DNA of 59,986 bases from a virus: IMG/VR virus record IMGVR_UViG_3300022746_000173, positions 1 through 59,986 of that record, one strand, 5' to 3'. The notes beneath the pieces were generated by a model. It was given only the letters and a program-made list of their open reading frames with translations. It had not been told where the DNA came from and ran no database searches. Of this stretch, positions 1-59,986 are shown in pieces (position 1 is the first letter of the stretch; every line of letters starts with the position of its first letter). A program made the position numbers and the translations under genes.

Positions 1-972
1 GACGATACAGGATTCACTACAATGAAGCCTGTTAGTTGGGATTATAGGTTTACCAATCTATGTAATTTCAAATGTCGTACTTGTGGTGACATGTTGAGTA
101 GTAGTTGGGAGACTGAGCAAAAACAACATAACATGATAGATTGGTCCAATCCAAAGAATATTTGGATGCAACCTGAAGTCAAGAAGCAGATTGAGAGATT
201 TCAAGACCATGAGGTCGAAGCAGAGTTTAGTCAAGCAGTAGAAGAGCACCGTGTTGAAGAGGTCTACTGGGTTGGCGGCGAACCTCTTATGTATGAACAA
301 CACTGGCGCTATATGCAACGCATAATAGAACTAGGGGACGGAAAAAATGTTTATGCAAGGTATAACACTAACCTATCAAGAGTGGACTATCGCGGGGTTA
401 ATCTTTATCGCGACATCCTTAGCAAGTTACGCGACTGGCAGATATGTGCATCGCTCGACGGAACAGGCGCGATTGGAGAATACATTAGAACAGGCCTCGA
501 CTACGATAGTTGGCTTAAGAACTTCTCTGAAGGAGTATCGCATTCAACTCATCCTAGACAGATGCGAATCGATTTCACCCTTACCTTGCCAGGAATGTTT
601 GAGGTTGAATGCATTGACAGATTGTCCGCAGCCCTCTCCGTACAAGTTTTGGCGAAAGTAATTTTTAGTTTTAGTCCGGACATAGTTATGTCACCGCTTG
701 CACTACCTAGAGAGATTTTACATCCGTGGGTAGACGAGATAACCGACCAGTTAAAAGGCTCTGGCGGCGCCTTGAGGGATATCTTAGTCCAGCTAAAAAC
801 TAGACCCACGTTTGCTGAACAGTGGCCAAATGAATATCAAGCAGCAGTTGCTAAAGGCAAACAGCGTGTGTTAAAATTAGAACAAATACGTACACAATCA
901 ATTACAATGCGTGAGATACTTGCTAAACGTCCGCAAGTGTTAGAATGGTGGGACTCAATTGGGATATCGTAA
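1..972 (+). CDS. Radical SAM protein, twitch type (5' end outside window)
   Basis: The reading frame is open from base 1, so the ATG at 22 is probably internal and the gene is cut by the window edge. Counting from that Met, the radical SAM cluster motif C-N-F-K-C-R-T-C lies at residues 14-21 and a GGEP motif at 85-88, as expected for a SAM-binding half-barrel. Twitch radical SAM proteins of this type usually carry an N-terminal Cys-rich region before the motif, which would be upstream here. The substrate is unknown. It heads a plus-strand operon of SGNH, carbamoyltransferase and APS-kinase-like genes, so a role in glycan or peptide decoration is plausible (inference). Confidence 0.8.
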   Translation, partial: DDTGFTTMKPVSWDYRFTNLCNFKCRTCGDMLSSSWETEQKQHNMIDWSNPKNIWMQPEVKKQIERFQDHEVEAEFSQAVEEHRVEEVYWVGGEPLMYEQHWRYMQRIIELGDGKNVYARYNTNLSRVDYRGVNLYRDILSKLRDWQICASLDGTGAIGEYIRTGLDYDSWLKNFSEGVSHSTHPRQMRIDFTLTLPGMFEVECIDRLSAALSVQVLAKVIFSFSPDIVMSPLALPREILHPWVDEITDQLKGSGGALRDILVQLKTRPTFAEQWPNEYQAAVAKGKQRVLKLEQIRTQSITMREILAKRPQVLEWWDSIGIS

Positions 973-1168
973 ACGCTTAGACAGACTATATCACACTCAT
1001 GCAAAAAATCCTATCGGGTTCGAGCGAGTAGCCAAATTGCTTCAGCAGGAATATCCGGGGAACTACATAGTGCATGAGGCATTTATCCCGTCTAAGATGA
1101 GTTGGGGACCACAATTGGAGTTTGAGGACGAACAAGAAGAAATTATGTTTCGGTTAAAATATGAGTAA
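959..1168 (+). CDS. Small hypothetical protein (69 aa)
   Basis: Probable TTG start overlapping the end of the radical SAM gene by 14 bases; no in-frame ATG occurs near the beginning and no strong Shine-Dalgarno is visible. The protein has a basic N-terminus and a Trp/Pro stretch followed by an acidic tail (EDEQEE). It overlaps the next gene by 8 bases, which supports it being a translated cistron. I do not recognise a family. Confidence 0.5.
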   Translation: MGYRKRLDRLYHTHAKNPIGFERVAKLLQQEYPGNYIVHEAFIPSKMSWGPQLEFEDEQEEIMFRLKYE

Positions 1169-2246
1169 AGTAACAGTAACATTACAAAACCCCTTAGACA
1201 AAACAGACACAATCAATTACTTTATTGATGTCAACGACTCTCCAATGGGGCAACGTTGGTTTAGTGCTCTACAGGAAATTGTACAGCGTAACCTATATCT
1301 TGAAAAGAACTTTTGCTTTTTGGGATTCCCTGATAGTCAACGCGATTTAAGATTTATTTGTCAAGAATTGTTTTGGGCAGTAAATGAGATTAACAGTTTC
1401 TTTGACGACTATCACATTGAAGAATTGTACACGCACACAACCTTGCGTGATCCAATAACATTAGACCCTAACCAGGATTTAATGAATAAGTTGCATAATC
1501 ATTTTGAGATCCTGCAAGGCACAGTCGATGGGCTTAGTGACTATTACAAAAGAGCAGACTATACTACAAAGTTTGCTATTAGGCAATTAAACAATCTTTG
1601 TCATGAGGCAGAGAGCTTGATGTTGAGTCAACGCAAAAAGGCAACGCAACCTGAATGGGTCCGGCCCAGTCAAATTACAACATTTTTAAACGCACCCCGA
1701 TATGAATTCCCAACAGATTATAGAACTACATTTGAAGAATCTAGATACGATAGGAAATTCGGGGAAGTATACCTACATTGGACGCAGATTGGCAAGACTC
1801 TTTATGAAGTATATCGAGACGAAAAAGGCGTCGACGTGGACCAGAGTGTGTGTGATGCTATTACTCATCTACGCTACTATAGCGGCGAGTTTGACATCGA
1901 ATGGGCGCAGGATGTATGCTTCAATGGCCCTCATCCATGGCACACAACTGAAATGGCAGGATTCCGAGAATGGCTGGGCAGGAACGGATTCAACGTCAAC
2001 GACCCGCAATATAACTATGGGTACCACCCTGTTGGTCAGGTTGATTTATTGGCGTCTTTTGGAACAACCAACTACGATGACGTTTGGCCAGTTCTATCGA
2101 GGTACCTCGACATACAGGGGATCACTACAGATGATGGGCAGGGGCGTATACTACGCTCCGTATATCCCTACACTTGGACCGACCGAGACTACTACATCCG
2201 ACAAATAGAAAGATTAAAGCCAGGGTATGATCATAGCAGCAGGTGA
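1161..2246 (+). CDS. Conserved-type phage hypothetical protein (361 aa)
   Basis: Soluble protein rich in aromatic residues (many Trp, Tyr, Phe) with no signal peptide or membrane segment and no motif I can name. It overlaps both neighbours (8 bases upstream, 20 bases downstream) in the plus-strand operon between a radical SAM enzyme and three SGNH proteins. The context suggests a role in the same modification pathway; the function is unknown. Confidence 0.75.
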   Translation: MSKVTVTLQNPLDKTDTINYFIDVNDSPMGQRWFSALQEIVQRNLYLEKNFCFLGFPDSQRDLRFICQELFWAVNEINSFFDDYHIEELYTHTTLRDPITLDPNQDLMNKLHNHFEILQGTVDGLSDYYKRADYTTKFAIRQLNNLCHEAESLMLSQRKKATQPEWVRPSQITTFLNAPRYEFPTDYRTTFEESRYDRKFGEVYLHWTQIGKTLYEVYRDEKGVDVDQSVCDAITHLRYYSGEFDIEWAQDVCFNGPHPWHTTEMAGFREWLGRNGFNVNDPQYNYGYHPVGQVDLLASFGTTNYDDVWPVLSRYLDIQGITTDDGQGRILRSVYPYTWTDRDYYIRQIERLKPGYDHSSR

Positions 2247-3000
2247 CAGTTTTGTCTACGGTAGTGAACTAGCAAGTCCTGCCAATACTTTTACAGCATT
2301 GCTGGGTGCAGATGAATGTGTTGCTTGGCCTGGCTATAGCAATGACGCCATTGCACGTACCACAATCGAACGTTGTGAGCAAGGTGGGGTGTCTGGGGCA
2401 ATTGTCAGCTGGACATTCCCTGGTCGTTACGAGTTTAGGTTTGCATACGATACACGGCAGCGCAAAAGTCCGTGGTACAGTATTAACGCATGGACTATAA
2501 AAGACGATGTTACAGATATCGAACGAGAGTTTGTCACTAAAAATAAAGCTATACTGGATACCCAGTTGGAAACCATTAGAACAGCGAAAAAGACTGGTGT
2601 TGTGGATTTCGCAAAAACGTTTTTCACGCACGTGGGTTCTACGGAATATTGGGAAGTGTATTCAAGTCTTAAGGAAATTGTTTACCTCCAAAATTATCTT
2701 AAGGTAAACAACATTCCTTACATGTTTACGTGTGCAGATAATAGCCTGTTATACAATCATACCGTCGATCAAGGTGACAGTGTGATAAACAGTTTGACTA
2801 TGCAGATTGATATGAATAAATGGTTTTGGTTTCCTGCAGGCACAAAGCCAAATGAAACTTGCGACCCAAGAGGTTTTTATCAATGGGCAAAGGAAAATAA
2901 ATACCCTATAGGAACTACACATCCTCTGGAACTAGCACACAGCGATGCTGCCAACCTAATGCAGGAGAAATTCAATGAAATGGTTAAAAAATCTATATAA
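2227..3000 (+). CDS. SGNH/GDSL-like hydrolase-fold protein 1
   Basis: Residues 6-12 (GDSFVYG) form block I of the SGNH hydrolase family with the nucleophile Ser8. A C-terminal T-H-P-L-E-L-A-H block resembles block V, carrying the catalytic His. SGNH proteins remove or transfer acyl (often acetyl) groups on sugars and lipids. It is the first of three consecutive SGNH-like genes. There is no signal peptide, so it acts in the cytoplasm or on the virion. The true substrate is unknown and a non-catalytic role is possible. Confidence 0.7.
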   Translation: MIIAAGDSFVYGSELASPANTFTALLGADECVAWPGYSNDAIARTTIERCEQGGVSGAIVSWTFPGRYEFRFAYDTRQRKSPWYSINAWTIKDDVTDIEREFVTKNKAILDTQLETIRTAKKTGVVDFAKTFFTHVGSTEYWEVYSSLKEIVYLQNYLKVNNIPYMFTCADNSLLYNHTVDQGDSVINSLTMQIDMNKWFWFPAGTKPNETCDPRGFYQWAKENKYPIGTTHPLELAHSDAANLMQEKFNEMVKKSI

Positions 3001-3076
3001 CAGGATTCGTCTAGAAATTCGTTATCGTAAAAAGCTCAAAGAGTTACGTAAGAGAGATCCGTTTATCTACAAATGA
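2975..3076 (+). CDS. Basic 33-residue miniprotein
   Basis: ATG at 2975 preceded by AGGAG seven bases upstream. It encodes 33 residues, extremely basic (runs such as RYRKKLKELRKRD) and ending DPFIYK. It overlaps the end of SGNH 1 by 26 bases, and its TGA overlaps the ATG of SGNH 2 (ATGA), so it looks like a genuinely coupled cistron. Predicted as a single amphipathic basic helix. It may bind nucleic acid or membrane or only couple translation; the function is unknown. Confidence 0.6.
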   Translation: MKWLKNLYNRIRLEIRYRKKLKELRKRDPFIYK

Positions 3077-3726
3077 TATACTGTATTGGTGATAGTTTTA
3101 CTTTTGGCGAAGAATTGCCGGACACAAATTCAGCTTGGCCGATACTGTTAGGCAACCTGCTTGACAGGCCTGTTGTTAATTTAGGCAAACCTGCAACCGG
3201 TAACTATCGCATGGTAAAACGTACAATGGATTCTGTACTAAGCGGAGATGCAGAGTTGGTTGTAATTGGATGGACCGACCCTGCCAGACAAGAGTTTGCA
3301 GATGATATTGGTATCACTGATCTGTGGGCCGGCCGCGAACATAGACGAATGCAAAGTTGCAATGATCATCGCATAAACTTAATCAAGTACATGACTGCGT
3401 ATGACGTCCCGGGCTACTATTACACAAAATGGTTAAGGCAAATAATTCTAGTGCAGAGTTTTTGTAAAGCAAATCAAGTTAGATGCATCATGTTTAACGC
3501 CTGTAGCTCAGAAGATTGGCACAAGTTATACCTAGACAAAAACGCACAGTTGGCTAAACACATAGATTCAACCGACTTTGTGGGATGGCCCTATAGTGGA
3601 TCCGGTATATGGACCCACGGCATGCCAAAAGGACCTAATGGGCACTTTCTAGAAGAAGGGCATGTAGCAGTGGCAAACAAAATCTTTAATCATATTCAAA
3701 ATGAAAGTACTGACACTAGGGTGTAG
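3073..3726 (+). CDS. SGNH/GDSL-like hydrolase-fold protein 2
   Basis: Block I is C-I-G-D-S-F-T-F-G-E with Ser8, and the C-terminus holds GHFLEEGH, matching the Asp/His block in position (E replaces D). It is 217 residues long and paralogous to the following gene (shared FGEEL/YGEEL, the W-T-x-P-x-R pattern near residues 75-85, and a GH-x-L-E-x-GH end). ATGA overlap with the upstream miniprotein. Probably acts on an acylated sugar; substrate unknown. Confidence 0.7.
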   Translation: MIYCIGDSFTFGEELPDTNSAWPILLGNLLDRPVVNLGKPATGNYRMVKRTMDSVLSGDAELVVIGWTDPARQEFADDIGITDLWAGREHRRMQSCNDHRINLIKYMTAYDVPGYYYTKWLRQIILVQSFCKANQVRCIMFNACSSEDWHKLYLDKNAQLAKHIDSTDFVGWPYSGSGIWTHGMPKGPNGHFLEEGHVAVANKIFNHIQNESTDTRV

Positions 3727-4345
3727 TTTTACCTATGGTGAAGAATTGTCTCGTGTTGATAATGCATGGCCCTATTTGTTGGCTAGAACGAACAATTGGA
3801 CACTAACCAACTTGGCCAAAAGTGGCGCAAGTAATGACAGGAACATACGCCTGCTATTTAACGAGTTGCCCAATCAGTACGACCTGATAATATTTGCATG
3901 GACTAATCCGGATAGGTTTGAAGTACCGTATAATGATCGCATAATAGATATCTGTGTTAATCACGATTTAGTTACGCAGTTACCGTGGGTACTAGAATAC
4001 TATGCAAATCACAGTGAGAGGTTTTACAATTACGAAAAGTGGATAAGAACGGTAGTAATGTTACAAAGTCACTTAGAAGCAATTAAGCAACCATATCTAT
4101 TTGTTAGTACATTTGGCATACAAGCCGATTTAAATCAAGATTACTACAACGAGTACATGCCTAAATTAAAATATCTAACCGATCAAGTTAATGATAAATT
4201 TTATATAGACTGGCCAAATCTTGGAATGTTAGATTGGCAAGGAAATTGTCCGTTGGGACCGGGAGGCCACCCGTTAGAAATAGGTCATCAAAGAATAGCA
4301 GAACATATTAATGAACATATTAGGAATATCAGCGGGCTTTCATGA
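3701..4345 (+). CDS. SGNH-like protein 3 with GCS in place of GDS
   Basis: Paralogue of SGNH protein 2 with block I reading L-G-C-S-F-T-Y-G-E-E-L: the Asp before the nucleophile Ser9 is replaced by Cys8, while the end block GGHPLEIGH is kept. It overlaps the previous gene by 26 bases and the next by 35. The Cys replacement is common in divergent SGNH proteins and does not by itself remove activity. Substrate unknown. Confidence 0.65.
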   Translation: MKVLTLGCSFTYGEELSRVDNAWPYLLARTNNWTLTNLAKSGASNDRNIRLLFNELPNQYDLIIFAWTNPDRFEVPYNDRIIDICVNHDLVTQLPWVLEYYANHSERFYNYEKWIRTVVMLQSHLEAIKQPYLFVSTFGIQADLNQDYYNEYMPKLKYLTDQVNDKFYIDWPNLGMLDWQGNCPLGPGGHPLEIGHQRIAEHINEHIRNISGLS

Positions 4346-5795
4346 CGCAGCAGCAACAGTACTGGACAGTGATGGTAACATATTGTTTGCATCGCATAGT
4401 GAACGTTACTCCAAGAAAAAGAGTGACGCTAATTTTTGCAGTCCTCTCATTCGTGAACTCGAAACTTATAACCCAATCGGGACTGTGGCATATTATGAGC
4501 GACCACTTATCAAACAACTACGGCAGCTCTATGCAGGACAAGGGTTTGATTGGAGCAAATTGTCTACAAAGAAGTTGGTTCATGATCAAATTGGTCATGC
4601 AAAGTGGTGGGACCTACAGAATTATAAATCGTACAACCATCATTTATCCCACGCAGCCGCGGGGTTCCAAACGAGTGAATTTGATAGAGCCACAGTAGTT
4701 GTCATTGATGCAGTTGGGGAGTTCGAAACAACCAGCATTTATGGAGCCGAATATGTTAATGGCCGGGCTGTATATAAGAAGTTGTGGCAACAACATTATC
4801 CTCACAGTATTGGCATGTTCTATACTGCAATGACACAGCGAGTAGGACTGAAGCCGCTTGATGAAGAATACATTTTAATGGGCATGGCTGCATACGGTGA
4901 TAAGAACTATGCAAACGTCATGAGTATGAGTTTAGTTGACCATGAGTACGATATAAAGTTTAAACAAAACTTTCATACTGGGGTTGATGCAGACTTCTTG
5001 GATATACTATCGGACTACGATGTTGCTGCTAGCACACAAGAAATAGCAGAGAGATTGATTCTCAATGTTATGACTCGTGCTAAACAATTTAAATGGAGTA
5101 ATAACTTAGTCTACTCGGGCGGATGTGCTCTTAATTGTGCAGTTAATGCAAGAATAGGAAATTATTTTGAAAACATATGGATTATGCCTAATCCCGGTGA
5201 TGCTGGTAGCAGCCTTGGCGCTGCCGCTTTGGCTCATGGGGGTAGAATTAACTGGACTAACGCTTATCTCGGGTATTGTATTCCTGGGCCTTATCCTGTT
5301 AATGACATACTTGATGAGTTGCTTACTAAGCAAATTGTGGGAGTGGCATCCGGACATGCCGAGTTTGGCCCAAGAGCGTTGGGGAACCGTAGTCTCTTGG
5401 GCGATCCAAGAGGGATACATATTAAGGAAAAAGTAAATGAAATTAAACGTAGACAACAATTCAGACCCTTTGCGCCAGTTATTTTGGAAGAACTGGCTGA
5501 TACTTACTTTGATATGCCTCGTGGTTGGAGTAATAGCAGGTATATGCAGTCAGTCGCTCGTTGTAGGGTGCCTGACCTATTTCCTGCTATCGTTCATCAC
5601 GACGGAACTAGTCGTGTTCAGACTGTGCCGAAAGATGGATCAGGTATCAGAGATTTATTGGAACGCTGGTTTGTATTAACCGATTGCCCTATGCTACTCA
5701 ACACTAGCCTAAACATCCGCGGAGAACCAATGGTAAACGATCGAGCAGATGCAGATAGATTTGAGCAGTTATACGGAGTAAAGGTCTGTTCCTAA
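4311..5795 (+). CDS. NodU/CmcH-family carbamoyltransferase
   Basis: Full-length-looking 494-residue member of the carbamoyltransferase family that transfers a carbamoyl group from carbamoyl phosphate to a sugar or antibiotic hydroxyl via carbamoyl-adenylate. Visible hallmarks: an N-terminal kinase-like start (NILGISAGFHDAA), the metal-site H-H-L-S-H-A at 110-115, the nucleotide-binding Y-S-G-G-C-A-L-N, and the C-terminal EFGPRALGNRS block of the YrdC-like domain. It overlaps the SGNH gene before it and abuts the APS-kinase-like gene after it. The probable target is a phage- or host-made glycan (inference). Confidence 0.9.
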   Translation: MNILGISAGFHDAAATVLDSDGNILFASHSERYSKKKSDANFCSPLIRELETYNPIGTVAYYERPLIKQLRQLYAGQGFDWSKLSTKKLVHDQIGHAKWWDLQNYKSYNHHLSHAAAGFQTSEFDRATVVVIDAVGEFETTSIYGAEYVNGRAVYKKLWQQHYPHSIGMFYTAMTQRVGLKPLDEEYILMGMAAYGDKNYANVMSMSLVDHEYDIKFKQNFHTGVDADFLDILSDYDVAASTQEIAERLILNVMTRAKQFKWSNNLVYSGGCALNCAVNARIGNYFENIWIMPNPGDAGSSLGAAALAHGGRINWTNAYLGYCIPGPYPVNDILDELLTKQIVGVASGHAEFGPRALGNRSLLGDPRGIHIKEKVNEIKRRQQFRPFAPVILEELADTYFDMPRGWSNSRYMQSVARCRVPDLFPAIVHHDGTSRVQTVPKDGSGIRDLLERWFVLTDCPMLLNTSLNIRGEPMVNDRADADRFEQLYGVKVCS

Positions 5796-6229
5796 TGCAA
5801 CGCATTCTCATAATGGGACTACCGGGCGCCGGAAAGACTACACTGGCAAACACATTGCGAGACAAGTTAATAGTCGCGGACAAAAAAGTTGTGCACTTAA
5901 ATGCAGATGAAGTACGCAGGGAGTACGACGATTGGGATTTTAGTCTAGAAGGAAGAATTAGACAAAGCAAGCGTATGCATTCTTTGTCAACAATATTGGA
6001 ATGCGATTACTGTATTGCTGACTTTGTTGCACCATTGCCTGAAATGCGTACAAACTTTGAGCCACACTGGATAATATTTGTTGACACAATTGATTCTAGT
6101 AGATACGATGATACTAACAAGATGTTTGTTGCACCCGAGTGGGCGGATATTCGTGTAACCACGCAAGATGCCGATTATTGGAGCAACATGATCATTAAAA
6201 CTATTTTATACACAGGCAATGGAGACTAA
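5795..6229 (+). CDS. APS-kinase-like P-loop protein
   Basis: Walker A GLPGAGKTT at residues 8-16, followed by an L-N-A-D-E-V-R-R ... D-W-D-F-S ... G-R-I-R-Q-S-K-R-M block, the substrate signature of adenylyl-sulfate kinase (CysC). It is about 144 residues against roughly 200 for bacterial enzymes, so the C-terminal part is short. If active it would make PAPS, the sulfate donor used by sulfotransferases, three of which are encoded elsewhere in the window. Its start shares one base with the end of the carbamoyltransferase gene. A kinase for another small molecule cannot be excluded. Confidence 0.65.
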   Translation: MQRILIMGLPGAGKTTLANTLRDKLIVADKKVVHLNADEVRREYDDWDFSLEGRIRQSKRMHSLSTILECDYCIADFVAPLPEMRTNFEPHWIIFVDTIDSSRYDDTNKMFVAPEWADIRVTTQDADYWSNMIIKTILYTGNGD

Positions 6230-6422
6230 TAAACGTAGTCTAGCAAAAACCGTTAGCTGGAGAATCACCGGAAGTGGTGCTACGTTTGCTATTTCTTATT
6301 TGATCATCGGAGACTTAAATGTATCGGGCACCATTGCTGCTATACAGTTAACTTTTAATACTCTGCTTTATTTTATCCACGAACGTATTTGGAATCGTGT
6401 TCGTTGGGGGCAAGAGGAATAA
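6219..6422 (+). CDS. DUF2061 two-helix membrane protein
   Basis: 67 residues matching the DUF2061 pattern: N-terminal K-R-S-L-A-K-T-V-S-W-R-I-T-G, two hydrophobic helices, then H-E-R-I-W-N-R-V-R-W-G at the end. In bacteria this domain is often found beside or fused to sulfate-activation genes; here it overlaps the APS-kinase-like gene by 11 bases. Its role is not known. The 3' end overlaps the converging glycosyltransferase gene by 50 bases. Confidence 0.75.
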   Translation: METNKRSLAKTVSWRITGSGATFAISYLIIGDLNVSGTIAAIQLTFNTLLYFIHERIWNRVRWGQEE

Positions 6423-7611
6423 ACTGCCGATATTGGTTAATAGTAAATGGAATGTCGATATCTCTACGGTAGTACTTGGATATATCAGTTAAAGATTGTT
6501 TTAACGTGTTCCATTCCTTGGCAATAAACGCAGGGCTATTAAACAATTGATAATTGTGTTCTAGTATTGTCTGCATATCTAATAACATCTCTTGTTGCTG
6601 CTGATTACTCATACTGCTGATGTTGTTGAGTATTTTAACAACAGCGTCCATTCGTTCAATTGGATCCTGAATAGAGTCGTAACTCTCGTCCCAATAATCG
6701 CCGAATGTTTTAAATCCGTAATTACGCAAGTACTTGAGATTGTCTGCACAACCAACTAATACAAATGGCATCTTGAGTACGATAGGTTTAAATATCTTTT
6801 CTGTCAGGTGCGTCTTTGTTTGCCAGTAACAAGTTTCAGTTACAACAAACACAAAACTTTCCATAAGCTGAGGCAATGGACTCAGCGCCATACTTTGATT
6901 TGGTATATGTTTTTGATCTGCAAAGTCTATACGCAAGGGATTGGGTTGCTGTGCCAATGTAATGTTATGAATAGTGTCGGCGCACAACTCACTTGATATT
7001 AACCTGTCGTCTCTTGCTTTGGTTAAGTTTTCGGCAGATGGTAAATGATTGTCCGGGCACACATCGCTATAACTAACATGCCCGTGTTCTAGTATTCCTT
7101 GTTTAAACAGTTTACTAACAAATATACTGCGGTATACACGCTCATTACTGGTCAGTCTATTAAATGTAATGTAGCTTTTGTTTAGAGTTCTTTGTGCAGG
7201 TTCTACTAGGTGTGGTAAGTATTGATGGCCCCTATACCAATCTGCTGCTGCAAATATATGAAAGAAATAATCGATGCTGGCAAATTTGTAATGGTCGCAT
7301 ATACGATCCTTTTCGACACTGTCCTTTTCGGTATTAACTAACACATAAGGGCCTTGTGTAGTGGACACAATGTAATCAAACAAATTTTTATTGTAATTAA
7401 AGTTTAATGGTTCTTGATCGTAGAAAATAAACACAGGGCCACGAGACTCAGGTGGGTTACGCATATCCGGCGGATCAGAATCGTCTCTTAAGGTCTCTAT
7501 ATTTTCTGGTTGTGTTGATCCAAATGGGTGTAGATATATTACGGTGGGATCTGTTATAATAGTTTGTAGGTGTTGGTAGATATTTTCGTAGTGATTGGCA
7601 ATATTATACAT
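6373..7611 (-). CDS. Glycosyltransferase-like protein (GT10/exostosin-type C-terminal)
   Basis: 412 residues. The C-terminal half holds the pattern T-E-T-C-Y-W ... F-L/T-E-K-I-F-K-P-I ... P-F-V-L-V-G ... L-R-N-Y-G-F-K-T-F-G-D-Y-W-D-E-S-Y-D, typical of the donor-binding region of fucosyltransferase-like GT-B proteins found in phage glycan clusters. No signal peptide. It converges with DUF2061, and its ATG overlaps head-to-head with the ATG of the next plus-strand gene. No ribosome-binding site is evident, so a slightly later start is possible. Confidence 0.6.
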   Translation of the reverse strand: MYNIANHYENIYQHLQTIITDPTVIYLHPFGSTQPENIETLRDDSDPPDMRNPPESRGPVFIFYDQEPLNFNYNKNLFDYIVSTTQGPYVLVNTEKDSVEKDRICDHYKFASIDYFFHIFAAADWYRGHQYLPHLVEPAQRTLNKSYITFNRLTSNERVYRSIFVSKLFKQGILEHGHVSYSDVCPDNHLPSAENLTKARDDRLISSELCADTIHNITLAQQPNPLRIDFADQKHIPNQSMALSPLPQLMESFVFVVTETCYWQTKTHLTEKIFKPIVLKMPFVLVGCADNLKYLRNYGFKTFGDYWDESYDSIQDPIERMDAVVKILNNISSMSNQQQQEMLLDMQTILEHNYQLFNSPAFIAKEWNTLKQSLTDISKYYRRDIDIPFTINQYRQFIPLAPNEHDSKYVRG

Positions 7612-9859
7612 GTTTGATGTTTTTTACTTTGGCCCAAAGCCAAATCTTTTTGTATTTGAAAAATATGCAAAGGACTTAGACGCTGCTGCGGCTATGTGTA
7701 CCACTGGGTACTATTGGTATATTTATGGTGGTAATGATTATACCAATTTCGATTTTTCATGGCGCCCTGTTCCTTGGGAAAAAGACCATGTGCATGTGTG
7801 GCCAAGCCAACACCAACAATGCGGCGATGTTTTCCTAGCACACGTTGACAGCGTAGCAAACAGACAGTGGCACTTTAGACAAGAGCAATCAGTTACACGA
7901 ACGCCCGATCAAACTAATTGGACTATCCCCGAAGAAGTCAATGCCGCTACAATAGACTTTAGCTGGCATCCTAATTCAATTGAACCGCCATTTTCCTATC
8001 ACTTTGGTAGTGAGTACCAACAAAGCATAGGCTTAATCTATACTGTGCCTGGTGCAACAGAAATTAAGTTTGCTGGACCCATGCCTTCGCAAGGGTATCA
8101 TAAAATAACTGCGATGCAAGTGCTGGATATTTTCTTTATTGACAAAGGTAATCCTACAGCACAGGTACGCTATGATAGACTCAATGAAATGCACAATGTT
8201 ACTAAGGTTCGTTATGCAAACAGCATGATAGACACAATCAAGCGTTGTGTTAACAGAGCCAAGACCAACAAATTCTGGATAATCAGCAGCGAGTACGACT
8301 ACACCGGGTTTGACTTTCGATGGCACGCCGAGCCATGGCAACAGTACATGACTCACATATTCCCGAGTCAACACAACAAGTGGAGTGACACGTTCCTAAT
8401 TAACAAATGGGAATTTAGTCGTCATGCCGAGTGGGCCAAGGGCCTTGAAGAGTTTCCTAACTTAAACTTTGTGTCCGATCAAAGTGTAGTCAAGCCCGAA
8501 TCCAATTGCGACATGTACTTTGTGGATCACGGTAACGCTGATAGCGACCTGGACTATGCTGCACTGCTAGCAAGGTATCCGGATATGGTCAAGACACGCT
8601 TTGCAAACACATACCTAGATACCTTCAAGCGTATCATGCAAAATGCAGACACCGAGTACGTGTGGATTCTCAACAGCGTGTGTGACTACTGGCTATTTGA
8701 CTTTTCGTGGGAGCCCGAGCCTTGGCAGCGTGAAATGATTCATTGCTTTACCAACGAAACTGATTCTGTATTAACACGTGATAAGCGCGGAGACACATTT
8801 TACATACACGTTGAATCATTTAAAAAGCAAATGGTTGAACTGGAGTTGTTGGATTGGTTCAATGTGATTAACTATGTTGACGGACACTTTGTTAGACGGT
8901 ATCCAGTGCCAGCGGTGCATTATGATGGCGACAACTTAATTGAAGCAATTAAGAATCATACCTTTACTAGTCCCTATGCATTGTTTACCAAGGAAACGCA
9001 ATGCAAAGGCATGAATGGAAACACTACATGCCTATGGACCGAAAAGGATCGTATTGCTATTGACGTCAACGCAGACAAGAGCACCAGTTTGATTCCACGC
9101 GACATCAAGAAGTATATCGAAACTCAAGTGTATGATTACCCGCACCTTGTAGAACATCCGCGCTTGCGTAATATGCGGGCAGTAAAAGACCTAGACATTG
9201 TGTTCATCAGCAATGGCGAACCAGATGAACTGAAATGGTTTGAGCACACAGAGTACATGAGCAATCGTGATGTAAAATGGATTTGCGGCGTCAATGGGCG
9301 TGTAGCTGCATATCAAGCAGCGGCCAATGCCAGTACAACGGATTGGTTTCTAGCAGTGTTTGCCAAGCTAGAAGTATTCGGTACAAGGGATATCTGGGAG
9401 TTCCGCCCAGACTATTGGCAAGGCCCTAAGCATTACATCTTTAATGCACAGAATCCCGTCAATGGACTAGTCTACGGACACCAAGGAATGATTGCCTACA
9501 ATAAGAGCCTCGTTTTAGCAAATAACGACCCTGGAATTGACTTTACACTGTCACAACCGCACGAATCGGTGCCTATTCTTAGCGGGGTAGCACACTATAA
9601 CCAAGATGCCTGGACTACGTGGCGCACAGCCTTTAGAGAGGTATTAAAACTGCGATTGTTTATGGATACGCAGCCCACAATAGAAACTGAGCATAGATTA
9701 AAAGTCTGGTCTACTGTAGGCGAAGGGCAGTATGCAGGTTACAGTATTATGGGCGCCAATGACGCGATTGAATACTACGAAGAAGTCGACGGTGATCCGG
9801 CAAAGCTACAGTTGAGCTTTGAATGGGCGTGGTTACGTGCAAGATTTGATTTAAAATAA
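7610..9859 (+). CDS. Repeat-containing glycosyltransferase-like phage protein (749 aa)
   Basis: ATG at 7610 preferred over an upstream in-frame TTG at 7595. The protein carries at least three copies of a roughly 150-residue unit with D-[YF]-x-x-F-D-F-x-W-x-P-x-P-W-[QE] followed by a G/S-D-T/V-F block. Two units begin D-x-x-F-[IV]-D-[KH]-G-N-[AP] and R-[YF]-A-N-[ST]-x-x-D-T-[FI]-K-R. A different C-terminal domain (D-I-V-F-I-S-N-G-E ... K-H-Y-I-F-N-A-Q-N-P-V-N-G-L-V-Y-G-H ... T-W-R-T-A-F-R-E) looks like a GT-A-type fold. Substrate unknown; it lies within the sugar-gene region. Confidence 0.6.
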   Translation: MFDVFYFGPKPNLFVFEKYAKDLDAAAAMCTTGYYWYIYGGNDYTNFDFSWRPVPWEKDHVHVWPSQHQQCGDVFLAHVDSVANRQWHFRQEQSVTRTPDQTNWTIPEEVNAATIDFSWHPNSIEPPFSYHFGSEYQQSIGLIYTVPGATEIKFAGPMPSQGYHKITAMQVLDIFFIDKGNPTAQVRYDRLNEMHNVTKVRYANSMIDTIKRCVNRAKTNKFWIISSEYDYTGFDFRWHAEPWQQYMTHIFPSQHNKWSDTFLINKWEFSRHAEWAKGLEEFPNLNFVSDQSVVKPESNCDMYFVDHGNADSDLDYAALLARYPDMVKTRFANTYLDTFKRIMQNADTEYVWILNSVCDYWLFDFSWEPEPWQREMIHCFTNETDSVLTRDKRGDTFYIHVESFKKQMVELELLDWFNVINYVDGHFVRRYPVPAVHYDGDNLIEAIKNHTFTSPYALFTKETQCKGMNGNTTCLWTEKDRIAIDVNADKSTSLIPRDIKKYIETQVYDYPHLVEHPRLRNMRAVKDLDIVFISNGEPDELKWFEHTEYMSNRDVKWICGVNGRVAAYQAAANASTTDWFLAVFAKLEVFGTRDIWEFRPDYWQGPKHYIFNAQNPVNGLVYGHQGMIAYNKSLVLANNDPGIDFTLSQPHESVPILSGVAHYNQDAWTTWRTAFREVLKLRLFMDTQPTIETEHRLKVWSTVGEGQYAGYSIMGANDAIEYYEEVDGDPAKLQLSFEWAWLRARFDLK

Positions 9860-9862
9860 AAT

Positions 9863-9883
9863 AGACTTTAAGCGTAAAAGTCT
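9863..9883 (-). terminator. Rho-independent terminator candidate between converging genes
   Basis: Perfect 7-bp stem AGACTTT/AAAGTCT with a 7-base loop. Read on the minus strand it is followed by ATTTTATTTT, so it would end the minus-strand aminotransferase transcript. It overlaps the last codons of that gene. The plus-strand side has only a weak T-run. Confidence 0.55.
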
Positions 9884-10971
9884 TTAACTGTTTGCACTAC
9901 GTACTCGACTTCGCTGTCTGTTAGTTCGGGGTGTATAGGTAAACTCAGACATTCTCTGCTGAATTGGTCGCTGCCTGCTCTAAGATTTGCGCCAGAATAG
10001 TTATATGCAACACCCAAACTATCCAGTGGATGCGGATAGTGAATTTTTGTTTCTATTCTGTTTGCAGTTAAATGACTTTGTAACTGATTACGATACTGTT
10101 GTACCCGAATAACAAATTTGTGCCATGCATGCTCTACGTCCGGCCCTGGACCTAATACATCAACATAGGTACTCAACTGTTGTGTATAGTATTTTGCAAT
10201 AGCATCGCGACGATCTTGCCATGCATCAAAGTATTGTAGTTTTACAATCATCTGTGCACAGTCTGATTCGCTCATTTTACTATTGGTACCTGGGTACATG
10301 TGTACGCTTGATTTGCCATTGTCCCTGAGATCCTTAACGGCTTCTGCAAGTTCAAAATCGTCAGTTAGAACCATGCCACCGCTACCATAGTTAGGCAAGT
10401 TCTTGGTTGGATCAAAACTCAGTACACTTACATACCCTAGCTTGCCACTGGGAATGCCTTTGTATTTTGCCCCGAAACTTTGTGCAGCATCTTCTACAAT
10501 GCGGGGACTCTGTCCCCAGAATTCAGTCATAACACGCAGCTTATCGTAATCGATTATGTTGCCGAACAAGTTAACATACATTACAGCGGCAATATTTGTA
10601 TCGTTAAAACTAAAGTTTACACTATTTAAATCCATTATGCCGCCATAATCAACATCAACAAACGTGGGCTCATGCTCGGTTAGTAAAACGCTGTTTAACG
10701 TGGCTGCAAAGCTCATAGTAGGTATGAGCACCCGCCCGGCGGGAAAAAGCGTTTGTAGGGCAAATACAAGCCCTTGTGTGCATGAATTAACGGATATTGC
10801 GTATGCTCTATCGCAGCGATCGGCGATTAACTGTTCAAATTGCTGGGTGTATGGCCCATCTAATACTTTACCACTAGTGTATACTTTATCAGTAACATGT
10901 AGTATTTCTTCACGCAGGTTTGCGTATTGGCGCTTGACACCAAAGAATGGAATTAGATTCGGGTTTTCCAA
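9868..10971 (-). CDS. DegT/DnrJ/EryC1/StrS-family sugar aminotransferase
   Basis: 367 residues, the normal family length. The PLP region shows E-D-A-A-Q-S-F-G-A at 160-168 and the Schiff-base lysine in S-F-D-P-T-K-N (Lys190), followed by G-S-G-G-M. Family members transaminate nucleotide-linked keto-sugars to amino-sugars. It overlaps the upstream epimerase gene by 19 bases, so the two probably act in sequence on a nucleotide sugar. Confidence 0.9.
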   Translation of the reverse strand: MENPNLIPFFGVKRQYANLREEILHVTDKVYTSGKVLDGPYTQQFEQLIADRCDRAYAISVNSCTQGLVFALQTLFPAGRVLIPTMSFAATLNSVLLTEHEPTFVDVDYGGIMDLNSVNFSFNDTNIAAVMYVNLFGNIIDYDKLRVMTEFWGQSPRIVEDAAQSFGAKYKGIPSGKLGYVSVLSFDPTKNLPNYGSGGMVLTDDFELAEAVKDLRDNGKSSVHMYPGTNSKMSESDCAQMIVKLQYFDAWQDRRDAIAKYYTQQLSTYVDVLGPGPDVEHAWHKFVIRVQQYRNQLQSHLTANRIETKIHYPHPLDSLGVAYNYSGANLRAGSDQFSRECLSLPIHPELTDSEVEYVVQTVKDFYA

Positions 10972-11921
10972 AATGGGCTCGATTTAAACCAGTCGTGATA
11001 TTTTTGGAAGCCTTCTTCTACGTCAACTTTGGGATCAAACCCAAAGTCTCTACGGGCAGCATCAATATTTAATGCACCACGGCTCGGAAAGTCAGCATCC
11101 TTATCGCGAACTTCTACGTTACCTTTACCTGCAATCTTGATAGCGAGACTAGCAGCTTGGAGCAGGCTGCAACTGTGGCTCTTAGTAATGTTGTAGGTGC
11201 CATTAACTGCACGATCGCTAGTTGCCGCAGCAGCGATACCCGCAGCAGCATCTTCGACGTAGGTAAAGTCTAGTGTTTCGTTTGCGCCGTTTACCTTAAG
11301 AGTTTCTCCGCGCATAGCTGAGAGCATAAATTTGGAAACGACTCGATCTTCCACGTCATATTCACCATATACAGCAGAGGGGCGTATAATAACGTGATCA
11401 AAAATGCCACGACGAGTATAGTCTTTAACAAGGTGTTCTCCCATTAGTTTCATGATGCCATATTGGCCTTGCGGTTTACAGTTATAGTCTTCGGTAACAT
11501 CATTTTCAAAGTCACCGTATACCATGCTTGAGCTGATATAAACGAACTTAGGTATTTTATAGTTTTTTGTAATTTCCAGCAAGTTAACCAAGGCAGTACC
11601 CATTACTTCACTGCCCCATACTGGGTTAGCACTTACGACCTTTTGGCGAGGAAAGCTGGCCAAGTGAATAACTGCATCGCAACTGTGTGCAAAGTTTCTA
11701 AAGAAGTTGTTTACTGCTTCGTGGTCACGCAGATCGATATGATGGCCGCCTGAACGCATACGCTTGGTACGCTCGCTATATAGATACTTGAGTTCGTCTG
11801 CATTTACAAACCCATAATCGGTTACGATATCTAATACAATGCATTCGTGTCCTTGTGCTTGCAGTTGACGTACCACATTATGTCCAATAAAGCCAGCACC
11901 GCCTGTTACGATAAATCTCAT
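10953..11921 (-). CDS. NAD-dependent sugar epimerase/dehydratase (extended SDR)
   Basis: 322 residues with the Rossmann motif G-G-A-G-F-I-G at 7-13 and the catalytic Y-x-x-x-K at Tyr154/Lys158, preceded by I-S-S-S-M-V-Y-G. It would epimerise or dehydrate a nucleotide sugar. The start codon overlaps the HNH stop (ATGA), but an AAGGAG eight bases upstream of the ATG gives it its own ribosome-binding site, consistent with the HNH gene being a later insertion. Operon with the DegT aminotransferase. Confidence 0.88.
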   Translation of the reverse strand: MRFIVTGGAGFIGHNVVRQLQAQGHECIVLDIVTDYGFVNADELKYLYSERTKRMRSGGHHIDLRDHEAVNNFFRNFAHSCDAVIHLASFPRQKVVSANPVWGSEVMGTALVNLLEITKNYKIPKFVYISSSMVYGDFENDVTEDYNCKPQGQYGIMKLMGEHLVKDYTRRGIFDHVIIRPSAVYGEYDVEDRVVSKFMLSAMRGETLKVNGANETLDFTYVEDAAAGIAAAATSDRAVNGTYNITKSHSCSLLQAASLAIKIAGKGNVEVRDKDADFPSRGALNIDAARRDFGFDPKVDVEEGFQKYHDWFKSSPFWKTRI

Positions 11922-12499
11922 ACTGCCATCTCCTTAATAACTACGCCAACAAAGGCCCCACGTCGTGGCATACTTCCTTTTGCCATTCGTTGTATAGTTG
12001 CGTAGGCATTTGGTACGCTAACCTTGAATTCTTCTGCGATTGTTTTTAAACCTGCCACTTGTTTACGATCTCCATTTGGGTATTGTATTATATATTGCTT
12101 AGTGTAAGAAAGTAAAGCTGGGTCAATGCCTTTTATCCAGCTATTATTTCCCGAGTGTGCTTCTCTATTTTTTTGCTTTGTATCTTCTGAGTGTGTTTTT
12201 CCAAAGAACCCATTCTTTTCACCAGTTCTCTCTTTTGCAAGATTTTTTAATTTCTCTTTACCTTCGGCTGTCCAATTTTTTGGACCAAGTAACTTTAGAT
12301 AATTTGCTTCTTCCTGCCCTATTTGCTTTGATAACACCAAAAACGCAATTCGATCAAATTTGCTTCCGTGTTTTTCAAATAATAACCTATGGGCCTCTGC
12401 ATGTTCCTCTACAGTAAGTTTAACTAGATTAGACGGATCGTCAGTGCCGCCCATGTGCTTCGGGATAATGTGGTGTATATGATAAATGGTACTGCTCAT
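11918..12499 (-). CDS. HNH homing endonuclease with NUMOD-like tail
   Basis: N-terminal HNH signature Y-H-I-H-H-I-I-P-K-H-M-G-G, then D-P-S-N-L-V-K-L-T-x-E-E-H-A-E-A-H. Around residues 97-115 is a NUMOD3-like F-F-G-K-T-H-S-E-D-T-K-Q-K-N-R-E-A-H-S-G segment, and the tail resembles a NUMOD/helix-turn-helix DNA-binding region. Such genes are selfish free-standing mobile elements of T4-like phages. It sits between thyA and a sugar epimerase, and its start lacks a clear ribosome-binding site and follows a small hairpin. Confidence 0.85.
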   Translation of the reverse strand: MSSTIYHIHHIIPKHMGGTDDPSNLVKLTVEEHAEAHRLLFEKHGSKFDRIAFLVLSKQIGQEEANYLKLLGPKNWTAEGKEKLKNLAKERTGEKNGFFGKTHSEDTKQKNREAHSGNNSWIKGIDPALLSYTKQYIIQYPNGDRKQVAGLKTIAEEFKVSVPNAYATIQRMAKGSMPRRGAFVGVVIKEMAV

Positions 12500-12534
12500 G
12501 CTTTATTTAGCATCTTAGCAGTACCTTTTAACGT

Positions 12535-13434
12535 TTACACAGCCATTGGGGCCTTAATTGCTGGATGCGATTCGTACCCTACAAGTTTAATATCGTCCAT
12601 TGTAAATTTTGTGATATCTGTTACTTCTGGGTTTAGCCATAATTGTGGCAGAGCCAATGGGCTGCGAGTGAGTTGCTCTTTCACTTGATCTACGTGATTT
12701 AAGTATATGTGAGCATCGCCTAGTACGTGGATAAATTCACCAACCTGTAGGTCGCAAACCTGCGCAATCATTGATAAAAGTAAGCTGTAGCTTGCAATAT
12801 TAAACGGAACGCCAAGTAAAAGATCAGCTGAGCGTTGATACATCTGACAACTCAATTTCCCGTTGCTAACGTAGAATTGTGCAAAGGTATGGCACGGGGG
12901 CAGGGCCATGGACTCTAGTTCGCCTGGGTTCCATGCAGATAATATATGTCGTCGTCCGTGTGGGTCTGCTTTAATGCCGTTGATTAGGTCTAATAATTGA
13001 TCAACTTCATGTCTATCAGCGGCCACTCGCACACCGCCTAAGTGGGCAGGACCCATTTCCTTTTGCTCTTTGTATTGACGCCAGTGTCTCCACTGTACGC
13101 CATAAACTCTTCCCAAGTCGCCTTTGAACTTGGCCTTACTTTGCCAATATGGTGCTGTGGCATTGGCAGTCCAGATAGTTGTCTTTTCCGACTCGGTGCT
13201 ACCATGTAATATCTCTCGCAACCGCGTTTCATCTCCCGAACCTTCAATGAACCACAGCAACTCGGACACCACTGATTTCCATGCTAGCTTTTTAGTTGTA
13301 ACCGCCGGAAAGGATTCTGCAAGATTATATCTTTGTTGCATACCAAACATGCTAATAGTTCCCACACCCGTTCTATCTTGTTTAGGGGTTCCATTAGTTA
13401 ATACCTCAGTTAAATCGCTTAAATAGGCTTTCAT
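12535..13434 (-). CDS. thyA: Thymidylate synthase ThyA
   Basis: 299 residues of the classical folate-dependent enzyme (dUMP + methylene-THF to dTMP). Visible are the N-terminal R-T-G-V-G-T, the dUMP/folate loop with L-L-W-F-I-E-G, G-R-V-Y-G-V-Q-W, the catalytic Cys181 in A-L-P-P-C-H-T-F, and the Q-R-S-A-D-L-L-L-G-V-P-F-N-I-A-S-Y block. The C-terminus I-K-A-P-M-A-V matches the usual ending. It overlaps the end of the DHFR gene by 29 bases, so the pair is translated together for phage dNTP supply. Confidence 0.97.
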   Translation of the reverse strand: MKAYLSDLTEVLTNGTPKQDRTGVGTISMFGMQQRYNLAESFPAVTTKKLAWKSVVSELLWFIEGSGDETRLREILHGSTESEKTTIWTANATAPYWQSKAKFKGDLGRVYGVQWRHWRQYKEQKEMGPAHLGGVRVAADRHEVDQLLDLINGIKADPHGRRHILSAWNPGELESMALPPCHTFAQFYVSNGKLSCQMYQRSADLLLGVPFNIASYSLLLSMIAQVCDLQVGEFIHVLGDAHIYLNHVDQVKEQLTRSPLALPQLWLNPEVTDITKFTMDDIKLVGYESHPAIKAPMAV

Positions 13435-13906
13435 ATACCACAGTCGTAAAATTTGTATTTGGGTCCGCAGTTGCAGTCTTTTGACTCCAACCTGACAAGA
13501 ATGTTTTTAAGTTTATTCTAGTATCTATTTTATACGAGCCCTTGTGATGGGTCAAGTATAAACGATCAAATATACCATCGCATTGTGCCAATAAGTCCGG
13601 TCCGCCAATAACCCAAATAGTTTTACCAGGGTGCTTCTTTTCTAGTGCAAGAATTTCTTCTCTCATGTCACCTGATATAGTGGCTGTATGTAGCAATGGT
13701 GGTTTAGAAGTGGCAACGTATGTAATGCGATTCTTTAAAGGCTTAGGCATGTTCTTATCGTCCCAGGTCTTACGACCCATAACAACGACATGTCCGTCGG
13801 TTAGTTCTTTAAAGTTTTTTAAGTCAGCAGGATTGTGGGGCCATGGCATGGTGCCATTGAACCCCATCCCACCGTATTGGTCTACGGCGAAAAGGGCGTT
13901 TATCAT
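13406..13906 (-). CDS. folA: Dihydrofolate reductase
   Basis: 166 residues. Family hallmarks: N-terminal N-A-L-F-A-V-D-Q-Y-G-G-M-G with M-P-W, D-L-K-N-F-K-E-L-T, the NADPH-binding V-V-V-M-G-R-K-T-W, and I-W-V-I-G-G-P. It regenerates tetrahydrofolate consumed by the adjacent ThyA. The ATG overlaps the TGA of the upstream gene (ATGA). Confidence 0.95.
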   Translation of the reverse strand: MINALFAVDQYGGMGFNGTMPWPHNPADLKNFKELTDGHVVVMGRKTWDDKNMPKPLKNRITYVATSKPPLLHTATISGDMREEILALEKKHPGKTIWVIGGPDLLAQCDGIFDRLYLTHHKGSYKIDTRINLKTFLSGWSQKTATADPNTNFTTVVYESLFKRFN

Positions 13907-14280
13907 AAATTTTTGAGTAGATTATCTGTGAATGGTTGAACAAATTTCGCTACACTGTCAACGCTGATGTGAAAATCAACATCTTGAATGATGTGATCCA
14001 GTGCGTCTAGTTTGTCTGTAACCATTTGTTCGATAATTTCGGGGTCGGCTCCGTCTTCTAGCATTTCTGCTATATTGACTTCCACTGCCGTCCCGTCATT
14101 GAGATTTACTGTTAAATAGAGAATGACATCAATAGGAACCTGCTCTTTGTTGACTTCCTTGAGCAAGCGTTCCCATTGTTCACGCTTATTTAAATTAAGC
14201 CGTTTGCTTTTTAGTCGGCGCGGCTTTTTTGGCTCTTGTTGTTTTGACATTTTTCGCAGGTGCAAGGGACGATGCTTCAT
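13903..14280 (-). CDS. Hypothetical protein with basic N-terminus (125 aa)
   Basis: Strongly basic first 35 residues (K-K-P-R-R-L-K-S-K-R) followed by an acidic region with a beta/alpha look. The start may be the ATG at 14280 or the one ten codons later at 14250; both lie inside the 3' end of the upstream gene and neither has a strong ribosome-binding site. Coupled to DHFR by ATGA. Family not recognised. Confidence 0.6.
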   Translation of the reverse strand: MKHRPLHLRKMSKQQEPKKPRRLKSKRLNLNKREQWERLLKEVNKEQVPIDVILYLTVNLNDGTAVEVNIAEMLEDGADPEIIEQMVTDKLDALDHIIQDVDFHISVDSVAKFVQPFTDNLLKNL

Positions 14281-14896
14281 TTTCTAATCTTTTGGCTTCG
14301 GCGAGTAATTGCTCTGCCTGACGTTTCATTTCTTCAGCTTGACTTAACCTTTGCGATGCTAAATCGTCGTCGGTTAGTGTACCCTTTACGTAGGCTGCTG
14401 CATTAGCGTTACTGTCTACGTCAACGTTGGTGCGACTCAAACTTTGATTGTTTGGTGGCATGCCAACTTCGCGACCTTCACGAACACGCTTTTTAGTTTG
14501 CATGCCCGAGTTACGGTCAATGTCGGCTAGACGCTTAACAGCTTCTTCGCCTTTTTCCATTTCGTCTAAGATGCTGTTTAATTCATCTAAGCGAACTGTG
14601 GACTTTGATGTTGGAGTAATTAGAACTTGGCTTGTTGGGATTTTCTTGATAAATCCTTCGCGGTGCAATACTTCTAAACAGTTACGACCATCTGCCATAG
14701 TTGTGCGGAAAAGAACTTCGTTTAATTCCTTGGCATTTTGTCCAATTGGACTTTCTAACGCCCGCATTACTTCGTCGTGGATCATACGTGGCAATGTGTC
14801 GCTGTATAAAGCCAATGCCATATGTCCTTCGTTTGGAACGCTTCTCCATAACAAGACAATACGCTTGTTATTGTGTTTACCTACATGTTTAATCAT
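14195..14896 (-). CDS. Hypothetical phage protein with coiled coil and Lys/Ala-rich tail (233 aa)
   Basis: A folded N-terminal part of about 130 residues (I-V-L-L-W-R-S-V-P-N-E-G-H-M-A ...), then a heptad-like stretch near 180-212 (A-E-E-M-K-R-Q-A-E-Q-L-L-A-E-A-K-R-L-E) and a basic low-complexity tail resembling nucleic-acid-binding tails. Its 3' end overlaps the next gene by 86 bases in another frame. Unknown function, probably a conserved T4-like accessory protein. Confidence 0.7.
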   Translation of the reverse strand: MIKHVGKHNNKRIVLLWRSVPNEGHMALALYSDTLPRMIHDEVMRALESPIGQNAKELNEVLFRTTMADGRNCLEVLHREGFIKKIPTSQVLITPTSKSTVRLDELNSILDEMEKGEEAVKRLADIDRNSGMQTKKRVREGREVGMPPNNQSLSRTNVDVDSNANAAAYVKGTLTDDDLASQRLSQAEEMKRQAEQLLAEAKRLENEASSLAPAKNVKTTRAKKAAPTKKQTA

Positions 14897-14909
14897 TTTG
14901 ATTTCCTCT

Positions 14910-15128
14910 TTATTCAGCTGGTGTAGCTGGTTCGTTTGCTGGTGGCTGTATTGCTCCGCTGTCTTTTAAGAATTTGACAATGCGGTCGTATACAGTACCA
15001 ATCTGCACGAATTCGTCTGCTTTAAATGCTCCACGCTGGCTTGCAACCTGGATGATTTGTACACATGCTAAGATATCTGCAATCTGTAGCTGTGTAGCAG
15101 TGGTTTGTTCTGGTGTCGTATCTGACAT
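14910..15128 (-). CDS. Small hypothetical protein (72 aa)
   Basis: Helical central segment (I-A-D-I-L-A-C-V-Q-I-I-Q-V-A-S-Q-R-G-A-F) with a Pro/Ala/Glu-rich tail. GGAGA lies just upstream of the ATG. Spaced 13 bases from the following gene in the same transcript. No family recognised. Confidence 0.65.
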   Translation of the reverse strand: MSDTTPEQTTATQLQIADILACVQIIQVASQRGAFKADEFVQIGTVYDRIVKFLKDSGAIQPPANEPATPAE

Positions 15129-15187
15129 AGTATCTCCAATAAACTATGCATATATTTACGATCCAAACAAACTGAGGAAAAATTTTC

Positions 15188-15460
15188 TTAGAAGTTATCG
15201 TATTGATTAATGGTATCTAATATCAGACTAAAGTAGCTGGCCTCACCTGGAATCTCAAAAGAAACCATTTTTTGGACATCGCCTTCAGTGTATTCGTCGC
15301 CTACGTAGAAACGACCTGTTAGGTTTTCGTAAACCCAGTCGGTAATCTTCTTTTCTGATGCGCTCAAGTCAAAGCAAACCTTGACAAAATGCGGGGGACA
15401 GTGTTCCATCCTCCGCATTCCGAACACATGAAGTAAGTTAACTTCGTTGTGCTTTAACAT
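15188..15460 (-). CDS. Small hypothetical protein (90 aa)
   Basis: Soluble mixed alpha/beta protein with one Cys in an E-H-C-P-P-H-F segment and no recognisable motif. It starts two bases after the stop of the membrane-protein gene and probably depends on translation of it, since no separate ribosome-binding site is visible. Confidence 0.65.
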   Translation of the reverse strand: MLKHNEVNLLHVFGMRRMEHCPPHFVKVCFDLSASEKKITDWVYENLTGRFYVGDEYTEGDVQKMVSFEIPGEASYFSLILDTINQYDNF

Positions 15461-15462
15461 GA

Positions 15463-16155
15463 TTAGTCGTCGCTGCCCGGTGCTACGCCGATGATTTGCA
15501 GCAGGTTAACAAACAAGTTGATAAAGTCCAGATACAAACTAAGTGCACCAATGACTTCAAGTGCAGCACTACTTTCGTTTTCTACGCTGAGAGATTCACG
15601 GATTTGCTGTGTATCGTATGCAGTAAAGCCCAAGAAGATCAAGATAGCAATAGCACTAATAACCATTTGCATTACTGTGCTACCAATAAACATGTTGATG
15701 ATGCTGGCAATGATAATTGCAATCAATCCAACGAACAGCAAACTACCTAGCCCACTTAGATCTCGTTTGGTAAAGTACCCAAAGAAGCTCATAGTACCAA
15801 ACAATACTGCGGCACCCATAAACGCTGTAAAGATACTGGTCATTGCGTATGCCACAAAGATCACACTAAGACTCAGTCCCATTAGTGCAGCAAAGCCGTG
15901 TAGCAGGCCCACTGCAACAGGAGCAGGTGGATCAGCGGCCAGAGCCGGAGTAATGAAAAAGATTGCAACCAATGGTGCAAAGATTACAACCCAGTGCATG
16001 ATTCCTGTTAGGAAAAAATGTGTCAGGGCCGGAGTGGTGCCAATGATGTAACTGACTAACATACTGTTTAGCACAGCAGTCATCATGTAAAAGTAAACAC
16101 GACCCATTGCTGCATTGATAGCAGGTGCGTCGCGATAAATGCCTGTTGCAAACAT
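15463..16155 (-). CDS. Bax-inhibitor-1 (BI-1/YbhL) family membrane protein
   Basis: Start set at 16155, where AAGGAG lies seven bases upstream of the ATG. 230 residues with about seven hydrophobic segments, F-G-Y-F-T-K-R-D-L-S-G-L-G-S after the fourth, and the family end F-T-A-Y-D-T-Q-Q-I ... L-S-L-Y-L-D-F-I-N-L-F-x-x-L-L-Q-I-I-G. Bacterial members (YbhL/YccA) act in the inner membrane as channel-like proteins or FtsH modulators. In a phage it could alter host membrane physiology or protease control (inference). Confidence 0.88.
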   Translation of the reverse strand: MFATGIYRDAPAINAAMGRVYFYMMTAVLNSMLVSYIIGTTPALTHFFLTGIMHWVVIFAPLVAIFFITPALAADPPAPVAVGLLHGFAALMGLSLSVIFVAYAMTSIFTAFMGAAVLFGTMSFFGYFTKRDLSGLGSLLFVGLIAIIIASIINMFIGSTVMQMVISAIAILIFLGFTAYDTQQIRESLSVENESSAALEVIGALSLYLDFINLFVNLLQIIGVAPGSDD

Positions 16156-16165
16156 AAAGTTCTCC

Positions 16166-16528
16166 TTAGATTGCTTGTGGTTGTTGATTGGCTTGACCTG
16201 CAACTTGCCCAGCAAGTGTAGGATCAAGTTTACCTGTAATCACAGTAAGATTCATATCTCCTGTGTTTTCACGTTTAAGAGTCATCTTGTCTTGCAATGA
16301 CTCGTCGGCTGCCTTACGGAAGCCTTCAAACAATTCAAACTGTCGAGTGATCTCAACAATCTCGCTGGCTCGGGCCAAATCTTCCAACCGCATTTCCAAT
16401 TCCATGATGCGTTTGACCGCAGCAAAGTAATCTTTTGGGGCATTGATTGTGCCGTTTTTAATATGCTCCATCTCCTCTTCAGGAGTCATACGCATATCGT
16501 CGAGCAGTTCATTTGAAGGTGTAGTCAT
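16166..16528 (-). CDS. Hypothetical helical protein (120 aa)
   Basis: Acidic protein with a long heptad-rich helix (V-K-R-I-M-E-L-E-M-R-L-E-D-L-A-R-A) and a Gln/Gly-rich tail. AAGGA precedes the ATG. Ten bases from both neighbours, same operon as the BI-1 protein. Unknown function. Confidence 0.68.
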   Translation of the reverse strand: MTTPSNELLDDMRMTPEEEMEHIKNGTINAPKDYFAAVKRIMELEMRLEDLARASEIVEITRQFELFEGFRKAADESLQDKMTLKRENTGDMNLTVITGKLDPTLAGQVAGQANQQPQAI

Positions 16529-16537
16529 TTTCGTCCT

Positions 16538-16771
16538 TTAACGAGTTGGTTTGGTTTCTGGTTCTAAAGTTGGAGTGACACGGGCCATTTCTTCATCTGT
16601 TGCAAAGCGAGTTGGTCCGTGATCAAAGTAACTTGGAACCCATATTTTAACAGGTTTCCAATATTTGTGCAAGATGTTGTTAATAAACACGATTGCTACT
16701 GAGAATACAGTAACGCCCAGTCCAATTAACACACTCGATACTAAAAATTCTGCTGCTGATTCGATTTCCAT
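16538..16771 (-). CDS. Small single-pass membrane protein (77 aa)
   Basis: One strong transmembrane helix (about residues 10-32) followed by a soluble Pro/Trp-containing tail (W-K-P-V-K-I-W-V-P-S-Y). The ribosome-binding site AAGGA sits directly after a perfect 12-bp palindrome. The topology suggests an inner-membrane protein acting with the neighbouring BI-1 gene; family unknown. Confidence 0.65.
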   Translation of the reverse strand: MEIESAAEFLVSSVLIGLGVTVFSVAIVFINNILHKYWKPVKIWVPSYFDHGPTRFATDEEMARVTPTLEPETKPTR

Positions 16772-16782
16772 TTTTGTTCCTT

Positions 16783-16814
16783 ACATAGTACAGTCATATT
16801 TAACTGTACTATGT
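16783..16814 (-). promoter_or_regulatory. Perfect 12-bp inverted repeat before small membrane gene
   Basis: ACATAGTACAGT at 16783-16794 and ACTGTACTATGT at 16803-16814 form a perfect 12-bp stem with an 8-base AT-rich loop. On the minus strand the AAGGA ribosome-binding site of the next gene follows immediately, and there is no U-tract, so an operator, RNA-processing or translation-control element fits better than a terminator. Confidence 0.6.
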
Positions 16815-16830
16815 TATGGGTGGGTAAAAA

Positions 16831-18090
16831 TTACTTTTTACCTTTAGCTGCTTCTTCGTAGTGCGCCCACACACCATGTGGTGGCTCACAACCTGGGTTA
16901 CCTTTGATAATCCAAACTGTGTCAACGTAGTTTTCGTCGCCCCAGCCATCACCTGTGTAACCGTCAGTAAACATAATGAACTTCTTAGGTTCAATACCTT
17001 CTTCTTTCATGTATTCCCAGTTGACGTTGAAGCTAGTGCCGCCACCGCCTTGTGGGTCATACTCAAGAATGCTCTTCATGTTGTCGCTGTCGAATGTTTG
17101 ATCGTTGTAGATGTTTGTATCAAAACACCACACGCGGATCTTGTATTCGTCATACGAGTCCATAATGCCCTTGATCTCACTCAAGAAGATCTTGCTATCT
17201 TCGCTGCTGATAGAACCAGACATGTCAATGCTCACAGCAACGTCAATGGTCTCACCTGGCTTCAAGCCTGGGAGAATAGCGTCCATGTGCCAGCTCTTGC
17301 GACCAGGGCGAGCAAACGTGTAATCATTCTTGATAGTGCTTTGGATTTGTTGTTCCAACAGCTCTTTCCAAGAAATCATTGGCTCAGTCAAGTCCTTAAC
17401 AAGACGCTTGACGCCTGCGGGCAAGTTGCCTGCACCAACAGCCTGTGCAGCAGCCAACATGGCTTCTTTGATCTCATCGCGGATAGCATCGCGCTCGGCT
17501 TTGCTCAAACGTGGAGGGCCATTGCCATCTTGATCGCCATCGTCGCCGCTACCATCGCCGTCATCACCTTCCAAATGCTGATCCAGCACTTGTTGAGCAA
17601 GTTTGTTGATATCGATCTTGTTGGCATTTTCCATCAAGTCGTCATAGACTTCTTCCATTGCCATGCCTTTGTACTTTGGATCGTACAGCATAGGAACAAC
17701 AGTGATCTTCTCGCCAACACGTTGATCAATCAAGTCACTGTTAACGCAGAAGTCAGCAGCAATGTTCATAATCTTGCGATCGCGATTGCCAGTACGACCC
17801 ATATGATCGTAAACAGCATGAAGAACTTCGTGACCGACTAAGAATTCAACTTGCTTGAGTGGCATGTTGTTAACGAACACACTGTTGTAATAAAAAGTAC
17901 GACCGTCTGTTGCCGCAGTAGGGCACCACTCGTCTGCATTAACCAGCTTCATACGAGTTGCAAGGTTACCAAAGAATGGTGCTTTGAGCAACAGACCGAT
18001 ACGTGCTGTAATCAGTTTTTCTTTGGCTGCATTGTCGATTTTAGGGTCCGTAACAGTTACGGATTTTTGTTTAGTTGCGGTGTCAGACAT
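16831..18090 (-). CDS. VWA domain-containing metallopeptidase-like protein (DUF2201 type)
   Basis: 419 residues. An N-terminal zincin-like domain has H-E-V-L-H at 87-91 (HExxH). An acidic G/D-rich linker (about 175-192) leads to a C-terminal von Willebrand A-like domain with the MIDAS start D-M-S-G-S at 289-293. This architecture is the usual partner of MoxR-type AAA ATPases, and such an ATPase lies two genes upstream. The pair probably works as an ATP-driven remodelling or activation system on an unknown client. Confidence 0.85.
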   Translation of the reverse strand: MSDTATKQKSVTVTDPKIDNAAKEKLITARIGLLLKAPFFGNLATRMKLVNADEWCPTAATDGRTFYYNSVFVNNMPLKQVEFLVGHEVLHAVYDHMGRTGNRDRKIMNIAADFCVNSDLIDQRVGEKITVVPMLYDPKYKGMAMEEVYDDLMENANKIDINKLAQQVLDQHLEGDDGDGSGDDGDQDGNGPPRLSKAERDAIRDEIKEAMLAAAQAVGAGNLPAGVKRLVKDLTEPMISWKELLEQQIQSTIKNDYTFARPGRKSWHMDAILPGLKPGETIDVAVSIDMSGSISSEDSKIFLSEIKGIMDSYDEYKIRVWCFDTNIYNDQTFDSDNMKSILEYDPQGGGGTSFNVNWEYMKEEGIEPKKFIMFTDGYTGDGWGDENYVDTVWIIKGNPGCEPPHGVWAHYEEAAKGKK

Positions 18091-18113
18091 GGGTACTCCT
18101 TGTTAATGTCTAT

Positions 18114-18119
18114 ATTATA
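18114..18119 (-). promoter_or_regulatory. Sigma70-like -10 box upstream of VWA gene
   Basis: TATAAT on the minus strand, within TGTGTATAATATAG, in the 41-base gap before the VWA gene. It leaves a short leader containing AAGGAG. No convincing -35 at 16-18 bases. Confidence 0.4.
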
Positions 18120-18131
18120 CACGATTTTGAA

Positions 18132-18593
18132 TTATGGTAACTTGATGTTGCCATGGTAAACGTTCAACATAATTTGGCCTAATTCACGGTTTTCCATGAT
18201 ATTAAAGCGTCGACTAAAGTCAAAACGCTCACTAATGTAGCCAGCAGCCTTCTTCTTAGTTGCTGTATTGGTAATTTCGTACCTAGAATAGCTGCATGAG
18301 CAGTGGTAAGTGGTCCCTGTGCCGCTTATGTACGCCCAACGATTGTAACAGCTTCTATCGTTGCCAATTGGGCGGATATTCATGCTTGAAACAATCTGTT
18401 CGTTTGCCGATATGTTACGCTTTACTACAATGCGATTTAGCTTACCGCCAATGCTAACTAGATCCTTGCCATCAAGTCCCATTAGTGTAGCATAGTTAAC
18501 CAGTGCGCGAATCTGATCTTGCTTTTCTTGTGCGAAGCGTCTAAAGTGAAGAACAACTTCTTCCTCAACGCTGTTTTCGTTTACTTCTTCCAT
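18132..18593 (-). CDS. Hypothetical protein (153 aa)
   Basis: Soluble protein with an N-terminal helical part and a Cys/Tyr-containing segment (Y-H-C-S-C-S-Y-S-R-Y) in the middle. GGAAG precedes the ATG. Located between the MoxR ATPase and its VWA partner, so it may be an accessory of that system, but no family is recognised. Confidence 0.65.
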   Translation of the reverse strand: MEEVNENSVEEEVVLHFRRFAQEKQDQIRALVNYATLMGLDGKDLVSIGGKLNRIVVKRNISANEQIVSSMNIRPIGNDRSCYNRWAYISGTGTTYHCSCSYSRYEITNTATKKKAAGYISERFDFSRRFNIMENRELGQIMLNVYHGNIKLP

Positions 18594-18594
18594 T

Positions 18595-18870
18595 TTACTT
18601 CCATTTAAGGGTAAAGTGTGTTAGGCATTCATCTCTGAGATAAATGTAATGCTTTGAGGGACTTTGGTTTAGGTGCCAACCCCACTTAGTATCTTTCTTT
18701 GTGTGAACTAGATCTCGTTCAACGCCGGGACCAAAAGTTTCCCAGCACCACTCGCGTATTAGAACAAACTCTTGGTCACGTTCTATCCAAGTGCCAGTTA
18801 TTTCGGCTCTGTGAGAAAATATTATATGGCCTGCGTGACGACCATCGAGTTTAGTAATGACTATTGACAT
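18595..18870 (-). CDS. Hypothetical protein (91 aa)
   Basis: Trp-rich protein (W-I-E-R-D-Q-E-F-V-L-I-R-E-W-C-W-E-T-F) with no named motif. Its ATG lies only five bases after the U-tract of a terminator-like hairpin and has no canonical Shine-Dalgarno, so expression may depend on read-through or on that RNA structure. It ends one base before the next gene. Confidence 0.6.
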   Translation of the reverse strand: MSIVITKLDGRHAGHIIFSHRAEITGTWIERDQEFVLIREWCWETFGPGVERDLVHTKKDTKWGWHLNQSPSKHYIYLRDECLTHFTLKWK

Positions 18871-18875
18871 GGTAG

Positions 18876-18913
18876 AAAAAGGAGGACTTACGGTAAAATT
18901 TACCAGCCTCCTT
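18876..18913 (-). terminator. Terminator-like hairpin after MoxR gene
   Basis: Outer stem AAGGAGG/CCTCCTT with an inner stem GGTAAA/TTTACC, followed on the minus strand by TTTTTC. It begins about 19 bases after the MoxR stop and ends just before the ATG of the next gene, so it could attenuate transcription between MoxR and the genes behind it. Confidence 0.55.
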
Positions 18914-18931
18914 ACCCAGCACTACCTAGGA

Positions 18932-20032
18932 TTACTTACCAGACGCTGCGATAATGTACTTACCGAAACGCTTGTGGAACTCGTCAAAGTTTGGCATTTT
19001 GCCAGGAACCATTGGCAAGCTGTATGTAGTAAGTGCAACACGAGCACCCATCACAACCAACTCAGTAGTGAAGTTCTCCATCATGAACTTCAAGAAGTTG
19101 TCTGCTTGAGCATGCCAGTCAGCCATCTTGTCCTTGCCCAGTTTCTTAAACTGTTCTTGGAGCTCGTAGCACAAGCTAATAGTCAAAGAGTACATAGCTG
19201 ACACTTCTTTAACTTTCAACTCTTTGACCTTACCACTCAACACATCTGTTGGGTTAGGCATTTGGCCAGCAACCTTGCGGTGTGCCATGAACTTAACAGC
19301 AAGACCTTCGCCCACTGTACCTGCAATCAAGTCAGTCAACTCTGCGTCAGTGGCGTCTTCGTCGTACAAGAAGTCAGACACGAAAGTCCAAGTACGCGGT
19401 GTAGCAAAGCTACGGCTGGCACTCTTAGGATCGAAGTCAAACAAATCTTGCTTGGCAAACGAAATGTAACCAACAACGTCCTTATGGATACCTTTGTTAA
19501 CAGCCCACTGGAACCAGGAGTCAAAGTCTTGACGCACTTCCAAGTGAACGAAACGGTTAGCCAATGGGCTAGGCATGCGATAAGACACACCCTTGTCGCT
19601 TTCACGGTTACCCGCAGCAACCATCACCACGTTGTCGGGCAACTTGTAGGTACCAACTTGACGATTCAAGATCAGCTGGTAAGCAGCACCCTGCACAGCA
19701 GGAGCAGCACTGTTCATTTCGTCCAAGAACAACACCACGATTGGATATTGTTTAGCGAATTCTTCGCTTGGCAGTTCAATTGGGGGAGCCCAGTTCATAA
19801 CGCCTTTGTCGCGATCGAAGTAAGGGATACCACGCAAGTCAGTGGGTTCACATTGGCCCAAACGCAAGTCAATGCAAGCGCCGCCCAGTTCTTCAGTAAG
19901 ACCTGCAATCAGTTCGGATTTACCGATACCTGGAGGGCCCCACAAGAATACGGGTCGTTTGTTTTTAAATGCACGAAGTACGCGACTACGTGCTTCGGAT
20001 GGGGTTACGCTACGGTGCTCAGTTACAGCCAT
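18932..20032 (-). CDS. MoxR-type AAA+ ATPase
   Basis: 366 residues. Walker A G-P-P-G-I-G-K-S at 32-39, Walker B V-V-L-F-L-D-E-M-N with Asp104/Glu105, a sensor segment V-M-V-A-A-G-N-R-E-S-D, and an arginine-finger-like P-S-P-L-A-N-R-F. MoxR ATPases act with VWA proteins as chaperones that load metals or activate enzymes; the VWA partner is encoded downstream. AAGGAG lies before the ATG. Confidence 0.9.
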   Translation of the reverse strand: MAVTEHRSVTPSEARSRVLRAFKNKRPVFLWGPPGIGKSELIAGLTEELGGACIDLRLGQCEPTDLRGIPYFDRDKGVMNWAPPIELPSEEFAKQYPIVVLFLDEMNSAAPAVQGAAYQLILNRQVGTYKLPDNVVMVAAGNRESDKGVSYRMPSPLANRFVHLEVRQDFDSWFQWAVNKGIHKDVVGYISFAKQDLFDFDPKSASRSFATPRTWTFVSDFLYDEDATDAELTDLIAGTVGEGLAVKFMAHRKVAGQMPNPTDVLSGKVKELKVKEVSAMYSLTISLCYELQEQFKKLGKDKMADWHAQADNFLKFMMENFTTELVVMGARVALTTYSLPMVPGKMPNFDEFHKRFGKYIIAASGK

Positions 20033-20136
20033 GAATTTCTCCTTAAAGTGCTGTGGTTAAAAAATTGTTTTGAATCTCTATTGTATGCGAAGTTGAATTT
20101 AAATTTTGACTTTTCAAAAATATTTTCAACTTGTTA
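20033..20136 (-). promoter_or_regulatory. AT-rich leader upstream of MoxR gene
   Basis: About 100 non-coding, strongly AT-rich bases. On the minus strand a TACAAT -10-like hexamer (in CGCATACAATAG) lies roughly 45 bases before the ATG. No clear -35 is spaced correctly, and no ORF or strong hairpin is visible. Confidence 0.3.
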
Positions 20137-20406
20137 TTACTCGTCATTGTCGTTTGCGTAGACAGCGTTGACACTGGCTTTGCCAATCACAACACGACCA
20201 CCTTGTGTCTTGGTTGTAACTTTATTTGGCACACGACCGAATGCATCATTTGCAAAGAAAAATGCAGCAGGGATTGGATCAACTTTAGCAGGACGGCCAC
20301 GCTTGCCAGTCTTGACACGAGTTTCGATGACTTGGCCAGTTTCCACATTGTATTGTGAACCGTAGTTGCCTTTGTTGATGATACCTGATTTAGTTTGAAC
20401 TTGCAT
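20137..20406 (-). CDS. Small AT-hook-like DNA-binding protein (89 aa)
   Basis: Start at 20406, chosen because AAGGAG precedes this ATG. Residues near 34-40 read K-R-G-R-P-A-K, the AT-hook core (R-G-R-P) that inserts into the minor groove of AT-rich DNA. The rest has no known fold. Preceded by a good sigma70-like promoter, so probably expressed early. Likely a small DNA-binding or architectural protein. Confidence 0.65.
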   Translation of the reverse strand: MQVQTKSGIINKGNYGSQYNVETGQVIETRVKTGKRGRPAKVDPIPAAFFFANDAFGRVPNKVTTKTQGGRVVIGKASVNAVYANDNDE

Positions 20407-20442
20407 TTTGCTCTCCTTGAGCGTTGTGTTGAACATGTATTG

Positions 20443-20472
20443 ATTATAACCGATTTTTGAGCTATTTTACAA
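20443..20472 (-). promoter_or_regulatory. Sigma70-like promoter for AT-hook gene
   Basis: Minus strand TTGTAA (20467-20472), 18-base spacer, TATAAT (20443-20448). It gives a leader of about 30 bases with AAGGAG before the ATG at 20406. Confidence 0.65.
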
Positions 20473-20480
20473 AAATGGTA

Positions 20481-20512
20481 AAATATTTTAAAGTGTTGCA
20501 TTTCTGCAACAC
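20481..20512 (-). terminator. Rho-independent terminator
   Basis: Perfect 8-bp stem GTGTTGCA/TGCAACAC with a GAAA tetraloop on the minus strand (20493-20512), followed by TTTAAAATATTT. It lies seven bases after the stop of the 90-residue gene and before the promoter of the AT-hook gene. Confidence 0.75.
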
Positions 20513-20518
20513 CTTGTA

Positions 20519-20791
20519 TTAGGCAAATTTGCGCTGGTACTTGCTACCAATAGTAGACAAACCTTCGCCGGACATAAGCATGTTCCAGCCGATACGAATA
20601 ACATCGTTTTTGCTACGAGCCGCATTAATGTTAGTGTGCAACTGTGCAACTTTTTCAGGCTTAATGGCGTACTTGCTACCAGCAGCTTTTTCAACAATAG
20701 CGTGGAGCATTTCTTGTGCAGCTTCCATGGACTCTGCTGTTTCGAGGGTTTTAAGATCGTCTGCGGTAAAGTTTGCTGTAGCTTTTGACAT
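20519..20791 (-). CDS. Hypothetical helical protein (90 aa)
   Basis: Mostly helical, with A-E-S-M-E-A-A-Q-E-M-L-H-A-I-V-E-K-A-A and a basic C-terminus. AGGAG precedes the ATG. It is a monocistronic unit with its own promoter and a strong terminator, which implies high or separately timed expression. Function unknown. Confidence 0.7.
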   Translation of the reverse strand: MSKATANFTADDLKTLETAESMEAAQEMLHAIVEKAAGSKYAIKPEKVAQLHTNINAARSKNDVIRIGWNMLMSGEGLSTIGSKYQRKFA

Positions 20792-20814
20792 GTGTTACTC
20801 CTGGTTGTTGATTA

Positions 20815-20868
20815 CAGCACTGTGCTGCAATAACTAGAGTATAACACCGTTTTTGCAAACTTTACCAA
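20815..20868 (-). promoter_or_regulatory. Promoter and palindrome upstream of 90-aa gene
   Basis: Minus strand TTGGTA (20863-20868), 19-base spacer, TATACT (20838-20843). Downstream in the leader is the palindrome CAGCAC-A-GTGCTG (20815-20827), which could be an operator or a 5' stabilising hairpin. Confidence 0.45.
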
Positions 20869-20885
20869 AAAGATAGAAATATTTC

Positions 20886-20901
20886 GTTGTATTTTTACAA
20901 C
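20886..20901 (-). terminator. Weak terminator-like hairpin
   Basis: Six-bp stem GTTGTA/TACAAC with a 4-base loop, 17 bases after the stop of the 186-residue gene. It is followed by GAAATATTTC rather than a clean U-tract. Confidence 0.35.
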
Positions 20902-20918
20902 AAATTACAAAAGTAATA

Positions 20919-21479
20919 TCAAAGTATTACTAAATGATCGAAATAGCTGTAATGCTTTTCCAAAGTCCACGTAGCTGGATCAACTTGAGTGTTGTCGTAC
21001 GTGGTATATGTTGCAGTAAACACGTTGGCATAACGTTGAAATGGAAGCCACATGTCGGGAGTCTTACTGGCCCAACCTGCATCTTTAAGTGCCATATGCT
21101 TGTCGTGGCTTAAACGTACAGTAGGGGCATTGAGTCCTTGTGTAACGGTTATTGCTCCGCATAGCAATAGATCGCGAATACGTGCAGCAGGAATCAAATG
21201 TTCAAAGTCGCAGTTTTCATCTGCACCAACTTCGTGATAGTGTGCTTGAATGCCATCACGTTCTTCAATGCAGTACTTGTGGTAACGGCGCAGATAGTAA
21301 TCAATATCATTGCGTATTTCCCGCATCAGCTGGCGATCAGTTGTGACTGTTTTATAGTCAGCAACCAAACGAGTTAGGTTAGCTGCACTGTAACCGGCCA
21401 CAGTTTTATATGTATCCGAAGTGCGGCTAACCTTGCTGTAGACTGGAGCCACAAATTTGTCTAATGATTCTTTAAGCAT
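20919..21479 (-). CDS. HNH-like or conserved phage protein (186 aa), probably leaderless
   Basis: Contains C-D-F-E-H-L-I-P-A-A-R-I-R-D-L-L-L-C-G and later R-L-S-H-D-K-H, resembling divergent HNH-type phage proteins of the E-H-[VL]-I-P family, with W/F-Q-R-Y and T-Y-D-N-T-Q-V-D near the end. Preceded by a consensus promoter whose predicted transcription start coincides with the ATG, and no Shine-Dalgarno is present. Nuclease activity is unproven. Confidence 0.55.
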   Translation of the reverse strand: MLKESLDKFVAPVYSKVSRTSDTYKTVAGYSAANLTRLVADYKTVTTDRQLMREIRNDIDYYLRRYHKYCIEERDGIQAHYHEVGADENCDFEHLIPAARIRDLLLCGAITVTQGLNAPTVRLSHDKHMALKDAGWASKTPDMWLPFQRYANVFTATYTTYDNTQVDPATWTLEKHYSYFDHLVIL

Positions 21480-21485
21480 AGAACG

Positions 21486-21514
21486 ATTATACTCAAATGT
21501 GGCTTTTATGTCAA
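21486..21514 (-). promoter_or_regulatory. Consensus sigma70 promoter TTGACA-N17-TATAAT
   Basis: Minus strand TTGACA (21509-21514), exact 17-base spacer, TATAAT (21486-21491), then six bases to the ATG at 21479. The -35 overlaps the stop codon of the upstream HNH gene. The expected start of transcription falls on the A of the ATG. Confidence 0.8.
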
Positions 21515-21930
21515 ACTACTACTTTAGTTTGATCAGTGTGCTCTGTGATCTGTCTGCACAACTCCCTGAAGGCATCATCGTTAAATGCTCCCTTCATTTT
21601 GTTAACGCACCAACATACTAATTGTATGTTGCCTGGTACATAACCTTTGTCGTTGTCAATACGATCCATAGTACACCCAAGATCGTTGGTACGTGAAGTT
21701 TCGCTACCACGAGTAAACTCAAGATCCCAACCGGTTAGTGCACATTTTCCCTGTTGTTTGCGTAACAAATCTAAAACGTAATCTAGTGTAATAGTAAATT
21801 CCAAGTCACGCTGGTTTCTTGCAGCATATTTGGTCTTACTAAACGTCACTCCCAGATACGATGGACCCAGTTGCATGTATGCAGGCTTTGGACGCATTAG
21901 GCGTCGGAGTACTTCGGCATTATGTGACAT
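21511..21930 (-). CDS. HNH-fold endonuclease-like protein (139 aa)
   Basis: Pattern C-A-L-T-G-W-D-L ... C-T-M-D-R-I-D-N-D-K-G-Y-V-P-G-N-I-Q-L-V-C ... N-K-M-K, the form seen in phage HNH proteins where the R-I-D / G-Y-V-x-G-N-I-Q segment makes the beta-beta-alpha metal motif. Two bases from the ParB-like gene and in the same transcript. It could be a homing nuclease or a phage-encoded DNase. Confidence 0.7.
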   Translation of the reverse strand: MSHNAEVLRRLMRPKPAYMQLGPSYLGVTFSKTKYAARNQRDLEFTITLDYVLDLLRKQQGKCALTGWDLEFTRGSETSRTNDLGCTMDRIDNDKGYVPGNIQLVCWCVNKMKGAFNDDAFRELCRQITEHTDQTKVVV

Positions 21931-21932
21931 GC

Positions 21933-22979
21933 TTATACTCCTTCTGGGAAAAGACCGGGAGCGGCATTGTTTGCAAGGATACCCATGTGTGCGCCTTGCC
22001 CGTGGTCGGGTAACTGTAATGTGCCATTGTTGCGGACATGCAGTTCACGCAAGAAGTTGGCCATTGCTACTGGAGCACTCCAGCTACCACCAGGAAATTG
22101 GTGTGCGTACTGATTACGTGCCTTGGCATGAATAGTTTGACTACTGCTGAAGGTGGGCTTGATACTCAACAACAAAGTCTTCATCCAGTTGTCTTCTAGT
22201 TGCAAATTACATTCACGTGCAAAGCGATGCAATTCATACAGGCCGATGAACACCCCTTGATCGATTTCTTCTTGGGTTGGAAACACTGTCTTGATAGCAT
22301 CTAAGATACTGTGTAGGATCTTTCCGCTAGAATCAACTTCAATGCCCTTGTATGCATATTTGAAGTGACTAAAGAAGTAGTCATTGTTGCCACGCAGGCT
22401 AGGACTAGCACGGCTGTTCTTGTCTTGAAGGTCAATACCCAATGCATCAAATTGATCTTGCAGTGTACGTGCCTTAACGTTCTTCTCTTCACGGCTTCCG
22501 TTCTTGTAACGAACCAACGCATTGCGGTGCAGGTCGCCTGGGGTCAAACGTTTAACGCCGGTGTCGTTTAGCATTTCAAATGCATAGCTGGCAAAGTTTG
22601 GATCAGTCGTAACTACCACTGCACCTGGGATTTCTTCAAAGCCAAGGATAGCTGCTGCAATGGTTCTGTGTTGACCATCGTAAGCATCGATTCGTGTGTT
22701 ACCGACTAATTGGCATGCACTGACAGGACTACAGATTCGTGGGTCCCATTTACGCATGATATTTTTGATGTGATCGTGAATCACGTCACGCTGAACTTCA
22801 TAGTCAATCCAAAGCTCAGCAATTTGGATCATTTTGCTTTCAGGAAAATTCAGCATACAATTTCTTGCAGCTAATCTCCAAGCATCTAGTTCTTTTTGTG
22901 TTACGTTGAAATGTGCTTTAAGTTGAATTTCAACTTCTGTGGCCACGTCGGCCAGCTTGCGTACTAAGCGTTGACTCAT
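21933..22979 (-). CDS. ParB/DGQHR-like protein (348 aa)
   Basis: Contains Y-D-G-Q-H-R-T-I-A-A-A near residues 100-110, the box of ParB-N/sulfiredoxin-fold and DGQHR proteins, followed by I-P-G-A-V-V-V-T-T-D. The C-terminal two thirds are helical with no second domain I can name. Members bind nucleotides and DNA or act as nucleases. First gene behind a strong promoter and a long leader holding an inverted repeat, so possibly autoregulated. Confidence 0.65.
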   Translation of the reverse strand: MSQRLVRKLADVATEVEIQLKAHFNVTQKELDAWRLAARNCMLNFPESKMIQIAELWIDYEVQRDVIHDHIKNIMRKWDPRICSPVSACQLVGNTRIDAYDGQHRTIAAAILGFEEIPGAVVVTTDPNFASYAFEMLNDTGVKRLTPGDLHRNALVRYKNGSREEKNVKARTLQDQFDALGIDLQDKNSRASPSLRGNNDYFFSHFKYAYKGIEVDSSGKILHSILDAIKTVFPTQEEIDQGVFIGLYELHRFARECNLQLEDNWMKTLLLSIKPTFSSSQTIHAKARNQYAHQFPGGSWSAPVAMANFLRELHVRNNGTLQLPDHGQGAHMGILANNAAPGLFPEGV

Positions 22980-23025
22980 AATATACTCCTAAGGATAATA
23001 GCGGCGGTACGATACGCCTACCTGC

Positions 23026-23067
23026 TAACACACTAATTTAAAGTACCATACTGATAAGTGTGTGTTA
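23026..23067 (-). repeat. Inverted repeat TAACACAC...GTGTGTTA in leader of ParB-like gene
   Basis: Eight-bp perfect arms at 23026-23033 and 23060-23067 separated by 26 bases. They lie between the promoter and the ATG of the ParB-like gene, where a binding site for the product or an RNA hairpin would be expected. Confidence 0.5.
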
Positions 23068-23081
23068 ACTAAGTTGTTACT

Positions 23082-23111
23082 ATTATATTTAAGTGCCTAT
23101 GGAGTTTGCAA
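23082..23111 (-). promoter_or_regulatory. Sigma70-like promoter for ParB-like/HNH operon
   Basis: Minus strand TTGCAA (23106-23111), 18-base spacer, TATAAT (23082-23087). Leader of about 100 bases to the ATG at 22979. Confidence 0.65.
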
Positions 23112-23126
23112 TCTAATTGAGTATCT

Positions 23127-23504
23127 TTATTGGTCTTTATTGGATTCAAGATTATCTAAATACTGTGCTAAATTACCTGCGTGTAGTTGCAACATCACAG
23201 CATCTTGTTCGCTAAACACATGCAACGATTTAGATCCGATATAGTAAGGTGCTTGAAATAATCTTTCCAATTGTAGTAGGTGCTTGAATCTAAGATCGTT
23301 TACCAGTTCAATATCATATGATGGCAAGTTGATCTGCTTGCTAAAGAACTTGAAGCCCGGCCAAGTTAACCTTAGACTATTGTGGTTAGTGGGATTGCGC
23401 CACCAATGAATAGATAACGATACAAAGATTCTAGGGTCCACACCAGATGCGGATATAACGCGGTCTTGAAACTCGCGCTGTCTATTAGGGGTAGATTTGG
23501 TCAC
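23127..23504 (-). CDS. Hypothetical protein (125 aa)
   Basis: Soluble protein with W-W-R-N-P-T-N-H and a helical C-terminus. Its first codons overlap the end of the upstream gene by 20 bases. No recognised family; part of the compact block of small T4-like genes from 23 to 30 kb. Confidence 0.65.
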   Translation of the reverse strand: MTKSTPNRQREFQDRVISASGVDPRIFVSLSIHWWRNPTNHNSLRLTWPGFKFFSKQINLPSYDIELVNDLRFKHLLQLERLFQAPYYIGSKSLHVFSEQDAVMLQLHAGNLAQYLDNLESNKDQ

Positions 23505-23772
23505 CTTGTTTTAGTAGCACAACAGTAAATTTATCTGTCTTGAACAGAGTGTTTAACTTCTTAGCCAAGTTGATTGCGTGTCCGGGATTACTAAAAGAAA
23601 CTTTCTTGTACTTAGGTCCCGGATAGCTGATTAGTACGTTTTGTGTTTTAAGGTTAATGGGCTGGCTATCGTAGAATACCGCCCAGATACCTTCAGAGCT
23701 TAGTACCTGATCGCTCTTATAATTGGTTTTGTTAACGTGATCCAACAATACGGTTGGTTTTGGTCTTGACAT
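23485..23772 (-). CDS. Hypothetical protein behind a late-type promoter (95 aa)
   Basis: Start at 23772, chosen because AAGGA lies upstream and a GATAAATA box precedes it by 24 bases. The sequence has a compact beta-rich look (G-I-W-A-V-F-Y-D-S-Q-P-I-N-L ... L-I-S-Y-P-G-P-K-Y-K-K-V-S-F). Function unknown; probably late-expressed. Confidence 0.65.
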   Translation of the reverse strand: MSRPKPTVLLDHVNKTNYKSDQVLSSEGIWAVFYDSQPINLKTQNVLISYPGPKYKKVSFSNPGHAINLAKKLNTLFKTDKFTVVLLKQGDQIYP

Positions 23773-23795
23773 TACAGTAGTCCTTGAGTTACTGT

Positions 23796-23803
23796 TATTT
23801 ATC
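23796..23803 (-). promoter_or_regulatory. T4-like late promoter octamer GATAAATA
   Basis: One mismatch to the T4 late consensus TATAAATA, located in a 49-base gap and 24 bases before an ATG with its own AAGGA. Confidence 0.55.
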
Positions 23804-23821
23804 TCAGTAATATACGTATAT

Positions 23822-24040
23822 TTACTTGAATGACCCGCCGTCCATATTAATATTAGACGCACCACTGGTGCTGCTAGTGGCTTTGCTTAAAGAGGCAATT
23901 GTTGCCATCAAATCGTAAATTTCGGCGTGCAAACTACGTGCTTCTTGTGCATTTAGTGTAAGTATCTTGCCGTTACTTTGATTCATCTGCTTGACACGAT
24001 CGTTAAGCAGCTTGATATGAAATGGTAAATTATCGCTCAT
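23822..24040 (-). CDS. Small hypothetical protein (72 aa)
   Basis: Helical protein (Q-E-A-R-S-L-H-A-E-I-Y-D-L-M-A-T-I-A-S-L) with a Ser/Gly-rich tail. ATGA overlap with the upstream 157-residue gene. Unknown function. Confidence 0.62.
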   Translation of the reverse strand: MSDNLPFHIKLLNDRVKQMNQSNGKILTLNAQEARSLHAEIYDLMATIASLSKATSSTSGASNINMDGGSFK

Positions 24041-24510
24041 GATTCGTTTGCAGTCTTCATGGCCTTGGACATATCTTCAGTGGTACGAAATGGTCCTTGG
24101 AACTCATAACGATTTAACGTGATAAGTTTTGGGCAAGTTGCCTTGACCCACGAATTGCTAAACTTGATGATGTAATAGCCTGCACAAAAGAAACTCTTGC
24201 TCTTTAATGTTTTAGTGTAGATGGGCAGCTTACGTTGCACATCAAATACTTCGTTGTGCGGAGTAGATGTAGCAGGATATCCGTAGACATTGTGTCCTAC
24301 ACTTTTATCCTTCTTAATCTTCTCTGCTTTGGCAAACTCAATATTGTATTGTTTACTCAACACCTTAATGCTGGGAAAACGCTCACGTTGGTTGTCGTGT
24401 ACGTAAACAAAGCCACCTTCCTCTACTGCTTGGATAGTGGCAATTTTTGTCCCCTCGGATTCTACGATCCAATATTTGTTTTTAACTATTGGTTTAGCTA
24501 CTGCGTTCAT
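24037..24510 (-). CDS. Hypothetical protein (157 aa)
   Basis: Begins with K-Y-W-I-V-E-S-E-G-T-K-I-A-T-I-Q, a beta-rich start, then K-K-D-K-S-V-G-H-N-V-Y-G-Y-P-A. It overlaps both neighbours, supporting translation. No family recognised. Confidence 0.65.
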   Translation of the reverse strand: MNAVAKPIVKNKYWIVESEGTKIATIQAVEEGGFVYVHDNQRERFPSIKVLSKQYNIEFAKAEKIKKDKSVGHNVYGYPATSTPHNEVFDVQRKLPIYTKTLKSKSFFCAGYYIIKFSNSWVKATCPKLITLNRYEFQGPFRTTEDMSKAMKTANES

Positions 24511-24739
24511 TTTTATTATCTTTCTTTAAGTAGTGCATAGTTATAATTTTACCTAATTCAGTGCCTAGGTCTTTGCTTTCGTCAATAACGTATAGGTCAC
24601 CTACACGAGATTCGTTGTGATCAATTTCAACGATGGTACCCCCTGATGCAGGAGTAATTTTGAGATTTAGTGCACCGGCTATTGCGTTTCGAGCTCTCAT
24701 ATCTAGATCAAGTATTTCTTTAAGAATATCGCTAGCCAT
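24494..24739 (-). CDS. Hypothetical protein, paralogue of the next gene (81 aa)
   Basis: Ends with D-L-G-T-E-L-G-K-I-I-T-M-H-Y-L-K-K, which lines up with the end of the upstream gene (N-V-A-E-R-I-G-Q-I-V-S-L-E-L-L-K). The G-G-T-I-V-E-I-D and D-L-Y-V-I-D-E segments also align. The two look like a tandem duplication of a small beta-rich domain. Function unknown. Confidence 0.65.
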   Translation of the reverse strand: MASDILKEILDLDMRARNAIAGALNLKITPASGGTIVEIDHNESRVGDLYVIDESKDLGTELGKIITMHYLKKDNKNERSS

Positions 24740-24745
24740 AGCTGA

Positions 24746-25027
24746 TTAGTTTTTTAGTAATTCCAAAGATACAATTTGACCAATACGTTCTGCAACGTTT
24801 TCGTTTTCGGGAATTAAGTGAGTAGAATTGTCTGTGCGATCTCGTTTGTGGTCGTAACGGTATAGCTGCAATACAACACCACCGCGGCAATTCAATACGT
24901 TAAATCGCAAGCTACCATCCATATCAATGCTTTCGCTTGACGCACTAACTGCAATCTTAGACATTTGGACTCCGCTGTCTGATGGATACAGGAACTGATG
25001 TAGTTTATTTCTTAGCCATGATTTCAT
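24746..25027 (-). CDS. Hypothetical protein, paralogue of the previous gene (93 aa)
   Basis: Contains R-G-G-V-V-L-Q-L-Y-R-Y-D and S-T-H-L-I-P-E-N-E, matching the 81-residue paralogue in order. A basic N-terminus precedes the shared domain. Overlaps the upstream gene by four bases (ATGA). Function unknown. Confidence 0.65.
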   Translation of the reverse strand: MKSWLRNKLHQFLYPSDSGVQMSKIAVSASSESIDMDGSLRFNVLNCRGGVVLQLYRYDHKRDRTDNSTHLIPENENVAERIGQIVSLELLKN

Positions 25028-25383
25028 TTGTTTTCTTCCTCTGTTAGAGCCACGACAACTTTTAGTTTATCGTATGCTTCATTGATTGTGTTCATTGCAT
25101 CTGCAACAGCAGGATGTTTTTCTGCCAGTCGCTTGATGCTTTCCTCTTCGATCATTTTGGCTTGTGCCCATGCAATTGCAGCCTGTGCAGCTCCGGTTAT
25201 CGAAATAGACGGGTATGCCCCGCCTACTGTTATCCAATTGGATCCGTCAAAAGCCTGTAGATCGCTGCCACTGATTCTAATCATCCCTTGCATTGGGTTA
25301 CTGGGATTTTGATTGACGTAGGGGAAACTAAAATACCCATTGTCAACTTGAATACCATTGCCGGCTGTAATACTTCTAATCAT
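25024..25383 (-). CDS. Hypothetical structural-type protein (119 aa)
   Basis: N-terminal half reads like a tail-fibre or neck element (G-M-I-R-I-S-G-S-D-L-Q-A-F-D-G-S-N-W-I), and the C-terminus is a helix A-V-A-D-A-M-N-T-I-N-E-A-Y-D-K-L-K-V-V-V. The same C-terminal pattern occurs in the gene at 28007-28318. Coupled by ATGA to both neighbours. Confidence 0.6.
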   Translation of the reverse strand: MIRSITAGNGIQVDNGYFSFPYVNQNPSNPMQGMIRISGSDLQAFDGSNWITVGGAYPSISITGAAQAAIAWAQAKMIEEESIKRLAEKHPAVADAMNTINEAYDKLKVVVALTEEENK

Positions 25384-25754
25384 GACACTACTGCGTAAAC
25401 AATACCAAGATAGGTAAGTTGATGTACCATTTGGTCAAGACCTAAATGATTCCAGAACAACGGATTTTGTATGTCTCTGTTACCGTAGTTCATCTTTGCC
25501 CAATCGGTATGATAGTGAATTACAAAGTCCGCAAATGCCAGCACCATTGCGTAACCAATGTAGGGAAATCCTGTTACAGCTAGAATACACATTAGTGTAC
25601 CAAAGCCATGTTTGGCACTGTGCATGATACCTGGCCTGTCGCCATAGATACCTTTGCTGTTTACTTCTTCCATTGTTTGATCAACAAAGTCGATGTACCA
25701 GTGCTTGAGTTGTAATAGCACAAGGATAAAGAAAGCTGCTCCAATAAGTGTCAT
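25380..25754 (-). CDS. DUF3307-like integral membrane protein (124 aa)
   Basis: Four hydrophobic segments with conserved His/Asp positions: L-K-H-W-Y-I-D-F-V-D-Q-T, M-H-S-A-K-H-G, H-Y-H-T-D-W-A-K and L-D-Q-M-V-H-Q. This pattern is typical of DUF3307-type membrane proteins. Inner-membrane location expected; role unknown. Confidence 0.7.
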   Translation of the reverse strand: MTLIGAAFFILVLLQLKHWYIDFVDQTMEEVNSKGIYGDRPGIMHSAKHGFGTLMCILAVTGFPYIGYAMVLAFADFVIHYHTDWAKMNYGNRDIQNPLFWNHLGLDQMVHQLTYLGIVYAVVS

Positions 25755-25984
25755 AATCCAAACCTTTCATTGATTGCAATTTTAACTCGTTCCATAGTAG
25801 CGTCAAATTGACTTTTATCAAACGAGGTATAAACATGATCGTGGTTAGTGTAATCAAGAGCAAGTAAACACTCTTTGATCACTGCTCTAACCATCTTATC
25901 GTGTAGATCTGGGTTAACAGAAGGGTAGTGCGAGCCGCCTACTTCTAGTGCAAGCTGTGCCACTTTATCATTGAATTTACTCAT
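25751..25984 (-). CDS. Small hypothetical protein (77 aa)
   Basis: Helical, with A-V-I-K-E-C-L-L-A-L-D-Y. ATGA overlap with the downstream membrane protein gene. No family recognised. Confidence 0.62.
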   Translation of the reverse strand: MSKFNDKVAQLALEVGGSHYPSVNPDLHDKMVRAVIKECLLALDYTNHDHVYTSFDKSQFDATMERVKIAINERFGL

Positions 25985-26000
25985 GTTGTCCTCTATTACG

Positions 26001-27014
26001 TTATAGTAATGTTCGTTGTGCAGGCTCTACAGGATATGCAGAGCTTAGGATTTCTGCATACTGTTGAGCTTGTTCGCCAATCTTTTTAAGTTCATACTTG
26101 CCGCAGAACTTTAGGAACTTGGTACCAACTTGTCCCACATCCTTGGCTACGCTGTTTTCAGCAATGGTTTCCGCAATCCAGACCTTTACGTGATCTGGTT
26201 GTGCAGTCAAGTCAATCAGTGTAACGTTGCGATTGTAGTCGTCTAATACCCTATGCTCCTCGCCGTTATGGTCGGTCCAAGACTGAAGCATTAGATTGTT
26301 CCAATTAAATCCTTTAGTCGTACGGTCTGCAAATGCCTCCAAGAGACCGACTTTTTTCGACGTACCTTTTGTACGGACCCCTGGGAACGCAGAGAAGACA
26401 TTATCGGATACATCGCCTCTAATGCATTTTTCGAAGAGGATCCAAGTTGGGTCCGGTATGACTTTTGGCTCCTTAGTTTTTTTATCTTTGACTGGGGCAC
26501 CTTTTGCATCAAAAATTCCTTCTAGTGTGTGCAGCTCGTCGGCTACGCCGTTGTATTGTTTCACGTTAGGAGCCAGTAACTGGTGAAAGTCGCTGTCTGT
26601 ACTAATGATTACGTGCTCATCGTTAGGGTGTGCTTGAATCCATCCTGCCACCAAGTCATCTGCTTCGAGGTTTGGGTGCCTGAGAACAGTACAATTGGAC
26701 TTTTCTGTGACGAACGTTTTGAGTTCATCAAAAGTTTCCCAAAAGAGTTTATCTTCTTCCAACTCTGTTTCTGTGAGCGCGGCTTTGGCAACTGCTCGGT
26801 TTTTCTTGTACGGGGCATAAAAATCTTTTCTCCAACTACGTCCTTCTAGACAAAATACAACGTGGTCTGCTTGATGCACTCTCCACGCTTTGGCAATACC
26901 TGCTAAAGTAACGTGAATTGCAAATCCAAGTTTATCCCACGTGTCGCTTTGTCTATGTGCTGCGTGTCTTGCTCGAAAAAATGTGTTGGCTGTGTCGACA
27001 ATTAGATATTTCAT
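26001..27014 (-). CDS. T4 RNase H-like 5'-3' exonuclease (FEN family)
   Basis: 337 residues, close to the 305 of T4 RNase H. Acidic metal-binding positions are visible: Y-L-I-V-D-T-A-N-T-F-F-R at the start, N-L-E-A-D-D-L-V-A-G-W, I-I-S-T-D-S-D-F-H-Q-L-L, and a helix-three-turn entry G-D-V-S-D-N-V. It removes RNA primers and 5' flaps on the lagging strand, and works with the clamp and polymerase encoded at 45-50 kb. Confidence 0.9.
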   Translation of the reverse strand: MKYLIVDTANTFFRARHAAHRQSDTWDKLGFAIHVTLAGIAKAWRVHQADHVVFCLEGRSWRKDFYAPYKKNRAVAKAALTETELEEDKLFWETFDELKTFVTEKSNCTVLRHPNLEADDLVAGWIQAHPNDEHVIISTDSDFHQLLAPNVKQYNGVADELHTLEGIFDAKGAPVKDKKTKEPKVIPDPTWILFEKCIRGDVSDNVFSAFPGVRTKGTSKKVGLLEAFADRTTKGFNWNNLMLQSWTDHNGEEHRVLDDYNRNVTLIDLTAQPDHVKVWIAETIAENSVAKDVGQVGTKFLKFCGKYELKKIGEQAQQYAEILSSAYPVEPAQRTLL

Positions 27015-27043
27015 ATATTAGTAGTAATAATAACAGTTAATGA

Positions 27044-27817
27044 TTAATTAGTCAATAACTTTTGAACATAGTGTTGGTATAAGAACTCGGCCCATGCTGC
27101 ATGTGCATCTGCTTTATAGTGGTAGCTGGTAGGCGTGGCAGTTTTAAACCCTTTGGCTTTAAGCCAGTTGTAATAGGTATAGTCTGGATCATATGGGCCG
27201 ATATATGAGTTATCCCAGTTGTACTCTTCTACTTGTAAATGCTTGAGGTGCTGAATGTGACTAAAATCCGAATAGGTATTAAAGAATAAATGGGGGATGT
27301 TGAATTTGTTTAGGGTTTTATGAAATTGATAAATCAAACTGTGCTCGCCTATTAACTTTGTGTTAATGACTTCTGGATCCATTTGATCAATTACCCACTG
27401 TTTGTATTTATTCTTGATAGACGGCGGCCAGTCGTGTCCTATGCCGCCTGCGTTAACTTGCCAATAGCGTTGTGTATCAGAGTCAAACCATTCTTCTCGT
27501 TCCCAAGTGGCCCAGCCAATAATCAATAGATCCGGTTGGTTTACTAGTTTGCCTGTTGTTTGAACTAGGTCATCTACCCCAAACAGATAATCCAAGGTAG
27601 TGCGAAGAATGCGAGCGTTGCTGCTGGCGCTTCTAGCATCACATTTTAATATTGCGTTTAGTGAGTTGGCCAATTGGCATCCGTAACTGGCACGTTCGTT
27701 ATCTGGATGTGGCTTATTGCCTAATGCCCAATAAAGTGGGTCATCTTTTGCAAAGCAGAAACTATTTACTGCTTCTGCACCTGCACTGTGGCTGTCGCCA
27801 TTGACGTATAAAATCAT
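27044..27817 (-). CDS. SGNH-like hydrolase-fold protein 4
   Basis: 257 residues. Block I is N-G-D-S-H-S-A-G-A with Ser9, and a W-A-T-W-E-R-E-E-W motif parallels the W-T-x-P-x-R of the three plus-strand SGNH proteins. The C-terminus Y-K-A-D-A-H-A-A-W-A keeps a D-x-H arrangement. It lies alone among replication and small genes, away from the glycan operon, so it is probably a diverged copy. Substrate unknown. Confidence 0.65.
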   Translation of the reverse strand: MILYVNGDSHSAGAEAVNSFCFAKDDPLYWALGNKPHPDNERASYGCQLANSLNAILKCDARSASSNARILRTTLDYLFGVDDLVQTTGKLVNQPDLLIIGWATWEREEWFDSDTQRYWQVNAGGIGHDWPPSIKNKYKQWVIDQMDPEVINTKLIGEHSLIYQFHKTLNKFNIPHLFFNTYSDFSHIQHLKHLQVEEYNWDNSYIGPYDPDYTYYNWLKAKGFKTATPTSYHYKADAHAAWAEFLYQHYVQKLLTN

Positions 27818-28014
27818 ATCTTTAATTGTATAAATGTTGCCATCTTGGGGTCATCAAATCGTACAATGGTTCTGATAAATCCATTGTGAGCCGGTCTTAC
27901 ATCCCATCCCTCACCGCCTATGCGATTGTGTAGATGGAACTTGCGTGGCCCAATGTGCTTTTCTAATTGGTCTGCCATCCAACGATATCCGCAATCAAAT
28001 TCAACTTCAACCAT
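27814..28014 (-). CDS. Small hypothetical protein (66 aa)
   Basis: Basic/aromatic protein (H-L-H-N-R-I-G-G-E-G-W-D-V-R) overlapping both neighbours by 4 to 8 bases. No family recognised. Confidence 0.6.
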   Translation of the reverse strand: MVEVEFDCGYRWMADQLEKHIGPRKFHLHNRIGGEGWDVRPAHNGFIRTIVRFDDPKMATFIQLKI

Positions 28015-28318
28015 TTTGTTTTACCAGTTCTACAACTACACGTAATCTTTCAATTGCATCTGCTACTGCTGAGTTATCGTAATACTTTGCCGCATCGTTT
28101 AATATATTCATGACTGCATTATAATTCTCTAAATTTGTAATCATGGGAAACAAAAACGTGGACCCATCTCCCATGATACTGGCAACAGTACCATGTGGGC
28201 TGCTGACATGAATGTGTGATCCAATGTCTGGCGGTGAAGAAAAGCTAATAGACTTTACACCGGTAACATAATCAATACCGGGCAATTGCATTACGCCGTT
28301 TATGTGAACAGATACCAT
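28007..28318 (-). CDS. Structural-type protein, shares C-terminus with 25024 gene (103 aa)
   Basis: N-terminal I-N-G-V-M-Q-L-P-G-I-D-Y-V-T-G with I-S-F-S-S-P-P-D-I-G-S-H-I is the hinge/adhesin-type repeat seen in phage tail proteins. The C-terminal helix A-V-A-D-A-I-E-R-L-R-V-V-V-E-L matches that of the 119-residue protein at 25024. Possibly a small virion decoration protein. Confidence 0.6.
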   Translation of the reverse strand: MVSVHINGVMQLPGIDYVTGVKSISFSSPPDIGSHIHVSSPHGTVASIMGDGSTFLFPMITNLENYNAVMNILNDAAKYYDNSAVADAIERLRVVVELVKQNG

Positions 28319-28575
28319 TATTCTTTGTATGCTGGGTTAGGAAACTCGAGTTCAAACACATGCCACGTTGACTTGACGCTGCCAGCTGGTGTTGTGTCTT
28401 TGAGTATCTCAAGTGTTCGCATATGTTCTGCTTCTTGTAGTGTTGAATAGAATCCAACGCCTAGTCCGGTGCCGCTACTGTTAGTTGTAGAGTTCACTCC
28501 GCTAAGATACATTCCAGTCATTTTAATAAGCTGGAATATTTTAAAAGTTTTTGGCTGTGCAATAGGTTCCATCAT
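28318..28575 (-). CDS. Hypothetical protein (85 aa)
   Basis: Start placed at 28575, where ATGA overlap with the upstream stop and AGGA favour it over further upstream ATGs. Contains G-V-G-F-Y-S-T-L-Q-E-A-E-H-M-R-T, a WGR/SPOR-like short fold at best. Function unknown. Confidence 0.6.
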   Translation of the reverse strand: MMEPIAQPKTFKIFQLIKMTGMYLSGVNSTTNSSGTGLGVGFYSTLQEAEHMRTLEILKDTTPAGSVKSTWHVFELEFPNPAYKE

Positions 28576-28883
28576 TGCCATCCTAATATACACATTGTCT
28601 TAAACATTTCCCAATCCTCTTCTAATTCAAAGTAAAAACGATTGCTGGTCTCCATCCACCGTCCTTTGCAAGCAGATCCAAGATATCCTCGAATCTGTTC
28701 AGTCTGAGTTCTTGTTGCATCACGATCCCATTCAGTCCAACTACCTCGTAGTGGGTTGGCAAGATTAGCACCACTTACTGGTTTGCTCATAGGCTTATCG
28801 GGCAAGACCCAGTAATTAAATGATTCCAGTTTGTTACCGCTGGAATCAAACTGCTCACACTGTGGATGTGACCCTGATTTCAT
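28572..28883 (-). CDS. Hypothetical protein (103 aa)
   Basis: Trp-rich soluble protein (G-S-W-T-E-W-D-R-D-A and F-E-L-E-E-D-W-E-M-F). Adjacent starts and stops overlap on both sides. No known family. Confidence 0.62.
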   Translation of the reverse strand: MKSGSHPQCEQFDSSGNKLESFNYWVLPDKPMSKPVSGANLANPLRGSWTEWDRDATRTQTEQIRGYLGSACKGRWMETSNRFYFELEEDWEMFKTMCILGWQ

Positions 28884-29296
28884 CAGCTGACCTCTGTGCG
28901 CCCATCACCTAGGTCTTTGCGATCCACAACCCTCGGTCTGCCGTCTACCGGTTGATTGGCTTCCCATTGTTCATAGTTTTCCAAAACAACATTTCTACAT
29001 ACATCCTGGAACCAACGGTCAACAATATCTTGGTCGGTCTTGCCTTGATACCCTGCACGTACTAGATTAGTAACAAACTTGTCATTCCAGTCTAGTTCAA
29101 ATGCTCCATTACCGATGTTGTCTGGGTCTAGCTCAACCTGGATTACACTAACCCATGGTTCACCTTTTTCTGTGGCAATATCTTTAGCGGATTTCTTAGA
29201 TGCCTTGGTCTTTGGCATTGGTGGATATTCTTTTGGTTCAGGTAACCGTCCGTCTCCGTTGTCCTTCTTGCCAAATATTTTATCAAATAAACCCAT
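28883..29296 (-). CDS. Hypothetical protein (137 aa)
   Basis: Starts M-G-L-F-D-K-I-F-G-K-K, an amphipathic basic segment, followed by a Pro/Lys linker. A C-terminal domain has F-E-L-D-W-N-D-K-F-V and W-F-Q-D-V-C-R-N-V. Such an N-terminus can be membrane-peripheral. Function unknown, typical of T4-like small gene blocks. Confidence 0.65.
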   Translation of the reverse strand: MGLFDKIFGKKDNGDGRLPEPKEYPPMPKTKASKKSAKDIATEKGEPWVSVIQVELDPDNIGNGAFELDWNDKFVTNLVRAGYQGKTDQDIVDRWFQDVCRNVVLENYEQWEANQPVDGRPRVVDRKDLGDGRTEVS

Positions 29297-29297
29297 A

Positions 29298-29555
29298 TTA
29301 GTTGTCCCTTAATCCTTTTAACATCATAATTATTCCTTCATGACGATGATACCACCGATCTTCGTAAATAGGCTCACCAGGACCTGTAATAACACGCCGC
29401 CCGCGAATGGCAACACCCCATACTAACCGCTGAGATTCATAACACCTGCGTGGTATAATACTAGTTTTATATTCGAACGTAGCACGATCATTAAATGGAT
29501 CGTACGATTGAACATTACCCATACCAAATCCTAAATATTCATCCGGGGGCTGCAT
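29298..29555 (-). CDS. Small hypothetical protein (85 aa)
   Basis: Begins with a Gly/Phe-rich stretch and carries several Arg pairs (G-R-R-V-I, P-R-R-C-Y). TAATG-style junction with the membrane protein upstream. No family recognised. Confidence 0.6.
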   Translation of the reverse strand: MQPPDEYLGFGMGNVQSYDPFNDRATFEYKTSIIPRRCYESQRLVWGVAIRGRRVITGPGEPIYEDRWYHRHEGIIMMLKGLRDN

Positions 29556-29746
29556 TACTTCTTTCTAAACACGTTAACAATGCCCATGGCAATGAACAGT
29601 GTAGATTCGATCAACCAAGACCAGCTGGTAGTTAATACAGTAACCACAATACTTATAAACATAGCTGCCATGTATATAACAACTGGCGCAAAGGCAATTA
29701 TTAATGCCCAATTCACTATTTGTTGCAAATCAACTGTGAAGGTCAT
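29555..29746 (-). CDS. Small membrane protein (63 aa)
   Basis: Start at 29746 because its ATG overlaps the TGA of queE (ATGA). Two hydrophobic helices and a basic end (V-F-R-K-K). Co-translated with queE; no functional prediction. Confidence 0.6.
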   Translation of the reverse strand: MTFTVDLQQIVNWALIIAFAPVVIYMAAMFISIVVTVLTTSWSWLIESTLFIAMGIVNVFRKK

Positions 29747-30600
29747 TTGCCCCATCCATTTCCCCACAAGTCAACATGTAGTCGCGGGCTATAGTTGTAT
29801 CCTTTGCTTAGTGCCCAGTCTGCTACCTTTACGCGATTAGCTGCGTAAGGAGTAACAACGCCACCTTGCGGCATTACATATACTGGACCATTAAAGCCAA
29901 CAGCACGATATTGCTTAACTGCCTTATCTACTTCTTCGAAGTGTTGTTCTGTTTCCACAACAAACTTCAAGTATGTAAAGCCGTAGTCTTGATACATTCG
30001 TACAATCTCTGGGCGAATTGCTTCTTCCCATGCTTCGCCCGACGCACTTAGCTTAGGGCTTACACTAAACGTAACTTCGTTACCAGCAATGTCGCCCCAC
30101 TCGAGTAAGTAGTCAATGAACTTACCTTGCAGAGTTTGTGTACCATTTGTTTCAAATGTAATGTTACGCAAGTCTCCCATACGTTCGTGGCTCAATAGTT
30201 CTGTGTATGCACGTTGCCAACCTAGCAACGGCTCACCACCTGTAATAACCAAATGTACATCGTTGCCGTTGTCTTGTACCCAGTGTTTGTTGGGAGTTAA
30301 CGCCAACATCTGATCCACTAGGTCTTTGGTCTCAACTGTTGGACTTAGTTCTTTAAATGCTGGATGCCAACTTGCGTAGCTGTCGCAGCCTGTATTAACT
30401 AGTGGTAAGCTAAGAAAGTCTTTGTAAAGATGTACATTCTTTGCCACTTCGTCGGCCTCTGTACTTTTCTCACCCGGCGCACAACCAAAACCGGAACACG
30501 TAAAGTTACAACCGAATGTTCGAAGAAACACACTCGGTACGCCCACAAAACGGCCCTCACCTTGAGCGGAATAAAATAGTTCACTTACTTTTAATTTCAT
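29743..30600 (-). CDS. queE: 7-carboxy-7-deazaguanine synthase (QueE-like radical SAM)
   Basis: Start at 30600 (GAGGA about ten bases upstream, ATGA overlap with queD). 285 residues beginning L-K-V-S-E-L-F-Y-S-A-Q-G-E-G. It makes 7-carboxy-7-deazaguanine from 6-carboxytetrahydropterin. The cluster cysteines are Cys31, Cys35 and Cys40, a CX3CX4C spacing instead of the usual CX3CX2C. The SAM-binding T-G-G-E-P-L and F-E-T-N-G-T-Q follow. With QueD, FolE and DpdA it builds a modified guanine for phage DNA. Confidence 0.9.
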   Translation of the reverse strand: MKLKVSELFYSAQGEGRFVGVPSVFLRTFGCNFTCSGFGCAPGEKSTEADEVAKNVHLYKDFLSLPLVNTGCDSYASWHPAFKELSPTVETKDLVDQMLALTPNKHWVQDNGNDVHLVITGGEPLLGWQRAYTELLSHERMGDLRNITFETNGTQTLQGKFIDYLLEWGDIAGNEVTFSVSPKLSASGEAWEEAIRPEIVRMYQDYGFTYLKFVVETEQHFEEVDKAVKQYRAVGFNGPVYVMPQGGVVTPYAANRVKVADWALSKGYNYSPRLHVDLWGNGWGK

Positions 30601-31244
30601 GCAAATAGGTCCTCGTTCCATTCACGGTGACCTTCACGGTACGCCATGTTACTCATTGTTTCACGCACTTCAACACGATAGCACCACAGGCGTTCTGCTT
30701 CATGTGGGCCCCACATCTCTGGAATGTAAACGCCGTTTACATATTTGTAAAGCATATCGCTAAGTGCTTCGCAACCCAATGCAGGCAAAACTACAATCTT
30801 GGCCATGTTTTTTTCTTGCAGCAGTTTAAATGTTTCCATTTCTGGGTCATCTTGTGCAACAATCAACGTATGGTCGAATTGGTCTTCCAATGTTTTCTTT
30901 AGTTCCTTGAGTCCGCCGTAGTCAGCGGCCCAGTTACGCACGTCTAGGTCATTGGTTCCAAAGTAGAACTTCATGCTAAACGCATATCCATGGATTAGAT
31001 TACAATGACTGTCTGCACGCCACTGGCGGTATGCGACTGGAAAGGCATTGTGATATTCTTTTGTACTTGTATATTGATATGAAATTGCTGGACGATAATT
31101 AAGATAACCTTCGTATTCTTTTCGCATTGCGGCCTCTACTTCTTCAGTAGCATCTATGCCTATGTTTTTTAAACCTTCGACCGCTTCGGTTGAGATTTCT
31201 ACGGTGTTTTTCTTTCGCCAGTCTTCGTATGAGTATTTTGACAT
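30597..31244 (-). CDS. queD: 6-carboxytetrahydropterin synthase (QueD-like, T-fold)
   Basis: 215 residues, longer than the roughly 120-residue bacterial enzyme because of an N-terminal extension. The core shows H-C-N-L-I-H-G-Y at 80-87, corresponding to C-x3-H-G-H of QueD (second His replaced by Tyr), then F-D-H-T-L-I-V and a late H-E-A-E-R-L-W-C-Y-R-V-E-V. It converts dihydroneopterin triphosphate to carboxytetrahydropterin. The AGGAG of this gene is part of a hairpin. Confidence 0.85.
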   Translation of the reverse strand: MSKYSYEDWRKKNTVEISTEAVEGLKNIGIDATEEVEAAMRKEYEGYLNYRPAISYQYTSTKEYHNAFPVAYRQWRADSHCNLIHGYAFSMKFYFGTNDLDVRNWAADYGGLKELKKTLEDQFDHTLIVAQDDPEMETFKLLQEKNMAKIVVLPALGCEALSDMLYKYVNGVYIPEMWGPHEAERLWCYRVEVRETMSNMAYREGHREWNEDLFA

Positions 31245-31253
31245 GCTTATTCT

Positions 31254-31276
31254 CCTATGTTAATTTTAGCATAGGC
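31254..31276 (-). promoter_or_regulatory. Hairpin overlapping the queD Shine-Dalgarno
   Basis: Six-bp stem CCTATG/CATAGG with an 11-base A-rich loop. The right arm supplies the AGG of the AGGAG ribosome-binding site, seven bases before the queD ATG. An upstream AGCGG/CCGCT stem lies in the same leader. Together they could control queD translation. Confidence 0.5.
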
Positions 31277-31330
31277 AGCAGAGTTTGTATAGCGGGATGA
31301 TGCTCGAAGGCCGCTGTGTAGTTGAGTATG

Positions 31331-31338
31331 TATTTATT
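31331..31338 (-). promoter_or_regulatory. Late-promoter-like octamer AATAAATA upstream of queD
   Basis: One mismatch to TATAAATA, in a 98-base gap, about 87 bases before the queD ATG. Confidence 0.35.
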
Positions 31339-31342
31339 TAGA

Positions 31343-31666
31343 TCAGTAGTGCCAGGCATTGAGTTCTTTTAAGTTATGTCTTACTACATACTCATTAAAC
31401 TTTAAGAGGAACACGCTGGCTGTACTGGCGTCTTTGCCTAGAAAGTGCAGCCGAACATTGTTTGTTCCGTCTTGCATGTAATGACATGGTTTACTGTTGT
31501 ATGATACATAAGGCTTTTCTATTCGTGTGCCTCTGTAAGAAAATTCTTCTTTATGCCCAACCTGACCTTCAATTAACCTGTACCATTCAATTATGTCGTT
31601 GGTTAATTCAGTAATGTCTATAGTGATGCCATAGGCAACAGTACATCCCGGGGGTAATGCAATCAT
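31343..31666 (-). CDS. Hypothetical protein (107 aa)
   Basis: Start at 31666 by ATGA overlap with the cupin gene. Soluble alpha/beta protein without a recognised motif; contains one long acidic helix (I-T-E-L-T-N-D-I-I-E-W-Y-R-L-I-E). Function unknown. Confidence 0.6.
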   Translation of the reverse strand: MIALPPGCTVAYGITIDITELTNDIIEWYRLIEGQVGHKEEFSYRGTRIEKPYVSYNSKPCHYMQDGTNNVRLHFLGKDASTASVFLLKFNEYVVRHNLKELNAWHY

Positions 31667-32127
31667 TTTGTTTTTGCTTTTTGTGCTAGATAAAGTTCGT
31701 GGCGTACCCAATGGTTATTGACCAAGAATCCCCAGTTTTGTTTTTGTGGACCCGGCATAAACAATGTCCAACATTCAACGTCTGGGTCTAATTCAATACG
31801 ATGAAAACTGTGTGCAGGTGCGGTACGGAAACTGCCTGCACTACGCCACACAGAGATTTCCCCAATCTTAAGACCCTGCTTATTGAACTGTGGAATCCAC
31901 TCCCAATAACCACCTTTGATGATTAGGGTAGCGTAAGGCCATGGATGATCGTGCACATCATCGGGGTCGCTTTTTAAGAACTTGTGTAAGAATACATTAA
32001 ACGGAAAACGTTTACGGTCTTTAAGAAACAAGTAGTAGCGTTCAAGGTATGGTTCGTTGTTGATACGATCCATGATAACCAGTTTACGGCCCATTTTATC
32101 GAGCAACTTGAGAAACCATTTAACCAT
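31663..32127 (-). CDS. Cupin-like protein (154 aa)
   Basis: Central H-D-H-P-W-P-Y-A-T-L-I-I-K-G-G-Y-W-E-W and a later A-H-S-F-H-R-I-E-L resemble cupin motif 1 (H-x-H ... G) and motif 2 (H), so a metal-binding beta-barrel is likely. It sits between the lipoprotein and the queuosine genes. Enzyme or sensor role unknown. Confidence 0.65.
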   Translation of the reverse strand: MVKWFLKLLDKMGRKLVIMDRINNEPYLERYYLFLKDRKRFPFNVFLHKFLKSDPDDVHDHPWPYATLIIKGGYWEWIPQFNKQGLKIGEISVWRSAGSFRTAPAHSFHRIELDPDVECWTLFMPGPQKQNWGFLVNNHWVRHELYLAQKAKTK

Positions 32128-33318
32128 TTATAACTCCTGAGTATAAAGAATACTGTTGATTGATTGTAACATATAAAGTTTACCTGTACTACTGTTCTGG
32201 TAAACAATGCCGCTATCAACACTCCATGTAAAGCCCGGATAGTATCCTGCCTGCTCTGCCATTTCGGTAAACCGTGATTGCTTGTAGGTTGTGAACTGTC
32301 CGTTTTGCAATTGGTACAACCGTGCCTGTAAGTTTGCACCACTGATGTAAACTGTAGTGACTCCTGCAACATTCATGACATGGTAGTGATAAAGACTACG
32401 CACATCTGATTCGATTGTGTAGGAGTATGCATATTGTCCATGCCCGTTGTTTAACCACACTTCTCGGCGTCCGTGTATGTTGTCTGTTGTGCTGTTGAAC
32501 ACAAAGACAAAGTCTTTGGCACCGTCGTTGTTTATGTCTATACTGATACTGTCTGCTAAGTCTGTTGTTGTGGGGTCTTGGCTAGCAAAAGGTGTAGATG
32601 ACAGCAAGTTTAAATTACTGTCATATGTGTGCAGGATATTACTGTTGCCATTTACTATGGTAATGGTACCATTGGCTTCGTGATTGACACTACACACAGC
32701 ACCTGCCGACACTGCGTTGCTATATGTGAACGATCGGTTGCCATTGTTGATGTACAATCCCCCATCTGCTGCTCCGGTATAAACGCCACGTACTAATACG
32801 TCTGGTAACCCATCGTTGTTGATGTCATCAACACAGGCACCGTGACTGTCAACTAGCTCGGGTAAGATTTGTTGAACAAACTGCCCGGGTTGGTTCCAAA
32901 AGATCATACTGTGAACTTGGCAACCCGAAACACATCCGTCATTGAACCCCGGAACAAATATGTCATTGCGTCCATCGCCGTTGAAGTCCTTGATAAAGAG
33001 CCGCTGGCTACCACTGTATGTGGTTACAGGCAGAATTTCTGCTGTCTTGTCGGTCATTGTGCCGTTGACATTTTGTACCAGTACCTTAATATCAGTGTCG
33101 TGACCGGGCCCACTCCACCCACCAATGACAACGTCATCAAGCCCGTCGCCATTTAAGTCTCCTACTGCCATGTTCTTAACTGAGCTTTGCCCTGTTAAAT
33201 TGGCCACAGTGTGTAAACTGCTAACTGCACTCGTAACGGAAGGGCTACTAGAGCCCCCGCCACCTCCGCCGCATGCGGTTAATACTAAAGTTAACAAAAG
33301 TACTAGAATGTGTTTCAT
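32128..33318 (-). CDS. FG-GAP/VCBS repeat lipoprotein (396 aa)
   Basis: Start taken at the ATG 33318. Signal peptide M-K-H-I-L-V-L-L-L-T-L-V-L-T-A-C with the lipobox Cys16 followed by a poly-Gly/Ser linker, so an outer-membrane lipoprotein is predicted. Repeats of D-x-N-x-D-G (D-L-N-G-D-G-L-D-D-V, D-F-N-G-D-G-R-N-D-I, D-I-N-N-D-G-L-P-D-V, D-I-N-N-D-G-A-K-D-F) form a calcium-binding FG-GAP beta-propeller. It may alter the host surface, for example as a superinfection or adhesion factor (inference). Confidence 0.85.
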   Translation of the reverse strand: MKHILVLLLTLVLTACGGGGGGSSSPSVTSAVSSLHTVANLTGQSSVKNMAVGDLNGDGLDDVVIGGWSGPGHDTDIKVLVQNVNGTMTDKTAEILPVTTYSGSQRLFIKDFNGDGRNDIFVPGFNDGCVSGCQVHSMIFWNQPGQFVQQILPELVDSHGACVDDINNDGLPDVLVRGVYTGAADGGLYINNGNRSFTYSNAVSAGAVCSVNHEANGTITIVNGNSNILHTYDSNLNLLSSTPFASQDPTTTDLADSISIDINNDGAKDFVFVFNSTTDNIHGRREVWLNNGHGQYAYSYTIESDVRSLYHYHVMNVAGVTTVYISGANLQARLYQLQNGQFTTYKQSRFTEMAEQAGYYPGFTWSVDSGIVYQNSSTGKLYMLQSINSILYTQEL

Positions 33319-33324
33319 GCACAC

Positions 33325-33333
33325 ATTATAGCA
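33325..33333 (-). promoter_or_regulatory. Extended -10 promoter TGC-TATAAT, leaderless geometry
   Basis: Minus strand TGCTATAAT, then six bases to the lipoprotein ATG; no ribosome-binding site in between. TTGCAC lies 20 bases upstream as a weak -35. Confidence 0.55.
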
Positions 33334-33342
33334 CCTTTTGGA

Positions 33343-34047
33343 TTAACGTGGTGCAAACTCTTGTTGCAGCTTGATATTATCGAAAAATTCCTTCTTAACG
33401 CTGGCATCTGTTTTAAATGCACCTTGAAGGACGGTAGTCTGCGTAAGACTGCTGTGTGCCATAATGCCACGATTCTCACAGCATCCATGTACAGCTTGAA
33501 TGTAGACTGCTACGTTTTCGCTGTCGGTGGCCTTGCTTATTTCCCTAGCAATATCGTTGCACAACTCTTCCTGGAGAGTCCCGCGACGAGCACACCACTG
33601 AGCAATACGAGTGTACTTAGACAAACCAATAAGTTTTTGTGCGGCGATGATGCCAATGTAAGCGACACCACTAACGGGCTGATGATGGTGACTGCACATA
33701 GAGCGCAACTCACTACGTACCACCAACATACCTTCGTAGCGGTCTTCGCTGTCGTTTGGAAAAGCTGTTGCGTCTGGTGCTGCTTCATATCTACCTGCCA
33801 TAATTTCGTTGTAGTACATTTTAGCAAGACGTCTTGCTGTGCCTTTGCTGTTGGGGTCAGTCTCGCGATCGATCAACAGTGCATCAAGTACACCTTCAAA
33901 CGCCACTGTTGCTTCTTCAATAAGATAGTTCTTATTGAAGTCGTCTGTAATGTATTCGCTGATGTTATCACCTGCCCAAAAGCGTTTGTTATCTCTTTTC
34001 ATATTTTCGCGAATAACTTGCGATAGGTTTTTACTCTTTTCTGTCAT
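33343..34047 (-). CDS. folE: GTP cyclohydrolase I
   Basis: Start at 34047, chosen because AAGGA lies upstream. 234 residues with the zinc site M-C-S-H-H-H-Q-P-V-S-G (Cys118), then G-L-S-K-Y-T-R-I-A, R-G-T-L-Q-E-E-L and H-G-C-C-E-N-R-G. It produces dihydroneopterin triphosphate, the first intermediate of the 7-deazaguanine pathway (and of folate, which feeds ThyA/DHFR). Confidence 0.93.
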   Translation of the reverse strand: MTEKSKNLSQVIRENMKRDNKRFWAGDNISEYITDDFNKNYLIEEATVAFEGVLDALLIDRETDPNSKGTARRLAKMYYNEIMAGRYEAAPDATAFPNDSEDRYEGMLVVRSELRSMCSHHHQPVSGVAYIGIIAAQKLIGLSKYTRIAQWCARRGTLQEELCNDIAREISKATDSENVAVYIQAVHGCCENRGIMAHSSLTQTTVLQGAFKTDASVKKEFFDNIKLQQEFAPR

Positions 34048-34048
34048 T

Positions 34049-34657
34049 TTAATCCTTAATAGTAATGTCTCGTAAGTCCGGGTAACCAACTGAAACAGGC
34101 TTTGGTTTAAGTTCCTTAATGCCGTTAAGCAAGGCAAGACCTTGTACTGCTTCTTCTGGTGTAGGCTTATAGTGATACCCAATTGTAAATGTCTTTTGAG
34201 TCTCCCATGGACTAATGGTTAAATCTCTGCCATCGTAGCGCATACGGATCAACGACTCGTATGCTTGTTTGTCATCTAACAGTATAGCACCACCACGGCC
34301 TATATGTAAAGGTTTAGTATGACCAAAACTCAAACACTGCATCATTCCCGTCCGATACATGTTTTCTTCTAGCCGTCTAGCACTGTCCCAAATACGTGTA
34401 CCTTCAAACTTGTATTCGCCGATCCATTGTTGTCTGTGTGCCAATGTATCTGGGTAATAGTCGTATTTGATTCCCAACTTGTGCATGGTCATTGGAATGC
34501 TTAGGTAGGTATAAGGTGTAAAGGTACACTGTGTAATCTTATCATGTCGTAAACATAATTCAATTGCATGTGTGCAGCAGTCAGTCATAACTGCATATGG
34601 TGCACCTGTGAACTCTGCTAGTGCAAGTTCAAATCTTTTAATATCGTCGAATGTCAT
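34049..34657 (-). CDS. Short DegT-like aminotransferase (202 aa)
   Basis: Resembles the DegT/StrS fold in M-T-D-C-C-T-H-A-I-E-L-C-L-R and the PLP-lysine region L-S-F-G-H-T-K-P-L-H-I-G-R-G-G-A-I-L-L-D-D. It is only about half the normal length because the C-terminal domain is missing. It could be a stand-alone PLP domain, a complementing fragment or a decayed gene. Overlaps the oxygenase gene by 20 bases. Confidence 0.6.
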   Translation of the reverse strand: MTFDDIKRFELALAEFTGAPYAVMTDCCTHAIELCLRHDKITQCTFTPYTYLSIPMTMHKLGIKYDYYPDTLAHRQQWIGEYKFEGTRIWDSARRLEENMYRTGMMQCLSFGHTKPLHIGRGGAILLDDKQAYESLIRMRYDGRDLTISPWETQKTFTIGYHYKPTPEEAVQGLALLNGIKELKPKPVSVGYPDLRDITIKD

Positions 34658-35303
34658 TGTGTAACCTGTTAATCATTTCTTGAGTTTTGTCTGTTTTAAT
34701 TCCTGTTATTTGGAATGTGACTCTTGGGTGGTATCCAGCATTGGCGGTGGAATGCGGCATGTTTTGCCAGTCAAACGTAATAACATCTCCTGCACGCCAT
34801 TGGCTCCAATTGTAGTTGCCAAACTGATAGAACTGTCCCATTTGCCAATCAGTGAGTGCAATAAAAATACGCATAACACTATCAGGTTGGTCCGGAGCCC
34901 ATTTGTCTAACTTGTCTATATGTAAGTTCCATAGCTCTCCGGGCAGTTGAACATGTATGCGATTCATACAGTCTTTGAGACCAAATTCATCACTGAGTTG
35001 CTGTAACGAATCAGGAATGTCCCAGTTTAGATGTGTAATGATCATGTCTGTTGGAATGCCCGCACGTTCTAGGTCTAATTCTTCGGCAGCAAGATCACTA
35101 GTGGGCCCGGCAAGGTCTTTGCCTTTGTAACCACGTGTAGCCCATGTTGCTGGTTTAGCATTAGCAACAATATCGCGTAGGTCTTTATTCCATGTTGTAG
35201 CAACACACCCTAGATGATGTATTGCATAAGATGATATATCTGTTACTGTTGGATCAAAGTGGTAGTTGCTTTTTTCCTGGGCCAATTCCCAATTACTTTT
35301 CAT
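34638..35303 (-). CDS. 2-oxoglutarate/Fe(II)-dependent oxygenase-like protein
   Basis: 221 residues. L-H-I-D-K-L-D (H-x-D iron ligands) followed by F-D-W-Q-N-M-P-H-S-T-A-N-A-G (third His) and H-P-R-V-T-F-Q (Arg for 2-oxoglutarate) fit the double-stranded beta-helix oxygenases, as in aspartyl hydroxylase-like proteins. The probable substrate is a sugar, lipid or protein side chain in the surrounding glycan region. ATGA junction with the sulfotransferase-like gene. Confidence 0.65.
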   Translation of the reverse strand: MKSNWELAQEKSNYHFDPTVTDISSYAIHHLGCVATTWNKDLRDIVANAKPATWATRGYKGKDLAGPTSDLAAEELDLERAGIPTDMIITHLNWDIPDSLQQLSDEFGLKDCMNRIHVQLPGELWNLHIDKLDKWAPDQPDSVMRIFIALTDWQMGQFYQFGNYNWSQWRAGDVITFDWQNMPHSTANAGYHPRVTFQITGIKTDKTQEMINRLHNDIRRY

Positions 35304-35923
35304 ATTACTGTTACTCTAATATCAGACTGTCCGTAATCCTGATAGTATTCGGAACTGGGCAGCTGAATGTTTAGTATATTGCACAGCATTTGATTTGTCA
35401 AAGGTATTTTCCCCATATGTCGCAACATAGAGTTGGTGATGCCTTGGTTCTGTTCTTTAATACGAATAGCCATGGTTTTTAAATCTACGTAGTGTTGATC
35501 GTACTTTGGATACGTGATATCAAAGTGTCCACACTTTACCCACCAACCAAGGCAAGCATCGTCCGGCCTGTGTACCAACACAACAGGGCACTCGGGCCAT
35601 TGTTCTTTGATGTATTCGATATTATGTTGGTGACTGAATATATGGCTCTTGATTATTCGTATACCCGATCCGCTAAATGGAGCATCGAATAGTTCTTCTG
35701 CTTTTCTTTTGGTCAGCACACTTAGGCTCTGTGGCAAGGAAAATTCCATACCTGGATCAAAGTATGCACCTAGGTGCATTAAATCCATTGTGCCACTGGC
35801 ATCGTGATAGTAAAGCCTATCCTGTTTGTAGTCACTTTGGTCTATACTGGGACTAAAGTAAATGTTCTTAACTACACTACTCCACTTAGATCCAGGCGCA
35901 CCTGCCACAAATATGTATTTCAC
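35300..35923 (-). CDS. Sulfotransferase-like P-loop protein A
   Basis: 207 residues. 5'-PSB-loop-like F-V-A-G-A-P-G-S-K-W-S at the N-terminus and the 3'-phosphate-binding region R-I-I-K-S-H ... V-V-L-V-H-R-P-D-D. It is clearly paralogous to the gene at 37682-38266 (shared I-K-S-H, R-P-D-[DE], G-W-W-[VC]-K-[CA]-G-x-F-D, Y-P-x-Y). Uses PAPS if active; see the APS-kinase-like protein at 5795. ATGA junctions with both neighbours. Confidence 0.65.
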   Translation of the reverse strand: MKYIFVAGAPGSKWSSVVKNIYFSPSIDQSDYKQDRLYYHDASGTMDLMHLGAYFDPGMEFSLPQSLSVLTKRKAEELFDAPFSGSGIRIIKSHIFSHQHNIEYIKEQWPECPVVLVHRPDDACLGWWVKCGHFDITYPKYDQHYVDLKTMAIRIKEQNQGITNSMLRHMGKIPLTNQMLCNILNIQLPSSEYYQDYGQSDIRVTVI

Positions 35924-36888
35924 TTTTTGCTTTCTGCTGCGATGATCTTGTCACCAATTGGAATCCAAATACTACGCAAGTGCTCAATATGTTGTGCAAG
36001 CCCTTTAGGGGTTAATTCGGACTGCTCAACAAAGATAAAATTGTCCTTGTAAAACTGTTGTACTTCTGCTGTCTTGATTGCCGCAGCAAAGGCCTTTTGG
36101 TACCAGTCTACAATTTCCTTAGGAGTATCAGGCGGCAAGCTCAATGCCCATGCAGCAAACACGTTGATGTATTGTCCGCCAACTCGGTATGGTTCTGCAT
36201 CTAGTCCTGCAATACGTTTATCCCCGCTGATGCCAATTAGTTTAACACGCCCTGCATCCAATAACGGTTTAGCAATGGCCACAGGCATGATACCAAATTC
36301 CATACCTGCATCACTGGCCACAGCGGTAACAGCTTGCAATGGGCCTTGGTGCTGTGCGTACTTTACTAGTTCTCTGTTACCCCGACTCTTGTCCATAATG
36401 TATTCAAACGTCATGCGATGTGCGCCTGCGCCAACTGCAAAGGTAATTGGCTTGTCGGTATTACGCAGTAGTTCGTTTAGTTCTTTCGGTGTATTGACTT
36501 TAGATGTAGGGTTAGCAACAATGGCCATTGGACTTTTGCCCATGCCTATTACATTGGTGATTGAGTTGTATTGCCATTTCTTTAGGTCTTTTTGCCATAT
36601 GTCGTTTGTAACAAACGTACCCATATAACTTGGAATACTAATAGTGTGTCCATCGGGTTCTGCTGCTGCCAATGCATTGGTTGCCAATACACTGTCTGCA
36701 CCTGGCTTTAGTTCAACAATGAACTTGACGTCAGGGTTTGCTAATTGCACTTGTTTAGCAAGTACGCGAAACCCTACTTCGTTTCCTGATCCGGGTTGGA
36801 ATCCGATTAGTACGTTAACTGGTTTGGTGGGTTGCCATGCAAACGCCAAAGCGGGGATTAGAGCCAGAATGGCCAAGAGTTTTTTCAT
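35920..36888 (-). CDS. Bug/TctC-family periplasmic solute receptor
   Basis: 322 residues. Signal peptide M-K-K-L-L-A-I-L-A-L-I-P-A-L-A-F-A then the mature P-V-N-V-L-I-G-F-Q-P-G-S-G-N-E-V. The family ligand-site block A-T-N-A-L-A-A-A-E-P-D-G-H-T-I is present, and the length is typical. These proteins capture carboxylates for the tripartite tricarboxylate transporters and are most numerous in Betaproteobacteria. In a phage it is an auxiliary gene, perhaps increasing uptake in the infected host or serving as a surface ligand. Confidence 0.88.
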   Translation of the reverse strand: MKKLLAILALIPALAFAWQPTKPVNVLIGFQPGSGNEVGFRVLAKQVQLANPDVKFIVELKPGADSVLATNALAAAEPDGHTISIPSYMGTFVTNDIWQKDLKKWQYNSITNVIGMGKSPMAIVANPTSKVNTPKELNELLRNTDKPITFAVGAGAHRMTFEYIMDKSRGNRELVKYAQHQGPLQAVTAVASDAGMEFGIMPVAIAKPLLDAGRVKLIGISGDKRIAGLDAEPYRVGGQYINVFAAWALSLPPDTPKEIVDWYQKAFAAAIKTAEVQQFYKDNFIFVEQSELTPKGLAQHIEHLRSIWIPIGDKIIAAESKK

Positions 36889-36965
36889 GAGTGTGTCCTT
36901 TGATTAAATACTTATAGAAAATTTTGCATATCGCAAAAATATTTATCAATAACGGAAAATTTTTA
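36889..36965. promoter_or_regulatory. Divergent intergenic region with hairpin
   Basis: 77 AT-rich bases between the Bug receptor (minus) and a plus-strand methyltransferase. It holds a TTTTGC/GCAAAA hairpin (36922-36938) and, on the minus strand, TATAAGTA (36909-36916), one mismatch to the late octamer, followed by AAAGGA. Confidence 0.45.
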
Positions 36966-37685
36966 ATGAATACTAAAATTTTTGCACTTCTTACTAAAAA
37001 TTTGCAAGATGCTTTTAACCTGCCCAAATACCAACACATAGAAATAGACGAAACTACTGTAGTGGACAAACTACCCTGGACTCCTGCACGATATCGCAAA
37101 TTCAAAGATGCGGTAGAAGCAGAATTAAGTCTACCCTGTGACTATGTAGGAACACTGAAAGAGATTACACATGACCTTAGCGAACGATATATCGACCGTT
37201 TCTTTGGGGAGATTTGGAAGCCTAGAACAAATGACTATGATTACACAGGTTGGCAACTTGCTGACGAGATTAACGCACTTAACCCAAGAAGTGTACTTGA
37301 TGTTGGATGTGGATACCACCCATTTAAAGGCCGTATTAACAATCTTGTGGGAATCGATCCTTACAATAATTGCTCAGATTACATGGTTGACATACTCGAC
37401 TATGTTGGACAGCACGATGTTATTATTGCTTTGGGGTCAATCAACTTCAACAGCCGAGACGAAATAGAATCTCGATTTAAGAAATGTGTTGATATATTAG
37501 ACAAGGGCGGAAAGTTTTATCTACGTGCCAATCCTGGCATTACACACAAGACTGGCCCTTATGTAGACATCTTCAATTGGACTTTTGAAGTGGTCAAGGA
37601 GTTTGGAGACAAATACAATCTTCAGTTAGAAACTTTTAAGAAAGATGCCAATGATAGATTGTACTTTGTATACCAAAAGAATTAA
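36966..37685 (+). CDS. SAM-dependent methyltransferase (class I)
   Basis: Start taken at 36966, giving 239 residues. Motif I is S-V-L-D-V-G-C-G-Y-H-P-F, motif II-like V-G-I-D-P-Y, and D-V-I-I-A-L-G-S-I-N and L-D-K-G-G-K-F-Y-L-R follow. It is the only plus-strand gene between 10 and 60 kb and converges with the sulfotransferase-like gene. Probable small-molecule or sugar methylation; substrate unknown. Confidence 0.75.
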   Translation: MNTKIFALLTKNLQDAFNLPKYQHIEIDETTVVDKLPWTPARYRKFKDAVEAELSLPCDYVGTLKEITHDLSERYIDRFFGEIWKPRTNDYDYTGWQLADEINALNPRSVLDVGCGYHPFKGRINNLVGIDPYNNCSDYMVDILDYVGQHDVIIALGSINFNSRDEIESRFKKCVDILDKGGKFYLRANPGITHKTGPYVDIFNWTFEVVKEFGDKYNLQLETFKKDANDRLYFVYQKN

Positions 37686-38266
37686 CGCACGATGGTAACT
37701 AGAATATCTCTGTTTTCTAGTTCTACTGTGGGACGATACCCAAAGTTATTGTAGAACCAATCAGAGTTGACGTGGCTCCATTGGGCTTGATGTCTATAGG
37801 CAAAGTCCATAATTGCAGCATTTTGTTGACGAATCTCTTTACGCATGTTTGCTTCGTCAATGTAGGCTTTGTAGTTTGGATAGTCCATGTCAAACCCACC
37901 AGCTTTGCACCACCATTCGTAGCTGGTTTCGTCTGGACGGAAAACCAGCAATATCCAATCATTGGGGTACTTTTCTTTAATTGCATCAAGATGGTACGAC
38001 CACTCGTGGCTTTTAATAAGCCGTGTATCGTTTGTGTGTTGCCAAATTGGATCAATGTATGCATCATCTAATATAGCATCAAACTCAAGACCGCGGCCAA
38101 AGTAATTTCCTTTGTTGCCACCTAATGGCCCGCCTACCCGATCGGGTGTGCGGTCTGTGGTGTTAAAGCCCGGAATCATTTCGATGTTTTGTGCAAGGCG
38201 GCTCCATCGGCTACCTGGCACTCCTGTAAAAAATATTCTACTTGGAAGTGTTATTTTGTGTACCAT
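37682..38266 (-). CDS. Sulfotransferase-like P-loop protein B
   Basis: 194 residues, paralogue of protein A: F-F-T-G-V-P-G-S-R-W-S at the start, R-L-I-K-S-H-E-W-S, then L-V-F-R-P-D-E and W-W-C-K-A-G-G-F-D. The two copies flank the Bug receptor and methyltransferase. Overlaps galE by 16 bases. Confidence 0.62.
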   Translation of the reverse strand: MVHKITLPSRIFFTGVPGSRWSRLAQNIEMIPGFNTTDRTPDRVGGPLGGNKGNYFGRGLEFDAILDDAYIDPIWQHTNDTRLIKSHEWSYHLDAIKEKYPNDWILLVFRPDETSYEWWCKAGGFDMDYPNYKAYIDEANMRKEIRQQNAAIMDFAYRHQAQWSHVNSDWFYNNFGYRPTVELENRDILVTIVR

Positions 38267-39234
38267 TTATATGCTGTATCTATAATAGTTTCTATGTCGC
38301 TGTATTTTGGAGTCCACTGAAGCCATTGTTGTGCATCAGTTGCATCAGCTATAAGTGTATCAGGGTCGCCTGCTCTGTTTGGCCCAAAGTTTACAAACGG
38401 TAACTGGTATTTGTCAGCAACGTAGGTAACGATGGTGTAATTGCTAGTCCCTTTGTTAGTGCCTAGGTTAAACACATGGCAATCTGCTACTGCTCCGGAT
38501 GCTGCTACTAATAAGTACTCTGCACCTTTGACATGGGCCTGTGCGATGTCCCATACGTGTACATAATCGCGCACACAGGTTCCGTCTGCGGTATTGTATG
38601 CTGATCCGTTTATTGTAACCGCGCGATTAGCAATACTGGCTTCTAACACACGAGCTACAATGTGTGTAGCACCAGGTTCTTGCCCTAGGTCAAAGTTAAA
38701 GGGTTCTGCACCTGCTGCATTAAAGTATCTAAAACAAATACTGTTGATCTTATATGCTAAGGCATAATCATGCAGTATATCTTCAACCATGGACTTTGTA
38801 TTACCGTATGGACTGATAGGACGTTTTGGGTGTCCTTCCTTTAACGGCAATGCATCTGGATCAGGGTCACCGTATACGCTGGCGCTAGAACTAAACATAA
38901 TCATTGGTGGACGATCCATGTCCTTGATCACATTGAGCATTTTAATTGTCTTACTGACATTGTTTTCATAATAGTCAGCGGGATCAATTACACTTGGTCC
39001 CACTAGGCTAGTGCCTGCACAATGCACAATAAAATCCGGTTGCAAGTCAATTATTGTTGACAATGATTCATCACTTGCAAAGTCATTGATAAAGAATCCA
39101 TCAATGTCTTTTAATGTATGCTCACGTAGTACACGATCAATAATGAATACTTTATCGCCGTTTTGTTTAAACGCTCGCGCGACATGGCTACCAATGTAGC
39201 CACATCCACCAGTAACGATGATTGTCTTAGACAT
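38251..39234 (-). CDS. galE: UDP-glucose 4-epimerase
   Basis: 327 residues with G-G-C-G-Y-I-G-S-H-V at the start, F-S-S-S-A-S-V-Y-G, the catalytic S-P-Y-G-N-T-K, and R-Y-F-N-A-A-G-A and C-V-R-D-Y-V-H-V typical of GalE. Interconverts UDP-glucose and UDP-galactose (or N-acetyl forms), supplying the glycosyltransferases in the window. Shares one base with the upstream gene (TAATG). Confidence 0.93.
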   Translation of the reverse strand: MSKTIIVTGGCGYIGSHVARAFKQNGDKVFIIDRVLREHTLKDIDGFFINDFASDESLSTIIDLQPDFIVHCAGTSLVGPSVIDPADYYENNVSKTIKMLNVIKDMDRPPMIMFSSSASVYGDPDPDALPLKEGHPKRPISPYGNTKSMVEDILHDYALAYKINSICFRYFNAAGAEPFNFDLGQEPGATHIVARVLEASIANRAVTINGSAYNTADGTCVRDYVHVWDIAQAHVKGAEYLLVAASGAVADCHVFNLGTNKGTSNYTIVTYVADKYQLPFVNFGPNRAGDPDTLIADATDAQQWLQWTPKYSDIETIIDTAYKWYTK

Positions 39235-39416
39235 TAGGCCTTCTTTGCTTCGGCCCGTGCGTTCTTAGTTTCGGTAATTTCGTTACGGCGAGCTTTAACT
39301 GCCTTGGCTAATTCCTGTAATGCTTTACGAGCACGAGTGCCTGCTGCATTGTTACCTGCTTCAAACTTTTCGCTCTCTGCTACGTATGCATCGAAGTGTA
39401 CCTTTAAATCTGTCAT
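39234..39416 (-). CDS. Histone H1-like (Hc1-type) small basic protein
   Basis: 60 residues, Lys/Arg/Ala-rich: K-F-E-A-G-N-N-A-A-G-T-R-A-R-K-A-L-Q-E-L-A-K-type helix followed by K-A-R-R-N-E-I, resembling the N-terminal helix pair of the Hc1 histone-like family. Likely DNA-binding or nucleoid-compacting. AAGGA precedes the ATG. Confidence 0.5.
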   Translation of the reverse strand: MTDLKVHFDAYVAESEKFEAGNNAAGTRARKALQELAKAVKARRNEITETKNARAEAKKA

Positions 39417-39430
39417 TTTATTTTCCTTTG

Positions 39431-40096
39431 TTAAGCGTTTAAATTTTTAGTTAAGCCACGCCACTGCTTAACTGTTTCTTTGATGGGAGTTCCATCTTCT
39501 AACCATGCTTTGCCTGTCCACTCTAGCTTCTTCCAATTTGGAAAAGGCCAAGCGTCAATGACAGACATTTCGCATTCGTAAATTCCTAAGTGCACTGGCT
39601 TTACTTTACCATCAAACCAGTCAGTTACTTCTAGTTCAACTTCAACTGGCAGTTCCATGGTATGCACAACTGTGGCAGGATCGATTGTTCCGCTCCACTC
39701 TTGCCCTGTGTCCAAATTGGTCAGCTTCATTGGGCCATTGAAATAGAATTCGCAGTCGTCTTGGCTCCAACCTTCGCTTTCTAAACCCTCATACCATTGA
39801 TCGTTCCACAGCTCTTGTAGACGTTCTTGTTCTTCTTCGGGCATAGTATCCGGAAAAGTCCATTCAGTCCAGCAACCATCGTTGAGCTCATTTAATTCCC
39901 AGTCGTATCCGTCACCGTCAATTTGATAATCGTTGTCTTCGTTTACTAAATCAATTTCGGGTTTGGTATCGCTTTCGCAGATAAACGTACCCCAACGAAA
40001 TCCTTCTAGTTTGCGAATAACTTGGCCATCTTTGTACCATAGCTGTACTTCAATTGCACTCTTTTTATGTTCGGCAGTTAATTCCCACTTAGCCAT
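39431..40096 (-). CDS. Acidic Trp-rich hypothetical protein (221 aa)
   Basis: High content of Trp and Glu/Asp (W-N-D-Q-W-Y-E-G-L-E-S-E-G-W-S-Q-D-D-C), with no motif or membrane segment. Very acidic proteins of this kind can mimic DNA, but nothing specific supports that. Shares one base with the 61-residue gene upstream. Function unknown. Confidence 0.7.
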   Translation of the reverse strand: MAKWELTAEHKKSAIEVQLWYKDGQVIRKLEGFRWGTFICESDTKPEIDLVNEDNDYQIDGDGYDWELNELNDGCWTEWTFPDTMPEEEQERLQELWNDQWYEGLESEGWSQDDCEFYFNGPMKLTNLDTGQEWSGTIDPATVVHTMELPVEVELEVTDWFDGKVKPVHLGIYECEMSVIDAWPFPNWKKLEWTGKAWLEDGTPIKETVKQWRGLTKNLNA

Positions 40097-40281
40097 TATA
40101 AATCCTTTAAGTTTTTTAACATTACGTATTGGTCAAATAAATTAACCAATTCGGTGTCACCACCTAAGTACCAATCGCTAGCAGCTTTTAGGCTTAGGGC
40201 TTTTAGTTGGTCTTCGGTTAGGTTGGGATATTTCTCCCCAGCTAATGTTAACCAAATATCTTGTTTAGTACTTAGACTCAT
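40096..40281 (-). CDS. Small hypothetical protein (61 aa)
   Basis: Start at 40281, inside the end of the glycosyltransferase gene (17-base overlap). Helical with L-T-E-D-Q-L-K-A-L-S-L-K-A-A-S-D-W-Y. No family recognised. Confidence 0.55.
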   Translation of the reverse strand: MSLSTKQDIWLTLAGEKYPNLTEDQLKALSLKAASDWYLGGDTELVNLFDQYVMLKNLKDL

Positions 40282-41455
40282 GTGTATGTTTGCGGTAGTC
40301 TGTTGACATACGCAACCACTGTTCGCCTTTGCCTTCGATAATGTCAACAATACGATCTGCTGTGCCACTGGTCCATGCACTGATCTTGCCCATGTTCTCG
40401 CTTGGCTTCTGCAACAGTTTCTCTAGCTTGTCTAGTGCATCTTCTATGCTCCAGGGTACGTACATACGTGTATGATCGTTTGCAAAACTTTCAGGGAAAC
40501 TGCGATAAGCAGGATAAAGTACATTACATCCCAAAGCGTCAGCTTCGGAGACAGTGTTGGAGACCCAATCTTGTAATGCACAATTAAAAACAACACGGCT
40601 ATCGTTAACAATATCATAGTACTGATTCTTTTCTAAATCTTCGTAAATAGTCAACAATCCTGCTGCCTGCATACCACGTGTGCGTTCCATGTAGCTGTTG
40701 TTATTGCTCTTAAGTGCTGCGCCTGAGCAAACTGCAAACTCTACACCGCTACCAGGATGGCGTTCATGCCATGCTTTGATAACATCCATGTAGAAGTCTG
40801 GTTGCTTCTCTTGGTCCCATCGTGCGCTAAACACTACACGATGCTTACGTTCATTAAATGGGCGAACATTGTTGTCAACACGCTCACGCACTTCTTCTGT
40901 GTTAAACACCAAGCCTGAAATGTTGTAGATTGGACAATCCCAACCTGCAATCTTCATGTTCATGACCATTTCTTCGTTGGTTGCCAGAACAGCACCCCCA
41001 GATTTCTTAACAAGCTCGCAAACCATTTGTTCATACAAGCCCATCCATTTGCTCATGCCCCATACGTGGACAAAATCGTCGGGATCGATCGACTGAGCCA
41101 AACACCTAACAAAAATGCGAGGGCGTAGATTATCTGGAACTTGATCGAGGATGTACGGTAATGATTCAATACCCGGCTGAAACATGTCTTCAAAGTAGAT
41201 AACGTCATCTTTAGTTACTGCTCCTTGTTGCATTAATCGAACCAAGTTCATTAGCTGGCTCATGCCAAAGTAACTGCGACCGTGTGCATCAAGCACTTGC
41301 CCAGTTACAATCTTTTGGCTGTTGTCTAGTGTAAGACCTGGAACATAAACAGTTTCAACACCACGGCGATCAAATACACGCTTATTCCATTCTGTTAGTT
41401 GCAGGGTGTAGCGAGCTTTGTAGCTTTCTAGGCCCATGTAATATAGTTTACTCAT
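40265..41455 (-). CDS. GT-B glycosyltransferase (GT4-like)
   Basis: 396 residues in two Rossmann-like halves. The second half holds V-V-F-S-A-R-W-D-Q-E-K-Q-P and the donor-site region V-S-N-T-V-S-E-A-D-A-L-G-C-N-V-L-Y-P-A-Y (E-x7-E-like). No signal peptide. It may add a sugar to a glycan or, because DpdA lies three genes away, to modified DNA bases (speculative). Confidence 0.72.
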   Translation of the reverse strand: MSKLYYMGLESYKARYTLQLTEWNKRVFDRRGVETVYVPGLTLDNSQKIVTGQVLDAHGRSYFGMSQLMNLVRLMQQGAVTKDDVIYFEDMFQPGIESLPYILDQVPDNLRPRIFVRCLAQSIDPDDFVHVWGMSKWMGLYEQMVCELVKKSGGAVLATNEEMVMNMKIAGWDCPIYNISGLVFNTEEVRERVDNNVRPFNERKHRVVFSARWDQEKQPDFYMDVIKAWHERHPGSGVEFAVCSGAALKSNNNSYMERTRGMQAAGLLTIYEDLEKNQYYDIVNDSRVVFNCALQDWVSNTVSEADALGCNVLYPAYRSFPESFANDHTRMYVPWSIEDALDKLEKLLQKPSENMGKISAWTSGTADRIVDIIEGKGEQWLRMSTDYRKHTHESKY

Positions 41456-41873
41456 TTTTTGATTTTCCGCCCAAATTTGGTATAGTTAAGCCAGAATTTA
41501 TTTGACGTAATACTTCTCGATCAATGCTTTGTGCTAGGTTTTGAGCCGCGTTGGTTGAGTAATATGTGTCTGGTACATTCCAGCTTGCCTTGTAATATTT
41601 GTCTTTTTGCTCGGCATAGTGATGGTCACGCTTCATTTCCATCTCTAGTCTGTCTAGTCGACGAATAATGTTATTTTGATCATCTAATACTCGACGTAAC
41701 GGCCCAATTACCTTTTGTCCAGTTTCGGGCGCGGTTAAAATGACCATCATCATTAAACTACGCAAAGCGTTAGTTACACGCTCGTCTCGACTGGTCAGTG
41801 CTTGATCAAACATGTCAACGAACCTGTCCAGATCGAAGTCATCCTGATCTTTCATTCTAGCTGCGCCCGTCAT
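41448..41873 (-). CDS. Hypothetical protein (141 aa)
   Basis: Predominantly helical, with a heptad region (I-I-R-R-L-D-R-L-E-M-E-M-K-R-D). TAATG coupling with the 88-residue gene upstream, and 8-base overlap with the glycosyltransferase. Function unknown. Confidence 0.62.
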   Translation of the reverse strand: MTGAARMKDQDDFDLDRFVDMFDQALTSRDERVTNALRSLMMMVILTAPETGQKVIGPLRRVLDDQNNIIRRLDRLEMEMKRDHHYAEQKDKYYKASWNVPDTYYSTNAAQNLAQSIDREVLRQINSGLTIPNLGGKSKNE

Positions 41874-42139
41874 TATCTGTACTTCCAGTTAGTGTTGCGG
41901 TCACGTGGTTTGAACTCAGTACGTTCACGACGTGGGCTACGCCATTGGTCCCATGGTTCGCGACCTTTGGTGTACTTGATGTACTCTGCGTATGCAGGCT
42001 TACGCTCGTTGTATAGATGCGATTCGTCGAATACGTATCCGTATGCTACGCAAAACTTCTTGAATGATTCAAGATCTTCAAAAATGTCCCGAACTTCGGG
42101 TTTCATTTTCAAGTACTTTTGCAAGTGCTCATTTGCCAT
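41873..42139 (-). CDS. Hypothetical basic protein (88 aa)
   Basis: N-terminal helical M-K-P-E-V-R-D-I-F-E-D-L-E and a very basic C-terminus (R-S-P-R-R-E-R-T-E-F-K-P-R-D-R-N). AAGGA precedes the ATG. Could bind nucleic acid; no family recognised. Confidence 0.62.
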   Translation of the reverse strand: MANEHLQKYLKMKPEVRDIFEDLESFKKFCVAYGYVFDESHLYNERKPAYAEYIKYTKGREPWDQWRSPRRERTEFKPRDRNTNWKYR

Positions 42140-42148
42140 TTTATTTCC

Positions 42149-42589
42149 TTAAATGCTAATCATTTGTGGGCGGTGAGTTTCATATTTAACGAGTGCGCCG
42201 TTTTCACCATCTTCGGCTACCTCGATCCAGACATTACGTCCAGGATACTTTGCTGAGATTTGCAAGTACAAATCATCTGACATCATTTCACATGACTTAA
42301 AGTCAAGCTGTAGTGTTCCGTCTCTGTAGAGATTTTCGAGCCAGCGTTTAAACTGGATAAACTCAATGTCTCTGTCGTTGTGGAATACGTCGATCCATAC
42401 TCTAAAGTGGAAGATATGGCGATGAGGAACACCCAAGAAAGACACATCATATTCATCGCCGGTCGCCAAAGCGGGATCAGTTGCTGCGGCTGGATATTTG
42501 TGAATACCTTCCTTACGAAAAGTGACCCAGATCTTTCGCTCTGCATTGTGTTTAATTCTTTCGTGCATGTCTCTTTGTTCTTGATTCAT
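42149..42589 (-). CDS. Possible T-fold (QueD-like) protein near DpdA (146 aa)
   Basis: P-H-R-H-I-F-H-F-R-V-W-I-D-V followed by D-I-E-F-I-Q-F-K-R-W-L, C-E-M-M-S-D-D-L and V-W-I-E-V-A-E-D-G-E-N-G-A keeps the order of His, Asp/Glu and Glu blocks of T-fold pterin/QueD enzymes. True homology is uncertain. ATGA coupling to the next gene and proximity to DpdA suggest a role in making the modified base. Confidence 0.5.
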   Translation of the reverse strand: MNQEQRDMHERIKHNAERKIWVTFRKEGIHKYPAAATDPALATGDEYDVSFLGVPHRHIFHFRVWIDVFHNDRDIEFIQFKRWLENLYRDGTLQLDFKSCEMMSDDLYLQISAKYPGRNVWIEVAEDGENGALVKYETHRPQMISI

Positions 42590-43092
42590 AATGGTTTATC
42601 TTTAGTGTATTGTGACCAATCCGTAAAGGTGGAACGATCTCTAAGGTTGTGTAAGCTATGACACCAGACTCCTGGATTAGTTGCAGCAAAGTCTTTGTCG
42701 TCGAGCTTGATTGTAGCATTATAGCCTAGCAGTTGTACATAGGGCAATTTCACCGAAATCATTGGGATAAAATTATTGTATTCACATAGACTACCTTCAA
42801 CTAACCCTTCCACACAACTAACATCAATGTCTAATGTGCACATGTAACCTTGTTTTAGATAGTGTGCAATCATATTTTCCCACTCATTCCATACTGGATC
42901 GTTTATTGCAGGATTAGGAAAGCTCATGTTGGCACCAAAGTAAATATGCTGACCCGGTTTGGATAACCTAGCAGTGATTTCACTAGTAGGTTGAACACCG
43001 ACAACAAATAGTGTATCCATACCATATGCGGGAGTATGCTCTACTTCAACACCGGTAAAGAAGTTAACATCTTCATGTCCTTGTCTGATCAT
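42586..43092 (-). CDS. Conserved phage protein coupled to DpdA (168 aa)
   Basis: Contains H-I-Y-F-G-A-N-M-S-F, T-L-D-I-D-V-S-C-V-E-G and a strongly conserved-looking end F-I-P-M-I-S-V-K-L-P-Y ... N-P-G-V-W-C-H-S-L-H. Two Cys and several acidic residues could form an active site. Its start lies inside the 3' end of the DpdA gene (20-base overlap). A T-fold, QueF-like role in finishing the 7-deazaguanine is possible but unproven. Confidence 0.5.
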   Translation of the reverse strand: MIRQGHEDVNFFTGVEVEHTPAYGMDTLFVVGVQPTSEITARLSKPGQHIYFGANMSFPNPAINDPVWNEWENMIAHYLKQGYMCTLDIDVSCVEGLVEGSLCEYNNFIPMISVKLPYVQLLGYNATIKLDDKDFAATNPGVWCHSLHNLRDRSTFTDWSQYTKDKPL

Positions 43093-44728
43093 TTTCTAAA
43101 TCCTCTAATTTGTTTTCGTTTAAGTCTGGTTCTACGTATTCGAACAAGTGATTAAACAAAGTGTTTGCATTGGTTGTTTTTTCGCCTTTAAAACCTCGGG
43201 TACCAACAATTTGATTCCAATAACCGGTCTTTCTAGCATACTTTGGATCATCGATGATATCTAGTGCAGCTTGCTTAGTGGGTGCAGCAAAGATACGTTC
43301 GACAATGTCTTCAAAGTACTCGTAATCGGCACCATCGTGTCGCATCATTGCTGGATGCTCGCCTGCGTCAAAACGTCTGTTGGCTTCTTGTACAGCAGTC
43401 AAGTGCATCCATACATTGTGACCCATTAGTAGTGCATAGCTAAAACTATCCCACGATGTTGCACCTTCTTTACCTATCTTATTTAGGTCGCCGGGCTTGT
43501 AAACACAAATATCTTTTATTGTCCACATATCACTAAGTGGACTTTCTTCCCAGCTGGGATAGATACCGTCTTGTACTACTCCTTGACTCCACTTGCGTGT
43601 GTCTGTTGAGTATTTTTTATCGTCGGCGCTTGGGGCCATTCGGTAGCTCCATTTGCTGTCGTGCTCGAAGACGTTTTGGAAATAGACCTGCCCATTCGCA
43701 GTCGCCAAAAACGGACTAGCACAATCAAAGCTAATAGTAAAAGAAGGATTGACATATTTTCTCACTGCTCGTTGAATAACTGTGAGTAGAACTGCCCACT
43801 CCAGTTTGCTTGTACCCAAGAAGTGCATCCAATCATGTTTACCTTCTTGTAGTAAGTTGTCGTAACGTAATGCCACTAGTCGTTTTAATACCAGCTGCAC
43901 GTCACACATGTTTTGACCTCCCATGGCCCATCCATCAAAGTGAGTGTCTGGGTATACAGTTGGGTCACAAAACTCTTTCATTTCTTGATACCAGTCTTCG
44001 GCTGACGTATGATTGTCACCTTGTAACACGTTTAAGAACTTGGCTCCGCCATTCTTGACTCCTTTACGATGCTTCATAAAGTATAGGTTGTTGTACTTGG
44101 TTGCTGCAACTGCTTCTTCTAGGGTGCTGATACCACAAGCCTTGCTGGCCTTTTTGTCATGTATAACCCAAGTTGGAATATCAAGAATCATTCCATAGTC
44201 AGCAATACCGTCTAGCCATTTAAGTACGCCATCACGTTTCTTTTGCGCGGCATCTAACAACTTCTGATAATCTGCCAATGGATCAACTACAACAGTTTTG
44301 TTTTTAGCATTGGTTACAGTATGAGTGCCCTGTGCTGTTAACTGTGCAATCTTGTCTTGTACTTCTTTACTGTTTGGATCGCGCCAATCGCCTTCCCAAA
44401 GACCCTTTGCAATCTGGAACCCGCCCGAATCGCCGAGAATAAACGTATCAGGATCTCTATTCCGGACCATATCTTCTGACCAATCTTGCTTTGTAAGGTC
44501 AAGGTTTGCATGACCACCTGAATAGAGACTCCACTTATAAGGGAATAAAGCCTTAGTGGCATTGAGCCAGTTAAGCTGCTCCATATCCGTAAGACCGTTA
44601 GGAAATCTTTTCGGATCGACATAATGTTCGTTCCTTTGTTTACCTACGAATGTAGCATAGAACCCACTGATAGCGGGCAAGAATACTGCGTAATCTTTTT
44701 GTTTATTTGTTAAATTATCTTGGCTCAT
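43073..44728 (-). CDS. dpdA: DpdA-like 7-deazaguanine DNA transglycosylase (TGT family)
   Basis: 551 residues with the TGT hallmarks: G-D-S-G-G-F-Q at 99-105 (Asp100), N-V-L-Q-G near 233-237, G-W-A-M-G-G-Q at 266-272, H-F-L-G-T-S-K, and I-S-F-D-C-A-S-P with Asp335 as the probable nucleophile. It exchanges guanine in DNA for a 7-deazaguanine base such as preQ0. FolE, QueD and QueE in the window make the precursor. No archaeal-type or tRNA-specific domain is seen, which favours the DNA enzyme. Confidence 0.85.
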   Translation of the reverse strand: MSQDNLTNKQKDYAVFLPAISGFYATFVGKQRNEHYVDPKRFPNGLTDMEQLNWLNATKALFPYKWSLYSGGHANLDLTKQDWSEDMVRNRDPDTFILGDSGGFQIAKGLWEGDWRDPNSKEVQDKIAQLTAQGTHTVTNAKNKTVVVDPLADYQKLLDAAQKKRDGVLKWLDGIADYGMILDIPTWVIHDKKASKACGISTLEEAVAATKYNNLYFMKHRKGVKNGGAKFLNVLQGDNHTSAEDWYQEMKEFCDPTVYPDTHFDGWAMGGQNMCDVQLVLKRLVALRYDNLLQEGKHDWMHFLGTSKLEWAVLLTVIQRAVRKYVNPSFTISFDCASPFLATANGQVYFQNVFEHDSKWSYRMAPSADDKKYSTDTRKWSQGVVQDGIYPSWEESPLSDMWTIKDICVYKPGDLNKIGKEGATSWDSFSYALLMGHNVWMHLTAVQEANRRFDAGEHPAMMRHDGADYEYFEDIVERIFAAPTKQAALDIIDDPKYARKTGYWNQIVGTRGFKGEKTTNANTLFNHLFEYVEPDLNENKLEDLENDQTRT

Positions 44729-45338
44729 AATAATAGTTTGCTGATTTAATTAAAGTGTAATCAGCGTAATATCTGTCGATGATCTTAGCACGTAACATAG
44801 GATCTTGTTCGATCTTAAAGCGCATGAAATTAGATAGCTTGTTGGTATCGTAATTGTCTTCGCTGGCGTTACCGACTATAGGTTTATTTAGACCTAGTTG
44901 ATATCCTAAGAAACTTTCTAGATTCATACCCAGCTCGTGATTGAGTTTAAAGTATGTAATTTTTCTATCACCTAGCTGGTTAACAAATTTTACTTGTTCA
45001 GTTGTGTGGTCGTCAAATACAATTTGATCGAATATTAAGCGTTCAGTTAGGCTATTGTAGTCCTCACGAAAGTGATCACTGCCATAACCTTCACCTAATA
45101 ACCAGCTGGCTGCATATGTAGCAAAGCCGCTGATCCAACGCTCTACTGGGTCACGTAGTACAACTATACATTCCTTGATATCAGGGCTGTATACATCATT
45201 GTGGCGCCAATCACTGTCTACAAATAAATTAGTTAGATAGGTACTAGCATTCTTAGGAATGTTTAGGTAAAAAATCCCAGTAGGGGAAAGTAATCCACTA
45301 CCGGGTCTATACCCCCTAGATACTAAGTTATCTAACAT
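44715..45338 (-). CDS. Sulfotransferase family 2-like protein
   Basis: 207 residues with the PAPS-binding L-N-I-P-K-N-A-S-T-Y-L (5'-PSB loop) and V-L-R-D-P-V-E-R-W-I-S-G-F (3'-PB region), the carbohydrate sulfotransferase pattern. TAATG junction with the clamp gene. It would transfer sulfate to a glycan if PAPS is present. Confidence 0.8.
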   Translation of the reverse strand: MLDNLVSRGYRPGSGLLSPTGIFYLNIPKNASTYLTNLFVDSDWRHNDVYSPDIKECIVVLRDPVERWISGFATYAASWLLGEGYGSDHFREDYNSLTERLIFDQIVFDDHTTEQVKFVNQLGDRKITYFKLNHELGMNLESFLGYQLGLNKPIVGNASEDNYDTNKLSNFMRFKIEQDPMLRAKIIDRYYADYTLIKSANYYYEPR

Positions 45339-46069
45339 TACTTTTGTTGAGCAGGGATAATGTATGAATATTGTGCAATACCGCTGTCAACGGTGATCAT
45401 TGATGCGCCTTCGTCACTGATTTTAAATGTCTTGTCGCCAGGCAATCCAAGGATGCTGATAACAGCATTAACAGGCCAAGCCCATGCTTTGGTTAATGTG
45501 CCAGTTACGTTGTTGTCAAATACAAAGTTACCTGCGTGACTTGATGCATCACCAAAGAAAAACTTTAACGCACCGTTTTCAGTTTTGGCAGTAAACGTAG
45601 TTTCTTCGCTGTTGGCACTGGCCATGAACTTCATACGTTGAATGCTTGCATTAGTTGGAACCATATCTACGTTCCACTTAACACCTTTGAACTTAATTGC
45701 CTTGAGTTTGTCGTTAACAACTTCAGCCATCATAAAGCGATAGTCGTTTTTAAAGTCGCCGTTTTTGTTTTCAAAGTGAATACCGACTGGTACTTCTTCG
45801 TTGTTGCGAACTTGTTTGTTGATGCTTAATTGTGCATCTTCTTTGTATTCTGGAATATTGAGAATAGTGTTTAGCTTGTTCAAGTTTGGCATACCAAATG
45901 TGCCAACAAACTCTGGCACAGGGTTTTTAAATTTAGCTTCAACAATAACGCTGCGGTCTTCTGCAATAGCGTTGATGCTGGTGTCGTTACTGTCTCCGGT
46001 AACTTTTACCAAATCAATCATGCCTAGTCCAAAGGTGTGTTGTACGATATCTGATAAGTAATCTTTCAT
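45338..46069 (-). CDS. Sliding clamp, T4 gp45-like
   Basis: 243 residues, close to T4 gp45 (228). Two repeated beta-rich halves, F-V-G-T-F-G-M-P-N-L-N-K-L-N-T-I-L near 57-73 and V-N-A-V-I-S-I-L near 200-207, as in the trimeric DNA-polymerase processivity ring. It tethers the polymerase and, in T4, activates late transcription, which fits the late octamers found here. GGAGA precedes the ATG. Confidence 0.85.
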   Translation of the reverse strand: MKDYLSDIVQHTFGLGMIDLVKVTGDSNDTSINAIAEDRSVIVEAKFKNPVPEFVGTFGMPNLNKLNTILNIPEYKEDAQLSINKQVRNNEEVPVGIHFENKNGDFKNDYRFMMAEVVNDKLKAIKFKGVKWNVDMVPTNASIQRMKFMASANSEETTFTAKTENGALKFFFGDASSHAGNFVFDNNVTGTLTKAWAWPVNAVISILGLPGDKTFKISDEGASMITVDSGIAQYSYIIPAQQK

Positions 46070-46119
46070 AGTTTCTCCATTAATAAGTTAGTATACAGGT
46101 TTGTATTTAGGTCTGTCAA

Positions 46120-47061
46120 TTACAGATCTGCTCTTTTTGATATTTCGCCTAATGCTTGATGAGCTTTAATTGTCTTTAATTGACCGGGCTTTTTAATTTC
46201 CAACCAACTAATATTAGTGCTAGGTGAATAATCTGCAACTAATTCAAATCCCAAGCTATAACATAGCGGTAATAGGATGCTCTTAGGCATGTATGTTTGT
46301 GCAAAGTTCTCTGCCATACCTGCGCCAGCGGGGGTGTCGCCGTCGTTGTATGTAAATAGAAAAACTCCGCCCGGACGCATGAGTATATGCAATTGTTTTA
46401 AAAACTGATGCATAGTATCCAAGCTGACATAATTAAAGAATCCCCAACTAAACACAAACCCAAATTGGTTATGGGGCAACATGGTTATGTCGTTGTTCTT
46501 TAAAATGTATTTTCTAAGTCTAGACTGGTACGGTCCCGGAAACTGACTGTTTGTTGAATCCAAGAACTCTTGATATTGATCAACTACATACAGTGGATCA
46601 GCTGCAACCAAATATTTGGTCCACTCTCCGTCACGGCAACCGATCTCCAAACCAGGATACTTCCAGTTACTATAAAGATTTATTCGATCTTTAACTATAC
46701 TGGCAACATCGCTGGTTGGAATAAAAACTCTTCCGTACCTAACGTTATCAAACGATCCATGTCTGGTTTCTAATTCGTAGTTGTTGCTAAACAATTCCCT
46801 AGTTACTGTAGAAATTTCGTCGTCGATCAATTTAATTCGTTGGCTACACTCATTTGCAGTAGCCTGCGTTTGGGCAATAATGTTTTCGTATGCGGCTATG
46901 AGATTATCAATATAACCCGTATGATGCTCGGGTATAGAGGTTACATCTATCTTGATATCTCTTAGCTTACGACAAAGATTATTTAAATCAGTCAGAGTAT
47001 CATCGACGTTAACGGTGTTAACCAATGACTCCTTGAGTTTGACTAAGTTATATAATCCCAC
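46120..47061 (-). CDS. Class I methyltransferase with N-terminal coiled coil
   Basis: 313 residues. The first ~95 are helical/heptad-rich. A Rossmann core then shows P-G-L-E-I-G-C-R-D-G-E-W-T-K-Y-L, V-F-S-W-G-F-F-N-Y-V-S and L-M-R-P-G-G-V-F-L-F-T-Y-N-D-G. Located between clamp and polymerase. Substrate unknown (DNA, sugar or protein). Confidence 0.7.
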   Translation of the reverse strand: MGLYNLVKLKESLVNTVNVDDTLTDLNNLCRKLRDIKIDVTSIPEHHTGYIDNLIAAYENIIAQTQATANECSQRIKLIDDEISTVTRELFSNNYELETRHGSFDNVRYGRVFIPTSDVASIVKDRINLYSNWKYPGLEIGCRDGEWTKYLVAADPLYVVDQYQEFLDSTNSQFPGPYQSRLRKYILKNNDITMLPHNQFGFVFSWGFFNYVSLDTMHQFLKQLHILMRPGGVFLFTYNDGDTPAGAGMAENFAQTYMPKSILLPLCYSLGFELVADYSPSTNISWLEIKKPGQLKTIKAHQALGEISKRADL

Positions 47062-47064
47062 AAT

Positions 47065-49728
47065 TTATTCCCAACTAAACAGGCTATCAAATGTTGTCTT
47101 AATGTCAGTGCTTTCTGCAATCTTCCATTCTAGAACGCCCAGTAAGTTTTCTACTTTCTGATCTACAATAGTTGTTTCCATTAAGTCTTGGTCAAATGGC
47201 AAGTCCTTAAACCATTGTGGAATTTGACTGGCGTCTGTTGGATAACCGACACTGGTATAGCCCAATGGATTGTCTTTTAACTTACACACAATGGTCTTCA
47301 TACCATCGACAATTTGCATACTGTAGTTGTCACTGTGCATTCTGCGTAGATTGTTCCAGTTCATGGCAGCACGAACGTGTCCTGGCATGTTGGCGCGACC
47401 CATTCGCTTTTCGTCTGCTGTGTACTTGGTCAAGTTGTTTACACGCTTAGGTGTACCCTTTTCCCACGCCGGCAACTCTTTAAATGACAGTTTAAACTCA
47501 CGTACTTTGTCAATGATCGATTCTTTAGTCTTACCAGTAAGTGTGTCTAATAGAATTTCACTTAGAAAGTCTTGAACAATCTTTGGAGTATCACTACGCT
47601 TCAAGTCCAGCCCCATGGCTTTGACTTTGCCTGGCTTACCATCAACGTCGAGTCGTTTGCCTTCGAGATCGTAGATAAGAACAGCATAACGCTTCTTCTT
47701 GATAAACAAGCCCTTCTCTGCAACTAGCTCACGACCTGCTTTGATAATGCTACCCATTTCTCTTGGACAGTGACATGCACGTTCCATGAATGCGGGAAAG
47801 CTATTGTTAACGCTGTCGGCAATGGTGTCATAGAGTTGAACGCAGATATCTTTGCTCCACTCCATTGTACCTGCTTCTACTTCTTCTTTGATGGCCGGCC
47901 ACGCACTAAAGTATACGGAGTCCGTGTCCCCGTAGATAATGCTTTTGCCAGTGTAATCGTAGTTGCCCGTAATTGCCTCATTAACGTGGGAGTCCATGTG
48001 CTTGGCGATGATACGCCCAGTAAGCGTTGTACTTTGGCCAATTCTCTGGTCAAAGAACCTACACCCGGCATTAAGGATGGCGCCGTATAAGCTGTTGAGG
48101 TTAATCTTTTTAACGAGCTGACGCTTGTCCCAGAAAGCGGTTTCTTCCGGCGTTTCTGCGGTCTTCTTTTTAGCTTGGAGATCTTTTCTTTCTGCATACC
48201 ATCTTTCTAATAAGCCGGGAATAACACCCTTCATGTCGTACTTGAACAAAGTACCATTGGCACTCAAAGTCCATGGCTGATTACTGTCAAAGATCATGCG
48301 CCATACTTGCTCTGCACTGTGAGTTGTACTGCTATTGCCACCTTCCCAGTCGATTGTTATCTCAGTCCCCGGTTCCATGTTCATAACAGCGTTGTACTCT
48401 AGTGTACCAAACATACCTTCCCAAGCATCTGCAAAACTAGACCCTGCGGCTATTTTGTCTGCAATATACTTGTCGGTCATTACTGTTCGGATTTGTCCAA
48501 CGATTGTTTCTGGACCCATGTTAAGGGCACGAATAGCCGAGGGGTAGAGCGAGTTAAGGTCAATGGCTCCGATGTAGTCGTGCATGCCTTTTTTCGGGAA
48601 AGCAACATAGGCACCTGCTGCTTGCGTTTCTCCTTGATCATCTCTTCCCTTTCTATTTGGAACAATCATACCTCTTGCGTGAGCTTCGTTAATAATCGCC
48701 TGCTCCGTTACAGCTACCGCACCCATTGTGGTCTGTAACAACACAGTGTTGTCGTGTGCAAGTTCGTTAGCAAGGTCTAAGAAACGTAATTTCTTATCTA
48801 ACTTTGCCAACAGCATGGTATCTTGTCTGTTATAGTCAATGAACTTGGGAAAGTCCTTGTTATATAGCGCATCAAGTGTGCCTTCGTAGGCCACTTTACG
48901 CTCATCAAGTTCGTATTCGCCAATGGCGTCCAAACTATAACTATGTCGTTCTTCGTATGTATACTTGCGGTACAGTTGCATATAGTCCAAATGCACACGA
49001 CCCAACAAGTCAAAGGTAAGTTGCTTTGCACCAAAGCGTTCAAACTCTCGCTGCTTTGGTAATTGATTCCACAAGCATAGTCTACGTGTGTCGTCTTTGC
49101 TCAACACCTTGGTAATACGCATTGTGGTATAAGGAATATCGAAACCCTCTGAGTTCCATCCACTTAAAATGTCTGCATCCTCGATCAAGTCAAGGAATGT
49201 GTTTAACATATCCTCTTCACGTTCGAATAAGAAACAATTTTCAAACTTGTTGCAAATTTCCTGTGCACTTTCCCAACTATAACTCTTTGGTGGCACAACC
49301 AACGTGATTAATTTGTCCATCCAGTCTAGATAAACAGAGAAAGCAGTAATTGGGTTAAAAGGATCTTCAGGTCGACTGTAACCACGCTCTGGATCAAAGT
49401 CGACCTCAATGTCGAAAAATGCTGTTTGAAGTTTAGGAGAAGTTGCACCCAAGTAATTGGCTTCTAGACAACGGAAGATGGGATTGATATCACTTTCCCA
49501 TAAGCGTTTGTCTGAATTAATTCTTAGTTCTTTTTGGTATTCTTTATTATTACGTGTACTGAATCTGCTAACTGGTGTGTCATAGATAGTACGGAACTTA
49601 CCGCGGGGGTCGTCGTAATAAAAAATGTAATCTGCTGGATATTCTTTGTATACCCTTTGACCATTTACACGTTCAACAACGTGAATACGATCTTTTGCTC
49701 TGTCAAAAATTCCATCAACATAACTCAT
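47065..49728 (-). CDS. DNA polymerase, family B (T4 gp43-like)
   Basis: 887 residues (T4 gp43 is 898). Exonuclease motifs: F-F-D-I-E (Asp106/Glu108), G-W-N-S-E-G-F-D-I-P-Y and Y-N-R-Q-D-T. Polymerase motifs: A, I-D-L-N-S-L-Y-P-S; B, K-K-I-N-L-N-S-L-Y-G; C, Y-G-D-T-D-S. It is the phage replicase, acting with the clamp and RNase H in this window. The ATG overlaps the TGA of the Cys-rich small gene. Confidence 0.97.
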   Translation of the reverse strand: MSYVDGIFDRAKDRIHVVERVNGQRVYKEYPADYIFYYDDPRGKFRTIYDTPVSRFSTRNNKEYQKELRINSDKRLWESDINPIFRCLEANYLGATSPKLQTAFFDIEVDFDPERGYSRPEDPFNPITAFSVYLDWMDKLITLVVPPKSYSWESAQEICNKFENCFLFEREEDMLNTFLDLIEDADILSGWNSEGFDIPYTTMRITKVLSKDDTRRLCLWNQLPKQREFERFGAKQLTFDLLGRVHLDYMQLYRKYTYEERHSYSLDAIGEYELDERKVAYEGTLDALYNKDFPKFIDYNRQDTMLLAKLDKKLRFLDLANELAHDNTVLLQTTMGAVAVTEQAIINEAHARGMIVPNRKGRDDQGETQAAGAYVAFPKKGMHDYIGAIDLNSLYPSAIRALNMGPETIVGQIRTVMTDKYIADKIAAGSSFADAWEGMFGTLEYNAVMNMEPGTEITIDWEGGNSSTTHSAEQVWRMIFDSNQPWTLSANGTLFKYDMKGVIPGLLERWYAERKDLQAKKKTAETPEETAFWDKRQLVKKINLNSLYGAILNAGCRFFDQRIGQSTTLTGRIIAKHMDSHVNEAITGNYDYTGKSIIYGDTDSVYFSAWPAIKEEVEAGTMEWSKDICVQLYDTIADSVNNSFPAFMERACHCPREMGSIIKAGRELVAEKGLFIKKKRYAVLIYDLEGKRLDVDGKPGKVKAMGLDLKRSDTPKIVQDFLSEILLDTLTGKTKESIIDKVREFKLSFKELPAWEKGTPKRVNNLTKYTADEKRMGRANMPGHVRAAMNWNNLRRMHSDNYSMQIVDGMKTIVCKLKDNPLGYTSVGYPTDASQIPQWFKDLPFDQDLMETTIVDQKVENLLGVLEWKIAESTDIKTTFDSLFSWE

Positions 49729-49877
49729 TCAAGTTCACCTCGAATAGCTGCTACATCTTCTTGGACATGATTTGCAATGGCGCATTCTCTAATGCATCCA
49801 TTTGGGAATACGCAGTCTTCACACTGCTTACATTGTTCGATGAGATCTTCATCTTCGAAATAATTTCGATTACTCAT
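49725..49877 (-). CDS. Cys-rich 50-residue protein coupled to polymerase
   Basis: ATG at 49877 with AGGAG six bases upstream. 50 residues whose TGA overlaps the polymerase ATG. The middle reads E-Q-C-K-Q-C-E-D-C-V-F-P-N-G-C-I-R-E-C, five Cys (16, 19, 22, 28, 32) in a CX2CX2CX5CX3C arrangement suited to zinc or an Fe-S cluster. It is acidic overall. Possibly a polymerase accessory or regulator. Confidence 0.7.
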   Translation of the reverse strand: MSNRNYFEDEDLIEQCKQCEDCVFPNGCIRECAIANHVQEDVAAIRGELE

Positions 49878-49957
49878 ATATTCTCCTGTATAATTTTGAG
49901 CTTATACTCACTCTACATGCCGTTTACAGTCCGGCGAGACTATTAGTATATTTACTA

Positions 49958-50248
49958 TTACTGCGTAAGCATTCTAATTAAACCGACACAGTCAATACTG
50001 ACTAGCAGGAAATAGTTAGCCAACATCCCAAAGCTCTTGCGAGTGTAAGCAGCCCATGCATACATAGCACAGCCACTAATCCAGATAGGATATAATACAA
50101 GTAAAGGGGGATTTGGAACTGTTGTAGCCATTGTGATTGAACAACCAATACTAATAGCCCAAGCGAGCAGCTCAATAGCAAAACGTACTGGATGAGTTCT
50201 ATAATCATCTCGGATCCACTGAAAGATTCCTGCTAGGATATCGTTCAT
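49958..50248 (-). CDS. Hypothetical membrane protein (96 aa)
   Basis: Three to four hydrophobic helices (A-I-E-L-L-A-W-A-I-S-I-G, L-L-V-L-Y-P-I-W-I-S-G, A-N-Y-F-L-L-V-S-I) with a basic first loop. Directly follows the DsbA-like gene with a one-base overlap. Inner-membrane location expected; function unknown. Confidence 0.68.
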   Translation of the reverse strand: MNDILAGIFQWIRDDYRTHPVRFAIELLAWAISIGCSITMATTVPNPPLLVLYPIWISGCAMYAWAAYTRKSFGMLANYFLLVSIDCVGLIRMLTQ

Positions 50249-50514
50249 TACAGTGTCTTGCCTACAGTTTCAAGGATAGTGTTTAACTCATCGTGGTCGC
50301 GATTTGTTTCACCTAACTTGGCCTTGTGTGCAATCTTGATGGCCTTCTTTAGGGTCGCTGGTTTAATTTCAAGTTCTTCTGCGATGGCTTTAATGGTATC
50401 GTTAAGACCTTCGTTGAGTGTATCAACTTCGTGTAGCACTTGCATGCCTTCGTTGATCAATTGTGTAAGTTTAATTTTGGCGTCGCCGTTAAAGCTGCGG
50501 TTATAGTCGCTCAT
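50248..50514 (-). CDS. DsbA-like small double-stranded DNA-binding protein
   Basis: 88 helical residues (L-N-D-T-I-K-A-I-A-E-E-L-E-I-K-P-A-T-L-K-K-A-I-K), similar in size and layout to the T4 late-transcription DNA-binding protein DsbA, with a helix-turn-helix-like E-L-E-I-K-P-A-T-L-K. Preceded by its own promoter and AGGAG. Probably a transcription-associated DNA-binding protein. Confidence 0.65.
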   Translation of the reverse strand: MSDYNRSFNGDAKIKLTQLINEGMQVLHEVDTLNEGLNDTIKAIAEELEIKPATLKKAIKIAHKAKLGETNRDHDELNTILETVGKTL

Positions 50515-50537
50515 AAGTTCTCCTAGTTGATAGCAAT

Positions 50538-50567
50538 ATTGTATTAAAAAGTGTGGTAGAAAAGCAA
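50538..50567 (-). promoter_or_regulatory. Sigma70-like promoter for DsbA-like gene
   Basis: Minus strand TTGCTT (50562-50567), 18-base spacer, TACAAT (50538-50543), about 24 bases before the ATG at 50514. Confidence 0.5.
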
Positions 50568-50659
50568 GAGGAAGATGCTCACTTTAAGAGTACATTCCGG
50601 GGCACGACTCCCATATACTCTAGCCCAGCAGCCGGGCAACACTAAGTAACCATAAGGTC
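50568..50659 (-). promoter_or_regulatory. Structured intergenic region after deaminase gene
   Basis: About 90 unusually GC-rich non-coding bases. On the minus strand a 6-bp stem GCCCGG/CUGGGC with a CTG loop is followed by GAGTA...TACTC enclosing GGG/CCC. There is no U-tract and no tRNA signature. It may be a 3' stabiliser, an attenuator or a small RNA. Confidence 0.4.
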
Positions 50660-51124
50660 CTAAGGTAGTGTATCCTTTAAAAAGGTATCAGCAAACTGTT
50701 TGCAAAGTAGCTGTATCTTTTTGTTATTTGTTACTCTAAAATGTCTGTTAGATTGTGTGGGGTCACGGTACCCTGCATAGATGTTAGTGATACCACGTTC
50801 TTCAAGCAGGTCTTTGCAACTACTGCCAATTCTGTCATGCATGGTATTAGAGCATGGACTCAATGTGGTAACACACATACAGGTAGAATCGGCGTGTCCG
50901 TGTTTCTTTTCGTATGCATCAAGTGCAGCACGTTCGGCGTGTACATATTTGCCATTGACATTGTAACTAGTCCTGCCAATTTTGTTGCCATCCGGGCCAA
51001 TGATACAGGCTCCAACTAGTCCGTATAGATTTGGGTCTGTCGCTTGACCTTTTATTACCAATTCACATAGCTTGACCAAAATTTGATCAAGATCATCGGA
51101 ATTTTTTTGTGACAACTTGGGCAT
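50660..51124 (-). CDS. Zinc-dependent cytidine-deaminase-fold protein
   Basis: 154 residues. Zinc motif H-A-E-R-A-A (His and catalytic Glu), then L-S-P-C-S-N-T-M-H-D-R-I-G-S-S-C, where the two Cys are separated by 11 residues, longer than the usual PCxxC. The rest (D-P-N-L-Y-G-L-V-G-A-C-I-I-G) fits a deaminase core. Possible substrates are a nucleotide, a modified base or a sugar-linked pyrimidine. Confidence 0.7.
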   Translation of the reverse strand: MPKLSQKNSDDLDQILVKLCELVIKGQATDPNLYGLVGACIIGPDGNKIGRTSYNVNGKYVHAERAALDAYEKKHGHADSTCMCVTTLSPCSNTMHDRIGSSCKDLLEERGITNIYAGYRDPTQSNRHFRVTNNKKIQLLCKQFADTFLKDTLP

Positions 51125-51127
51125 GAA

Positions 51128-51502
51128 TTACTGTTTTAATTGTTCTGGATTGTTCTGGTTAAAGTTACGCATAACTACACCGGCTTCGCTGTTGGCTTCG
51201 TTTTCTTGGGGAGTACCAGTTTCTCCTGCACCGTCTGTAAGGTCGCCGTTTAAGTCTTGACGATAGTGAACTAGTTCATGTGCAAGTGTACGCATAACAT
51301 CAACTGGATGTCTATTACCAACAACTAGATATAGTTTCTTTTCGCTTGGGCTGTATGTACCAAAGCTAGTTGTGACAGGTTGGTTTAAGTATTCTATCTC
51401 GCAAGGTTTTTCTAATCCCAGTTCTTTGCAGATCCAAGGAAGATGAGTTTTTATTAGTTCTACTGTGGAACTACTTTCTCTTAAGAAATCTTTTGCTCTC
51501 AT
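51128..51502 (-). CDS. Zinc metallopeptidase-like protein with capsid-targeting-like N-terminus
   Basis: 124 residues starting M-R-A-K-D-F-L-R-E, like the T4 capsid-targeting peptide. The core has H-E-L-V-H-Y-R-Q (HExxH) near 87 and a later E-N-E-A-N as a possible third ligand, the SprT/gluzincin type. If packaged in the head it would be cut after Glu9 by the prohead protease and delivered to the host. ATGA junction with the Dps-like gene. Confidence 0.72.
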   Translation of the reverse strand: MRAKDFLRESSSTVELIKTHLPWICKELGLEKPCEIEYLNQPVTTSFGTYSPSEKKLYLVVGNRHPVDVMRTLAHELVHYRQDLNGDLTDGAGETGTPQENEANSEAGVVMRNFNQNNPEQLKQ

Positions 51503-51936
51503 TTTGAACTTGCACGTAGCATCCAGCTGTGCTTACGATGTGCATCCATGCGCTCTGCTAGAAAGTTACTGAATCCATGTTCGCCATGTTTCTCAGCAAT
51601 ATCGTAAGTCATCTTTAATATAGTTACCATCTTGTTGCTGTCATCAAGTAATTCTAGAATCATTTGCTCATATGGTAATACTTGAGTTTCGTCTTCGATC
51701 TGACTTAACATACTAAAGCGACTGTTACTACCCGGGGCATATGCGCCCAATGAACGGATCTTTTCCGCAAAATCGTCGATGCTGCTGTAAGTTTCTTCGT
51801 AGATCTTACCAAACAATTCATGCAACTGCGAAAAGTTAATGCATTCAACGTTCCAATGAAAGAATTGTGCTTTTAGATAAAATGTAAATTCGCTAGCAAA
51901 GGCTACCTTTGCTGCGTTGTGTAATTCTTCATTCAT
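51499..51936 (-). CDS. Dps/ferritin-like protein
   Basis: 145 residues: K-A-Q-F-F-H-W-N-V-E ... F-S-Q-L-H-E-L-F-G-K-I-Y-E ... I-D-D-F-A-E-K-I-R-S-L-G match the ferroxidase helices of Dps (H-W-N-V, H-x-x-F, D-x-x-A-E). A late D-A-H-R-K-H-S-W-M-L follows. It lacks the long basic DNA-binding tail. It could detoxify iron/peroxide or compact DNA; whether it is packaged is unknown. Confidence 0.88.
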   Translation of the reverse strand: MNEELHNAAKVAFASEFTFYLKAQFFHWNVECINFSQLHELFGKIYEETYSSIDDFAEKIRSLGAYAPGSNSRFSMLSQIEDETQVLPYEQMILELLDDSNKMVTILKMTYDIAEKHGEHGFSNFLAERMDAHRKHSWMLRASSK

Positions 51937-54658
51937 TGCCGTGCTTCTCTAAGTATGCTTTTAACAAGCTTCTTGCAGTATCTCTGCTCATATTGGCTTT
52001 AATGGTTGCACCGTTTGGAGCAATCAATTCCCATTCAGTGACAGAATTGCCATCTGCCAATTGACGTTTAACTGGTCTAATAAATGCTTTGCGTGGCTTG
52101 GTTTCGCCAATCATCATGTCGCCTACTGCTGCACCACCATCTGCACCGTGCCATGCATCTTTTGGTTCATTGCCGCCACCGTGCCAGCTATCACCGACTT
52201 CGTCGCTATGCCAATCATCTTCGCAAATACAGCGATTGTCTTCACGGTTACATGTTGGGCAGTAGTCTAATGCTCTTGCCGTTTTTTTAGGGGCAGCAGA
52301 TTTTTTAGCTGCTGGTTTAATTTTGCTAGTAAACATTCCCTTATTTTCGGCATCCCAATCGCCTTTAGTTTTACCATATTGACCTCGGAATTGTTGCGGA
52401 GTCATGTCATCACGTTCGCCCTTTTGGATAGCAAAGTCTTTAACACGGCCTTCTTCTAAGTCGTCTTCGTCATCAAAATAATCTGAGTCATCGCCTAGAT
52501 CGAAATGACGTTGTGCATATTCCATTGCTTGGTCTTCTGCGTAGAAAGGACCTTTAACTTGGCTGCGACGATAGTCATTGCGAATATGCTGCATGACATC
52601 ATCTGGGGTCAAGTAGCTCATATAGTTGCCACCCCAATTACCAGGAGCATCGCCAGCAACAGCACTTTCTCTCCAACGTCCGCCATCCTTAGTAACCATG
52701 CCCACAAATGCGCCATCATGTTCGCTTGCAATGACTACAAAGAAGCCGCCTTCGGCTACGCCATCATCGTCACCTAGGTCGCCGTATTCGTTCTCTTCCG
52801 CCACACCTTGTTGTTTTGATGTATCTGTATATCCATCGTTATATCCTTGATGTGATGCTTTGTACGATGGACTATCGCCCCACGGAGCTTGTTTTGGCTT
52901 ACCTTGTTTAGCATCGTTCTTACCAAGTCTGAATGCCTTTTGATATTGGCCATTTTGTCCCATGTTTTCTGCCACACCTTGAGTGGAACTGTCAACCCAG
53001 CCATCATTTCCGCGCCAATGAGCTATTAGTTTACCGCATAGCTTTACATAGTTTTGACCATCATCGTCTGTTTCTAACTGACTTGCGGCTCTTTTCCATT
53101 CTTGATAATCGTTGAACTGTTGACGGTCAGTCATACCTTCCGCCACAACTTCTTCGCCCACGTGCTTGAAGTACTGGACTTGACGCTCACGCTTTTCGGC
53201 GCCAGCCTTTGTAGGATACTTACCTAAGTTCTTGTTACCATGCTTGCTTTTAAGCTCGTAACCGCCCGACACTTTAACAATGTGTTCTCTAAGGTGTTTT
53301 GCATCTAGTTCATCTAAGAATTCTTTATACAACTCAGGAATTTGACGCATACTAAATCTAAAAAATGGATCACGTAATAACAAGTCTTGTAAATGACTAG
53401 CATCAATGATTCGAGAAATAGCAGGATCAGCAGCAACTTCTTTAATTGCTTTTCCTGCTTCACTTTCTTCAGACAACTTCTTTAATGTAGCGTCAGTATT
53501 AAAATATACTTCTAGTTTACTTTCATTACGCTCACTGCCGAGATTCTGAACTATTTTGCTCCATACCCCGTCCTTAACTGACAATGCTTGGACGGCCAAG
53601 TCAATATAGCTTTCTATTAGAGGCATGAGTTTGGCTTGTGTATTTTCATCAATGGTAATACCATATTCGCTTAGGTTATATTTAAATCCAAATACAGCAA
53701 TGCGATTCTTGTATTCACCGATTAAATTTGCCAATTGCGTTGAAGCTTCACGACTGTAACCGCGTACTGCTGCTTTGTATTCGTCGGTCATTAGTCCCAA
53801 TAGGTTATACTTGATTGCTTGCGACTTAAACACTGTTTGCAATGCAGGGAAACGTTTGGCCAATTGGTCCATGCCCTCGTCACCAATTTGGTGATCTTGG
53901 TAATCCATAAACTGTTTGGTTTCAAAGTGGAATTGATACTTTTCGTTATCGTCTGTGCGTTGTGCAGGAATAATAATGAATAGTGGGCCTTGTTTGGCAT
54001 AGTAATCAAAGCGACTGTTATCGCCTTCCCACGCAGTACACCAACGGTTAGTAACACCCTTCTTTGGGTATTCTTTTGCCCACCAGTAACCACCAAATTT
54101 AGTCAATGGTTGAATGATCAAGCAGTCAGTTGTAATACGACCTTGCTCATCCATTCTTCCGTAAACGTAACGCCAGTCGCGGTCGGGTGGTAATTGCACA
54201 GCACCGATTTTTTGTTGCTCAATTTCGCTGTCTGGATCGGGTAGTTGCTCGACTACGCTCATGAACTCATCCAAGCTCTTGTAACGCATAAAGTCGTTTT
54301 GCGGAGCAGGAATCTTCTTTTTGTTTTTTAGCTTGTCAAATTTGATTAGATACTGACTTAGTGTAGACTCAATATCTTCTAGCATTGTGCCACCCAAGGT
54401 GTACATTCTAGTGATAGCTTGTGCGTAGTTTTTGTTCTTTGTTGGGTCTGATTGCTCAATAACACCCATAACGTAGTCTAGAATTAACTGTTGCCCTTCT
54501 GGGGTATCTGCACCAGCTTTAATTGCACCATTTGGGAATCGCCCAATAAGTGCGTGTATAACTGAACGATCTTTTAAAGCTACAGCTAAAATCTTTTCAG
54601 CGTAGTTCTTAAGTGTTTGTCCACGGTCGTATTCTAATAAAATGTCGTTAAATCTCAT
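51929..54658 (-). CDS. Large modular virion-type protein 1 (909 aa) with VAE sites
   Basis: Starts M-R-F-N-D-I-L-L-E-Y, a capsid-targeting-like peptide, right behind a perfect late promoter. Residues ~10-300 are shared with the 463-residue protein upstream (R-W-C-T-A, Q-G-P-L-F-I-I-I-P, E-K-Y-Q-F-H-F, Q-F-M-D-Y-Q-D). The C-terminal half is a chain of short modules separated by V-V-A-E-G, G-V-A-E-N, G-V-A-E-E, G-V-A-E-G and D-L-E-E-G. It includes L-K-S-K-H-G-N-K-N-L-G-K-Y and a zinc-ribbon-like C-P-T-C-N-R-E-D-N-R-C-I-C. Probably a processed internal virion protein. Confidence 0.75.
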   Translation of the reverse strand: MRFNDILLEYDRGQTLKNYAEKILAVALKDRSVIHALIGRFPNGAIKAGADTPEGQQLILDYVMGVIEQSDPTKNKNYAQAITRMYTLGGTMLEDIESTLSQYLIKFDKLKNKKKIPAPQNDFMRYKSLDEFMSVVEQLPDPDSEIEQQKIGAVQLPPDRDWRYVYGRMDEQGRITTDCLIIQPLTKFGGYWWAKEYPKKGVTNRWCTAWEGDNSRFDYYAKQGPLFIIIPAQRTDDNEKYQFHFETKQFMDYQDHQIGDEGMDQLAKRFPALQTVFKSQAIKYNLLGLMTDEYKAAVRGYSREASTQLANLIGEYKNRIAVFGFKYNLSEYGITIDENTQAKLMPLIESYIDLAVQALSVKDGVWSKIVQNLGSERNESKLEVYFNTDATLKKLSEESEAGKAIKEVAADPAISRIIDASHLQDLLLRDPFFRFSMRQIPELYKEFLDELDAKHLREHIVKVSGGYELKSKHGNKNLGKYPTKAGAEKRERQVQYFKHVGEEVVAEGMTDRQQFNDYQEWKRAASQLETDDDGQNYVKLCGKLIAHWRGNDGWVDSSTQGVAENMGQNGQYQKAFRLGKNDAKQGKPKQAPWGDSPSYKASHQGYNDGYTDTSKQQGVAEENEYGDLGDDDGVAEGGFFVVIASEHDGAFVGMVTKDGGRWRESAVAGDAPGNWGGNYMSYLTPDDVMQHIRNDYRRSQVKGPFYAEDQAMEYAQRHFDLGDDSDYFDDEDDLEEGRVKDFAIQKGERDDMTPQQFRGQYGKTKGDWDAENKGMFTSKIKPAAKKSAAPKKTARALDYCPTCNREDNRCICEDDWHSDEVGDSWHGGGNEPKDAWHGADGGAAVGDMMIGETKPRKAFIRPVKRQLADGNSVTEWELIAPNGATIKANMSRDTARSLLKAYLEKHGNE

Positions 54659-54676
54659 GTCTAATCCTCTTATGAG

Positions 54677-54684
54677 TATTTATA
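54677..54684 (-). promoter_or_regulatory. T4-type late promoter TATAAATA
   Basis: Perfect TATAAATA on the minus strand, 18 bases before the ATG of the 909-residue gene, with AAGAGGA between. Placed in the 30-base gap between two large virion-type genes, as expected for late expression. Confidence 0.75.
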
Positions 54685-54688
54685 CGAG

Positions 54689-56080
54689 TTAATGTCTAGG
54701 CCATCCAGATACAAAAACAGTCCAGACTGGGTCATTATTGCCGATTCGGTTGTTATCTCTGCGTACACCAATACGTTGTTTAATGGCACTGGCAATGTGA
54801 TCACCGTCTCGGCTACCAGCTTTGCCAGTTTCATAGTTTACTATTCGTGCAATTAAAGCGTCAAGCTGTTCCATTTTATACAGTTCGACGTCTAACCCGT
54901 CTCTGGGGCTGACTGCAAAGTCTTTGACCATTTTGGGACTGTAATCTAGTGCAGTTTCTACTTCTTTAACCCAAGTTCTAACTTCGTCGTTCCACTCTAG
55001 GTAGTTGTTTAGATGATCGTCTTCGCGCACACGGTCCCAATCAACATCACCATTTTCGTCTTCCCAGCCACGCTCACGTGCCTGCTCTGCTTGCCATTCA
55101 GTAAAGTAATCGTCTTGGTGTTCCCAATTCATTACTTCGTCCCATAGCCAGTCTCGGGCAATTTCTTTAATCTTTTCTAGTAACGGTGCCAATGTTTCAT
55201 CATCAGTGTAGGCAACATACTCTTTGATTTCTGGTTCTTGCTGCTTGAAGAAATCTATCAGATGAAAGCGATCATCAATGAGGTCAAGTAGTGAGACTTG
55301 TTCGTCTTGCTCGTCCATGAACTGTTCGCTAGGGAAATGTAACTGGTACTTTTCACCTTCATACCTAGCATGTGTTGGGATTAGGATATACAACGGACCT
55401 TGACGGCTGTAGTGGTTAAAGTAGTTGGTACCCTGTGTTGCGGCTGTACACCAACGTGTGCCACGTCCATAGTAGCAAGCTGCTGACTCATCTTCTGGTA
55501 CAACAATGCGAACTTCCGCATCCTTGTACATTTCAGTAACTTTGCCCTTATCAGCAACTTCATCTTCGGGCAATGCATACTCGTCCATGTTGTCCATGAA
55601 GTTACCAAAGCTGTTGTACCGGTTGATATCGTTTGCTGGAGGCTTTAGAATCTTTTTACGCTTTAGAATAACAAACTTATGTAGGTATTCCCTTATGGTA
55701 CTGGTAACATCTTCTAGCTTTGTATCGCCGGTAATGTAACGGGCAGCAATCCATTGTACATATTCTTTGTGTGCTGTTGGGTCGCCTTGTTCTAATGTTG
55801 CTAGAATAGCATCAATTAGTGCTGGTTTTATTTTTTGTAGTATTTCCGGAGCGTTTGCTTTATTGATAGTGGTCTTCTGCCCTAGTACATTCATAATGAT
55901 TGTATCTTCAAAGTGAAACTTTGGGCGAACGACCATATCTACTATAGTCCATGCGCCATACAAAATGTCAGGCAGGGAATGGCCGTTTTCCTTGGCATGG
56001 AACGATGTAATAAGACGGTCGCCCATCTTTTGGGCAGTTACATCTCTGCGGTATTCTAGTAAAAATTCTTTTGCTCGCAT
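54689..56080 (-). CDS. Large virion-type protein 2 (463 aa), paralogue of protein 1
   Basis: Starts M-R-A-K-E-F-L-L-E-Y, the clearest capsid-targeting-like peptide. The middle has G-R-G-T-R-W-C-T-A, then H-Y-S-R-Q-G-P-L-Y-I-L-I-P, E-K-Y-Q-L-H-F and Q-F-M-D-E-Q-D, all shared in order with the 909-residue protein. Long acidic/Trp-rich tail without obvious modules. Function unknown; the W-C-T-A block with a following GPL strand could be an enzyme core. Confidence 0.72.
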   Translation of the reverse strand: MRAKEFLLEYRRDVTAQKMGDRLITSFHAKENGHSLPDILYGAWTIVDMVVRPKFHFEDTIIMNVLGQKTTINKANAPEILQKIKPALIDAILATLEQGDPTAHKEYVQWIAARYITGDTKLEDVTSTIREYLHKFVILKRKKILKPPANDINRYNSFGNFMDNMDEYALPEDEVADKGKVTEMYKDAEVRIVVPEDESAACYYGRGTRWCTAATQGTNYFNHYSRQGPLYILIPTHARYEGEKYQLHFPSEQFMDEQDEQVSLLDLIDDRFHLIDFFKQQEPEIKEYVAYTDDETLAPLLEKIKEIARDWLWDEVMNWEHQDDYFTEWQAEQARERGWEDENGDVDWDRVREDDHLNNYLEWNDEVRTWVKEVETALDYSPKMVKDFAVSPRDGLDVELYKMEQLDALIARIVNYETGKAGSRDGDHIASAIKQRIGVRRDNNRIGNNDPVWTVFVSGWPRH

Positions 56081-56087
56081 GATCTAT

Positions 56088-56798
56088 TTAGTTGTCTTCC
56101 GGTTCCCACCCGGTGAATAGCTCACGCAGGTCAATGTTATCGTGGTGTATTAACAAGTCAATAAAATCAATAGACAATACAAATGACAATGATTCTGCGG
56201 CATCGAGTGCTGCTGGTAATGGTTGTCTTCTGAAGGTGTTGGCTAGCTCAATTAACTGTGGAATGTCTGCAATTTGATCACGAGTCCATTCTTTTTCCAC
56301 AGGATCTGTGGCTATTTCTAAGTTGTGTCTTAGTTCTCTAAGTTCGCTGGTTGCAATGCGTATTAGTGCATCACCAATTCGCATGCCTTTAGTTGGGGCA
56401 AACATGTCGTCATCCGTCTCACTTAGATGTTTAGCATCGCCCTTCTCTTGCCACTTGTCCCACATACGTCTGCCTGCATCAAGTTGATAACTAGATGGAT
56501 TAATAGTATTACCTAGCATACGTGCATACGCATACATGTTAGATGCAATGCCTTTGTTTCTATATGACTTTGCAACTTTGGTCCAGTCACTGGACAATGA
56601 TAGCCCTTCATGTCGTGGAAGGCGAAACTTTGCAAATCCGATGCATTGTCCGCCAGCATATGCCCTAACAACAAACTGTTGGTCGTTCTTTAGTGTTTTA
56701 GCTCTGTATACAATACCGTCTATCTCAAGTTCATGAGAAAAATCCTGGTGGTAAACGTCAGGATTTATGTCTTCGACTACGAACTCACTAGCTCTCAT
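56088..56798 (-). CDS. GNAT-like acetyltransferase with targeting N-terminus and DDMFA tag
   Basis: 236 residues starting M-R-A-S-E-F-V-V-E. Residues ~55-115 read F-V-V-R-A-Y-A-G-G-Q-C-I-G-F-A-K-F then V-A-K-S-Y-R-N-K-G-I-A-S-N-M-Y-A-Y-A-R, the acetyl-CoA-binding motif A of GNAT enzymes, so an N-acetyltransferase is likely. A tag L-S-E-T-D-D-D-M-F-A-P separates it from a helical C-terminal part. Comparable in idea to the T4 Alt enzyme injected with DNA. Confidence 0.72.
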   Translation of the reverse strand: MRASEFVVEDINPDVYHQDFSHELEIDGIVYRAKTLKNDQQFVVRAYAGGQCIGFAKFRLPRHEGLSLSSDWTKVAKSYRNKGIASNMYAYARMLGNTINPSSYQLDAGRRMWDKWQEKGDAKHLSETDDDMFAPTKGMRIGDALIRIATSELRELRHNLEIATDPVEKEWTRDQIADIPQLIELANTFRRQPLPAALDAAESLSFVLSIDFIDLLIHHDNIDLRELFTGWEPEDN

Positions 56799-58822
56799 CT
56801 GATTCTCTTTGGCTCGTTGCCTAGTTGTGCAGCATTACTGATATTCTTGCTATCTGCCTCTGGCCATGCATAAATGTATTCACCTGCAAAGTCTTTGACC
56901 AACAACCAACGAATGCCTGCTGCACTGTACTGATGTGTCTGTGCAGAGTAACCTGGCATAACTTGTGCAAAGTCGATATCGCCCGGACCCATGTCGTTGC
57001 CGTTCTCACGTACAAAGTTAGCAACTGCATTTACTTCCATACGTGTATTGGGACCTTGACCACCCAAGTTACCGATCATGTAGATCTCTTCTGTCGGGGT
57101 GTTGGTCATGCTGCCAAACAACACTTTACCTAATTGACGAATCATGCGACTCATGTTGCCTGGTAAACGTGCTACCTGGTGGAATGCTGGGCTAGTTTCG
57201 CCTGCTGCTGCAAGTGCTTGTCCTGCCACTGATGGCAAGTTTTCGGTGTTAACTTCTGTACTAATGTCTAAAGTGGGCTCTTCATCTGGATAATCGGCCA
57301 AGTCTGGATCAATATCAATGTTACCTAAATTGTTCAAATGACGCATTGCTTCGGGAGGCAACTGTACACCTGCTGTGGCACGGCGTGTATCGCCTGCACT
57401 TGCTTGGCGCATCTTAGGAGACGCTGTGCCCGCAGACTTGTGTTGCTGTGGATCTGGGCGACTTGCTAGTGGCTGATCCTTTTGTTGTTGGAATGGATCG
57501 TAATCAAACTTTGGTTTAGTTTTTGTTTGCTGCTTACGCTCTGGTGCAGGCGGCTCATCTAATTCAACCTCAGCTTCACGAATGTTTCTAACCTGCTGAA
57601 CCATTTGTCTTGTAATTGGTAAACGTTTTGTTTCAAATCCTGGAGTGTCATCGTAAAATAACTCACCTAGTTCTTCTTGTGTCGGGTCTTCATCGAAATA
57701 TGTAAAGTCCGGAATAAAAGCAATTTGCTTGTTTTCGCGGTCAACAATGGTTAATCCGTCTGTGTAGCCACCAAAGCTATCATCAAACCCACCACCGCCG
57801 ACCATAAAACCCAATGGACCATCTTCGGGAAAGTTGAATTTACTTAGAATACGATCTAAATGAGATGCAAACATATTGTCATCGTCATTGTTTTCGTTTA
57901 CAGCATCGTTCTTAAAGAATTTACGTGCCGACTGTTTAAAGTCAGCATCGGTTCTCAAGGATTGATCTTTACTAAATGAATCCCAAGCCTGGTACAAATC
58001 GTTGTAATGACCTTCTTCAATCATCCAGCCAAAGTCAATTAAGCCTTCGTAGCCGGCTTCCCTAACTAATTCGTCAACGACATACGCTTTGTCAAATGGG
58101 GCGCCAGTGAGATCCAGCACCAAATTGAATAACATATCTACGCCGCCACCGGCCATGTCATCGTGGGCATCTGAGTAGTATTTTTGGATTCTAGGATTTT
58201 TCATAGCACGGGTTCCCTCTTCTTCAAGGGTGCGTAACAGTCCTAAACCGTACTCGTATATTTGACGTTGAGCATCTGGTGGAACACGAGTTGATGCAAA
58301 CATTTCGTCGTTTTCGTAGACGTCATCCTCGTAATCGTCTTCATCTTCGTCGTCACTCCACTGAGTTGGACTAGACATGTCATACATATCTGCTTGATTA
58401 GGATGATAGTTGCCATTACTATTTCGTATTGCAGCCATAACACCGTCTGTGATTTGGTCAAGTGCCAGGCCAATCTTGTTTTCTATTTTTTGGTTATCGG
58501 GATGTGTTTTTCCTGTGGCATACGGACTAATAGTGTTCCATAAGGTATGAGGAATATTAACACCAAATGATGGCAAATATTGCTGTAGGTAAGCAAGTGC
58601 TCCGCTCCAGTTGTTACCAAATCCGTTGTTATAAAAGTCGTGTTGTATTTTAGAAACTGCACGTAGCATTTCACCTTCAACGGTTTCTGCTTTGCCCGAT
58701 GCAGGAATTAGCTGATCCCAGAAGACACGGTATTCATGTGGTTGACGGTCTGAGTCGTAGTATTTTCCAGGACGCTTGGCAGCGAACATGTCGTCATTTT
58801 CAAATAATTCATTAATAAACAT
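56795..58822 (-). CDS. Modular virion-type polyprotein with DDMFA tags (675 aa)
   Basis: Starts M-F-I-N-E-L-F-E-N-D-D-M-F-A. Two further tags, V-Y-E-N-D-E-M-F-A and V-N-E-N-N-D-D-D-N-M-F-A, divide it into modules. Between them are acidic stretches, a Gly-rich segment (G-F-M-V-G-G-G-G-F-D-D-S-F-G-G-Y), a Pro/Lys/Gln linker and a final compact domain. Each tag has [LIV]-x-E just before it, like prohead-protease sites. Overlaps the GNAT gene by four bases. Confidence 0.7.
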   Translation of the reverse strand: MFINELFENDDMFAAKRPGKYYDSDRQPHEYRVFWDQLIPASGKAETVEGEMLRAVSKIQHDFYNNGFGNNWSGALAYLQQYLPSFGVNIPHTLWNTISPYATGKTHPDNQKIENKIGLALDQITDGVMAAIRNSNGNYHPNQADMYDMSSPTQWSDDEDEDDYEDDVYENDEMFASTRVPPDAQRQIYEYGLGLLRTLEEEGTRAMKNPRIQKYYSDAHDDMAGGGVDMLFNLVLDLTGAPFDKAYVVDELVREAGYEGLIDFGWMIEEGHYNDLYQAWDSFSKDQSLRTDADFKQSARKFFKNDAVNENNDDDNMFASHLDRILSKFNFPEDGPLGFMVGGGGFDDSFGGYTDGLTIVDRENKQIAFIPDFTYFDEDPTQEELGELFYDDTPGFETKRLPITRQMVQQVRNIREAEVELDEPPAPERKQQTKTKPKFDYDPFQQQKDQPLASRPDPQQHKSAGTASPKMRQASAGDTRRATAGVQLPPEAMRHLNNLGNIDIDPDLADYPDEEPTLDISTEVNTENLPSVAGQALAAAGETSPAFHQVARLPGNMSRMIRQLGKVLFGSMTNTPTEEIYMIGNLGGQGPNTRMEVNAVANFVRENGNDMGPGDIDFAQVMPGYSAQTHQYSAAGIRWLLVKDFAGEYIYAWPEADSKNISNAAQLGNEPKRIR

Positions 58823-58825
58823 ATA

Positions 58826-59986
58826 TTACTTATCTTCTGTGTAAATTGAACTGTTGCTGGATTCATTTTCATCAATGACAGGCGGGCCGTTCATTGGGTA
58901 CGACACATAAATGCCGCGCCCCGCCAATGCTAATCCTAGTTTTACTTTTTGTCGACGGTGCGCTTCTGCATATTCTGGACGGTTATCATCTTTGATGGCA
59001 TTCCATAACATTATCAGCGTATCCGTTGGCATCTTCTTGAGTTTGTCTAGCCTGGTAGTAGACTTTGAAAACATTTCATCATCGTCTTCAGATTCATTCA
59101 ATTCGCCTGTATCGTATTTGTCCATTAGTGCAGATAAGTCGATGCTAAAGTCAGCAGCAAGTTCACCTAGGTCTTCCCATGAGCTTGTATCTTCTAAGCC
59201 CGTAAGCTCGCTAATACCGGCACGTAGTCCATTTAGAAATGCATTTGATGCACGTTCTAGCACATATGCCTCTGAATGATATAGCTCGGCAGCGTCTGGT
59301 TCAACACTAGTTCTGGCATATTTGTGATATCTACGAGATAATTGATGAGTAATATTAGATAAAGTGCGTGGGTTAACCACTACACGGTTATTAGAAAACA
59401 TATCATCGCCATCTTCTTCGTCTATCGGTAAGTATTGATCGTCAAGTTGATTTAAGTAGACTTTGTGCTTGATTGCTAATTCAGAATCTATAGTCTCAAG
59501 TACACTTATGGCAACCATATCTAATCCATTAAGAAAAGCCTTGATGCCACCGCGTGCCAATTCGCCACGTAGATAATCGTAATCACTTAGATATTCGCCA
59601 AGTTTAATGTACCACTCTTCGCTATTGCTTGGGTCTGATTCGTCATATAACGCTTGATAGTGATCGTAGAATCCATCTAACACAGATTTAATTGCCTGTT
59701 CAGTTTTAGTTCGGGCGCTTGGCGCAAACATGTCATCTTCTTCAGTTAGTCCCAAATGTCCTGTGATTAGTTCTTCAGGATCCCAGTCCTCAACTTCTCT
59801 ACAATAGTTATAATAGTCTTCTCGGACGTCACGATCAACTAGTACCCATTGTACTAATCCGGCTTGCATGCCCTTTTTAAACGCTGCACCAGCAGCCAAC
59901 ATGGCTTTACCGTTACGGATCAAATCTCCTGCATATTCATGTACCGCTTCATCCTGTGAATACTGTACGTCACGGCCCATCTCTAA
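58826..59986 (-). CDS. Tandem-module virion-type polyprotein with DDMFA tags (5' end outside window)
   Basis: The frame stays open to the window edge, and the ATG at 59980 lies inside a module, so the gene starts beyond 59986. At least three helical modules of about 100 residues, each with an A-F-x-x-G-[LM]-type helix (A-F-K-K-G-M-Q-A-G, A-F-L-N-G-L-D, A-F-L-N-G-L-R-A-G), are separated by L-T-E-E-D-D-M-F-A, I-D-E-E-D-G-D-D-M-F-S and L-N-E-S-E-D-D-D-E-M-F-S. Unknown fold; looks like beads on a string. Confidence 0.7.
   Translation of the reverse strand, partial: LEMGRDVQYSQDEAVHEYAGDLIRNGKAMLAAGAAFKKGMQAGLVQWVLVDRDVREDYYNYCREVEDWDPEELITGHLGLTEEDDMFAPSARTKTEQAIKSVLDGFYDHYQALYDESDPSNSEEWYIKLGEYLSDYDYLRGELARGGIKAFLNGLDMVAISVLETIDSELAIKHKVYLNQLDDQYLPIDEEDGDDMFSNNRVVVNPRTLSNITHQLSRRYHKYARTSVEPDAAELYHSEAYVLERASNAFLNGLRAGISELTGLEDTSSWEDLGELAADFSIDLSALMDKYDTGELNESEDDDEMFSKSTTRLDKLKKMPTDTLIMLWNAIKDDNRPEYAEAHRRQKVKLGLALAGRGIYVSYPMNGPPVIDENESSNSSIYTEDK

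Follow-up and report, generated by a model that had tools for sequence, protein, structure and literature searches.

The gene pair at positions 5795–6422, encoding an APS-kinase-like P-loop protein and a small DUF2061 protein, probably serves sulfate activation within a sulfation module of the phage. The window, i.e., the whole stretch of DNA analysed, is a 59,986-base IMG/VR record of a virus infecting bacteria. According to the proposed mechanism, the kinase would phosphorylate adenylyl sulfate (APS) to PAPS, with the APS supplied by the host in the case of the window or, in related viruses, by a nucleotidyltransferase (NTase) fused to or adjoining the kinase. The sulfuryl group of PAPS would then be passed to an acceptor by the sulfotransferase-like protein ST3, which has good motifs, and less surely by two further proteins, ST1 and ST2. 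The acceptor itself would be made or modified by the phage. What was observed are the genes, folds, conserved motifs and recurrent gene linkage, and the lack of PAPS reductase or canonical ATP sulfurylase matches in 39 records; the reaction, its coupling and the acceptor are the steps that we infer. A glycan acceptor is plausible, as a guess, because sugar aminotransferases, epimerases and a carbamoyltransferase are encoded nearby; a nucleic acid acceptor would also be possible, since ST3 is encoded next to genes of replication and to one for a possible base-exchange enzyme.

A sulfation system had been proposed in the sequence-only reading of this DNA, and that interpretation was partly supported. 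Local production of PAPS for the sulfotransferases was the best reading of the kinase fold, the substrate-site residues, the gene adjacencies, the DUF2061 operons and the lack of a PAPS reductase match, while the less favourable results concerned the sulfotransferase motifs, canonical in ST3 only, and ATP sulfurylase, which was not found. A role of sulfated phage or host glycans in blocking receptors or defences, also raised there, is hypothetical.

The operon in the window and in close relatives

The kinase and DUF2061 genes were recovered as open reading frames where the sequence-only reading had placed them, and both products scored above their Pfam cut-offs (Table 1). The two frames overlap by 11 nt, and the stop of the carbamoyltransferase gene shares one base (5795) with the kinase start. 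The sugar-gene setting claimed in that reading was also borne out by Pfam, with a carbamoyltransferase, DegT aminotransferases and NAD-dependent epimerases in the surroundings of the kinase; a glycosyltransferase was matched there weakly. A 754-aa protein encoded at 7595–9859 (+), with a W-rich repeat unit (FDFSWxPxPW) and 79–81% identity in close relatives, is possibly glycosyltransferase-related. When the DNA of the locus was compared with that of isolated phages, the only match spanned 163 bases.

Table 1. Coordinates of the features discussed, counted from the first base of the window.
Feature	Position	Strand	Basis
Same-operon gene, 83–84% identical in close relatives	2227–3000	+	No Pfam or PHROG family match
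SGNH/DUF6071-like protein	3073–3726	+	Weak Pfam DUF6071 and GDSL matches
SGNH/DUF6071-like protein	3701–4345	+	Weak Pfam DUF6071 and GDSL matches
NodU/NolO-like O-carbamoyltransferase	4311–5795	+	Pfam Carbam_trans_N/C, 131 and 152 bits; PHROG 1601, E 4e-93
Kinase, APS-kinase-like P-loop protein, 144 aa, one domain, lacking an adenylyltransferase half	5795–6229	+	Pfam APS_kinase, PHROG 10255
P-loop codons (GLPGAGKT) of the kinase	5816–5839	+	Sequence
DUF2061 small membrane protein, 67 aa	6219–6422	+	Pfam DUF2061
DegT/DnrJ sugar aminotransferase, possible acceptor-building gene	9868–10971	-	Pfam, 256 bits
NAD-dependent sugar epimerase/dehydratase	10953–11921	-	Pfam Epimerase, 145 bits
DegT-type aminotransferase, short form (202 aa), same gene run as ST1	34049–34657	-	Pfam DegT, 50.7 bits
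ST1, divergent sulfotransferase-fold protein (GAPGSKWS, 'KSH', 'HRPDDACLGWW')	35300–35923	-	AlphaFold, VIA, alignment
ST2, ST1 paralogue (loop GVPGSRWS)	37682–38266	-	Iterated HMM, alignment
NAD-dependent sugar epimerase adjoining ST2	38251–39234	-	Pfam Epimerase, 149 bits
ST3, sulfotransferase, overlapping 43073–44728	44715–45338	-	Pfam Sulfotransfer_2; PAPS motifs

The operon was kept in the three nearest relatives (G021–G023). Compared with the window, the DNA polymerase was 88% identical in G021 and G022, most flanking proteins were 79–84% identical, and the carbamoyltransferase, where complete, 81–82%. The kinase was only 44–45% identical and DUF2061 55–57%, and the order of these two genes was reversed, with DUF2061 first. 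The function of the module seems to have been kept in place while the kinase and DUF2061 genes themselves were exchanged. Among these three relatives, only G023 had an NTase gene between DUF2061 and the kinase; the NTase seems dispensable, which fits the combination of kinase and DUF2061 without NTase in the window.

The gene set is comparable with that for Nod-factor decoration in rhizobia, which comprises NodPQ (CysD/CysNC), NodH and NodU. The phages have the same kit of sulfate activation, sulfotransferase, O-carbamoyltransferase and methyltransferase, by analogy rather than membership: no chitin-oligosaccharide synthase was recognised in the phage, and sulfate activation would depend not on CysD/CysNC but on a small kinase, to which an NMNAT-like enzyme may or may not be added.

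The kinase and its nucleotidyltransferase partner

The window kinase matched Pfam APS_kinase (PF01583) with 40.3 bits (E 4e-10; cut-off 21.1 bits) over 87 of the 152 model positions, and PHROG 10255, annotated as 'kinase', with an E value of 7e-27. Its relatives in viral loci were 65–38% identical to it. Alignment showed the P-loop (G8–T15) and residues D38, R41, F49, R54, R60, F77, P80 and R85 to be intact; among the fused relatives described below, G-L-P-G-x-G-K was invariant. When the family profile was searched against PDB sequences, APS kinases ranked first (best E 2e-12). An AlphaFold model was made of a fused relative (L063) rather than of the window kinase (pLDDT 93). Its best structural match was the APS kinase 7yq0 (Z 19.0), APS kinases occupied the range Z 19.0–15.8, followed by gluconate kinases at 15.3, and in a fold search all of the best 30 entries contained an APS kinase domain.

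Comparison with known APS kinases (CysC; human PAPSS1 domain, Penicillium, Archaeoglobus) showed a common P-loop kinase fold, with an rmsd of 2.2 Å over 143 residues for the relative's kinase domain. When the phage family was aligned with four CysC sequences from bacteria, of which two were near-identical, it proved to have kept the P-loop, DxxR, F-S-x-x-x-R, F-x-x-P and a later Arg, and the two presumed adenine-sandwich positions were aromatic in the phage kinase as well. The differences were considerable. Identity was about 20%, and the window kinase has 144 aa compared to about 175–200 aa in the known enzymes. From the CysC lid (K-G-L-Y-K-K-A-R-x-G-E-I-x-x-F-T-G-I), the segment KGLYKKARxGEI was deleted in the phage family, with R-[YF]-x-D-T-N standing where CysC has F-T-G-I. 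Because of this deletion, we use the label 'APS-kinase-like' rather than that of an established CysC. The NCBIfam apsK models gave 34–42 bits, far below their cut-offs of 127–139, and the PSTK model scored nearly as high (35 bits). We describe the window kinase as a strongly diverged, APS-kinase-like protein with a predicted activity.

Many relatives of the kinase are proteins of approximately 260 aa in which a C-terminal HxGH nucleotidyltransferase is fused to the kinase. The fused NTase half has about 110 aa with the motifs GRWQPWHxGH ... GR[DG]VGY ... ISATxIR. In most of the non-fused relatives a separate NTase gene follows the kinase. PHROG 10255 itself represents the kinase-NTase fusion, and one separate NTase gene (L393) matched its C-terminal half. 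In profile and sequence searches the NTase half matched NMNAT models and structures instead of the ATP-sulfurylase domain PF01747, and it had no match inside the window. A separate full-length protein of the NMNAT/Nudix type, scoring up to 383 bits with NCBIfam for L396 (slightly under the cut-off), was also found in related phages, e.g., G015 (the source of L396) and G022 (the source of L395). Since the same or close phages carry this full-length protein, the small NTase domain likely has another task than NMNAT. The simplest guess to be drawn from the gene fusion is synthesis of APS, the substrate of the kinase, by the NTase; in the relatives, it is most likely that the NTase partner supplies APS by an ATP-sulfurylase-like step.

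A profile search for ATP sulfurylase, a check suggested in the sequence-only reading, covered the window together with 38 records of related viruses and gave no match in any of the 39. As the NTase is absent from the window and a canonical ATP sulfurylase was not found, the host, or else a gene that lies beyond the fragment, would probably provide the APS of this virus. Taken further, the fusion could represent a new, compact PAPS synthase (about 260 aa) whose ATP-sulfurylase step has passed to an NMNAT-type adenylyltransferase. It would drive a mobile sulfation module found in large phages, and the window would have a reduced form that runs on host APS. We advance this only tentatively, as an idea with less than even prospects. 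Compared with bifunctional PAPS synthases (human PAPSS1, Aquifex 2gks), most phage relatives have the kinase fused N-terminally to an HxGH-class adenylyltransferase, in the order known from animals, although the phage half is small, NMNAT-like and absent in the window. A literature search combining PAPS synthase with phage genomes returned no paper.

The fusion is also encoded by isolated phages, namely Casjensviridae phages and Stenotrophomonas phage DLP6 (L085–L087). In Casjensviridae it lies near genes for NADAR, MazG-like proteins and a DNA methyltransferase or topoisomerase, and the stretches shown contained no annotated sulfotransferase, a gene context for which the sulfation reading gives no explanation.

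This context, the resemblance of the partner domain to NMNAT rather than to ATP sulfurylase, and the PSTK-type and gluconate kinases that came next in score would all suit a kinase acting on another substrate, such as a nucleoside, a sugar, tRNA or cytidine diphosphoramidate, whose product the NMNAT-like domain would adenylylate or cytidylylate, e.g., in an NAD-salvage or cofactor pathway. Campylobacter Cj1415 reportedly acts on cytidine diphosphoramidate. We nevertheless consider such a role unlikely: the full-length NMNAT/Nudix-type protein in G015 and G022 implies that these phages do not simply use the small domain as their NMNAT, all APS kinases outranked the other entries for the L063 model, and both sulfotransferases and DUF2061 are linked to the kinase, as set out below.

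DUF2061 and sulfur nutrition

The DUF2061 protein of the window matched the Pfam model PF09834 over its full length (1–52) with 72 bits (cut-off 23.1). Scans of viral contigs yielded 50 kinase loci and 34 DUF2061 loci, the window's virus included. The kinase was present in 28 of the 33 other viral DUF2061 loci, mostly directly upstream of DUF2061. On the cellular side, 64 of the 80 closest loci, mainly from Flavobacteriia, had CysD and/or CysN within 6 kb of DUF2061; these 80 are the nearest relatives rather than a random sample of DUF2061, and their CysC, CysD and CysN were named by motifs and by profiles built from the same loci, not by Pfam. One Bacteroidetes locus (L350:6001–6843) encodes a natural fusion of DUF2061 with a complete CysC; the genes for CysD, CysN and a DegT-like aminotransferase come after it. 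In both phages and bacteria, the small membrane protein DUF2061 accompanies the enzymes of sulfate activation, as judged from gene neighbourhoods, and the fusion is a good lead to its function.

In the published account, phage cysC is an auxiliary metabolic gene that serves assimilatory sulfate reduction, carried by freshwater phages with larger genomes (PMC10914622). Set side by side by description, those genes and the kinase studied here are probably of the same kind, although the kinase context in our records consisted of sulfotransferases, with no PAPS reductase found. Under the assimilatory explanation, the phage CysC would boost the PAPS that is available for reduction to sulfite and cysteine. 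It can draw on one bacterial DUF2061 operon that was read closely (L348), in which CysH-like and reductase-like genes, named by eye, stood beside CysD/CysN. Against it, the PAPS_reduct family (PAPS reductase, CysH/CysD) was matched in none of the 39 phage records, which are possibly incomplete, compared to all 14 control genomes, and the phage kinase recurred beside sulfotransferases instead. Because the records may be fragments and the hosts have a reductase of their own, these results only lower the probability of an assimilatory role, which we regard as decidedly improbable. PAP phosphatase (Inositol_P family) was searched for as well and gave no match in the window or the 38 related virus records.

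Sulfotransferase-like proteins, their linkage to the kinase and significance

The three sulfotransferase-like genes were all found where the sequence-only reading had located them, positions 35300, 37682 and 44715 being ends of open reading frames on the minus strand; canonical PAPS motifs, in contrast, occurred in one of the products only. ST3 matched Pfam Sulfotransfer_2 with 23.5 bits (cut-off 22) and has both PAPS motifs, IPKNAST for the 5' and RDPVERWISG for the 3' site. Its family keeps IPKN and R-x-P-x-x-R, with K29, R62, P64 and R67 conserved in at least 90% of 23 aligned rows. ST1 and ST2 had no Pfam or PHROG match themselves and were homologous to each other, ST2 scoring 186 bits with the ST1 profile in iterated HMM searches. 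The AlphaFold model of ST1 (pLDDT 95.4) gave the tyrosylprotein sulfotransferase TPST1 as its best match by VIA (Z 11.3), ahead of adenylate kinases (9.3) by a modest margin. Foldseek alone returned a mixture of kinases and sulfotransferases with a best PDB E value of 0.013 and none below 0.001. In seven records, members of the ST1 family had sub-threshold matches to Sulfotransfer_3, down to E 3e-6. The sulfotransferase fold was thus recognised for ST1 from its model and for ST2 through homology to ST1, the one of the two that was modelled.

Relative to the Pfam families Sulfotransfer_2 and Sulfotransfer_3, ST1 and ST2 share the fold, K-x-H and the Arg positions. The canonical 5' loop (P-[RK]-S-G-T) and 3' element (R-x7-S) were not found in their alignment, in which the loop reads GxPGS[K/R]W and Trp replaces the conserved Ser of the 3'-phosphate site, with the Arg kept. 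The refuting observation named in advance, 5' residues unsuited to PAPS, therefore applies in part to ST1 and ST2. We treat ST1 and ST2 as proteins with the sulfotransferase fold that may or may not use PAPS. The flanks of ST1 were alike in most relatives and comprised 34638–35303, which received no assignment, 35920–36888, with the look of a TctC-type periplasmic binding protein, and 36924–37685, methyltransferase-like by eye. A transporter-receptor-like protein inside this phage cluster (window 34638–37685) is odd.

The slot of ST3 was strongly conserved (window 42589–49728, minus strand), in the order polymerase, 46120, 45338, ST3, 43073. The neighbour 45338 was present in all 51 related loci, and 43073 directly adjoined ST3 in 46 of the 51. 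In G037 the slot holds an ST3 of 28% identity, and in G038 it exists without ST3, for which reason a functional tie between ST3 and the 43073 gene was rejected.

Across viral genomes, the linkage of sulfotransferases to the kinase was assessed in 43 distinct kinase loci found only via the kinase or DUF2061, without reference to sulfotransferases; similar loci had been merged on the identity of their kinases alone. Seven of the 154 same-strand genes within two positions of the kinase were sulfotransferase-like. The corresponding binomial P was about 7e-6 at a base rate of about 0.45%, which is our own approximate estimate from some 40 matches in about 7.6 Mb of phage records partly chosen for sulfotransferases, and 0.001 at a base rate of 1%. 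The adjacent genes were of the Sulfotransfer_2 type (L003, L007, L022/L023; 36–38 bits, cut-off 22), of the Sulfotransfer_3/1 type (L038, L062, L075; 34–61 bits for Sulfotransfer_3, cut-off 27) and of the ST1 family (L077), all Pfam-confirmed except the last, and at least four sulfotransferase subfamilies adjoined the kinase module. The clearest cases included L003/L004 and L007. In L037–L041 the overlapping genes ran in the order sulfotransferase, kinase, NTase (adenylyltransferase), in L022/L023/L049 the order was kinase, NTase, sulfotransferase, and in L079/L080 DUF2061 was overlapped by a sulfotransferase gene.

The association extended to whole records. The kinase was present in 18 of 20 large records chosen via ST1 or ST3 only. 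Of 18 records chosen via the kinase, DUF2061 or DNA polymerase, 15 encoded one or more sulfotransferase-like proteins; no sulfotransferase was found in the kinase records G001, G012 and G038. All four large relatives chosen by polB had the kinase, with or without ST1/ST3, so the co-occurrence is partly a lineage effect of shared ancestry. That the kinase/DUF2061 pair and the sulfotransferases are independent cargo of large phages, linked by hitch-hiking and serving no single pathway, agrees with the size of this lineage effect, with the 29 kb between the window kinase and its nearest sulfotransferase, and with the placement of ST3 in a core-gene slot of its own beside polB that lacks it in G038, but is highly improbable given the independent adjacency, in some cases overlap, of so many subfamilies and the independent tie of DUF2061 to bacterial sulfate activation.

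The window also encodes a possible 7-deazaguanine set (29743–30621, 30597–31244, 33343–34035 and 43073–44728, all on the minus strand). GTP cyclohydrolase I and a QueD-like PTPS were assigned by Pfam, and a QueE-like radical SAM protein was sub-threshold. The 551-aa protein of 43073–44728 has a DSGGFQ motif and resembles a TGT/DpdA-like base-exchange enzyme by eye only; it matched nothing in Pfam, PHROGs, NCBIfam or the PDB sequences. The set suggests that the phage DNA is modified.

Like this virus, many of its large relatives from lakes and seas carry a small kinase that probably makes activated sulfate, together with probable sulfate-attaching enzymes. Phage 'cysC' genes, for which sulfur nutrition is the usual reading, would accordingly often serve decoration. 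If the NMNAT-like half makes APS, ATP sulfurylase activity would have had a separate origin within the HxGH nucleotidyltransferase superfamily. The existence of one sulfation module, if true, would change the reading of these frequent genes in metagenomes and would point to a chemical decoration seldom considered in phages, with a small set of proteins open to direct assay.

Follow-up and report, generated by a model that had tools for sequence, protein, structure and literature searches.

The window, by which we mean the whole stretch of 59,986 nucleotides analyzed here, which comes from an uncultured bacterial virus, contains near its end three adjacent minus-strand open reading frames (ORFs A, B and C) in which a tag made of [LIV]-x-E, an acidic run and M-F-[AS] occurs seven times. 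The same region contains ORFs D, E and G; their features and those of ORFs A to C are as follows, with a hyphen after the glutamate marking the joint and CTS standing for capsid-targeting sequence.

58826..59980, minus strand: ORF A, 384 aa, four segments with three tags between them
56795..58822, minus strand: ORF B, 675 aa, starting MFINELFE-NDDMFA, with modules 1, 2 and 3, a Pro/Gln-rich linker and a C-terminal region
58799..58822, minus strand: MFINELFE, N-terminus of ORF B (compare MFVNDLFEKK in locus L185)
58373..58738, minus strand: module 1 of ORF B (aa ~29-150), occurring as a protein by itself in most of 30 relatives examined
56088..56798, minus strand: ORF C, 236 aa, with a CTS-like MRASEFVVE, a GNAT module, a tag and a second module
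56772..56798, minus strand: MRASEFVVE, CTS-like start of ORF C, its Glu lining up with that of GVAE in two module copies of locus L118
56523..56747, minus strand: GNAT acetyltransferase domain, ORF C aa 18-92 (Pfam PF00583, E 6e-5)
54689..56080, minus strand: ORF D, 463 aa, CTS-like MRAKEFLLE, a relative of PA5oct EST35_0205
51929..54658, minus strand: ORF E, 909 aa, CTS-like MRFNDILLE, three GVAE joints
52748..52759, minus strand: GVAE-G joint of ORF E (VAEG codons), corresponding to LEE-NDNEMFS in locus L029
51128..51502, minus strand: ORF G, 124 aa, CTS-like MRAKDFLRE, HELVH, metallopeptidase-like
59723..59749, minus strand: tag LTE-EDDMFA, ORF A
59393..59425, minus strand: tag IDE-EDGDDMFS, ORF A
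59066..59101, minus strand: tag LNE-SEDDDEMFS, ORF A
58781..58807, minus strand: tag LFE-NDDMFA, N-terminus of ORF B
58295..58321, minus strand: tag VYE-NDEMFA, ORF B
57866..57901, minus strand: tag VNE-NNDDDNMFA, ORF B
56397..56426, minus strand: tag LSE-TDDDMFA, ORF C, immediately after the GNAT module

All seven copies listed in an initial annotation of this DNA were found on the minus strand, within about 5 bases of the positions given there, and each has [LIV] at P3 ahead of the acidic stretch, as had been claimed (7/7, vs 29/100 of all Glu in ORFs A to C). Counted as [LIVMF]xE[DENGST]{2,8}MF[AS], the tag had 7 matches in the 1,295 aa of ORFs A to C vs 0 in the 18,148 aa of the remaining window ORFs. 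These ORFs are acidic and the motif is short, yet none of 2,000 shuffles reached the observed count, which leaves chance or composition a negligible probability as its source. The codons vary among copies, which excludes a repeat at the DNA level; with no recognizable paralogy among the modules when the segments between tags in ORFs A to C were compared, recent duplication was likewise ruled out. A search of viral contigs for the exact form E[DNHY]DDMFA did return 19 loci, but their contexts were mostly unrelated, and the idea of a widespread motif was dropped. Separately, LxE-FA(P) joints number 13 vs 2.4 in shuffles and are apparently a further joint form; no firm link between them and MFA could be made.

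Disparate domains are combined in single polypeptides at this locus, ORF C joining GNAT to an unrelated module and ORF B joining a conserved domain family to unrelated segments. The placement of tags at module boundaries, as initially described, was supported for the GNAT module of ORF C and for module 1 of ORF B, which has a confident predicted fold over residues ~29-150 with its two flanking tags in low-confidence stretches (L003 and L004, which aligned to the wrong module, were excluded from the modeling alignment). No fold matching the ORF B model was found at E ≤ 0.001, and among pattern matches to module 1 from the genomes of bacteria and archaea none could be confirmed. Structure prediction was uninformative for ORF A, whose single-sequence model (pLDDT 39) contained no usable fold or boundary information. 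The reading frame of ORF A is open up to the window end, so the protein may actually begin beyond it; the only contig found in looking for an extension of this ORF, which showed no difference over 13,189 compared bases, begins at the same base. The start of ORF C overlaps the stop of ORF B by 4 bases, and a Pfam search of ORFs A to C for metallopeptidases gave no match.

The N-termini of ORFs C, D, E and G match a strict CTS pattern and resemble the CTS of T4 IPIII, a 10-residue sequence whose processing is governed by residues 8 and 10 (PMC9026906). The pattern is found at 4 of 90 ORF starts in the window vs 0 of 421 internal Met, and at 6 of 222 vs 0 of 927 in G001, a relative with 71% identity in DNA polymerase. 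The start of ORF B is shorter than the strict pattern; the L185 ORF with the comparable start contains four GVAE. The label "virion-type" in the initial annotation was an assumption: the only related protein annotated as structural is EST35_0205 of PA5oct, a relative of ORFs D and E, for which GenBank records detection in PA5oct virions by ESI-MS/MS. The homologue of ORF D in G001 sits near genes for a T4-type portal, a gp21-type head maturation protease (phrog_207, E 1e-62) and a capsid protein. No head gene was recognized in the 60-kb window, so that this phage's own protease goes unseen, and the gp21-like enzyme which the initial annotation had wanted located was found in the relative and not here.

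Across related loci, the common boundary is QGVAE-G. The motif QQGVAEG lies in an open frame at all 80 loci among the matches listed, with 1 to 7 GVAE per ORF and Gly at P1′ in 126 of 152 sites; similar linkers are present in many other uncultured viruses. No match to QGVAEG was found in the literature, which is weak evidence of novelty, as most subscription journals lay outside the scope of the search. Modules are shuffled between ORFs among these loci, and the GNAT module of ORF C is found in other phages bounded by GVAE or TVAE: its joint reads EFVVE-DINPD in the window vs EGVAE-AINPD and QGVAE-AVHPD in L118, and GDAKHL precedes both the ORF C tag and TVAE-G of L159. The exchange also runs in the other direction, the tag in L029, a close relative of ORF E, standing at the position of the window's GVAE-G. 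Judged from these alignments, the acidic-MFA/S tag is how a restricted lineage builds joints that elsewhere are GVAE or TVAE. The initial annotation's view of it as a boundary mark accordingly does not extend to a general mark, since QGVAE-G is more widespread and G001 lacks the tag.

Modules that stand behind a CTS-like N-terminus recur inside other ORFs of the fetched loci, directly after [LIVM]-x-E. In a register test covering the phage group, with the ORF C module as one aligned case, [LIVM]xE fell exactly at the joint in 22 of 40 strictly internal targets vs 0.88 expected; these targets are not fully independent, some module families supplying several, and with one target per query the result was 13 of 22 vs 0.47 expected. 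N-termini without a CTS, used as a control, gave 2 of 121 vs 2.2 expected. A looser first test (58 of 86 within 3 aa vs 12.5 expected) showed the same trend, but it included self-hits and possible N-termini, for which reason the strict version and the control were made. Where the P1 Glu of a joint is in register with the CTS Glu, P3 is L, V or I in 22 of 25 cases and the upstream residues differ. In this phage group, then, the junctions between modules carry a protease-site motif whose position matches that of the CTS cut.

We hypothesize that ORFs A, B and C, as well as E, probably encode multi-module head cargo, in which one CTS serves a whole chain and every [LIV]-x-E joint is a cutting site for a gp21-type protease. 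The N-terminal T4-type CTS would bring the chain into the prohead core, and during maturation the prohead protease would cleave after the Glu of every joint, taking off the CTS and parting the modules, which would then enter the next host together with the DNA, as do T4 internal proteins and Alt. The acidic-MFA/S stretch, placed at joints that most related phages make as QGVAE-G, would form the start of the module downstream of each cut and may be a lineage-specific spacer or docking stretch. Comparative support for the prohead-protease sites initially proposed between modules is strong, given the CTS-like starts on four neighbors, the exact-register test, the exchange between tag and GVAE/TVAE and the head genes of G001, but the initial interpretation is supported only in part: besides the tag not being a general boundary mark, a further correction is needed. 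A protease with a specificity of its own had been suggested from the varied P1′ residues; residues after the CTS Glu vary equally widely in this phage group (S, Y, D, K, T, A, N), and varied P1′ thus requires no special protease. Counting against cleavage, LxE is short and common, with L, I or V at P3 for 29% of the Glu in ORFs A to C.

The joints could instead be flexible linkers in multidomain ("polyvalent") proteins that stay uncut, their modules shuffled by recombination at the linkers and Glu joints kept by descent; after injection all modules would work as a single polypeptide. Polyvalent proteins with 2 to 15 domains injected with DNA are described (PMC5512222), and modules here are indeed exchanged between ORFs; however, P3 L/V/I and P1 Glu are kept in the CTS register despite differing upstream residues, the control N-termini have no such register, and a plain linker has no need to fit a protease site. 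We regard uncut linkers as unlikely. A very small probability attaches to cutting of the joints not by the prohead protease but by a zincin-type metallopeptidase that the phage encodes, for example ORF G, acting in the host or ahead of packaging. ORF G, with its metallopeptidase-like sequence and CTS-like start, lies in the same gene block, and polyvalent proteins are proposed to undergo zincin-type processing (PMC5512222), but the joint motif, like T4-type prohead protease motifs, has Glu as its last residue (PMC9026906; PMC10052503) and coincides with the CTS cut position, and the N-terminus of ORF G is itself cargo-like; ORF G may be either cargo or the rival processing enzyme.

It is also very improbable that acidic-MFA/S serves mainly to bind a core or scaffold protein as a short motif, retaining cargo in the prohead, with [LIV]xE secondary. 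Such a role would suit the DDMFA found in acidic, core-protein-like ORFs of L013 and L019 and the ENTEDMFDYED conserved near the C-terminus of ORF B module 1 relatives, although the latter likeness is possibly coincidental; [LIV]xE precedes all seven tags, and the same joints occur without the tag in GVAE phages and G001.

Cleavage of modular cargo by a prohead protease would have partial parallels in known systems. T4 IPI-III and Alt, CTS proteins processed by gp21, share with the candidate head cargo here a short N-terminus ending in hydrophobic-x-Glu and Glu-P1 joints, but they have a single CTS and a single N-terminal cut, whereas here modules are chained with extra internal joints. Cleavage C-terminal to a short Glu-ending motif (AXE in SPN3US) at several sites per protein is similarly known for SPN3US gp245 and phiKZ gp175. 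Every identified cut of the SPN3US prohead protease except the protease's own yields an N-terminal propeptide (PMC10052503), and release of internal modules is therefore without precedent in SPN3US; SPN3US and phiKZ substrates lose N-terminal propeptides, in contrast to the release of several folded modules proposed here (PMC10052503). The T4 core proteins gp22, gp67 and gp68 undergo multi-site gp21 cleavage inside the prohead (PMC5694885) but end as short fragments, whereas the pieces between joints here are domain-sized. Polyvalent proteins are likewise multidomain, partly enzymatic (GNAT) and proposed to enter the host with DNA, and zincin-like metallopeptidase processing is proposed for them; the passages of that source consulted contain no description of a T4-type CTS followed by repeated Glu-P1 joints (PMC5512222).

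More broadly, we give even chances to a widespread scheme of "one targeting signal, many cargos," in which many uncultured T4-like phages chain interchangeable modules behind one CTS, with prohead-protease sites between them in the forms QGVAE-G, LxE- and, here, LxE-acidic-MFA/S. If so, a module could be moved between an N-terminal and an internal position, with its release occurring at the same residue in either place, a natural design to package several proteins by one signal. A CTS start with internal [LIV]xE joints would then delimit each cargo module, sequence alone would point out the uncharacterized phage proteins that enter the head and are injected, and many unannotated phage ORFs would become candidate injected effectors.

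The 59,986-base window record is probably a fragment of a virus genome, with a block of minus-strand genes at its right end, in several of which the N-terminus resembles a T4-type capsid-targeting sequence (CTS):

58826-59980, minus strand: ORF A
56795-58822, minus strand: ORF B
56088-56798, minus strand: ORF C, containing a GNAT domain; CTS-like N-terminus MRASEFVVE
54689-56080, minus strand: ORF D; CTS-like N-terminus MRAKEFLLE
51929-54658, minus strand: ORF E; CTS-like N-terminus MRFNDILLE
51499-51936, minus strand: ORF F, ferritin/Dps-like, within the putative cargo gene block
51128-51502, minus strand: ORF G, metallopeptidase-like; CTS-like N-terminus MRAKDFLRE
47065-49728, minus strand: family B DNA polymerase, farther along than ORF G

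Contig IMGVR_UViG_3300022748_000062, identical across the 13,189 bases compared, has its first base at the window's right end (59980-59986), so the ORF A start is open in both records.

The initial annotation had proposed that seven acidic tags are prohead-protease sites at the module boundaries of three virion-type proteins. The tags are present where it placed them: [LIVMF]xE[DENGST]{2,8}MF[AS] occurs seven times in the 1,295 aa of ORFs A to C and not at all in the remaining 18,148 aa of window ORFs, a count reached in none of 2,000 shuffles. Because the copies differ in codon choice and the modules between them have no recognizable paralogy to one another, recent duplication is ruled out, and the tag is maintained at the protein level. 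Their boundary positions were also supported in two cases. In ORF C the tag follows the GNAT domain, and for ORF B module 1 a structure predicted from a 15-row alignment has a confident fold at about residues 29 to 150, with both flanking tags in low-confidence stretches beyond it. This module has relatives in 51 further viral loci; nearly all of the 30 read are short stand-alone ORFs, and in L106 the module is embedded in a 903-aa frame. Most of those read (L058-L108) carry a tag-like ENTEDMFDYED near the C-terminus. Elsewhere, a segment related to ORF B module 3 occurs as three tandem copies within one ORF (L004:5075-7009), and a single ORF at L049:3123-4235 combines a metallopeptidase-like segment with a nucleotidyltransferase domain, LDE/G lying between the two (slashes mark the presumed cut after Glu).

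The tag and a second boundary form, GVAE, exchange at the same joint. The related 180-kb phage genome G001, whose DNA polymerase is 71% identical to the window's, yielded no MF[AS] tag when searched, and the joints of its long ORFs are of the GVAEG form. In locus L029, ORF E is about 82% identical to the window's over the first 458 aa; the module FFVVIA..DGAFVGMVTKDGG is preceded there by LEE/NDNEMFSDE and in the window by GVAE/G. Further copies of ORF C's GNAT module occur in L148, in L159, which has its own CTS (MRAQEFLHE) at the start, and, as two copies, in a 1,482-aa frame of L118 with seven GVAE. In alignment, Glu9, the last CTS residue in the window (EFVVE/DINPD), is in register with the GVAE Glu of both L118 copies (EGVAE/AINPD and QGVAE/AVHPD). 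Downstream of the module, the window reads GDAKHL-SE/TDDDMFA versus GDAKHL...TVAE/G in L159.

The strict CTS pattern is found at 4/90 ORF starts versus 0/421 internal Met in the window, and at 6/222 versus 0/927 in G001. ORF B begins MFINELFE/NDDMFA; compare MFVNDLFEKK in an L185 ORF with four GVAE. In T4, the CTS leads internal proteins into the head; that of IPIII has 10 residues, and its processing is directed by residues 8 and 10 (PMC9026906). Near its ORF D homologue, G001 encodes a T4-type portal, head maturation protease, and capsid protein, and a PA5oct relative of ORFs D and E is recorded as structural on the basis of ESI-MS/MS.

A QQGVAEG scan returned at least 80 viral loci; among those listed, the motif was in an open frame in 80/80, ORFs carried 1 to 7 GVAE, and Gly followed at 126/152 sites. 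Next, the sequences that follow a strict CTS, taken as mature N-termini, were matched against every other ORF of the retrieved loci, a match with no Met within 20 residues upstream counting as strictly internal. [LIVM]xE stood exactly at the joint in 22/40 such matches (0.88 expected), although independent cases are fewer than 40, since some targets share a module family, and within 3 residues in 32/40 (5.7 expected); with a single match per query, 13/22 were exact (0.47 expected). Where P1 was Glu, P3 was L, V, or I in 22/25. By the identical procedure, N-termini without a CTS had no register (2/121 at the joint; 2.2 expected). The same short site thus precedes modules whether they stand first or later in a chain. 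A [LIVM]xE-FA(P) motif (e.g., LNEFAPPGG; L109-L228), enriched in GVAE ORFs (13 versus 2.4 in shuffles), may be a further joint form.

The most economical reading of these sequence facts and their register would be that one CTS carries several linked modules into the prohead, where a gp21-type protease, the T4 prohead protease class, would cut after every joint Glu and free them. The sequences themselves show the motifs, their register, and the exchange of tag and GVAE; from these we infer packaging, cutting, and injection of the cargo, as well as any role for MF[AS]. Separate parts of this scheme are already known: CTS-directed cargo in T4, giant-phage prohead proteases that cut a protein at several sites with Glu at P1 (PMC10052503), and multidomain phage proteins injected into the host (PMC5512222). 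What differs is CTS cargo chained with repeated protease joints, of which a limited literature search of incomplete coverage found no description. Through chaining, several cargos could use one common targeting signal; chaining would also explain how a module can gain or lose the N-terminal position and yet keep its release residue.
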